Positions 1 to 31,747 of a stretch of DNA of 31,747 bases are shown here, piece after piece. The stretch comes from a virus. The position numbers were made by a program, and so were the translations under genes. The DNA is taken from IMG/VR virus record IMGVR_UViG_3300031952_000091, positions 1 to 31,747 of that record; one strand, written 5' to 3'. Below the pieces are notes generated by a model. That model worked only from the letters and a program-made list of their open reading frames with translations. It was not told where the DNA came from and did no database searches. Position 1 is the stretch's first letter, and each line of letters starts with the position of its first letter.

Positions 1-3000
1 ATTGTAGCAGCCCCCGCCCCAGGTCCACGGAAAGTAACTGAGTTGCGGTTGATAGTAATTGTTCCAGTGGTTTTGTAAATACCTGACGGGAAAAATACAG
101 TTGCACCCCTATCACCTGCAGTGGCAGTAATTGTATCCCTGATAGCTGTTGTATCATCTGTAGAACTATCGCCAGTAGCACCATAGTCTTTGACGTTGTA
201 GACATTAAACACGCCAGGTATAGCACCAAATGAGGGCGCAGCACTGACACCACCACCTTTTAATACTGTTCCAATCGCACCTAAAGCAGCTTCAGAAATT
301 ACACCAGTGCCATTTGTATATAGTGACTTCCAGTTTCCATATGCCCCACCACTAGGGGGTGCGGTAAAGGTTGGTGCTGAACTCGCTCCTGAACTGGTCA
401 GGACCGTGCCATTTGCACCCAATGCAAGCTCTGTAAAAGCACCACTTCCATCTGAGTAAAAGGCTTTCCAGTAGCCCCTGGTAGCAACAAGTCTTGACGT
501 GTCGGACGCATGTATGTGGTCGGCCCTGGGGATTGTAGACAGTGCGCCGACACTCACCGATCCGTCCATTTTTATGTTTGACGTAGAAGTTTCAAAATTC
601 TGATTGAATGCAGTGCCTTTGCTTGAAATTACAGGTTCCCTGCTTGTATCAGAAGCATGAACGTGGTCACGTCTAGCTGCAATAACTGCCGTTCCAGGTG
701 CGGCAGTACCATTCATAGCCGGATTTGTAGTATCGAATAATGCTTTATTTGTATATGCTGTTTCGGCATTTGCTATGCCAACAACATTAACTAATCCAGA
801 TGCAGGTGCAGTAGCTTTTACCAGCAATCCGTGATTTGTCGTATTCGCATTGAGGTCGGTATTGTCATCTGGTGTAGCAAAATCATCTAGCTTTGTCGCT
901 GTTGTAGCAGCTCCAATATATGTTTTTACACGACTCATCGCACATTTTCTATTAGTTCCAGCACCACCATCATCGACAAGAATGAGATCGGCATCTGCCA
1001 GTGCGGCCCCTATATCTGTTCCACCGTCGAGATTAACGTCAGTTATATCTCCATCCCATGCATCAGCAGTAGCAGCTTGCCATGAACACGTACCATCTCC
1101 ATCTTCACGAAGAAATTTACCCGCTCCTGTTTCGCCAGTAGACAATATAGCCGTTCCTTCGTGTGCGTGTGCTGCGGCAGCGAAATAACCGACATTTTGA
1201 GCGGCGGCGGTTCCAAGCGTAGGTCTATTCCTTAAATCTGTATAATATATTTGAGCACCGTCACCACTACCGTTGTGGTCGTGGCTGTCACCGTTTGTTA
1301 CACCTTTTGCCAATGGCGCATATCTCGCATCTCCTCTGGTATTGTTGTGGTACTGAGTATGGTCATCTGCGGACAATCCCGTTAATGAACTGTGGCTTAT
1401 AGACACGCCTGAACTCGATGAACCATATCCAAATATACGTGGAAGATAGGGACGCACATCATGGATACGTGTACCTATACTGGTATCTTCGGCTTGTGCG
1501 ACAATAGTTGCTAGAAATACATTCACATTGCCAACATTAGTTGGCACTGTTGGAATCGCAGCAGCCAGTGCATCTTCTTCAGTAGCATATTCGGCTTGAC
1601 CGTAGACATAATACATCGTACCGCCTGGCGATCTATATACAAGACTTTTTGTCCAATACGTTGCAGTACACGTAATAAGTGCTGAACCATAGTTTTTTGT
1701 TATATCATTCCAAACCGTAGGATTACAAGAAGATACAACATCACCTACCCATCCAAAATTTGCGGTTTTGTACATTCTCACAAATGACGTTGTAGCGGCT
1801 AACGTATAGGTGTTGACATTGACATTTATTGTACCCTCTGCAGCACTAAGCGTTAAATTGGTAGTACCTTCAGACAATGAACAGCCCTCTTCAACCAAAG
1901 CACGTACAGCATTTGTAGCAAAATTAGCAAGTCGTTCCGCTATTTTGCTTGTGTAAACTGGTGTATTTACAACATCAGCAAGCAATGTATTTCCTAAAAC
2001 TGTATAAAGAACACCTAGTAAAACATGTACAGTCATATCTGGATCTGCATTTAATATTACTACTTCATTTGCGGCATTAATACAAACCACATTTAGGCCA
2101 TCATATAATGTAGATAATCCATAAGTTGTTGTTGCTTTCATACATCTTGCGATTGTTGCCGTACCATTAGAAACATATACTACATATGGCGCAATGGCGA
2201 ATGTTATTCCACCAGTAGGAATAAGTGTACCACCAGTAACAACACCACTGCCATGACACTCAATATTCTGTAGTTCGATTGCATCGACTTCATCATTTGT
2301 AGGTATTGAAACGCCGTTAATTTCATATGTAGATCCATCTCTCAAATTCACGCCATTTGCATCGATGGTCATGACCGTATCGGCAGGGTGAGCTTCATGT
2401 GCTGTGCCAGCAATAAAAAATTTAATATCTTCCCCAGGTGTCATTGTACCCATGACAAGGCTACCACCATCGTCGTATAAATACATATCATGTGGCGCAA
2501 AAATATCCCATGCCGTCGATACGTAACCTGAGTTGCAAATACCATAATCGGCGTAATAACTTTCGTCATCGCCATCATTGGCAGTTATAATAAAATCTGC
2601 AGTAGCGTCACCGCCATTATTTATATTTTGCAGATTTACCTGCACATAGGAATTGACATCGCCACCTACAGATAATGGGCTATTGGGTAATATTTCTGGT
2701 ACGGAAATTTTGAGCGCAGTCCCTATTCCAACAACACCATCAACGTCGTTGAACGTAAAATTGGGATTTCCAGCCAGTGTGCCAGCATTATTATATTGTA
2801 TTTCTGTATCGTTACCACCTGCCGTTGCCGTAACATCTACCCATTCCGTGTCATAATCGTCACCACTTATTTTTGCCAAGACCTGACCAGGATCGCCACC
2901 TACGGGTAAGTCACCGTCACCGCCACCACCGCCGTTTTTCCAACATATGTCATAGTCGGCATTACTTTGTTTTGCTAAAAACTGACCATTAGTTCCACCA

Positions 3001-3140
3001 TTGGGAACGCCCCTGGTGTTGCCATAAATTGTCTTAAACCGTTGCACATCAGATGAAACGGTTAAGTGGATTTGGGTATCGGGTGAACCCTTATAATTTA
3101 GTTTATCCGGCGGTGTTATTACAAATTCATTAACGCTCAT
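1..3140 (-). CDS. Large tailspike/tail fibre, 3' end beyond the left edge (partial)
   Basis: An uninterrupted frame runs from an ATG at 3140 to the left edge: 1,046 codons with no stop. I checked every triplet. The start overlaps the stop of the upstream 99-aa gene as ATGA. A Gly/Asp-rich linker (about residues 67-90) follows the N-terminus. Around 592-613 there is a DDHTQYHN...GDARYAPLAKG segment of the kind found in phage fibre shafts. Two copies of a DHxHASDTSR motif lie at about 822-833 and 871-883. Two related segments (GYWKAFYSDGSG and GNWKSLYTNGTG) follow. From about residue 980 the text reads FNVYNVKDYGATGDSSTDDT, then ATVFFPSGIYKTTGTI. That is the classic entry into a pectate-lyase-type right-handed beta-helix, as in tailspike depolymerases. 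Visible architecture is therefore attachment region, shaft, then enzyme domain. The catalytic part lies outside the window. Likely role: receptor binding and perhaps polysaccharide cleavage. Confidence 0.85.
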   Translation of the reverse strand, partial: MSVNEFVITPPDKLNYKGSPDTQIHLTVSSDVQRFKTIYGNTRGVPNGGTNGQFLAKQSNADYDICWKNGGGGGDGDLPVGGDPGQVLAKISGDDYDTEWVDVTATAGGNDTEIQYNNAGTLAGNPNFTFNDVDGVVGIGTALKISVPEILPNSPLSVGGDVNSYVQVNLQNINNGGDATADFIITANDGDDESYYADYGICNSGYVSTAWDIFAPHDMYLYDDGGSLVMGTMTPGEDIKFFIAGTAHEAHPADTVMTIDANGVNLRDGSTYEINGVSIPTNDEVDAIELQNIECHGSGVVTGGTLIPTGGITFAIAPYVVYVSNGTATIARCMKATTTYGLSTLYDGLNVVCINAANEVVILNADPDMTVHVLLGVLYTVLGNTLLADVVNTPVYTSKIAERLANFATNAVRALVEEGCSLSEGTTNLTLSAAEGTINVNVNTYTLAATTSFVRMYKTANFGWVGDVVSSCNPTVWNDITKNYGSALITCTATYWTKSLVYRSPGGTMYYVYGQAEYATEEDALAAAIPTVPTNVGNVNVFLATIVAQAEDTSIGTRIHDVRPYLPRIFGYGSSSSGVSISHSSLTGLSADDHTQYHNNTRGDARYAPLAKGVTNGDSHDHNGSGDGAQIYYTDLRNRPTLGTAAAQNVGYFAAAAHAHEGTAILSTGETGAGKFLREDGDGTCSWQAATADAWDGDITDVNLDGGTDIGAALADADLILVDDGGAGTNRKCAMSRVKTYIGAATTATKLDDFATPDDNTDLNANTTNHGLLVKATAPASGLVNVVGIANAETAYTNKALFDTTNPAMNGTAAPGTAVIAARRDHVHASDTSREPVISSKGTAFNQNFETSTSNIKMDGSVSVGALSTIPRADHIHASDTSRLVATRGYWKAFYSDGSGAFTELALGANGTVLTSSGASSAPTFTAPPSGGAYGNWKSLYTNGTGVISEAALGAIGTVLKGGGVSAAPSFGAIPGVFNVYNVKDYGATGDSSTDDTTAIRDTITATAGDRGATVFFPSGIYKTTGTITINRNSVTFRGPGAGAAT

Positions 3141-3436
3141 AATGGTATGTATTTTCCCTCAAAGTGTGTACGTGTGTAGCCGTCAATAGTTATTCTTAAC
3201 TGCCAAACCTCTCCACCTTCAAGTGTTGCGGTTTGCACTTCAGTAAGAGTCAATGTGCGTGTATATTGGTCTACTGTTGCAACGGTAAAATTCATACCAC
3301 CTATTGTTGCGGTAAGTGTTGCAGCAGTTAATGAAAACGGTGCTGTGATTTCAAATTGAAAGTCATCACCTGCCCTGAAGGATAGATCCAAAATATTTAT
3401 ATTCTGTTCAATTTTTTGTGTTTCGTCTGTTGCCAT
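3137..3436 (-). CDS. Small beta-rich tail-associated protein
   Basis: A 99-residue protein with no membrane segment or Cys. It begins MATDETQKIEQNINILDLSF and continues with alternating short hydrophobic and polar stretches (FQFEITAPFSL, ATLTATIGGMNF, VWQLRITIDGY), which suggests one small beta-sandwich. The AAGG site upstream and the ATGA overlap with the tailspike start point to translational coupling. Phages often place small immunoglobulin-like or BppU-N-like attachment proteins directly before a fibre gene, and the length and composition would fit that. I cannot assign a family. The likely role, by inference from position, is a connector or accessory of the distal fibre. Confidence 0.6.
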   Translation of the reverse strand: MATDETQKIEQNINILDLSFRAGDDFQFEITAPFSLTAATLTATIGGMNFTVATVDQYTRTLTLTEVQTATLEGGEVWQLRITIDGYTRTHFEGKYIPL

Positions 3437-3446
3437 GTTTTGTACC

Positions 3447-3944
3447 TTAAATTTGTATGATAAGACCTACGGCCACGCCCATTTCTCGATTGGTTGAAAA
3501 TATACCGCCGCCGATACCTACCCAGGGTATTAACATGCGATAATATTCCAGCTTGGCCCCGTGCGAAAAAGTAAGATCGGAATGACCAAATCCAAACACA
3601 CCTATATAGTTCAATAAAATAACATTTTTCTTAAAATCTGGTACTCTGGCTTTTAATTCAAATATTGTTTCTGCTTTTTTAAACCCATCATTTGATGTAA
3701 CAAGCAATTGATTGCCCTTCATTTTACCAGTTATCTTAACTTTTGCAAATTTCCATTCATTCAAAGCTGCAGGTGTATCAGGAGTTTTAGTGACTTGTGT
3801 AGTTGTTTTTAATTGTTTGGTAATTTCAACAGGTGGTTTTTGTCGGTCGTAATAGGCTTTTGAACCGAACCAAGTTCCACTGACGATGACTGCTAATACG
3901 ACAATTGAACTTGCTGTTGTGATAGCGATTGTTTTTATACTCAC
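3447..3944 (-). CDS. Membrane-anchored protein of unknown function, next to the M23 lysin
   Basis: The protein has 165 residues. Residues about 5-27 (IAITTASSIVVLAVIVSGTW) form one hydrophobic helix, followed by a Lys/Thr/Pro-rich linker (about 33-60) and a folded C-terminal half. The tail end has two hydrophobic, Gly-rich strands ending in VGLIIQI, like the last strands of a membrane beta-structure. It has an AGAGGTG-type ribosome site and lies just downstream of the M23 endopeptidase gene, so a lysis or envelope role (spanin-like or host-membrane protein) is plausible. That is inference only, because the spanin hallmark of a long periplasmic coiled coil is not visible. It could equally be a virion membrane-contacting protein. 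Confidence 0.6.
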   Translation of the reverse strand: MSIKTIAITTASSIVVLAVIVSGTWFGSKAYYDRQKPPVEITKQLKTTTQVTKTPDTPAALNEWKFAKVKITGKMKGNQLLVTSNDGFKKAETIFELKARVPDFKKNVILLNYIGVFGFGHSDLTFSHGAKLEYYRMLIPWVGIGGGIFSTNREMGVAVGLIIQI

Positions 3945-3964
3945 ATTACACCTCTGTTGATTTT

Positions 3965-3992
3965 ATTTTACAATTTATTCAAAAAATTACAA
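3965..3992 (-). promoter_or_regulatory. Weak sigma70-like promoter candidate before the 165-aa gene
   Basis: On the minus strand TTGTAA (3992-3987) and TAAAAT (3970-3965) are separated by 16 nt, in the 74-nt gap between the M23 gene and the next gene. It matches 4/6 and 5/6 of the consensus. The gap is very AT-rich, so a chance match is quite possible. Confidence 0.25.
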
Positions 3993-4018
3993 CTCTTTTT
4001 TTATATAAATTATAAAAA

Positions 4019-4459
4019 TCAAGCCACGTCAATTATTTGATTGAAAATAAGGCGTGGATTTAATTTTTGCCACTTTTCAGTCCAGACATCAACATGTAGG
4101 TGTGGACCAAAACTACGGCCCACATTTGCATACTCACCTATTTTTTGACCTGCACTGGCCTTATCACCAACCTTGACAAAATTGTTGCGTAGGTGCAGGT
4201 ATCTGACAAAATACGTAACATCGTCGATAACGTGTTGTAAAATGACCATATTGCCAGCACTGTGGTGGTTGTCTACCCACCGTAGTGCATCGTTGTAATT
4301 GTCCATGTCATATATGACTGTGCCATCGGCAATAGCTAAGACAGATGCATCAGTTTTGGAAATGAGATCCAATCCGTCATGGAACTCTTTAACTCCATTT
4401 AATATGCGGTTGCCATAGTCCGAAGTAATTTTATATGGGTTTTTTACTGGTAGAATCAT
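4019..4459 (-). CDS. M23-family peptidoglycan endopeptidase (endolysin or tail lysin)
   Basis: This 146-residue protein is essentially one LytM/M23 domain with all metal and catalytic positions present: H27 and D31 in EFHDGLDL, H89 in RYLHL, and H120/H122 in GPHLHVDV. Enzymes of this family are zinc endopeptidases that cut the peptide cross-links of peptidoglycan. There is no signal peptide, so it needs a holin, or incorporation in the particle, to reach the wall. The start has an AAGGAG site nine bases upstream, and it overlaps the end of the upstream 94-aa gene by 29 nt. Its position between the fibre genes fits either a lysis enzyme or a tail-borne lysin. A second, longer M23 protein is encoded at 29006-30097 and is similar through the active-site region, suggesting paralogy. 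Confidence 0.88.
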   Translation of the reverse strand: MILPVKNPYKITSDYGNRILNGVKEFHDGLDLISKTDASVLAIADGTVIYDMDNYNDALRWVDNHHSAGNMVILQHVIDDVTYFVRYLHLRNNFVKVGDKASAGQKIGEYANVGRSFGPHLHVDVWTEKWQKLNPRLIFNQIIDVA

Positions 4460-4715
4460 TTGTTAATTCTCCTTTTTTCCAACAACTTGCAAAATAAGGA
4501 TTTGGGAACCATTCCGGCAATTTTATAGGCCAATCAATATCAGGATAGCCTTTTACCTTAGTAATATCCCTGAATTTATTTCTTACATCTTCAAGTTCAG
4601 ATATTTGCTGTTCTGTTAAACCCCGACAATTTGTAAAGATATAAACATCTGATTTTTTAAAAAAGCGTTCACGATCTTCTTTAATTGCTTGTATCATTCT
4701 TTCTTTTATATCCAT
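4431..4715 (-). CDS. Small hypothetical protein between fibre and lysin, possible fibre chaperone
   Basis: A 94-residue soluble, charged protein. Its first half is helical and charged (KERMIQAIKEDRERFF, LTEQQISELEDVRNKFRDIT). Its second half is rich in Trp/Pro (DIDWPIKLPEWFPNPYFASCW). GAGG lies five bases before the ATG. It directly follows the fibre gene, where many phages encode a small fibre-assembly chaperone. The layout, with a helical N-terminus and a W-P-rich tail, would suit that, but no family signature is clear. Confidence 0.55.
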   Translation of the reverse strand: MDIKERMIQAIKEDRERFFKKSDVYIFTNCRGLTEQQISELEDVRNKFRDITKVKGYPDIDWPIKLPEWFPNPYFASCWKKGELTNDSTSKKPI

Positions 4716-4726
4716 ATTAACCTCTA

Positions 4727-6217
4727 TTAAGTTACATCACAAGATTGATCGTCTCTAAATGTGTTTGTACCACCCCATGCAGCCGTTGATGGAGTACCAC
4801 TTTTTCTGCACCCATTACTATATGTACAACTATAATAACAATGTCCAGTAGTACTACCATAGCCAGTAGCCGTGGTATTAGATATTTGATCGCAAAATGC
4901 AAAACCACGACCAGTTGCACTTCCGGTAGCAGCAAATCCATTACAATTCATAATTTTTTCTGAGTTGGTAAACCCACTCCTTGACCCCGTAGCAGAACTT
5001 ACACCAGTACCGGTACAATTTATGACATAAGAACAATAAGAAAAACCTGCCCCCGATGCCGTACCAGTAGCCGTACCAGTACCGGTACAATTTATTACAT
5101 AATCACAATCGTAAAATCCGTTGCCTTGGGAATCCGTACCAGTAGCCGTACCAGTACCGGTACAATTGTCTAAATTATTACATATATTGAATCCAGTACA
5201 AGTAACGGAGTTACCAGATCCAGTATGGGTTCCAACACAATTAACCAAATTATTACAAGATGAAAATGCAGAACCATTAGTCGAACTAGTTACTGCCCCC
5301 GTACAATTTGTTAAATTTATACAATAATAGAACGCAGTTACATTTCCTGTGCCACTAGCCGATACGGTCAACCCTTTTATTTCATACTTGTTGTCTGTCG
5401 GACGAGCAGTATATTTAATACCATACTGTCCAGTAGTTAAACTTGAAACAGTTAATGTCGCACCGTTGATAGCATGTATTTTCTCCACTGTTGATGGTAT
5501 TGTTGTTTGTGCTGCTCTTGTTATGTTACAAGTAAATAATACATTTTTAGCATTTAACCAAGTACTACTTGCAACAAGCAAATCAAATTTATCTTGTGAA
5601 TCCACTATATAATCATATATAGGACTTACAACAGGGAACGATGGGCTACGCACACCTAAATCAGCATAAGTCGTCCCTGTCATGGTGAATTTGCCTAAAA
5701 TAGCTGCAGTAGCTACTGGATCTGAGGAAGCAAATAAATCATCGGTACTGGTGCTGATATAACCATTGCTGTCACCCATATAAGTATCAATAATTTGATA
5801 GTGATATGATGTACCGGCTTTATGATTGCGAGTTGCAGTTCCCAATTTGAAATCGTAACGTGCAGTAACCCATATGCTACGGCCATCATTCCATCCCGAA
5901 GGTAATGAAACGTTGTTAAGTGCAGGTATATGTACCAACCTTTTTTTGCTATTAGTGTCAAGTGTTCGCACCACACCTTCGGTTATATTTATTTTACCGC
6001 TACCGGCATCACTGACTCTGCCGCCATACAGTATTAAAAATGTCGTTGTTGGCGCACCTGAAATTGCTGACAATGAATCCGCTATTTTTTCTTGTAGATA
6101 TTCATGGTCGGCCTGTGCGTCTGTAATTAAATAATAATCACCATTGGCATCTGGTGTATGTGCCGCTACTTCGCCATCCCAATATAAATTAGTAAAAACT
6201 TCTGCGAAAATTCCCAT
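4727..6217 (-). CDS. Tail fibre with a C-terminal Cys-ladder repeat domain
   Basis: The protein has 496 residues. Residues 1-200 look like a fibre attachment region: LYWDGEVAAHTPDANGDYYL, then a segment LVHIPALNNVSLPSGWNDGR resembling other phage fibre N-domains. Residues about 205-290 lead into a repeat region (297-470) of eight units averaging 23-24 residues. Each unit carries the pattern F-x-x-C-x5-C-T-G followed by Thr/Gly/Ser-rich turns. Cys pairs are at 299/305, 321/327, 346/352, 371/377, 395/401 and 464/470. In unit six only the second Cys (425) remains and in unit seven only the first (442). Regular spacing and NCTGTG-type rungs suggest a parallel beta-solenoid with stacked Cys and Asn. 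AAGGAC lies eight bases before the ATG. It follows the gpI-like gene directly, as expected for the fibre attached to the baseplate. Confidence 0.75.
   Translation of the reverse strand: MGIFAEVFTNLYWDGEVAAHTPDANGDYYLITDAQADHEYLQEKIADSLSAISGAPTTTFLILYGGRVSDAGSGKINITEGVVRTLDTNSKKRLVHIPALNNVSLPSGWNDGRSIWVTARYDFKLGTATRNHKAGTSYHYQIIDTYMGDSNGYISTSTDDLFASSDPVATAAILGKFTMTGTTYADLGVRSPSFPVVSPIYDYIVDSQDKFDLLVASSTWLNAKNVLFTCNITRAAQTTIPSTVEKIHAINGATLTVSSLTTGQYGIKYTARPTDNKYEIKGLTVSASGTGNVTAFYYCINLTNCTGAVTSSTNGSAFSSCNNLVNCVGTHTGSGNSVTCTGFNICNNLDNCTGTGTATGTDSQGNGFYDCDYVINCTGTGTATGTASGAGFSYCSYVINCTGTGVSSATGSRSGFTNSEKIMNCNGFAATGSATGRGFAFCDQISNTTATGYGSTTGHCYYSCTYSNGCRKSGTPSTAAWGGTNTFRDDQSCDVT
4808..5329 (-). 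repeat. Eight degenerate repeats of 66-75 nt inside the fibre gene
   Basis: These encode the Cys-ladder units. At DNA level a 34-bp segment beginning ccgtaccagtagccg is repeated exactly at 5059-5092 and 5134-5167, 75 bp apart (25 codons). A 19-bp part recurs at 5004-5022. Exact tandem copies inside a receptor-binding gene offer a route to change the number of rungs by recombination or slippage. Confidence 0.8.
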
Positions 6218-6218
6218 T

Positions 6219-6794
6219 TTATACCGTCCTTAATATAGTCATACTTGAATTTACCAAATAAATTTGGTAAAATGCTGGCAAAAGAAAATTTTGTCTGTAT
6301 GCAAGTACAATTGCATCTAATTCGTCATTATCAGTTGTTTTAACATCAACGTATATTTCAAAAATTACTGCAGGGGATGCCCATACCCTGTCGCCACCAT
6401 CTGGTACACCAGCCATGTGCCATGACGAAACGCCCCATACCGACCAACCCGTTTCATAAGCGTTAAAAATTTCGCCTCTTGTGCCTACAATTGCTTCTGC
6501 ATAGTCAAGATATAATTCACCTGTAGCCTTTTTCTTAAAGATTGTAGCAAATGTTCTAATTTTTAATCTTTTTGAAGATAGACTTTCTGTAGGCCAAGTT
6601 TCAATACCACGTACCTTTAAGGCAAGTTCAAGTGCAAGCAACGGCATTTTTGATATATTGCGCAGATTATATAAATCATAGGTCTTATTCATTACGTAAT
6701 CTACGTTATCATCAACAATGGTTTGGAAATCTACCCAATCACTTCCAAACTGGCTGTTGAAATAGGGTATGTTAAAATTAAACCAATTATTCAT
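6219..6794 (-). CDS. Baseplate/tail protein I (P2 gpI-like)
   Basis: This 191-residue protein lies immediately after the gpJ-like gene, with a TAATG start-stop overlap. In P2-type baseplates gpI follows gpJ and links the wedge to the fibre. Central residues LLALELALKVRGIETWPTES and RLKIRTFATIFKKKATGELY resemble the helical N-terminal part of gpI-like proteins. The C-terminal part contains the beta-rich segment AVIFEIYVDV. The next gene is the fibre, which completes the usual J-I-fibre order. Assignment rests on order, size and general similarity rather than on a diagnostic motif. Confidence 0.7.
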   Translation of the reverse strand: MNNWFNFNIPYFNSQFGSDWVDFQTIVDDNVDYVMNKTYDLYNLRNISKMPLLALELALKVRGIETWPTESLSSKRLKIRTFATIFKKKATGELYLDYAEAIVGTRGEIFNAYETGWSVWGVSSWHMAGVPDGGDRVWASPAVIFEIYVDVKTTDNDELDAIVLAYRQNFLLPAFYQIYLVNSSMTILRTV

Positions 6795-8284
6795 TATGTT
6801 ACCGTAACCGTACCAACGTTTATAATCTCATCTGCAGCCGGTGTAACATTCGCTGCAGGCGTAGTCAGAGAAAAAATATCACTGCCATAATCATATAGAC
6901 AATCACCCATTGACCATAACACGCCTATTTCAAGTGGTTGTTCCCATTGCCGATATTCCCTGGTTCCAAGCAGATCAATCCATTTCAGAATAACTATTTC
7001 AAGCGCTTCATTCTCATATTCTGTAAATGCATATGCAAATAATGAATTAATAACCAACGTCCGACAGGCATCAATGCCCCAATCAGCATAATATTCTATG
7101 ATTTCGTTGTCATTTGCCATAGTGGCCAATGACAGGGCAAAAGCAACAAGATGGCGTACAGTAGCGCCAACAAAACCTGGTCTGACAGTAGTAGTTGCCG
7201 TTATATTGACTACCTTATATGCAGCAGTGGATGCAGTAATTGGCATAGCACCAAATTGTGTACGGGCCTTGACGTAATCCTCAACATCGGATAATAAACC
7301 GCCGCCAGCAGTGCCACCCCCACTTGGTACAATATGTACACCGGCTTCACCAACCCCAGGGAATCCAAGAGCTTTGACAACTTGACTTGACGATGCACGG
7401 GCAGCAAATTCAAGATCCTCTTGGCTCCAAACCACATCTTTAAACCTGACAGACGATCTGGCATTTCTGATAATGGCATTAACACCTTCGCTGTCATTAC
7501 CACCGACACTTTCTGCATTTGTTATAGACAATATATCGGGATCATTGCCAACATTTATTATTAATAAACCCGCACCCATTCTACCCGGTAATCCTTTTGT
7601 TATGGCAAAATCACCATACACAGTTAAGCCCGATGTCGGTTTGGCCCCTGTAACGCCATCACCAAATCCTATTCTTGTTTTACCCGAACTCTGATATATA
7701 AGAATAAAGTGTTTATCTGTTGAACTGCTATCATCAAAATTATTAACTCTCGTCCACGTATCTCCATCAATTATTAATGATATTGTATCACGGATAATAT
7801 TCAAATAACCATCAATGGGATAATCGAGAAAATCACCTGTTGCAGTAACAAATAACCCTTTATCTTCAAATAATTGTTTTTGTTTGGAAGCAACAGTAAT
7901 CGTACTCGTGCCGCCACTATTACCTTCTGCAGTCAATTCATAGATAACGATTTGTCCTGTAGCTAGAGAAATACCACCAACCTGATAGCCAACAGCCAAA
8001 GTTTTGGCTTTTGCCGATGTCAATGTAATTGTCAGTGCTGCAGTAGCACCATCAGCCTCAACAGGAGCATAATCACATATATCGGCAAATGAATATGCAC
8101 TTTCCCTGGTAATTGGGTATAATATGTCAGTTGCTATCCTGTTCTGTATCTCAGACTGGTGATCGAACATACCCGACATTTCATGGAACAGCCATGTCGG
8201 TTTTTGTGGGTATGCCAATGTAAGAGGTAGAAAAACATCATAATATGCTCTTGCATTGTGCTTATATAAATTTTGTATTGCCAT
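6794..8284 (-). CDS. Baseplate assembly protein J (gpJ / gp6-like wedge)
   Basis: The protein has 496 residues. Its features match the baseplate J family: an N-terminal helical region (NRIATDILYPITRESAYSFADIC), a beta-rich middle (TWTRVNNFDDSSSTDKHFIL, then TRIGFGDGVTGAKPTSG), and after it SVGGNDSEGVNAIIRNARSSVRFKDVVWSQEDLEFAARAS. The FGDG and ESVGGxD motifs are typical of gpJ/Mu gp47 proteins. Together these form the wedge ring that triggers sheath contraction. It sits between the gp25-like and gpI-like genes, in the canonical order. The start is a TAATG overlap with the gp25-like stop, and no independent Shine-Dalgarno is seen, so translation is probably coupled. Confidence 0.88.
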   Translation of the reverse strand: MAIQNLYKHNARAYYDVFLPLTLAYPQKPTWLFHEMSGMFDHQSEIQNRIATDILYPITRESAYSFADICDYAPVEADGATAALTITLTSAKAKTLAVGYQVGGISLATGQIVIYELTAEGNSGGTSTITVASKQKQLFEDKGLFVTATGDFLDYPIDGYLNIIRDTISLIIDGDTWTRVNNFDDSSSTDKHFILIYQSSGKTRIGFGDGVTGAKPTSGLTVYGDFAITKGLPGRMGAGLLIINVGNDPDILSITNAESVGGNDSEGVNAIIRNARSSVRFKDVVWSQEDLEFAARASSSQVVKALGFPGVGEAGVHIVPSGGGTAGGGLLSDVEDYVKARTQFGAMPITASTAAYKVVNITATTTVRPGFVGATVRHLVAFALSLATMANDNEIIEYYADWGIDACRTLVINSLFAYAFTEYENEALEIVILKWIDLLGTREYRQWEQPLEIGVLWSMGDCLYDYGSDIFSLTTPAANVTPAADEIINVGTVTVT

Positions 8285-8667
8285 TATATTTGTACCACGC
8301 CCTCTTTTGTCAAGTCTTTGAGAAGCCTATATTTAACCTGTGCCAAGTATACATCACTACCATTCCATTTGTCAACTATATTTATATCGCTGTAACCGAC
8401 AATGATATAAGGATTGTTGTTTTTTGCTTGATTTATCTCATATATGGACTGAATTAAGTTAGAACTGAACATTAAGCCAGTCACTATATTAGTAGGTTCC
8501 TGTTCAAGATCGAGAAAATTCCCGCCCATATTACGGTCGTAGTGTATGCTTTCTTTGTCTTGAAAAGCTGCTTTGAATATTTCATATTCGATTTCGTCAT
8601 TGCTTGTCCCATCATTGTATTCAAGGAGAAAAGCTAAGTTTGCAATATACATGGTATCATCGGTCAT
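8284..8667 (-). CDS. Baseplate wedge protein, gp25/gpW-like
   Basis: This 127-residue protein has AAGGAG six bases before the ATG. Size and location, between the spike and gpJ genes, match the lysozyme-like wedge protein gp25/P2 gpW, which nucleates sheath assembly. The segment DRNMGGNFLDLEQEPTN, followed by a helix (LIQSIYEINQA) and a beta hairpin (YIIVGYSDINIVDKW), parallels the family's conserved core. Similarity is moderate and the call depends largely on gene order. Confidence 0.65.
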   Translation of the reverse strand: MTDDTMYIANLAFLLEYNDGTSNDEIEYEIFKAAFQDKESIHYDRNMGGNFLDLEQEPTNIVTGLMFSSNLIQSIYEINQAKNNNPYIIVGYSDINIVDKWNGSDVYLAQVKYRLLKDLTKEGVVQI

Positions 8668-8668
8668 G

Positions 8669-9214
8669 TCATTCTCCTTTTATTTTAATGGAAAGTATAT
8701 CTGTTGGTTTTGTTGCCATAATCGTAGGGGCCGATGTCACACCTGCTGCCGGATCATTATGGATGTGAGTATTGAACCTAGTATCAATATAAGTGTCTAG
8801 ATAAGTTTTTAATTTAGTACCAAGTACAAAAGGTTCAGTTGCAGTCTTACTTGATAGATACATAATACCAGTTGTATCGGCATAAATAACTTGACTGAGT
8901 AATTGTATTAACATCTGGTCTGTGCTTGCCGGTGTAACTGCATCAGCGCAATCTGCCAAGCCTGTATAGAAAAACCTTCTCTCACCGTCAACAGTGGGTT
9001 CAACAAGTAATTTCCAACCAACCTGTACACGCAGATACGGTATAGACAGCCCATACCTGCAATAGATCAGATTTGGCATGACATATCCCATTTCAGGTAT
9101 TTCACAATATATTGCACCTTTGTGTGCAACACCACCTTCAGTAGCACACCTGGCCTGTACTGCAGTGGGATCTACTATTTTGGCAATTGCTATATATTTT
9201 GTGATGTTTGTCAT
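8669..9214 (-). CDS. Baseplate central spike (gpV / gp5-like) with HxH apex motif
   Basis: The protein has 181 residues. The N-terminal half (about 6-90) is beta-rich, consistent with the OB-fold of membrane-piercing spikes (AKIVDPTAVQARCATEGG, VQVGWKLLVEPTVDGERRFF). The C-terminal part has FNTHIHNDPAAGVTSAPT at about 148-164. Spike proteins such as P2 gpV carry an H-x-H motif near the tip that binds an iron ion, and H150/H152 fit it. It follows the gpD-like hub gene and precedes the gp25-like gene, the normal order for a hub-spike pair. An AAGGAC site lies before the ATG. Confidence 0.8.
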   Translation of the reverse strand: MTNITKYIAIAKIVDPTAVQARCATEGGVAHKGAIYCEIPEMGYVMPNLIYCRYGLSIPYLRVQVGWKLLVEPTVDGERRFFYTGLADCADAVTPASTDQMLIQLLSQVIYADTTGIMYLSSKTATEPFVLGTKLKTYLDTYIDTRFNTHIHNDPAAGVTSAPTIMATKPTDILSIKIKGE

Positions 9215-9216
9215 TA

Positions 9217-10560
9217 TTATGTCCTTAATGTAGCTTTTATTTCAGACTTCAACATGCCCTGTTGGTATGTCAGTGTAGTTTCTTTTATGTTTATTGCGAT
9301 AGCTTTTGCCCCATATGTCTTTGTCGATTTCTCATACAACCATCCAGGTAAGTCAGTATTTAATTTATTGGTATAGTCACCACCGGCATAAATTACACCA
9401 GTGCAAGGTGCTCTTAAATTCACATCTCCTTCATTTAATACAACAGTCAGTGCAATTGCAGATCCATCAGCACTATTTGGAGCAAGTGTATCCGATTTAT
9501 TCGGTGCGCCATCGCCGTCTGTTTCATAGAAATATCGTAGTGCTTCCTTACCCTTGCCAGTTATTGTTAATTCTGCAGCATATGCAGAAAATTGTCCGAA
9601 CATCAACGGATCAGTTTTGGCAAGTTTTTGGAATTTCTCTTTCATCGTATAAGTCACACCATCAACTAATAACTTATATTTATTTGTCTGCGAACCATCT
9701 TCTTTGAACATGACCGAACTTGGTTCTGTTGCAGATCCACCTATGGTAACGCCTTGTGACCATTCCACGGATTCGGCATAGTGCATATATATTTTGCCTC
9801 TGTTTGTCCTATACCCAATGATATATTCATTTGGAGATCCTGGCATCCTGTTCTTTACACCCATTAAACTGCCGTTCTTACACGCACCTTCAATGTCAGC
9901 AACAACTATAGTTGGTATGAGTGACGTGTTGTCAAAATAATAAACCAATCCCCAATCTCTTACTAATTTGTCAAGCATTTCCATATCTGTACATGTCTGT
10001 AGCGGTACTTGTGTGGGTTTAAGTATCATATCTTTTGCTAAAAAATTTAATTGATAACCCTGTAAAGACACAATTTCAGCAAATATTGTCTGATATGTCG
10101 CAGGCGTCATAAATTTACGTCTGCGTTGTTGATTGGAAAATAATATTTCCGGCCCATACGCCTTTACAGAAAAGTTCACCATATCTTTGGCATTGCCATA
10201 GGGATACGCCCTCATCTCACCATCGAAACATACAACGGGTTTATCCATGTCATTCCAAAACGTGATACGAATTTTGGAACCTCTTAAAAATATTTCCTCA
10301 ATGTATTTGTCTTGTGTAATGCTTATATCAAGTTCAGATGGTGCATGTTCTTTTTTGTCCATTGTCCGCTGTGCTATGCCATCACTTGATTCTGCAAATT
10401 TATTACGTCTTGCCTTGCCCTCTGATATGCCATACCTTATTTTAATCGAACTCACATAAGGGCCAATGACACGGGTAAAGTCAAAATAATGTGCGCTCAG
10501 TGGTGGAGCGACTTCAATTTTCCACTTCACCATCCTTGAATTGCATTTCATTACAGCCAT
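9217..10560 (-). CDS. Baseplate hub, late control gpD-like (gp27/VgrG N-domain type)
   Basis: This 447-residue protein is of the size and kind of phage late-control gene D products. It contains SVKAYGPEILFSNQQRRRKF, the segment TYQTIFAEIVSLQGY, and the typical QTCTDMEMLDKLVRDWGLVY followed by YFDN, which is common to gpD, Mu gp44 and VgrG proteins. The trimeric hub caps the tail tube and holds the spike. The next gene encodes the spike. The start is a TAATG overlap with the 90-aa gene and lacks its own strong ribosome site. A second Met at residue 4 is possible as the start. Confidence 0.85.
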   Translation of the reverse strand: MAVMKCNSRMVKWKIEVAPPLSAHYFDFTRVIGPYVSSIKIRYGISEGKARRNKFAESSDGIAQRTMDKKEHAPSELDISITQDKYIEEIFLRGSKIRITFWNDMDKPVVCFDGEMRAYPYGNAKDMVNFSVKAYGPEILFSNQQRRRKFMTPATYQTIFAEIVSLQGYQLNFLAKDMILKPTQVPLQTCTDMEMLDKLVRDWGLVYYFDNTSLIPTIVVADIEGACKNGSLMGVKNRMPGSPNEYIIGYRTNRGKIYMHYAESVEWSQGVTIGGSATEPSSVMFKEDGSQTNKYKLLVDGVTYTMKEKFQKLAKTDPLMFGQFSAYAAELTITGKGKEALRYFYETDGDGAPNKSDTLAPNSADGSAIALTVVLNEGDVNLRAPCTGVIYAGGDYTNKLNTDLPGWLYEKSTKTYGAKAIAINIKETTLTYQQGMLKSEIKATLRT

Positions 10561-10832
10561 TATAACACCGTATTTGTGGTATCAGCTTCAATTGGTATAT
10601 AGACATCACCAAGTCTGTACAAATCGCCACGTTCTTCCATGTATTGAATAAAATTGACATCAATAATTCGATAAGCAAATAATTCAGATCCAAAATATTT
10701 ATATGCGTAATGATCGAGTTCAAGATCGATAAATTTTGATTTAATTGTTTCACCGGCGACATAGGGTTCCCTATACATTTTAACAGTTAATCCGAACAAT
10801 TCCTGTTCTTCGACTTCATTCCATCTTAACAT
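10560..10832 (-). CDS. Small baseplate protein (gpX- or gp53-like)
   Basis: The protein has 90 residues with CGGAG six bases before the ATG. The C-terminal half reads FAYRIIDVNFIQYMEERGDL and ends in YIPIEAD. The pattern of a conserved Asn-containing strand, then GD and a YIP strand, is shared by small baseplate wedge and LysM-like proteins such as P2 gpX or T4 gp53. It lies directly before the gpD-like hub gene, which is the position of gpX in P2-type phages. The family choice is uncertain but a baseplate role is likely. Confidence 0.6.
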   Translation of the reverse strand: MLRWNEVEEQELFGLTVKMYREPYVAGETIKSKFIDLELDHYAYKYFGSELFAYRIIDVNFIQYMEERGDLYRLGDVYIPIEADTTNTVL

Positions 10833-10844
10833 TATTGACTCCGC

Positions 10845-11456
10845 TTATTTAGAGTATATTTTTGGTTGTTCTTTCCTGACCCCTCTAAATTTATACAACG
10901 ACTCCCTGGCAATGGACAAGGAAGCACCGGCAATGGCTTCAGCTTTTTTTGCTATTTGATTAGCCTTATTCAACGGATGATCCTCAACCAGCCCCAAACT
11001 AATTGATATATCCGCTTTTTTAGGTATACCCAATATTCCAGTAGCAACACCAGCCTTAAAATGATCTTCACTTATTTTTATATCCAATACGTCCCATACT
11101 AATGGAACAAGTGAAACACCGAATTGGAATAATACCTGGGGTGGGGGAAAATTTTCATTGCCATATGTCATACCCCACCCACCGAGTAAACCAGGATCGG
11201 GTTCACGCAATTGTTCAAAAAAAGCTATCTCTGCCGTAACACCAAGAGGTGATTCCATATCAAGACATACTATTTTAAAACTGACTTCTTTGGCTTCAAA
11301 TCCTGAAAAATATCTTTTCTTACTCGCACCGCCTATATTTGGTGCTACTGCATAATTTATCTTTTTATTTGTCTCAATCGATTCAGGATTGAATGTAAAG
11401 ACAAATGGCATTTTTGACGACATATTAACTATTATTCCATGTCCTTGATTTGGCAT
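10845..11456 (-). CDS. Baseplate tube-initiator / contractile injection system tube-type protein
   Basis: The protein has 203 residues. The N-terminus has MPFVFTFNPESIETNKKINY, then YFSGFEAKEVSFKIVCLD. The F-x-F-N-P-x-x-(I/V) motif followed by a G-(x)n-F-(D/E)-x-(K/x)-x-V-(S/x)-F strand is typical of proteins linking the tube to the baseplate hub in contractile systems. The usual C-terminal LysM is not obvious; instead there is a basic helical tail (ANQIAKKAEAIAGASLSIAR). AGGGG lies before the ATG. It sits between the tape measure and the hub genes, the expected position. Confidence 0.7.
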   Translation of the reverse strand: MPNQGHGIIVNMSSKMPFVFTFNPESIETNKKINYAVAPNIGGASKKRYFSGFEAKEVSFKIVCLDMESPLGVTAEIAFFEQLREPDPGLLGGWGMTYGNENFPPPQVLFQFGVSLVPLVWDVLDIKISEDHFKAGVATGILGIPKKADISISLGLVEDHPLNKANQIAKKAEAIAGASLSIARESLYKFRGVRKEQPKIYSK

Positions 11457-11464
11457 ATTATCCC

Positions 11465-13159
11465 CTATTTATAGACACCGATACCAGGTTGGCTTTGATC
11501 TCTCGGATCAAGATATGGCGTTAATACCGGATGTTGGTTGTAAACATATACTACGCTATTACTTACAGTGCCTTTAGCCCTACCACCACCTATCCAATTA
11601 CCTGCAGCATCAATATCGCCCCTTTTCCGTGCGGCTTCCATTTTTTTTAAACCTTCTGCAGTATATTCATTAAACCAACCCTGGTTAAGCCCATATTCTT
11701 TCTCAGCAGTTGCAGTATTAACAACACTTTTCATATACGATGAAGTAGCATCTGCAAGTGATGCGTCAGAAAGAACACCGAAAGCATTTAAAATGCTATA
11801 AACAACTTTTCTCAAATATAACAAATTTGATATTTGTTTGGCGATCAAAGCATCAAGACCGATACCTACTCTACCCCACCCTGCAACTAATTCATCGAGC
11901 GGTCTTCTCATCTCTGCAACAACACCATCAAGAAATATATTAAATAGATTAAAAGTAACTCGTAGACCAGTTATAAAATCCGCTAACATCTCAACCATAG
12001 ATTGTGTTTTACCTATGCACCCATCTAAAGCTGCAGCAAGTCTAAATGGTAATACAATAAGATTTACTAACGCTTCTACAAATTTTAATATTATAACGAG
12101 TAATTCGGCTATTAAATACCCACATAGTCTTAATAATTGGTAAACCAACGAAAGCACGGGCATAATAGGTTCTAAAGCTATGTTTATTTGTGTAAGTAAA
12201 TCCCATATCCATGCAAAAATGCCACCGATGCCAGTACCAATTTCTGTTATATCATTTTTTGCACTAGCAAAAAAAGCGATACCACTTTCTTTTATGTCGA
12301 ACATTATATCTCTAATCTGCGACCAGAACGTAATAACACCAGGATCTTCTGAAGCACCAGTAAACGATATTAAAAATTCATCTGCAAAACCAGTAATGGT
12401 TGACCACAAACCTTCCATTGTCTTGCTGCGATTAATTGCAAGATCAAATATTTTTGGCATTTTACTCAATTCAACCATAAACGCACTGATTTGTGCTTGG
12501 CTGCCTAAATTACCAGATTGTTGTGATTTTTCATATGCATTTAATACATCAGGACCAAATGGGCGCAACAGCCTTTTATTGCCCTGTGTAACACCCCAAA
12601 TAGCACGTTCGGGGCCAAGCATACGACCCTCGGCATCGCTGAATGTACCTAAAGCATTAAAAATTTCCATAGCAGATCTATTGTTTTGTAACCCACCAGC
12701 ACCTTTTCTATATGGATCAAAACCAAATTGAGTCGCTTTCATAGTAGCAGATATTTGTTGTGTTGGTGTATAAGGTGTTGTTAAAGAATCTCTAATGGCC
12801 TCACGTACCAATCTCCTGGCTTCCTTACCACTTCCGGTAAATGCAGTCATCTGCACAATAGAATTTTCAACCAACATTCCAGCTTTTGCAATTGTACCAA
12901 TTATTGTGCTTACTGCTCTAAATGCGGCATATAACCCAAGTGTTGCCGCCCCTAACATGGCGAATTTACCGGCAAGGCCAACCGCAGCCTCACCGCCAAC
13001 ACCGCCACCAATACCACCAGTTATCCCGCCACCGCCACCATTGGCTCCACCCATAACTTTTGCTTTAGTGCGATCTAAAGTAGTATTGAGACGTTCAAGA
13101 TCCCTGATAGCTCTTGCAACATCCATGACAAATCTTATAGTTTGGGTTTTAACTGCCAT
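11465..13159 (-). CDS. Tail tape measure protein
   Basis: A 564-residue protein between the tail chaperone genes and the baseplate genes, which is the tape-measure slot. It has a helical N-terminus (VARAIRDLERLNTTLDRTKA), a Gly-rich hinge (37-57), and hydrophobic stretches at about 63-95 and 337-377. These are characteristic of tape measures, which set tail length and later enter the host envelope. The segment RDSLTTPYTPTQQISATMKA and the following FGFDPY region resemble tape measures of other myophages. At roughly 1.5 angstrom per residue it would give a tail near 85 nm, which is fairly short for a myovirus. AGGGAA precedes the ATG. Confidence 0.9.
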   Translation of the reverse strand: MAVKTQTIRFVMDVARAIRDLERLNTTLDRTKAKVMGGANGGGGGITGGIGGGVGGEAAVGLAGKFAMLGAATLGLYAAFRAVSTIIGTIAKAGMLVENSIVQMTAFTGSGKEARRLVREAIRDSLTTPYTPTQQISATMKATQFGFDPYRKGAGGLQNNRSAMEIFNALGTFSDAEGRMLGPERAIWGVTQGNKRLLRPFGPDVLNAYEKSQQSGNLGSQAQISAFMVELSKMPKIFDLAINRSKTMEGLWSTITGFADEFLISFTGASEDPGVITFWSQIRDIMFDIKESGIAFFASAKNDITEIGTGIGGIFAWIWDLLTQINIALEPIMPVLSLVYQLLRLCGYLIAELLVIILKFVEALVNLIVLPFRLAAALDGCIGKTQSMVEMLADFITGLRVTFNLFNIFLDGVVAEMRRPLDELVAGWGRVGIGLDALIAKQISNLLYLRKVVYSILNAFGVLSDASLADATSSYMKSVVNTATAEKEYGLNQGWFNEYTAEGLKKMEAARKRGDIDAAGNWIGGGRAKGTVSNSVVYVYNQHPVLTPYLDPRDQSQPGIGVYK

Positions 13160-13167
13160 TTTATTCC

Positions 13168-13431
13168 CTATTCATAATCTTCTTCATCTACTGTGCGTTC
13201 CTTGAAATCTTCTTTCGTTTCTTCATATATACGGAACAACCTATTTATTCCTATAGAATCAACAATATCCGGCGACCATTTGTATCTCATCCTTAACAAT
13301 CGATATATACTGTAATATATATCAATAATAGTCTCCAATGTCATCCACGCCGATTCTTTATATTTTAACTCCCATCCAGTATAGGGATAACCCTTATTGC
13401 CAATACTAGGATACCAAAACACTTCTGGCAT
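13168..13431 (-). CDS. Tail assembly chaperone C-terminal part, probably made by -1 frameshift
   Basis: The ATG-bounded reading has 87 residues, with a helical body rich in aromatic residues (LETIIDIYYSIYRLLRMRY) and an acidic end. The ATG at 13431 lacks a properly spaced ribosome site (AAAGG only two bases away). The frame stays open upstream across the slippery TTTTTTC in the preceding gene. In that mode it adds 102 residues to the first 274 of the upstream protein, giving a 376-residue fusion. This parallels the P2 E/E+E' and lambda G/GT pairs that lie between tube and tape-measure genes and escort the tape measure during tail assembly. Independent expression from the internal ATG cannot be excluded. 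Confidence 0.75.
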   Translation of the reverse strand: MPEVFWYPSIGNKGYPYTGWELKYKESAWMTLETIIDIYYSIYRLLRMRYKWSPDIVDSIGINRLFRIYEETKEDFKERTVDEEDYE

Positions 13432-13482
13432 TGCCTTTAACGGACGTGGTTTGATTTCTTCGGCAATAAGGGTAAGAAAAAA
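13390..13482 (-). promoter_or_regulatory. Programmed -1 ribosomal frameshift signal (slippery site plus stem)
   Basis: On the minus strand the heptamer T TTT TTC (13482-13476) is in the correct phase of the upstream gene (codons AAT TTT TTC). An overlapping A AAT TTT also satisfies the rule. Two bases further a perfect 12-bp inverted repeat starts: ACCCTTATTGCC at 13473-13462 pairs with GGCAATAAGGGT at 13401-13390, across a 60-nt loop. The -1 frame is open from the slip site into the 87-aa gene. The short spacer is unusual, but partial opening of the stem would lengthen it. Confidence 0.75.
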
Positions 13483-14297
13483 TTTGTATAGTCCAGTCCA
13501 TCCCTTATTTCGTTACCACATATTTTGCAATAAACAACTCTATCTCTGGCATCAATACCAACAAGATTAGCAGCCATAGCTTCTTCTGCAGCGTCTTGAT
13601 TGGCTTGGGTGTTCAAATACGTTCCAGAAAATGACTTCTCCGGCACACGTTTGATCCGGTTAAAATCAACTTCTGACATGCCATGTATTTTGACAATGGA
13701 AGCATCCCAACACGCTCTAATCATATTGGCTTCGCTTGCCATAGCCCACTGGCTGCGATGTATTTTCAACATGTCGCCAATACTGATGTGTTGCATAGTA
13801 ATGGTTTTAAATACACCACCAGCCATTGTTTTATTCGATTGAATGTCAATAGGATCTGGCAATTCTACGTCAAAAGTAACATCACTGTTCCTAAGAAAAA
13901 TCTCATCTATAATACCCGTATCAATAAGAGTTTGCCAACTCTCATTGACATCAGTGTATTGTTCCATTTTTGGCCGACTGCAGCGATTGCAATAAAAACT
14001 TTCTGGAATAATGGGATGAGTTTCACCAGTTTTTAGTTTAATGTTCTCATATCCTATCTTCCAGGTATCAATAACCTTTATATCTTCATAATCCTGTGGC
14101 TTTAGAACATATTCTTCATTGTCCTCTGTAAAGAACGATGAAACCGTGCCTTTGATCAGATTCAATAATCTCGCCGCACCGGTTTTCTCTGCACCGTCAA
14201 GCATTGCGATAACCCCTCCGGTGAGGGGTTTTACTATCGCATGATTATACCATTTATTTCCCCTTGTTATCCCACAATAAAGTTGAAATTTACTCAT
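13437..14297 (-). CDS. Tail assembly chaperone, zinc-type, 0-frame product (T4 gp26-like?)
   Basis: The protein has 286 residues, encoded between tail tube and tape measure. Two CxxC pairs, C103/C106 (FYCNRCSRPK) and C257/C260 (VYCKICGNEI), could jointly hold one zinc. The middle contains PDPIDIQSNKTMAGGVFKTI. A long chaperone with split CxxC pairs is reminiscent of T4 gp26-type baseplate-hub/tail-assembly proteins, but I am not certain of the family. The last 12 codons lie beyond a slippery TTTTTTC (F273-F274), where a -1 shift would replace the end with 102 residues from the next gene. GAGG lies 12 bases before the ATG. Confidence 0.7.
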   Translation of the reverse strand: MSKFQLYCGITRGNKWYNHAIVKPLTGGVIAMLDGAEKTGAARLLNLIKGTVSSFFTEDNEEYVLKPQDYEDIKVIDTWKIGYENIKLKTGETHPIIPESFYCNRCSRPKMEQYTDVNESWQTLIDTGIIDEIFLRNSDVTFDVELPDPIDIQSNKTMAGGVFKTITMQHISIGDMLKIHRSQWAMASEANMIRACWDASIVKIHGMSEVDFNRIKRVPEKSFSGTYLNTQANQDAAEEAMAANLVGIDARDRVVYCKICGNEIRDGLDYTNFFLPLLPKKSNHVR

Positions 14298-14301
14298 AAA
14301 A

Positions 14302-14712
14302 TTAAATTACCTCTTGTATAAATTCAGGAAGCAGAACATATTTTTTCTTGTCAACTTCTTTGCTATCACGGTTGAAAGCATTCTTTTTACCCATAGCAAG
14401 TGAAGTGTTCGTGAACAGATACGTAAGAACAGGTGTTTTTGCCGAGTTGTAATAAACGACATAGATGTCTTTTATCGCACCAGACTGACACCAATCCTGG
14501 CATATCTCATATTCATACCGATCTTTGGTAAGAAGGATAGTCAATTCAACTTCACCGATGTCAAAGATCTGGTCACGAACACCATATTTTCTTTCGCCAT
14601 CAGCTACTTTAATCCGACCTTCTTCTCCCTCTGAGAACTCCCCTACTTCCAGGGGATATATTTTTTTACCATCTATTTCTATCCAGACATTTAGCGATTG
14701 AGCACGGGCCAT
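14302..14712 (-). CDS. Tail tube protein
   Basis: This 136-residue beta-rich protein follows the sheath gene directly, the universal sheath-tube order of myophages. It contains LNVWIEIDGKKIYPLEVGEF, then a block VELTILLTKDRYEYEICQDW and TPVLTYLFTNTSLAM. Size is typical of single-domain tube proteins that stack as hexamers to form the DNA channel. A strong AAGGAGG site eight bases before the ATG suits a high-copy structural protein. Confidence 0.82.
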   Translation of the reverse strand: MARAQSLNVWIEIDGKKIYPLEVGEFSEGEEGRIKVADGERKYGVRDQIFDIGEVELTILLTKDRYEYEICQDWCQSGAIKDIYVVYYNSAKTPVLTYLFTNTSLAMGKKNAFNRDSKEVDKKKYVLLPEFIQEVI

Positions 14713-14725
14713 ATTATTATCCTCC

Positions 14726-16519
14726 TTATCCTCTTACTGACGTAACTGGTGCAGATGCTATTGACAGTATCAATTCTTCAATAGGCGGTACTGCAACAAA
14801 CTGGAGGAATATCTGTTCAATTCCATTTGCAATATCAGCCAAAGTATTGATACTAAAGTCATTTATAATCAAGCACACATCTGAAAAACCAGTATCACTG
14901 CCATCTGCTTTCTGACCAACAAAAAGTTGTCCGGCATCAAATTTTTTCTTCATATAACCCCAAACAGTATTGTAATGACTGTTCTGAGCACTCTTACCAG
15001 ACTGGTCCTGTTCAACTTCACGCAGGTACGTTACAATTGACCGTGAATACAGTAAAAACTGCATGATCTGGTTTTGGTACATGTACCCTGCATCAGTGCT
15101 GAATGTTCTGGCACTGTTGTTTGTAATGCCTTTGCCACGTCTGTACCGGCAAATATTTATGCTATAATTTTTAATCAATCTCGACCCCACACCTTCTTGG
15201 TCGTCATGTACGAGATTATTTGAATCAAGCAGTTGATCATTACATTTTAAAATCATTTCTGATTTATTACCAGCAGCTACTTTGGCTTCACCAAATTTTG
15301 AATAAGTATTGAACCACAGTGCTGTGTCAGTACCAACTTTGGGTATGTGTTTATAACCGCCTATAACAGTGGGATCAACAACATTTATCCATTTGTCGCT
15401 AGGTAGCATTGCAAATACAATAGCACCCCTTAACGATGCACCAAAATTTTTAAGAGTAGCTTCAACAGCACCATCAGAAGCCTGTGCGTAATAGATGCCC
15501 TTGTAATTCGATGTACAGAAATTAGCCATATTTGTATTATGGGTAATTGTTGCACTTTCAGGCGCAAGCATGATCGTAAACTCAGTTGAATTGAGATACG
15601 TGTTTGCCAGTGTATTCCAGTTTGCGTCAACAAATGCAGACCCATCACTTCCACTTGTCAATGGCGTCCATGCCGTAAGATCAGCAGGTAATTGTGTTAA
15701 GGCCGGAGTATTGTTAGAAGCATTAATAGCGAGTTTAACATACTCTGAACCAGTTATTAAATCATTTACTAATACAGCCAAACCAACCGTATCTGATTTA
15801 GCAAATGGTGCTTCCCAAGTTTCCTGTTTCTGATAATTGCCAGAAGAATCTTTTAAAGCAATTTCAAGTTTAACATCAGATCTGCTTGCAGTTGTACTCG
15901 CAACAGTTAAAGTCTGCGCCAAAGTAACTGCAGAAAAAGTTATTTTCTTTAAAGCAGTATCAATGACAGTAATAACAACCATAGCCGTTACTTCGCCAAC
16001 CAGCTTTACATAATATCCGACTTGCAGATTATCAACGCTATCAAGATATGCAACAGTCGCACCAGTAGCAATGTTAGCAGTAATCTTCATTGTGACGTTA
16101 TTAGTTTTAGTTGTCTTAATAGCTATTTTATTTCCAAAAGCGGACTTATCAACTAAACCACGATACGCTGCATTAACGTCAAAAATTTTAAGTGGTGCTG
16201 AGTCAAGTAATGCATATGTGGCTTGTGCTGCACCAGCATCAACATAACTCAATACTTTCATTTCACAACTTACATTTTTGTCCAGTTCTTTATAAAAAGA
16301 ATCTGCAACATATGCAGCCATCCATGTATTGTTGTAACCACCGCATTTTGGATAGAAGTCATTCATTGAATAGATCTCATCCATTAAAACCGGCAGTCCA
16401 CCGCTATCTACAATACCACGTTCTGCCTTACCAAGCAACAGAACCTTAAATATATCAATATCGGTTAAAATTGCACCGCCAAGTGCGGGAACTCTTTGTG
16501 CTCTTGCTCCGTAACCCAT
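14726..16519 (-). CDS. Contractile tail sheath protein
   Basis: The protein has 597 residues. The N-terminus gives the family pattern VPALGGAILTDIDIFKVLLLGKAERG. The C-terminal third carries FSDVCLIINDFSINTLADI and ends in FLQFVAVPPIEELILSIASA, the usual final strands that weave sheath subunits together. It is larger than P2 gpFI and close to T4 gp18. The extra length is a beta-rich insertion around residues 140-260 (TANIATGATVAYLDSVDNLQ), probably surface exposed. GGAGG lies nine bases before the ATG, and the start overlaps the previous stop as TAATG. Confidence 0.92.
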   Translation of the reverse strand: MGYGARAQRVPALGGAILTDIDIFKVLLLGKAERGIVDSGGLPVLMDEIYSMNDFYPKCGGYNNTWMAAYVADSFYKELDKNVSCEMKVLSYVDAGAAQATYALLDSAPLKIFDVNAAYRGLVDKSAFGNKIAIKTTKTNNVTMKITANIATGATVAYLDSVDNLQVGYYVKLVGEVTAMVVITVIDTALKKITFSAVTLAQTLTVASTTASRSDVKLEIALKDSSGNYQKQETWEAPFAKSDTVGLAVLVNDLITGSEYVKLAINASNNTPALTQLPADLTAWTPLTSGSDGSAFVDANWNTLANTYLNSTEFTIMLAPESATITHNTNMANFCTSNYKGIYYAQASDGAVEATLKNFGASLRGAIVFAMLPSDKWINVVDPTVIGGYKHIPKVGTDTALWFNTYSKFGEAKVAAGNKSEMILKCNDQLLDSNNLVHDDQEGVGSRLIKNYSINICRYRRGKGITNNSARTFSTDAGYMYQNQIMQFLLYSRSIVTYLREVEQDQSGKSAQNSHYNTVWGYMKKKFDAGQLFVGQKADGSDTGFSDVCLIINDFSINTLADIANGIEQIFLQFVAVPPIEELILSIASAPVTSVRG

Positions 16520-16740
16520 TATTCTGTACCTCCATCAATTTTCTTTTCCGCTATCTTTTGCGGCCTTTTATAACTTATAGTTTCAACAGCAAAGAAATTT
16601 TTCAACCTTGCAATTTCTTCATTAAAAAGTTCTGAACTATTAAGATTGACTTCACCACCTGGGACAACACTTATACCAGAGCCATCAACCTTCATTATCT
16701 GTTGAGGTACTTCAGTCATATTTTTAAATTTTAGTTCCAT
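16519..16740 (-). CDS. Small protein preceding the sheath gene
   Basis: The protein has 73 residues from an ATG six bases after AAGGAG. A GTG one codon upstream (16743) is possible but worse spaced. It is soluble and has the pattern VDGSGISVVPGGEVNLNSSE followed by a charged C-terminus. Mu-like phages place a small DUF2635-type protein of similar length and layout just before the sheath gene, and this could be the counterpart. That is inference from position and general form only. Confidence 0.55.
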   Translation of the reverse strand: MELKFKNMTEVPQQIMKVDGSGISVVPGGEVNLNSSELFNEEIARLKNFFAVETISYKRPQKIAEKKIDGGTE

Positions 16741-16751
16741 CACGTTCTCCT

Positions 16752-17852
16752 TTAATAAATATCTGATTGCACCGTCATTGTTATCGTCGTTATTTGCGGA
16801 TCTTGTGCAATTAAAGATGGCTGCGGTTCAATCTTATAATAATATGCCATTCTTGGGTTATTCCCTATCACATCATCTGCAAAAACACTTGAATCCATAT
16901 ATATCTCTACTTGCTCCCCGTCCAATAAAAATTGGAACGACTTACCATACTTTTTATTATATTCTCTCGACATTTGCAACAACTTTTTTTTACTGCTGCA
17001 ATCTATATAGATAACCACACCCAATGTTCCTAAATATTCCTTGATTTTAGATCCTGAAGCCATTGGAACTGTAGTTAATCGGCTGTCAACATCCATATCG
17101 TATATCGCAATACCCAATACAGGATCGGGTTGAACATCATCATAATCTTCACTTCTGACAGGGCAAATAACCCTTACTTCAGCACCAGCCACAAATTCAT
17201 GCACTACAGGCTCTTTAAGAGTGCCACTTGTATCAATTAATTCCACTGTTTCTATCGTACCAGCACCATCATCTATTTCTAAAACCGATGTGCTTGTAAC
17301 ATAATCGGTAATGCCGTCATAATCAATTTCTATAGAAGTATCACCAATATCAGCATCAGCCAAGAGTGTTGTAGCAACATCATAATCAAGATTTATATGG
17401 CTTTTTAATCTTTCAATTATATCCATATCACAATTATATGTCACTTTTCTATAACCGATATAATCGACAAATAGTGCAATGTCGTTTGCGATATTTGTGA
17501 ATGTCATTGCAGTAATTGCATTGACCATTTTTGAACAATCAATTAGTATATGGTTCCATTGACGATTTTTTAAATTACTTGTATTAAAATCAAATGTTTG
17601 CCCACCTATCGTTATACTAAATAACTCCTCAACCGAAGATGTAAATACAGTATAAGATATATATAAACTAATTTCTTCATAACTTGACAATATAATACTA
17701 TCAAATGTGAGGACAATATCACGTTCTTCTGCATCACGATTGGCCCAATATAACGCCTTACAACTACCATCTATACTATAATCAGTAAAATTACTTATAC
17801 TAACATATTGACTTACTGAGCCCCAAGTTTGATTTGCAAATTCTGTGAACAT
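16752..17852 (-). CDS. Multidomain neck/tail protein with CBM-like N-terminal domain, possible tail terminator
   Basis: The protein has 366 residues. Residues 1-140 look like a jelly-roll carbohydrate-binding-type module: beta strands, then WNHILIDCSKM and a final ALFVDYIGYRK strand, the arrangement usual in CBM folds. Residues about 158-232 (TTLLADADIGDTSIEIDYDG, then EIDDGAGTIETVELIDTSG and FVAGAEVRV) resemble a small beta domain found in many tail proteins. The remainder (about 240-366) has VVIYIDCSSKKKLLQMSREY and could be the tail-terminator fold, which would fit the slot between tail completion and sheath. The start overlaps the previous stop as TAATG. The domain assignments are by eye. 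Confidence 0.6.
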   Translation of the reverse strand: MFTEFANQTWGSVSQYVSISNFTDYSIDGSCKALYWANRDAEERDIVLTFDSIILSSYEEISLYISYTVFTSSVEELFSITIGGQTFDFNTSNLKNRQWNHILIDCSKMVNAITAMTFTNIANDIALFVDYIGYRKVTYNCDMDIIERLKSHINLDYDVATTLLADADIGDTSIEIDYDGITDYVTSTSVLEIDDGAGTIETVELIDTSGTLKEPVVHEFVAGAEVRVICPVRSEDYDDVQPDPVLGIAIYDMDVDSRLTTVPMASGSKIKEYLGTLGVVIYIDCSSKKKLLQMSREYNKKYGKSFQFLLDGEQVEIYMDSSVFADDVIGNNPRMAYYYKIEPQPSLIAQDPQITTITMTVQSDIY

Positions 17853-18427
17853 TATGAATTACCCAGTTTTTGTTTAATAAATTCTTCAACTACAGTTTCA
17901 TCCAATTTGAGTTTTTCATACCCCTTAATTGATTTTAACATAAACGGACGTGCAGGGACAACAAGAAATTCCTTGTTTTTCTTAAAATGTATACCATAAC
18001 AGGCATAGAACCATTTTCTAACACGTTCACCTTTTTCACCACGTAAAGGTATTCTATAACCGGTATGATGTAAAATAGCCAAATCTGTATAAGTTAATTT
18101 TCTATGCCCTATCGATGGTACTTCACCATCATTCCCAAAATAACCTGCATCTGCAGCACCTTGTGGTGCTTCCATTACTTTCATTTTATCCAACATTTTA
18201 CCAGTGACAGATAAAGGATCGTAATTGCCCATCATATATGTAGTTAATGCCGTTCTTTTTTTTAAACCAAGCCTGCCCATTCTCACCATATCTACTGTAT
18301 AATCTCTGAATTTCTTCGCCCTTTGCATGTTTATTTCATTAGAACTTATAGTATTTTTAATTTTTACAAGATCATTTTTAAATTGTGCAAGTACATCGGG
18401 GCCAACTTTTACTGTTCTTAATATCAT
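17852..18427 (-). CDS. Tail completion / virion morphogenesis protein
   Basis: The protein has 191 residues. The pattern YTDLAILHHTGYRIPLRGEK and the near-C-terminal EFLVVPARPFMLKSIKGYEK match the Phage_tail_S / virion-morphogenesis type of tail completion protein: a conserved helix with HxxG, then PARPF. Such proteins join tail to head neck. The gene overlaps the head-closure stop as ATGA and has GGAGG six bases before its ATG. Confidence 0.72.
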   Translation of the reverse strand: MILRTVKVGPDVLAQFKNDLVKIKNTISSNEINMQRAKKFRDYTVDMVRMGRLGLKKRTALTTYMMGNYDPLSVTGKMLDKMKVMEAPQGAADAGYFGNDGEVPSIGHRKLTYTDLAILHHTGYRIPLRGEKGERVRKWFYACYGIHFKKNKEFLVVPARPFMLKSIKGYEKLKLDETVVEEFIKQKLGNS

Positions 18428-18828
18428 ATTTTGCCTCCAATGATCACATAAAGAAAATCATTGGCAAAAGCATCATAATATTCCATGTACCGAATAGTAT
18501 AAATCTTTTTATCAAATTTCATCTTTGAATATTGAGACTTCATTTTTTGTACGGTAAGATCTAAATCATCGACCTGTTTTTTTGAAATATAACAAATTAT
18601 ATCAGTATCTTCAGACCAGCTTATGTTTTCTTTTGTTGACCTATCATAAGGAGTAAAGCGTATAGGGAAAGACTTAAATTCCTGTTCAGTCGTAGTCAGT
18701 GCCGTACCCATCTCATCTTTTGTAGCAGCTTTTATAAAAGTAATAGTCGCACCCTGGTTGCAGACATTGTGAACATGCTGTTTTGCTCTACAAAGATTTC
18801 TGGTCATCATAGAATCAATCGCTGGCAT
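18424..18828 (-). CDS. Head closure / neck protein
   Basis: This 134-residue soluble protein lies between the MuF-like gene (14-nt overlap) and tail completion (ATGA overlap). A beta-rich middle (ATITFIKAATKDEMG, KSFPIRFTPYDRSTKE) and a C-terminal YTIRYMEYYDAFANDFLYVI suit the small beta-barrel head-closure or stopper proteins that seal the connector. Gene order and size drive the call; no diagnostic motif is seen. Confidence 0.55.
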   Translation of the reverse strand: MPAIDSMMTRNLCRAKQHVHNVCNQGATITFIKAATKDEMGTALTTTEQEFKSFPIRFTPYDRSTKENISWSEDTDIICYISKKQVDDLDLTVQKMKSQYSKMKFDKKIYTIRYMEYYDAFANDFLYVIIGGKI

Positions 18829-19825
18829 TGTGTAATTCCTTTAAATATTCCTGTGAACATCGCCTTAAACTGTGCCTACAATACGGTCCCATTGCATAGT
18901 CCGGTGTTGCTTGGGCTTCATCAACACTCATTATACCGTATCGTTTAGCCGCTTCTTCATTCAAAGCTAAAATACTCAATCCATTAACTTTTGTATTTAA
19001 TATGTGTTGACAAATTTCTCTGTCTTTTACGACCGACCTGGGATCTGATAGATAATATTCGACAACATCTTCATCATCTATGAGAGCCGCAACAACATTA
19101 GAAATACGATCAGCGTTCAATAATGTTGTTCTAGTGGTGAGGTCAAGATAATAATTAAGTTCATATCTCCTTACCACTTCCCTACCATCGATAAATTTAG
19201 CTGTAGTCAACAACTTTCCGTGTTTAGCTGCTTCATACATCTCAGGGTATTTATTTTTTAAGGACTCTTTAAATTTGATGATTTCTTTTTCAAGTGCAGT
19301 ACCGGAAATACCTGACTTTTTCAATAAAAGATTTTCGGCAATCATTTCACGTTGTAAGGTTCTTATACCATTGACTAAAAACCCTTGCGTCTGTGACAGC
19401 GTACTACCAATTAACTTTTCAAATTCTGAAGTTATTTCACGTATTACATTGCGTTGTAATTCACTGTCAGTGATACCGTTGTTTTTAAACATACCCGGCG
19501 CATACACTGTTTTTGTATATTTATTAAATTGATGTATTAAAAAAGTAGACAAGCCAAGTGTTAATAATGAAATATTACGGGTCAAATTATTGGTATCTTT
19601 CCATTGCATCGGGCCAACATAAATCTCATTCAAATATTCCATAATGATCGCTTTATACTTTTCTGAAGCTGGTTTAATATAATCTTCGATAAAAGTATCA
19701 AGTGCATCTTGTCCATCGTTCAAGTCAGTGATTATTTTAAGTTGTTCAATATCATCGTCACTAATATAAAACATATCATAAAAATCATTTGTATCACTGG
19801 TTTTAATTGTATTATATGGGATCAT
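18815..19825 (-). CDS. MuF-like head morphogenesis / minor capsid protein
   Basis: I start this gene at the ATG at 19825, because CGGGAG lies seven bases upstream and the ATG overlaps the previous stop as ATGA. An upstream ATG (19873) would overlap the connector gene by 52 nt and has no ribosome site. The product is 336 residues. The C-terminal part has NYYLDLTTRTTLLNADRISN, then DREICQHILN and GPYCRHSLRRC. This succession (helix with RT-T-N-A, Cys near the middle, PxCRHS near the end) is characteristic of Mu gpF / minor-capsid-type proteins that sit inside the head near the portal. The long helical N-terminal half is less conserved. Confidence 0.65.
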   Translation of the reverse strand: MIPYNTIKTSDTNDFYDMFYISDDDIEQLKIITDLNDGQDALDTFIEDYIKPASEKYKAIIMEYLNEIYVGPMQWKDTNNLTRNISLLTLGLSTFLIHQFNKYTKTVYAPGMFKNNGITDSELQRNVIREITSEFEKLIGSTLSQTQGFLVNGIRTLQREMIAENLLLKKSGISGTALEKEIIKFKESLKNKYPEMYEAAKHGKLLTTAKFIDGREVVRRYELNYYLDLTTRTTLLNADRISNVVAALIDDEDVVEYYLSDPRSVVKDREICQHILNTKVNGLSILALNEEAAKRYGIMSVDEAQATPDYAMGPYCRHSLRRCSQEYLKELHNASD

Positions 19826-20319
19826 GTTGGTACTCCCGCTTCCCCATTGCTTGAACCGCCGAATATTGTACATGTACGTTCAAGAGCCAACATATTAAAA
19901 CCTGCAAGTTGCCAGTACCAGAACATTTTATCCCGATAAAATTTAAGTGAATCATGCCCAGGGGCAGAACCACTGCTGCCCATCTGATAACGATAACCTT
20001 CAACGGCCAACATCTCAGATGAGTTCATTTGTAGTTGTGTTTCTTTAGCAGTTCTTGACTTTAAAAATTCAACACAAATTGTATAAATCTCTGCCCAATA
20101 TAAATAAATTTCACTTTCTGTTAAATTACTTTTATTCTTAGCAGCGATTAAATCATACGTAGTCATACTAATCTTAGGATAAAAATATGTCATCATCACA
20201 TCTTCAGCAATAGAGCGCAGGGCTTGGATAAATGTACCATCAGAAGAATAACCATAAAAAGCATAGTCATTTTCAATTTTTAATTTAACATCAGATATTG
20301 TAGAAGTTGTACTTAACAT
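19822..20319 (-). CDS. Head-tail connector / adaptor protein
   Basis: The protein has 165 residues, mostly helical (FIQALRSIAEDVMMTYF, SEIYLYWAEIYTICVEFLKS). Length and helix pattern fit the gp6/gp15-type adaptor that forms a ring below the portal. AGGGGAA lies before the ATG, and the stop is in ATGA overlap with the next gene. It lies in the head-to-tail joining block after the capsid genes. Confidence 0.6.
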   Translation of the reverse strand: MLSTTSTISDVKLKIENDYAFYGYSSDGTFIQALRSIAEDVMMTYFYPKISMTTYDLIAAKNKSNLTESEIYLYWAEIYTICVEFLKSRTAKETQLQMNSSEMLAVEGYRYQMGSSGSAPGHDSLKFYRDKMFWYWQLAGFNMLALERTCTIFGGSSNGEAGVPT

Positions 20320-20327
20320 TTATTCCC

Positions 20328-20612
20328 CTATTGAGGTGTTACCCCTTTGCCTCGCAAAAAGGCTATTAAAGAAGTCAAAGACAAATTCATATCTTGAACT
20401 GCTTGTTTCGTACCTTTAAGATCATCTTTTATTTCTTTTACATCATCACTATATGCGGCGTATAAATCCTCAACTCTTTTCAAACATCTGACTTCACACA
20501 TCGTTCTGTCCTTTTCGAGTGTTCTTAATTTCCAACTTAAATTAGTCATCCAAGCCACACCTGCTGCGGCAGCCGAAATCAATACCCAATATTGTACCAT
20601 AAAATCCAACAT
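20328..20612 (-). CDS. Small membrane-anchored coiled-coil protein
   Basis: I place the start at the ATG at 20612 (94 residues), nine bases after GAGG. An ATG five codons upstream (20627) has no ribosome site. Residues about 5-25 (QYWVLISAAAAGVAWMTNLS) form one hydrophobic helix. The rest is a charged heptad-rich helix (LRTLEKDRTMCEVRCLKRVE, VKEIKDDLKGTKQAVQDM). Such single-helix plus coiled-coil proteins in phages include holin-like, XhlA-like and Rz-like types, though XhlA has the opposite order. A lysis or membrane role is plausible, yet the gene sits in the head block, which is an odd place for one. Confidence 0.5.
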   Translation of the reverse strand: MLDFMVQYWVLISAAAAGVAWMTNLSWKLRTLEKDRTMCEVRCLKRVEDLYAAYSDDVKEIKDDLKGTKQAVQDMNLSLTSLIAFLRGKGVTPQ

Positions 20613-20628
20613 ACCGCACCGCCTCATA

Positions 20629-20877
20629 TTATTCTATATTTTGTACTTTCGGCTTACGCCCTCTTTTTGGCTTTTGAATTTCATCATCCTGTTCTTCAAC
20701 TTCGTCTGCTTCTTCATTCAATTCAACAATAGGTTCAATAGTTTCTATTTTATGTTTTACAACCTTTGGTTCATTGCCAGGATAAAAGTATCTGCCAGTT
20801 GCAACGGCTTGACTAGCATCGATTGAATGGTCGAACTCAACAAGATTGCCATTTTCATCTATCGTCTTTATTTTCAT
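20629..20877 (-). CDS. Small acidic protein with a basic RGRKPK tail
   Basis: The protein has 82 residues from the ATG at 20877, seven bases after AAGGAG. A TTG one codon earlier is less well placed. Residues 45-68 are very acidic (VELNEEADEVEEQDDE) and the C-terminus is basic (QKPKRGRKPKVQN), an AT-hook-like core. It is the first gene after the capsid terminator. Function is unknown; the bipolar charge suggests a DNA- or capsid-associated accessory protein. Confidence 0.5.
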   Translation of the reverse strand: MKIKTIDENGNLVEFDHSIDASQAVATGRYFYPGNEPKVVKHKIETIEPIVELNEEADEVEEQDDEIQKPKRGRKPKVQNIE

Positions 20878-20902
20878 CAACTTGCTCCTTTTGTAAAATA
20901 AC

Positions 20903-20933
20903 TTAAAAATGCCCCTCTTTTATAAAGAGGGGC
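20903..20933 (-). terminator. Intrinsic terminator after the capsid cement gene
   Basis: On the minus strand a perfect 10-bp stem, GCCCCTCTTT / AAAGAGGGGC (20933-20924 with 20920-20911), has a 3-nt loop and is followed by ATTTTTAA. It lies in the 65-nt gap between the cement gene stop and the next start, and so should reduce transcription of neck and tail genes relative to capsid genes. Confidence 0.88.
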
Positions 20934-20942
20934 CGATTAAAA

Positions 20943-21374
20943 TTATCTCTTAGCAATATACGCAGTAAAATTTATACCAGTTGCGACAGTACCAGCAATT
21001 GTAGTATAAACACGACCGTATCGTTTAGTAACACCATCTTGAATCATATTATTGATAGGAAGCACCCATCTACCAACACCCATATCTACATCGCCCATAA
21101 CAGGAACAGCATCACCAAGAGGTAATGAAGCCAATTGAAAGATGTCAGATGCAAATGACGAAGATGAACTTACTTGAAATGCAACGGTATAAATCTCATC
21201 ACCTGAAGCAACTTCACAAGCGCTGACATCGATGATAAGATCACCGTTAAATTCACCAAGACCCATATCGATGATCTTGGCTACCGCAGATACAGTTGCA
21301 GCAGCAGAAGTCGCTACCAGACCTGCATCTTTCAGAAGCAGATTAATATCAAAAGTTTTATTTTTACCAGCCAT
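20943..21374 (-). CDS. Capsid cement/decoration protein (Bbp16-like)
   Basis: The protein has 143 residues with a perfect AGGAGG site. It opens with FDINLLLKDAGLVATSAAAT, then a VAKIIDMGLGEFNGDLIIDV strand, an Ala/Ser-rich middle (VSSSSSFASDIFQLASLPLG), and a C-terminal beta part (RWVLPINNM, RYGRVYTTIAG). Successive elements (S-A-A-x-S-T, I-D-x-G, F-Q-V-S-S-S) parallel the Bbp16 family of cement proteins. It follows the major capsid gene, where such proteins are usually encoded, and would reinforce the shell. The intrinsic terminator comes right after it. Confidence 0.72.
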   Translation of the reverse strand: MAGKNKTFDINLLLKDAGLVATSAAATVSAVAKIIDMGLGEFNGDLIIDVSACEVASGDEIYTVAFQVSSSSSFASDIFQLASLPLGDAVPVMGDVDMGVGRWVLPINNMIQDGVTKRYGRVYTTIAGTVATGINFTAYIAKR

Positions 21375-21387
21375 TAGTTATTCCTCC

Positions 21388-22314
21388 TTATGCTGTTGCA
21401 GCAGCATCAGAAATACTATAGAGCCGTGCTGCAGCTTTTCCATGAAATATAGCGATACCATTGTACCACTCAACCCTAGTCCTGAGTGCCGGTTTTGTCT
21501 GAAGTTCACCAAGATCCCTTACATCAATTCCACCATTCTGCAGACCAGTGAACATACCATCACCAAAACTTACACAATAAACCGAAGTACCGGTAGAAGT
21601 ACCAGAAGTACAAGCCTCGGTAAACGGAAGTATTTGTGCGCCAGTATTATCTTCATTCACGATCAGAATAGGAAGATCGTTATATTTAGTAACACCACGA
21701 CCAAATTCATCAAGTTCATAAGTTAAAAAACCACCGATAGTATAAGTACGAGCAGCGACAGAAAGTCTACGTCTCGTAGCCTTATTCATGATCAAATATT
21801 GTGGATCTTTAACAGCATCAATAAGTTCATCAAGTTTAACTAAAGAAAGCGGAGTACCATTACCAGTTGAACCAGCAGCTATAAGTTGTCCACCTGTGCA
21901 ACGTGCTTGCAGACCATCAAATTCACGGGGTTCAGTTGCCTGATCACCTTTTATGAACTTTAATGTCCAGTTCAGTGCAAGCGCACGGACTTTCATAGCT
22001 TCGTGAACCGATCTCTGATTAGCTCCCATAGTATCAAGAATAAATTTATCAACGTCCAGATCACCACCAGCTATTACAAGCGGTTCAGTGATAGGATTTA
22101 AAATACCAGTACTTTCTGCATACGCTTCGTTTACGCCCCTGAAAGCGATACCAGGAAGTGTATATTCACGATTATACCGGTACGCATTACCTTGAATATC
22201 ATCAAAAGGTAATACCCTTAAAATATCAGAACTTTGTGCATAAAGTTCTATAATTGCAGACCTTAACGGATCGCCCGCATAAAGTTTACTGGCTTCTACG
22301 AGTGTAAGTGCCAT
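21388..22314 (-). CDS. Major capsid protein (HK97 fold)
   Basis: The protein has 308 residues with a perfect AGGAGG site. The N-terminus, MALTLVEASKLYAGDPLRSA followed by LRVLPFDDIQGNAYRYNREY, then a TESTGI-like YAESTGIL and GGDLDVDKF, is a widely shared major-capsid pattern of uncultured tailed phages. The C-terminal part has DLPILIVNED and RVEWYNGIAIFHGKAAARLY, the P-domain strands. It follows the scaffold gene and precedes the cement gene. There is no sign of a prohead protease gene nearby and the N-terminus has no long delta domain, consistent with a separate scaffold. Confidence 0.88.
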   Translation of the reverse strand: MALTLVEASKLYAGDPLRSAIIELYAQSSDILRVLPFDDIQGNAYRYNREYTLPGIAFRGVNEAYAESTGILNPITEPLVIAGGDLDVDKFILDTMGANQRSVHEAMKVRALALNWTLKFIKGDQATEPREFDGLQARCTGGQLIAAGSTGNGTPLSLVKLDELIDAVKDPQYLIMNKATRRRLSVAARTYTIGGFLTYELDEFGRGVTKYNDLPILIVNEDNTGAQILPFTEACTSGTSTGTSVYCVSFGDGMFTGLQNGGIDVRDLGELQTKPALRTRVEWYNGIAIFHGKAAARLYSISDAAATA

Positions 22315-22345
22315 TTAATTCCTCCTAAAATTCTTCATATAAAAA

Positions 22346-23161
22346 TTAACTCTGCTCTCTTGCTTTCCTCATTCTTTCTACAGGAGATAATTTCATGATT
22401 GCATCATGGCTCATCCCCGTTTTATTTCCACCACCACCTCTTGAACCGCTTCCAGATGCCATCGTGTTCATGACATGGTGAGAATTTCTTTCAAGTTGAA
22501 TCCATCTTTTGAACAGTTCGGTTGCCGAACCCTCAACTCGTTCCTGATTGCCGTTTTTGTCTTCAAGCAATAATGAAACCCTAGTTTCAAAACTTCCCGT
22601 GGGTTTTCCATCGGCATCAACAACTTCAGATATTTTGGCATTTCCTTCATGCTCAAATAAAACCGCACTCTGACCAGGATTACACAGTTTTATATCCCCA
22701 AAACTGGTCATTATATCATTTTTAATTGTAGATTTTTCAAATCTACTTTTCCATGTTCCGGCTTCTTCTGCAGCCAAGTTCGCTTTTTTTTCGTGTTCGG
22801 AAATAACTTTCTTCGCATTGGCTTGTGCTCTTTCTTCTGCAGTCATCGATTCAAGTTTCAATTTTTCAAGTTCTGCTTTTGCTTGCGAACCCTCACCTGC
22901 TTCACGTTCAAGAGCTTCAAGAGTCGGCTTAAATTTAGCTTCCAATTCAGTTTTAACAGAATTACGTGTCGTTGAAATGGCATGACCAAAGAATGTTTCC
23001 AGTTCTACCGGTATTTTGATCTTTGATTGTGTTACCGGATCTATCATTTCTTTAAACTTTCCACTGAATTGAACACCAGCATCACCAGCATCACCAGTGC
23101 CACCGGAGTCACCATCTTTCGCAAACATTTGTAAATCAAAATTCATACTAAACCTTTTCAT
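22346..23161 (-). CDS. Capsid scaffolding protein
   Basis: This 271-residue protein, Lys/Glu/Ala-rich, has a long helical or coiled-coil stretch at about 65-150 (TRNSVKTELEAKFKPTLEAL, KLESMTAEERAQANAKKVIS). The N-terminal MNFDLQMFAKDGDSGG and the Gly/Ser-rich then basic C-terminal end (SPVERMRKAREQS) are typical of scaffold proteins preceding a capsid gene. It helps capsid subunits assemble and is lost on maturation. GAGG lies five bases before the ATG. Confidence 0.82.
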   Translation of the reverse strand: MKRFSMNFDLQMFAKDGDSGGTGDAGDAGVQFSGKFKEMIDPVTQSKIKIPVELETFFGHAISTTRNSVKTELEAKFKPTLEALEREAGEGSQAKAELEKLKLESMTAEERAQANAKKVISEHEKKANLAAEEAGTWKSRFEKSTIKNDIMTSFGDIKLCNPGQSAVLFEHEGNAKISEVVDADGKPTGSFETRVSLLLEDKNGNQERVEGSATELFKRWIQLERNSHHVMNTMASGSGSRGGGGNKTGMSHDAIMKLSPVERMRKAREQS

Positions 23162-23176
23162 TCTGTCCTCGCTTTC

Positions 23177-24709
23177 TCATTCATTTATTTTATCTGGATT
23201 TGATTTCGCTGTTCCAGCAGCGACATTTTTTGTGGATTTTATTCTGTCCACTACAGATTGAGCATTGATTTTAGATGCATTTTTACCCATAACCGTTTCT
23301 GCAGTTATATTGGCTTCAACATCTTTATATATCTCATCAAGAACCTCTGGCTGCAAATTGTTAGCCAACAATTTCTTAGCTATAAGATTAATGACGTTTA
23401 CTCTCAATTTTTTAACGGGATGGACAAGCAATTCGGTCAACATCGTCACTTCAGTTTCTAAATCTTCATCACTGAAAGCAGACGTATATTCAATTTTAGT
23501 TTCTATGTTTTTTTTGCCTTCCCATCGTGCGGCAGTTTCAAACATCCATTCTTCAAGTTTTGACATCATCAAAGCACCACTGATAAGCAATGCTCTCATT
23601 TTCTGAAAGTCTATTTTTTTAGCTGCACCAGATTTTACAAATTCTTTAGTTTCATCTGTGCTCAGGCCAACTTTCTTCAAAACTTCAGACATATAAAATT
23701 CGATAGCTTTTATAAAAGGATCTACGTCAGACAAACTGGCCCCAATAAAAGAAGGTACTGTAGAACTCGTCATTTCATAAGGCAATATACTTAAATTTCC
23801 AACACCACCAGCAGTCAATTCAGTAGGGGCTTCACCAGTTTTGGAAGGATATGCCAACATTTTAAACGTACCAGCAGCAAGCATCTCATCCATATAACTT
23901 AAATTGTTATATATCAATTTAGAAATCATCGCAATATCTTCACACACTGTTTCACTGACAAAATCCTGGTTGTCATCACGCCAGCTTGCAAATCTAAATG
24001 GAACATAACCAATATTATGAGGTATTTCTTCTTCAGTAACAGCTTCAATGTCACCAGTTGCAGTTTTACCTGCAGCAGTCTGTGTAGATTTTTGGATAAA
24101 ATCTCTGTGTCCGGTACGTGTCCACAACGTATATTTAGTCACATCAACAGAGTCAGAATAAGGATCTGTGTGATCACGGTAAGAATTATCCAATACAACC
24201 CAATCCAATTCGCCGTCATTTATATTTATATTAAAATCTCTTATCCTGAATGGCAAATATAAAGTTGCGTACGGATGTATCTTCTGGTCAAGTCTATCCT
24301 TTTCTGTCAATACTTCAGACTGGTCATAATTTGGTGAATCAATTAAAACACCACATGTGAACATAAACGTGTGTGCGCCAACAATTCGCATAAATTCATT
24401 TATCTTTTTATCACCGCTTGTATTTTCAAGCAAATACTTCATATCTGGCGGCGTTTTACGAGTTGGTTGGTTTAAATACAAAAGGCCAGAAAGCATGTCA
24501 ACAATAGGACTTACCTGGTTGAAATAGACTGCTCTCGATTTTCTAATTTCAAATGACCCTTGCGATTCTTTTGGGTATTTGATAAGGTAATTAGCATTTT
24601 TAAAGGCAATACCACCTACATAACTATTATAAATAAGTTTCCAGTTTTCATCCTTATTTTTTAGTTCAGGGTGTCTATTTGCGAATAATGCACCGTATGT
24701 CTCAGCCAA
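23177..24709 (-). CDS. Portal protein
   Basis: I place the start at TTG 24709 (510 residues), because AGGGG lies eight bases upstream. A TTG at 24727 would add six residues but sits behind a T8 run with no ribosome site. Portal identity comes from position (terminase then portal, scaffold, capsid), length, and motifs such as VSPIVDMLSGLLYLNQPTRK, RIRDFNININDGELDWVVLD and the stem-helix region ASWRDDNQDFVSETVCEDIA. A helical C-terminus with FKMLAYPSKTGEAP and KKVGLSTDETKEFVKSGAAK also suits DUF4055-like portals. The portal is the dodecameric DNA gate of the head. Confidence 0.85.
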   Translation of the reverse strand: MAETYGALFANRHPELKNKDENWKLIYNSYVGGIAFKNANYLIKYPKESQGSFEIRKSRAVYFNQVSPIVDMLSGLLYLNQPTRKTPPDMKYLLENTSGDKKINEFMRIVGAHTFMFTCGVLIDSPNYDQSEVLTEKDRLDQKIHPYATLYLPFRIRDFNININDGELDWVVLDNSYRDHTDPYSDSVDVTKYTLWTRTGHRDFIQKSTQTAAGKTATGDIEAVTEEEIPHNIGYVPFRFASWRDDNQDFVSETVCEDIAMISKLIYNNLSYMDEMLAAGTFKMLAYPSKTGEAPTELTAGGVGNLSILPYEMTSSTVPSFIGASLSDVDPFIKAIEFYMSEVLKKVGLSTDETKEFVKSGAAKKIDFQKMRALLISGALMMSKLEEWMFETAARWEGKKNIETKIEYTSAFSDEDLETEVTMLTELLVHPVKKLRVNVINLIAKKLLANNLQPEVLDEIYKDVEANITAETVMGKNASKINAQSVVDRIKSTKNVAAGTAKSNPDKINE

Positions 24710-24814
24710 GCTGTACGCCCCTATCAAAAAAAATTAGTTTCATATCGGAGAAACCACGCCGAACTATCCGTATCGTGGATAAATCGACTAAATTCAAGAA
24801 AGCAAGTTATCGAA

Positions 24815-24843
24815 ATAATAATTGATAATATTAAACATGTCAA
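24815..24843 (-). promoter_or_regulatory. Sigma70-type promoter upstream of the portal operon
   Basis: TTGACA (24843-24838) and TATTAT (24820-24815) are 17 nt apart on the minus strand: a perfect -35 and 5/6 of the -10. The start point should be near 24808, leaving about 99 nt of 5' leader before the portal TTG. The leader has a CCACG/CGTGG pair and an alternative TATCC/GGATA pair, and ends in a T8 run just ahead of the start. The promoter has the same design as the one at 28053-28081. Confidence 0.78.
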
Positions 24844-24892
24844 GTAATATTAAACAAAACTAACATTTTTTTATAAAAATGCATAAATGAGG

Positions 24893-24918
24893 CAGCCGAT
24901 AGATTGCTCCATCGGCTG
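24893..24918 (-). terminator. Hairpin after the large terminase gene (weak terminator or regulator)
   Basis: A perfect 8-bp stem, CAGCCGAT / ATCGGCTG, with a 10-nt loop lies 45 nt after the terminase stop. On the minus strand it is followed by CCTCATTTATGCATTTTTAT, a poor U-tract, so termination may be partial. The 24728-24962 gap (235 nt) otherwise holds the promoter at 24815-24843 and no credible gene. Confidence 0.5.
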
Positions 24919-24962
24919 TTTAAGAGGTAAAAAGATTTTTAGATCTTTATAAAAGCGGATAA

Positions 24963-26579
24963 TTAGAGGCAACTTTCATATCGAACAAATTTAAAATGGG
25001 CCTGTCTGAAATAGGAAATGCCCATTTCCAAAACATCACCGGCATCATCATGATTATAAACCGGATAAAATACTAATTGATTCATAAATTCGGGGTATCT
25101 TGTAACGTAATCACTCATAAATCTTACAATGCCAGAGTATAAATCTGGCTGGATTGAACAAATTCGTTCATGTTTATTTGAACTATGATGTATGGGATCG
25201 AGATAAATAGTATATTTTAACCTGTCATGTGCATCTTTTAAATTTTGTTCAATCAATGCAATGCCGTTACTTTCATATGTCAATTGTCTGCACCGGTATT
25301 CTTTATTCTTGGAAGCGATCTGGTGTACCAATAAATTCAATTCAACTTTTTTGTCAATGGCATCAATCAGTGTTATTTTATCTTCAAAATAATGTAACCA
25401 TATAACCATTGGAAAGTCTGATGCAGATTTTCCCAAACTTGGGTCAAAAAAACAATTGACTTGCCCAAGTGCTAAATTTACCTGGTCGGGCCGTACAAAA
25501 TGCAATTTCTTCAAATTGAATAATTGCATACCTTCAGGCAGGGGATTGTTGAGATATTGGCATGCAAAAAAAACGTCTGAGATGCCAGCCCTTATCGCAG
25601 CAATTTTACCATCGCTAACAAAATCAGGATAATGGCTTTTACCATCCTCCCCACATAATGATTCAATTTCAACGTCCCATTTTTGTATTTCAGGTAATTT
25701 CTCATTTACTTCTAAAATATGGTAAACTAAATCACGCATGTGCCAACGTGTGCCAATATATAAAATTGTTTCAAAAGTAACATTATTTTTAGTATCATGG
25801 AATGGAACAAGCAATGGAGTTAAACTGTCAAACCAGGACTCCTTACCATCCCTGACAGCCTGACTGTCTCGGTCATTATTATCCAACGGGTCGTCAACGA
25901 TACAAATGTTTGGGTGAATACCTACAGAAGATCCACCAGATGTTCTTAAAATAAGACTAAACCCCTTACCGGACCTGCCCTGGATGTTCATAACATCAGA
26001 TGTGTTCTTCGATGCCGTGTCCTTAACAACACCAAAAATCAATGAATATAATGTCTCATTTTTATCGGAACCAATGTATTGATTTAATTTATCACTAACT
26101 TCCTGTAGAAGAAGTGCATTGGCCGAAGTATAAAAGATACGCAATTGTAAAGAAAAGCATCCCCACAACCACAATATATTAGAAACGCCATATACGGTAG
26201 TTTTAAAAGTCGCCCGTGGCTTCAGCCGCATTACCCGTGTCTTACTTGACATGACAGCTTTTTGATTGTCCTGACACCACTTCTTGTGAGTGACATCAGT
26301 TAATAAATCGGCTTCAAGTACGTACCGGCAAAAAAAATAAAAATCATTAAATGACCTATTAACAACAATACCAGAATAAGCAATTTTTTGTTGTTCGGTA
26401 AGAGTGATATGCCCATTTATATGATTTTTAAGCAAAAGCAAGGCTTTCATAGCCCTATCATCGGCTTTCTCTTTATCGGGATTGCGGCCAGCACTTATTT
26501 GTCGCTGGCGTTCTTGCCATTCAATTTTCCTCTGTTCCCTCTGATCCTGGTCCAGTTCCAAAAACTTTGATACTTCCAT
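24963..26579 (-). CDS. terL: Terminase large subunit (packaging ATPase-nuclease)
   Basis: The 538-residue protein has a complete motor and nuclease. Motor: Walker A-like LKPRATFKTT (119-128), Walker B ICIVDD (225-230), coupling motif YIGTRWH (274-280). Nuclease: FFDPSLGKSASDF (D379), YESNG (E436) and NHDDAGD (D511/D512/D515). The Walker A is the divergent form common in phage terminases, lacking the usual GK(S/T) order. The protein pumps DNA into the prohead and cuts concatemers. The start overlaps the small terminase gene by 59 nt and has GAG a few bases before it. Downstream comes a hairpin and a fresh promoter, so terminase and head genes are separate transcription units. Confidence 0.95.
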   Translation of the reverse strand: MEVSKFLELDQDQREQRKIEWQERQRQISAGRNPDKEKADDRAMKALLLLKNHINGHITLTEQQKIAYSGIVVNRSFNDFYFFCRYVLEADLLTDVTHKKWCQDNQKAVMSSKTRVMRLKPRATFKTTVYGVSNILWLWGCFSLQLRIFYTSANALLLQEVSDKLNQYIGSDKNETLYSLIFGVVKDTASKNTSDVMNIQGRSGKGFSLILRTSGGSSVGIHPNICIVDDPLDNNDRDSQAVRDGKESWFDSLTPLLVPFHDTKNNVTFETILYIGTRWHMRDLVYHILEVNEKLPEIQKWDVEIESLCGEDGKSHYPDFVSDGKIAAIRAGISDVFFACQYLNNPLPEGMQLFNLKKLHFVRPDQVNLALGQVNCFFDPSLGKSASDFPMVIWLHYFEDKITLIDAIDKKVELNLLVHQIASKNKEYRCRQLTYESNGIALIEQNLKDAHDRLKYTIYLDPIHHSSNKHERICSIQPDLYSGIVRFMSDYVTRYPEFMNQLVFYPVYNHDDAGDVLEMGISYFRQAHFKFVRYESCL

Positions 26580-26946
26580 TTCTACTCGCTTCCGTTAATT
26601 CTTCCAAATCTATAGTATCGAGTTCTGCAGCAGCGGTCATAATCATCGAACGTATATCTAGTTTTTGTTCGACTTTGACCGGACCACCATCTGCACCCAC
26701 GATTTGTTTAATTTTCTTCTCAGGTATTACTTTTTTTAATACTATTTCAATCGCTCTTAAACGTACATATTTATCTTCATCTTGCATCAACTTATATAAA
26801 CCGTCCAGGGCTTCCATGACATGATCATCAAGCGATTCCAACGCCTTTTGTTGATTCTTCAATTCATGTAATTTTACCGAACGTTGTTCTTCTGATAATG
26901 CAATTATACTCCTTGGTACGACAACATCTTTATTTTTTGTCGGCAT
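26521..26946 (-). CDS. Small terminase subunit (probable C-terminal/oligomer part)
   Basis: The protein has 141 residues, directly before terL. It is helical (HELKNQQKALESLDDHVMEA, EDKYVRLRAIEIVLKKVIPE), then IKQIVGADGGPVKVEQKLDI, a segment seen in many phage small terminases, and an acidic tail. Unlike usual small terminases it has no N-terminal helix-turn-helix. That is found in the preceding 78-aa protein, whose gene overlaps this one by 17 nt in another frame. The ribosome site is weak (GGTAG), so translation is probably coupled to the upstream gene. Confidence 0.7.
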   Translation of the reverse strand: MPTKNKDVVVPRSIIALSEEQRSVKLHELKNQQKALESLDDHVMEALDGLYKLMQDEDKYVRLRAIEIVLKKVIPEKKIKQIVGADGGPVKVEQKLDIRSMIMTAAAELDTIDLEELTEASRNGSIKVFGTGPGSEGTEEN

Positions 26947-27166
26947 TTTCTACCAGCCAAAAATATCTCTTCCTCAATGTATTCGCACACATACCCAATA
27001 ATGCTGCAAGTTTATGTTTGTGTTTAATCCTAAAATATTGCAAAATAATGGCATCTTCTTCCTCTGTAAATGTTCTCGATCTTGCATAACGTGTGTCTTG
27101 TATAGCATTTATTTTTTGCGACATTTCATCAGATATTTTTATATGTTGAACTATTTTCTGTCCCAT
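26930..27166 (-). CDS. Small helix-turn-helix (Myb/SANT-like) protein, possible DNA-binding half of a split small terminase
   Basis: The protein has 78 residues with GAGG six bases before the ATG. Residues 32-70 read TFTEEEDAIILQYFRIKH, then KLAALLGMCANTLRKRYFWL, which is a trihelical Myb/SANT or HTH-type DNA-binding unit: T-x-E-E-D, then L-A-x-L-L-G, then T-L-x-K-R. It lies between the phosphoesterase and the small terminase. Either it is a separate DNA-binding regulator, or it is the recognition domain of the small terminase encoded in its own frame (see findings). Confidence 0.65.
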   Translation of the reverse strand: MGQKIVQHIKISDEMSQKINAIQDTRYARSRTFTEEEDAIILQYFRIKHKHKLAALLGMCANTLRKRYFWLVENADKK

Positions 27167-27174
27167 ATGTTACC

Positions 27175-27927
27175 TCATATTTTGATGATTTTTCTACCGG
27201 CTACAGGGTGTAATAAAATTTTATTGACAGTAAAATTATTTTTATCAACTATATCAATCCATAATACACCGACATCATAAGCACCACTATAACGTCTACC
27301 ATACGCCAGCCCCTTCATCTGCAGAGATGGCGTTGAAATAACCGTATATAAAGCCCGTTCCAAACATATATATTCATGCACATGACCACGTATATATATA
27401 TCAGCTATGACATCACTGGTCACACAATCAGACAATAATGCATTTATAGCACCAGATTGTAAAGAAGTTACTGAACCATATGATGTACTGCCCTTTCCAA
27501 CAGTATGTTTACAATGTATGATACATCCATTAACATCGACCTTGTTCTCATCAGCAATACTTGAATCAAAATGACTGGCAATCAAATCCTCACATTCCAT
27601 ACCATCTTCAACATGGAATGGTGTTCCACGAATAAACATATATTTTTTAGTCTTAACAATTTCTATATCAGCAATAGCAATATCAATTTGCTCCTTCAAA
27701 TCAGTAGTAAGATGCTGTCGTGTCCCTTTTTTGCCCCTTCCATCTATTAAATCGCCAACCAAAATACATAAATCAACAGGACCAACCATTTTTAAAGCAC
27801 CAGTATAAAAATCCCATAATATCTTTTGTGCATCACTATACTGGTTGAAATACTTTGCCGGTGTTAAACCAGTAATGCTACCACCATGAAAATCAGATAA
27901 CACCAATACCCTTTTTATTTTATTCAT
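27175..27927 (-). CDS. Calcineurin-like metallophosphoesterase
   Basis: This 250-residue protein has the two-metal phosphoesterase motifs in order: D12-x-H14 (VLSDFHGG), GDLIDGRG with D59, GTPFH (101-105) where the family usually has GNHD/E, a His pair at H138/H141 (IIHCKH), and GHVH (181-184). Substrate cannot be predicted; family members cut phosphomonoesters, phosphodiesters or nucleic acids. The altered third motif is the main oddity. The gene is preceded by a promoter-terminator unit and followed closely (27175/27166) by the HTH gene. GAGG lies four bases before the ATG. Confidence 0.8.
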   Translation of the reverse strand: MNKIKRVLVLSDFHGGSITGLTPAKYFNQYSDAQKILWDFYTGALKMVGPVDLCILVGDLIDGRGKKGTRQHLTTDLKEQIDIAIADIEIVKTKKYMFIRGTPFHVEDGMECEDLIASHFDSSIADENKVDVNGCIIHCKHTVGKGSTSYGSVTSLQSGAINALLSDCVTSDVIADIYIRGHVHEYICLERALYTVISTPSLQMKGLAYGRRYSGAYDVGVLWIDIVDKNNFTVNKILLHPVAGRKIIKI

Positions 27928-27951
27928 TGTACCTCACTATAAAACACATAC

Positions 27952-28026
27952 AAAAAAAAATAGGGGCAGCCGGTTCGGAGTTTACACACAGTTTCATTTT
28001 CATCAAGCATCAATGGCTGCCCCCAT
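27952..28026 (-). terminator. Strong intrinsic terminator between the HNH-like gene and the phosphoesterase
   Basis: On the minus strand ATGGGGGCAGCC (28026-28015) pairs with GGCTGCCCCTAT (27971-27960): 12 bp with one G-U, across a 43-nt loop. A T9 tract (27960-27952) follows, overlapping the last base pair. The long loop is unusual for a plain terminator and might fold further or bind a ligand or protein. Confidence 0.8.
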
Positions 28027-28047
28027 AGTTAGGAAGGTTTTCACATC
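27952..28047 (-). ncRNA. Predicted ~95-nt small RNA or attenuator leader
   Basis: A promoter at 28053-28081 should start transcription near 28047, and the terminator should end it near 27952. The RNA would have a single-stranded 5' tail of about 20 nt (containing ACCUUCCUAAC), then the 12-bp stem with a 43-nt loop, then U9. No convincing gene lies inside, except a poorly initiated 28-codon frame (28010-27924) that reads through the hairpin and ends in ATGA overlap with the phosphoesterase start. So it is either a free small RNA or an attenuator controlling the phosphoesterase and terminase genes. No known RNA family is recognised. Confidence 0.5.
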
Positions 28048-28052
28048 AAAAA

Positions 28053-28081
28053 ATAATATAACACAATAAATAAAATGTCAA
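28053..28081 (-). promoter_or_regulatory. Near-consensus sigma70 promoter
   Basis: TTGACA (28081-28076) and TATTAT (28058-28053) with a 17-nt spacer on the minus strand, in the 162-nt gap after the HNH-like gene. The predicted start is near 28047. The terminator lies 20-95 nt downstream, an unusually short transcription unit. Confidence 0.8.
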
Positions 28082-28089
28082 CAAATTTT

Positions 28090-28371
28090 TTATTGTGCAA
28101 AATAATATGTATTAAGTTTGCCAGGCAATGCATAACCCTTGCGCTCTGCGTGGTGTCTAAAATCATCCTCACGCCATCCCACATTTTCCTTATCATGCGC
28201 TCTTATCGACGGGCAATCCTTACACGTTTGTAACAAATTAAACGATTCATCCAGTAACTTACCATAATGTTCAATAGCACGTTCTGTCTGTGTGTATTTA
28301 TGCAAATATTGAGTAGCTGGTACTTTGCGACATACTTCACATATACCCGTAGGTGGCGTTTTATATTTCAT
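28090..28371 (-). CDS. HNH-like zinc-binding protein, possibly degenerate nuclease
   Basis: The protein has 93 residues. CEVC (11-14) and CKDC (50-53) form a zinc pair of pairs. In between, ATQYLHKYTQTERAIEHYGK and LDESFNLLQTC match the layout of small phage HNH nucleases: C-x2-C, a His at the HH/HK position (H24), a conserved Asn (N45), C-x2-C, then His (H59). The usual HH pair is LH and the usual CH is CP, so the active site is incomplete or rearranged. It may be a structural zinc protein or a nicking enzyme. The start overlaps the preceding stop as ATGA. Confidence 0.6.
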   Translation of the reverse strand: MKYKTPPTGICEVCRKVPATQYLHKYTQTERAIEHYGKLLDESFNLLQTCKDCPSIRAHDKENVGWREDDFRHHAERKGYALPGKLNTYYFAQ

Positions 28372-28532
28372 CTAATCAACTCCCTTTGATCCGGTTTTAT
28401 ATTATAATATTCAAGTTCATCTTTAGTGAACCGCAACTTCTGTATTAACAATGGGTGCATATAAATAGAACACGGTTTAAACTTTTTAAACACACCCAAT
28501 TCATCAATTTTTTTATTAACATCTTTTTCCAT
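28368..28532 (-). CDS. 54-residue hypothetical protein
   Basis: Opens with MEKDVNKKIDELGVFKKFKP and ends KPDQRELIR. The start overlaps the end of the upstream zinc-protein gene by 17 nt and the stop is in ATGA overlap with the HNH-like gene, filling what otherwise looks like a 144-nt gap. The ribosome site is weak, so translation is probably coupled. It is soluble and charged, and no family is recognised. Confidence 0.6.
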   Translation of the reverse strand: MEKDVNKKIDELGVFKKFKPCSIYMHPLLIQKLRFTKDELEYYNIKPDQRELIR

Positions 28533-28926
28533 TGTTTTCTATTGTTACTAAGTTTATATGATGAAATCTATAATCTACAAAACAATCACTACATATATAT
28601 TTATTGCCTTCACGGTGTTGATATATAACATTTATCATGTCAGTTTTTAGATAAACATTACCACATTTCATACACTGTACATCAGTTTTAATACATGTTG
28701 CTTGAGCCTTTTTAATATTTTCAAACCTCTTACAATCTTTTGTTAATCCTTTTGGCTTCCAAAATGCCAGTCTATTTTTATTTTGAATATAATAATCTTT
28801 TGCATCATTAGAACGACATGCCTTACATTTACCGCAATAACCAGACTTTGCCACTTTACTCTTAGGAAAGTCAGACAATGGTTTATCTTCACCACAACCA
28901 TGTCCTCTATAATCTTTACATATCAT
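28516..28926 (-). CDS. Double zinc-ribbon protein, endonuclease VII-like N-terminus
   Basis: I start at ATG 28926 (136 residues). AAGG lies 11 bases upstream, and the ATG overlaps a micro-gene stop as ATGA. A TTG at 29019 would add 31 residues without a ribosome site. C3, C11, C31, C34 and C37 lie in MICKDYRGHGCGEDKPLSDF and SGYCGKCKACRSNDAKDYY, the pattern of recombination endonuclease VII-like proteins (Cys pair, KPLSxF, YCxxC-x-C). A second set, C85/C88 and C112/C115, forms another ribbon. The nuclease His/Asn motif is not evident, so it may bind DNA or RNA only. Confidence 0.6.
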   Translation of the reverse strand: MICKDYRGHGCGEDKPLSDFPKSKVAKSGYCGKCKACRSNDAKDYYIQNKNRLAFWKPKGLTKDCKRFENIKKAQATCIKTDVQCMKCGNVYLKTDMINVIYQHREGNKYICSDCFVDYRFHHINLVTIENNGKRC

Positions 28927-29009
28927 ATTAAAAATAACCTTATACAACTCCATAATTTTGCATACAAAATAAATGCCATTGTTATGATTATAATGATATA
29001 TTTTTTCAT
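28923..29009 (-). CDS. 28-residue membrane micropeptide
   Basis: The sequence starts MKKYIIIIITMAFILYAKLW, which is one hydrophobic helix with a positive N-terminus. It has ATGA overlaps at both ends, with the M23 gene stop upstream and the zinc-protein start downstream, and fills the space between them exactly. AAGG is only two bases before the ATG, so translation would depend on coupling. Small size makes this tentative. Confidence 0.4.
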   Translation of the reverse strand: MKKYIIIIITMAFILYAKLWSCIRLFLI

Positions 29010-30097
29010 AACCTTGCAATAGTTTTATAACTTTCTACTCTATTGAATATGACAAATGAAGCATTAGCATATACCCAGGGTAACGGATCAAATGGATCTG
29101 TTGGTCCACGTAATGCATCGTAATTCTTGAACATTCCAAGATGAAGATGAGCACCAAATGAATAACCAACATCAGCATATTGTCCAAGTAATTGCCCTTT
29201 ATTGACTTTCATGCCATGTTTTACTTGTAAATATACAAGATGTATGTATTGGAAATAATAAACTTGCCCATTAATAACCGATTTAATAATACAGTAATTA
29301 CCACCTGTGTTTACTCTAGCCCATTTATACTTATGGTCATAATTACTATATGCACTAACAACAACACCATCTTGAAAAGCATATACTTCACGGTCATAGT
29401 TAGTTAATAACAAATCTATACCAATATGGGTTGCCTCAAATCCTCTTACAATAAATGTGCCGTTATATAAAGTATTATGTGTACGGTTACGGTTCGGATT
29501 TGTATAATCATTTGCAAAACTATCACCAAGCCATATTGATAATTCATGAATAATAACCTTATCAATAGTAAAATCGTTCATACTCACAACGCCAAACAAT
29601 AACCCTTTTTCCACATCATGATCGATGTATTTGATATAGCCATTTTTAAATTCTTCAATAACACATGCTTTTTGATATTGTTTATTACCAACCCATATTG
29701 GTTTAAACATGATAAAATCCCCAGGAAGAATTTCAGCATAATTATAACGCCTATGGCATAGTCTTGCTTCAATCCAAGTGTTTAACTCACGACCTATATC
29801 TTTATCAGCAGCATTAAATATACCACCGAGATCCTGGAATACAAGACTTGTTATATTATCCTTATCGCCATGTTTATTAACAATTTCAAGAAATTTGCTA
29901 TGAAATTCAAGTGGATGCATTGTTCTGAACTTCATATGTGCAGCTTCCATCCTCTGCATCAATTGCACTCTATCCGATTTTGCATCTTTATTAACGGAAA
30001 TAAGAGCTAAACATATTATTAAAATACACATAGCGGTTAATAATATTACAGCCGGTATTAGATTTTTTCTAAGACTTCCGTAATCTATCTTCATCAT
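29006..30097 (-). CDS. Membrane-anchored M23 peptidase with extra N-terminal domain
   Basis: The protein has 363 residues. Residues 13-35 (LIPAVILLTAMCILIICLAL) are a transmembrane anchor. A central region (about 60-190) is of unknown fold and contains EILPGDFIMFKPIW, reminiscent of the PGD-x-x-x-F element of NlpC/P60 or CHAP domains, though a catalytic Cys-His pair is not clear. The C-terminal domain is a complete M23 peptidase: H224 and D228 (THIGIDL), H286 (YIHL), H317/H319 (GAHLHL). It should act on peptidoglycan from the membrane. AAGGAG lies seven bases before the ATG. A smaller relative is encoded at 4019-4459. The neighbours are small membrane proteins. Confidence 0.8.
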   Translation of the reverse strand: MMKIDYGSLRKNLIPAVILLTAMCILIICLALISVNKDAKSDRVQLMQRMEAAHMKFRTMHPLEFHSKFLEIVNKHGDKDNITSLVFQDLGGIFNAADKDIGRELNTWIEARLCHRRYNYAEILPGDFIMFKPIWVGNKQYQKACVIEEFKNGYIKYIDHDVEKGLLFGVVSMNDFTIDKVIIHELSIWLGDSFANDYTNPNRNRTHNTLYNGTFIVRGFEATHIGIDLLLTNYDREVYAFQDGVVVSAYSNYDHKYKWARVNTGGNYCIIKSVINGQVYYFQYIHLVYLQVKHGMKVNKGQLLGQYADVGYSFGAHLHLGMFKNYDALRGPTDPFDPLPWVYANASFVIFNRVESYKTIARL

Positions 30098-30269
30098 GAA
30101 TTTTCTCCTTATTTACTGGTTTATATACTTTTTCGACATCACTTTTTTTGCCAGTTATTTTTTCAATAATAGTATCTCTTATAAGTTCATAAATAACAAC
30201 TATTATTGTCACAAAAATCATTACCCATACTGGTGTCCATTTCATAGCATATAATTTTCTAAAGTCCAT
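30069..30269 (-). CDS. Small membrane protein with charged tail
   Basis: 66 residues from ATG 30269, with GGTGA about five bases upstream; an ATG at 30281 has no site. One transmembrane helix (WTPVWVMIFVTIIVVIYELI) is followed by a Lys-rich cytoplasmic or periplasmic tail (KKSDVEKVYKPVNKEKIHDE). It overlaps both the upstream gene and the M23 gene start (29 nt). A single-helix plus charged-tail layout occurs in spanins and holins, but nothing is diagnostic. Confidence 0.55.
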   Translation of the reverse strand: MDFRKLYAMKWTPVWVMIFVTIIVVIYELIRDTIIEKITGKKSDVEKVYKPVNKEKIHDEDRLRKS

Positions 30270-30468
30270 ATATTTCACCATTGATATTTTTTGCTGGTAT
30301 TCCCTCCCTCAACCAATCCCTTGATGGATAATATTGCATCTTTTTAGGTGTATCATATATCGGCCACCACCTAAAATGCATACTAAAAGTTTCACCTAAC
30401 CTACCGACTATCCATAACCAACATATTAAAAATAAAACAATGAACATGACATGATAATTTTTTAACAT
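30259..30468 (-). CDS. Small membrane protein, Trp-rich
   Basis: 69 residues. A helix at about 7-22 (VMFIVLFLICWLWIVGRLG) is followed by a Trp/Tyr-rich polar segment (MHFRWWPIYDTPKKMQYYPS). AGGTAG lies before the ATG. No family is recognised; it belongs to the membrane-protein cluster upstream of the M23 gene. Confidence 0.5.
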   Translation of the reverse strand: MLKNYHVMFIVLFLICWLWIVGRLGETFSMHFRWWPIYDTPKKMQYYPSRDWLREGIPAKNINGEIYGL

Positions 30469-30478
30469 TGTGTACTAC

Positions 30479-30892
30479 CTATTCAGAACTTTTATTAACA
30501 ATATTTAATTGAACAGTATCAATATATTCAGCAGAATATTCACTTGTTTTAACAATGCCAGTTACATTTAAAACACGCCCTGTCTCCCATATGCGATATG
30601 GTGTCATCGTTAATAACAAACCATCACTACTCAGCAATGTAGAATAATCAGCTCTGATATTTTGGTTACGTTTTGTTTTCAATGGTTCATATTGCAACCA
30701 AATACATGGCTGTATATCTTCGCTATATAAATCAACATATATATTGTCATACATATCGATTTCCATGCCATTATAAATTTCTTCTGCCAAATCCCTACTA
30801 GGACCGGCAGAAATTACAACAGTTGGCACATCAGCACAAGATATATAACCAATGATTAAAAAGAATAGTAATATTTGTAAAATACCTTTCAT
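30479..30892 (-). CDS. Exported protein, possibly lipoprotein
   Basis: I start at ATG 30892 (137 residues), because AAGGAG lies six bases upstream and the ATG overlaps the previous stop as ATGA. An ATG at 30898 abuts the ribosome site. The N-terminus MKGILQILLFFLIIGYISCA is a signal peptide ending in an I-S-C that may be a lipobox, although the -3 residue is Tyr. The rest is beta-rich (IYVDLYSEDIQPCIWLQYEP, LLLTMTPYRIWETG). Probably in the envelope. Function unknown. Confidence 0.55.
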   Translation of the reverse strand: MKGILQILLFFLIIGYISCADVPTVVISAGPSRDLAEEIYNGMEIDMYDNIYVDLYSEDIQPCIWLQYEPLKTKRNQNIRADYSTLLSSDGLLLTMTPYRIWETGRVLNVTGIVKTSEYSAEYIDTVQLNIVNKSSE

Positions 30893-31059
30893 TTCCATCT
30901 CCTTACCTTATACCTCAAATCACTACCATGCCCATCCCAATACCAATCTGGCATATCATCTCTTACCCAACCAAAATTACCCCACCAGTGCGTGAATCCG
31001 TAACAATTTCTACATATCTTTTTCAATAACCTGGGGATCATCATTTCTGATAACTTCAT
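30889..31059 (-). CDS. 56-residue Trp-rich protein overlapping two neighbours
   Basis: Starts MKLSEMMIPRLLKKICRNCY, then GFTHWWGNFGWVRDDMPDWY and a basic C-terminus. AAGGTGG lies nine bases before the ATG. It overlaps the 53-aa gene by 50 nt in another frame, and its stop is in ATGA overlap with the exported-protein gene, which supports it being real. A CRNC pair and eight Trp are unusual for so small a protein. No family is recognised. Confidence 0.55.
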   Translation of the reverse strand: MKLSEMMIPRLLKKICRNCYGFTHWWGNFGWVRDDMPDWYWDGHGSDLRYKVRRWK

Positions 31060-31171
31060 AAATTTTTACCACCTTGTTCCAGATGTGTTTTTGTATGGTC
31101 TTGTCACGGTCAACAACAAAAAAGATCATAACCGAAGTCACCATAATAATAAATAACATAAAACCTTTCAT
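31010..31171 (-). CDS. 53-residue membrane protein
   Basis: Begins MKGFMLFIIMVTSVMIFFVV, a single transmembrane helix, then the charged tail DRDKTIQKHIWNKVVKIYEV. A strong AAGGAG site precedes the ATG, and the start overlaps the upstream stop as ATGA. Its 3' third overlaps the 56-aa gene in a different frame. Its topology (short helix plus charged tail) recalls inner-membrane lysis or exclusion peptides; the function is unknown. Confidence 0.6.
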   Translation of the reverse strand: MKGFMLFIIMVTSVMIFFVVDRDKTIQKHIWNKVVKIYEVIRNDDPQVIEKDM

Positions 31172-31419
31172 TGTTCGTTCTCCTTTTTTAATCTAGCAAC
31201 GATAGAATAACCTGTTATTTTATTACTAGAAAATATAAACATAGATCCATCTTCAGTAACTTTTAAATAACACAATTTATCAACCATTTCGTATAAACAC
31301 CATTGGCCATCATAAATTTTAATATCCCATAGTCCAGATACAATTTTATATTCATCGCCTGCTTTAAGCGGAACAAATGCAAATATAATTATAGATATTA
31401 TTTTTATAATATTGTTCAT
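31168..31419 (-). CDS. Exported hypothetical protein
   Basis: 83 residues. The N-terminus MNNIIKIISIIIFAFVPLKA looks like a cleavable signal (A-G-D junction), followed by a beta-rich body with two Cys (GQWCLYEMVDKLCYLKV). It overlaps both neighbours by ATGA. No family is recognised. Probably periplasmic. Confidence 0.55.
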   Translation of the reverse strand: MNNIIKIISIIIFAFVPLKAGDEYKIVSGLWDIKIYDGQWCLYEMVDKLCYLKVTEDGSMFIFSSNKITGYSIVARLKKENEQ

Positions 31420-31526
31420 AACTTTTTAGAAACCCTATTTTTTCTTGCACAAATTAAATGACCAATAAAAAGATCACCGGCATAAGCACATATCAACAAC
31501 ACACATAAAAATATAATTATTGACAT
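31416..31526 (-). CDS. 36-residue membrane peptide
   Basis: Starts at ATG 31526, eight bases after AAGAGG. Sequence MSIIIFLCVLLICAYAGDLF then a basic end. A longer reading from 31652 has no ribosome site and would overlap the upstream gene over its full length, so I reject it. ATGA overlap with the next gene. Confidence 0.5.
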   Translation of the reverse strand: MSIIIFLCVLLICAYAGDLFIGHLICARKNRVSKKL

Positions 31527-31747
31527 ACTGCTTTCCTCTTTGTAAAATATTTTTTTAATTTGAAAACAAGATAACCAACAAATGCGCCATATAACATAAT
31601 ATAAAACATATATTGATAAATAAACTGCATCATATGAGTTATAATTGAACACAATTCAAATAAAATAATAAGTAAAAATATTGTACGTCCACATTTTATA
31701 TATCTTAATCGTATGAAAACATAAGCAAGAATTAAGATAAATATTGT
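31517..31747 (-). CDS. Membrane protein, 5' end beyond the right edge (partial)
   Basis: The frame is open from the right edge to a TAA at 31519-31517: 76 residues. At least two hydrophobic segments are seen (TIFILILAYVFIRL, TIFLLIILFELCSIITHMM, then FYIMLYGAFVGYLVFKL) and a Lys-rich end. It overlaps the 36-aa gene by 10 nt. The reading is supported by its hydrophobic, low-complexity transmembrane pattern and by the short overlap. The start lies outside the window. Confidence 0.55.
   Translation of the reverse strand, partial: TIFILILAYVFIRLRYIKCGRTIFLLIILFELCSIITHMMQFIYQYMFYIMLYGAFVGYLVFKLKKYFTKRKAVCQ

Follow-up and report, generated by a model that had tools for sequence, protein, structure and literature searches.

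Evidence for a conserved programmed −1 frameshift with a long-range RNA stem in contractile-tailed phage tail chaperone genes that are likely distant relatives of T4-type gp26/gp51

The lambda G/GT, P2 E/E+E′ and Mu FS-gp41 systems rely on a −1 slip toward the 3′ end of the first gene of a pair located between the tail tube and tape measure genes; in the lambda G/GT type, the short and long products have a common N-terminal part, occur in a fixed ratio, and are not part of the virion, and lambda G itself consists of ~140 aa. Here we describe a locus with the same arrangement in the IMG/VR virus record IMGVR_UViG_3300031952_000091, of which the entire stretch of 31,747 nucleotides (hereafter, the window) was analyzed. 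A conserved programmed −1 frameshift that provides a short and a long tail chaperone, likely distantly related to gp26/gp51 of T4-like phages, is by a wide margin the most probable reading of this locus. The evidence consists of sequence features, i.e., the slip site, the open −1 frame, the conserved extension, the covarying stem, and the gene order, from which we infer slippage itself, its efficiency, and the roles of both products. The same features support the programmed frameshift in a tail chaperone pair that had been proposed in the initial annotation of the window.

Gene block and slip site

The window belongs to a contractile-tailed virus of bacteria and contains capsid, portal, and terminase genes, in addition to a gene for a baseplate J-like protein. 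The tail block is encoded on the minus strand. The tail sheath protein (14726..16519) matches over its full length the ‘putative tail protein’ genes of Leptospira phages LE3 and LE4 (23%), whose counterpart is named tail sheath in the LE3/LE4 paper (PMC6078989); the same sheath search also returned metagenomic viruses. The tail tube protein (14302..14712; weak Phage_T4_gp19 match) is the upstream neighbor of the 286-aa tail/hub assembly chaperone (13437..14297; G-like, gp26-like), as it also is in LE4 and three metagenomic relatives (L003, L004, and L007), and the tape measure protein (11465..13159; phrog_991, E 4e-5) is the downstream neighbor. Between the tube and tape genes, as in the G/GT type, two ORFs overlap, with the downstream one in the −1 frame, and the tube–chaperone–tape order claimed initially is thus present in the window and kept in its relatives. 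Elsewhere in the window, an endonuclease VII-like gene (28516-29019) adjoins a metallopeptidase/endolysin-like gene (29006-30097).

The slippery heptamer T TTT TTC, reported by the initial annotation as being in phase with the upstream gene, was located at 13482-13476 on the minus strand; 12 zero-frame codons follow, and the stop codon that closes them (13439-13437) ends at a distance of 46 nt. It encodes the end of the slip peptide DYTNFF (residues 269–274 of the chaperone). The ORFs of the window comprise 7,985 codons with nine in-phase TTTTTTN, of which only this heptamer is no more than 60 nt away from a gene end. From the slip onward, the −1 frame is open for 102 residues (T-like extension, 13168..13476, minus strand) and runs, as had been noted, without a stop into the mechanically called 87-aa ORF (13168..13431, minus strand); recomputation gave the predicted product lengths of 286 and 376 (274 + 102) residues. 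Purine stretches resembling Shine-Dalgarno sequences are found upstream of the slip, e.g., GGAGGA in L004; with ~18 nt between them and the slip, the distance is too large to put them forward as a slip stimulator.

A block of tube, chaperone (285–293 aa), −1 ORF (92–105 aa), and tape measure genes is common to nine phages, namely the window, LE3 and LE4 (near-identical to each other), and six metagenomic viruses (L003, L004, L007, L014, L018, and L025), with the sheath gene preceding the block in the same order in the metagenomic relatives and LE3/LE4. Chaperone homologues occupy the same place in all eight relatives, with 19–63% identity to that of the window, and four cysteines (C103, C106, C257, and C260, forming the CxxC pairs 103/106 and 257/260) and the two slip-site phenylalanines (FF) never vary. 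An in-phase X XXY YYZ heptamer shortly before the upstream ORF ends is another feature of the G/GT type. It is placed on the same Phe-Phe codons in nine of nine phages, and thus conserved as had been asked initially; the heptamer is T TTT TTC in seven (the window, L003, L004, L007, L018, LE3, and LE4) and T TTT TTT in L014 and L025, the T run of the latter being T7. A chaperone search among annotated phages gave no match, and a two-profile search of bacterial genome contigs did not find relatives. Two further observations concern the sheath region of the relatives: the L004 sheath (1415-3619) carries an insertion of ~135 residues as compared with its relatives, probably an extra surface domain, and in L014 a 190-aa ORF (8800-9372), HNH/NUMOD homing endonuclease-like by eye, is located between the sheath and tube genes.

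The gp33–gp34 pair of LE3/LE4 (LE4, NC_048679) resembles that of the window in gene order, in the T TTT TTC heptamer, and in the open −1 frame, despite a chaperone identity of 20% in LE4. No frameshift is annotated for it, and frameshifting is not mentioned in PMC6078989, whose consulted passages name neither LE4 product among the virion proteins. In the finished LE3/LE4 genomes, as in independent metagenomes, the reading frame is interrupted at the identical codon, which already contradicts the idea of one continuous 376-aa ORF from which a T is missing in the window through a sequencing error or gene decay. In favor of such an error, the site is a homopolymer of a metagenomic contig, and yet the zero-frame tails of 12–23 codons stay in frame; we regard this explanation as scarcely credible.

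The annotators of LE3/LE4 and of T4-like phages called separate small genes, and the window has an internal ATG (13431) only 5 nt past the zero-frame stop, so that an 87-aa protein might be made from a second gene by re-initiation or coupling. As initially remarked, however, this ATG lacks a good ribosome site, AAAGG being poorly spaced at just 2 nt upstream, and none of the relatives has a start codon at this position. The first ATG/GTG/TTG in the extension frame is at residues 16, 44, 33, 39, 75, 34, 30, 30, and 48 in the nine phages, thus moving by ~60 codons, whereas the −1 frame is open in all of them and conservation of the protein in the close relatives begins directly at the slip, upstream of those first start codons. 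In a tblastn search with the extension, four of six listed contigs were matched from residue 1, and the others from residue 18 or, for L032, from residue 1 (30%). Hence, independent initiation cannot account for the conserved product, and two separate genes would also leave the conserved in-phase heptamer and the covarying stem described below unexplained. Altogether, we consider two separate genes very unlikely; the 87-aa ORF is probably not a separately started gene, and, as judged by sequence comparison, the extension has no conserved start of its own and would be translated only as a fusion, in the manner of the G/GT type.

A long-range stem after the slip site

The perfect 12-bp inverted repeat initially noticed downstream of the heptamer was found between ACCCTTATTGCC (13473-13462) and GGCAATAAGGGT (13401-13390), beginning two bases 3′ of the heptamer on the minus strand. 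With one G·U and one A–U pair, the stem extends to 14 bp (5′ arm, 13460..13473; 3′ arm, 13390..13403) and encloses a loop of ~56 nt (13404..13459), which contains the zero-frame stop and a predicted inner hairpin whose position is not kept among the compared relatives. RNAfold of the region 13380-13490, the folding check suggested for this strand, gave −28.7 kcal/mol (z = −4.0), and none of 200 shuffles was equally stable. An equally good stem directly 3′ of a given point occurs at 0.1% of the positions of the window strand, and when the extension was recoded 600 times with synonymous codons, which keeps its protein, the quality of the window stem was never reached.

Stems of 9–14 bp begin 2–6 nt past the heptamer in all relatives but L014, with loops of 51–67 nt, or 124 nt in LE3/LE4 (LE4 stem, 11 bp). 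The arm sequences of L018 and LE4 are unlike those of the window and still pair well. RNAalifold applied to the seven sequences similar enough for a covariation analysis found, unprompted, 11 pairs of the same helix, five of which changed on both sides; double-sided changes were observed at six of the 14 stem pairs. Standard pairs account for 82.7% of the cells as compared with 30–50% when the arms were slid by 1–3 columns, and the covariation score was matched by 2 of 500 shuffles. Recodings as good as the observed stem were likewise rare (of 600 each: L004, 0; L007, 0; LE4, 0; L003, 1; L025, 1; L018, 9). The stem is thus real, on the strength of its RNAalifold detection, the double-sided changes, and its rarity under synonymous recoding. 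Conservation is among the lowest at the outer three pairs, and a well-kept core of ~8 bp begins 5–6 nt from the heptamer; of the two features initially called unlike textbook signals, the spacer is therefore ordinary, whereas the loop (51–124 nt) is indeed unusual.

The long loop, together with the stemless L014, could also be taken to mean that a frameshift occurs but that the inverted repeat has nothing to do with its stimulation and serves, e.g., as a terminator or a protein-binding site. We think this improbable, because the start of the stem tracks the heptamer (2–6 nt) even where the arms are not shared (L018 and LE4), compensatory changes are present in the arms, and the 3′ arm is not followed by a T run.

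In L014, no stem was found (257 of 600 recodings were as good), and the slip site has a T9 run (10638-10646). The conservation of both arms, which the initial annotation had asked about, therefore holds with compensatory changes in all relatives but this one; the stem is not universal, and the slip mode may be different in L014, where a switch to transcriptional slippage is possible. Applied to the locus in general, a frame change by the polymerase slipping on the T run, and not by the ribosome, would be in line with the T9 of L014 and the T7 of L025. Against it are the just T6 followed by C of the window and most relatives, a run short for transcriptional slippage, and the conserved RNA stem directly after the site, which argues for a ribosomal event; we give this explanation very little weight.

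Kinship with gp26 and the T4-like pairs

Pfam and PHROGs searches with the chaperone and the extension gave nothing above threshold; a presumed similarity between the extension and P2 GpE′ was not supported, and the window family had no match above the cut-off to PF12322. The AF2 model of the chaperone (pLDDT, 85.5) matched in Foldseek that of LE4 and named T4-like baseplate hub assembly proteins with E down to 3e-9, the best match being from Bacillus phage BCD7; the match to VH7D, whose gp26 belongs to PF12322, was moderate (E 6e-3; TM, 0.42), and a fold search against PDB gave no match. The model of the extension is of low confidence (pLDDT, 67). By hhalign, the window family matched a 13-member gp26 alignment (probability, 80.5%; E 1.3e-5; 96 columns) in the C-terminal zinc ribbon, with slip peptide on slip peptide, an earlier comparison with six gp26 sequences having given no match. 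The match of the window-family extension to the T4-like extension/gp51 C-terminus is not convincing (probability, 4.6%; E 0.009; 28 columns). These sequence and model comparisons suggest that the window chaperone is likely, though not proven, to be a distant relative of the T4-type gp26/gp51 hub-assembly chaperones (PF12322). The slip site is within the conserved C-terminal motif of the family, zinc-ribbon CxxC ... xxFF. The large, CxxC-bearing chaperone had been regarded as a possible unusual variant; it is better read as a likely gp26 relative than as an oddity among P2/lambda G proteins.

A search with the DNA pattern of the slip peptide found two T4-like contigs, L085 and L096, which are not independent tests since they were found through the slip motif itself. 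The gp26 of L085 (PF12322, E 2e-46) ends in DFTNFFV*; its heptamer is identical, the −1 frame is open, and the L085 extension matched 196 phage records, often spanning the annotated gp26–gp51 boundary. Among 22 T4-like phages checked, 20 have T TTT TTN at 10–16 nt from the gp26 stop and a −1 frame open into ‘gp51’; the arrangement is absent from the remaining two, Vibrio K413 and T4. Slip site and open extension are present in all 13 annotated marine T4-like phages, a set biased to extension-bearing phages because it was fetched through extension similarity, and in seven (VH7D, Cr30, OLIVR5, BUCT608, Asswx_1, phiM9, and BUCT-ZZ01) of eight others fetched through gp26 alone. In the positive set (L153–L157, L159–L166, L168–L172, L174, and L175), gp51 starts are annotated inconsistently or gp51 is missing. 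Long stems directly after the slip were seen in L085, L096, and Melnitz-2 (L156) (12–14 bp with loops of 32–34 nt; 11 bp with a loop of 86 nt), and some other T4-like gp26/gp51 sites have no such stem.

The T4-like gp26/gp51 pairs (e.g., of P-SSM4, S-SSM5, VH7D, phiM9, and Cr30) are the closest frameshifting counterparts of the window chaperone. Both have the C-terminal xxFF with the same slip heptamer, preceded in non-cyanophage gp26 by a CxxC zinc ribbon, and a small −1 extension, and their partner genes are those of the tail hub and tape. In contrast to the window, the T4-like pairs have the stop 1–2 codons past the slip, an extension of 56–67 aa that is not clearly homologous, and stems that are variable or absent, and they are annotated as two genes.

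T4 (L158) differs from the window in having two separate genes on opposite strands (gene 26, 5803-6429, minus; gene 51, 6480-7229, plus) and no slip site: its gp26 ends in GLKEFFELL, and the codons GAG TTC TTT GAG contain no slippery heptamer. T4 gp26 and gp51 (residues 1–201 of 249) both match PF12322 along the model length (E 9e-64 and 4e-52, respectively) and match each other (E 2e-6, single comparison). The part of gp51 beyond PF12322 resembles the extension that T4-like phages have in the −1 frame (hhalign probability, 89%; E 2e-6), and its C-terminus matches the extension of P-HM1 (BLASTP, 40% over 42 aa; E 2e-7). T4 gp51 thus consists of a gp26-like body and a C-terminal piece matching the −1 extensions of other T4-like phages, and for these reasons T4 has probably split the pair; in the simplest reading of these sequences, gp26 probably corresponds to the short product and gp51 to the long one, two genes replacing the slip. 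A −1 frameshift ancestral to the whole T4-type gp26/gp51 family, for which T4 substituted a duplication into genes 26 and 51, appears to us a fairly probable scenario, spanning the phages of the window, Leptospira phages, cyanophages, and schizo-T-evens. If this is true, T4 is no longer the standing exception among phages following the G/GT rule; Atkins and others described the G–T frameshift as conserved ‘except T4’ (PMC5009743).

Mechanism and comparison with known systems

In the mechanism we propose, a ribosome translating the 286-aa chaperone would have the lower part of the long-range stem at its mRNA entrance on reaching U UUU UUC. A minority of ribosomes would slip back by one base, the Phe-Phe tRNAs re-pairing on UUU UUU, and continue in the −1 frame to produce the 376-aa fusion. 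The short product, which would be abundant, and the rare long one may then work jointly on the tape measure and tube proteins, as lambda G/GT do, the common part coating or holding the tape and the extra C-terminal domain recruiting the tube or hub.

No report of a gp26/gp51 frameshift was found in the open-access literature searched. According to the pattern described here, the frameshift exists in T4-like phages as well, concealed behind separate gp26 and gp51 annotations, and gp51 would have a role as the long, GT-like form; laboratory phages would allow this to be tested directly. To the known tail-chaperone slip sites, the window family adds one with a covariation-supported long-range stem. 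Compared with the lambda G/GT type, to which the window pair has no detectable sequence kinship, it differs in its chaperone size (286 aa as against ~140 aa for lambda G), its CxxC pairs, its putatively gp26-like fold, its T TTT TTC slip, and its clear, conserved distal stem. The mechanism is thus of a known kind, whereas the gp26-type chaperone with a long-range covarying stem and the widening of the frameshift to T4-like phages appear to be new.
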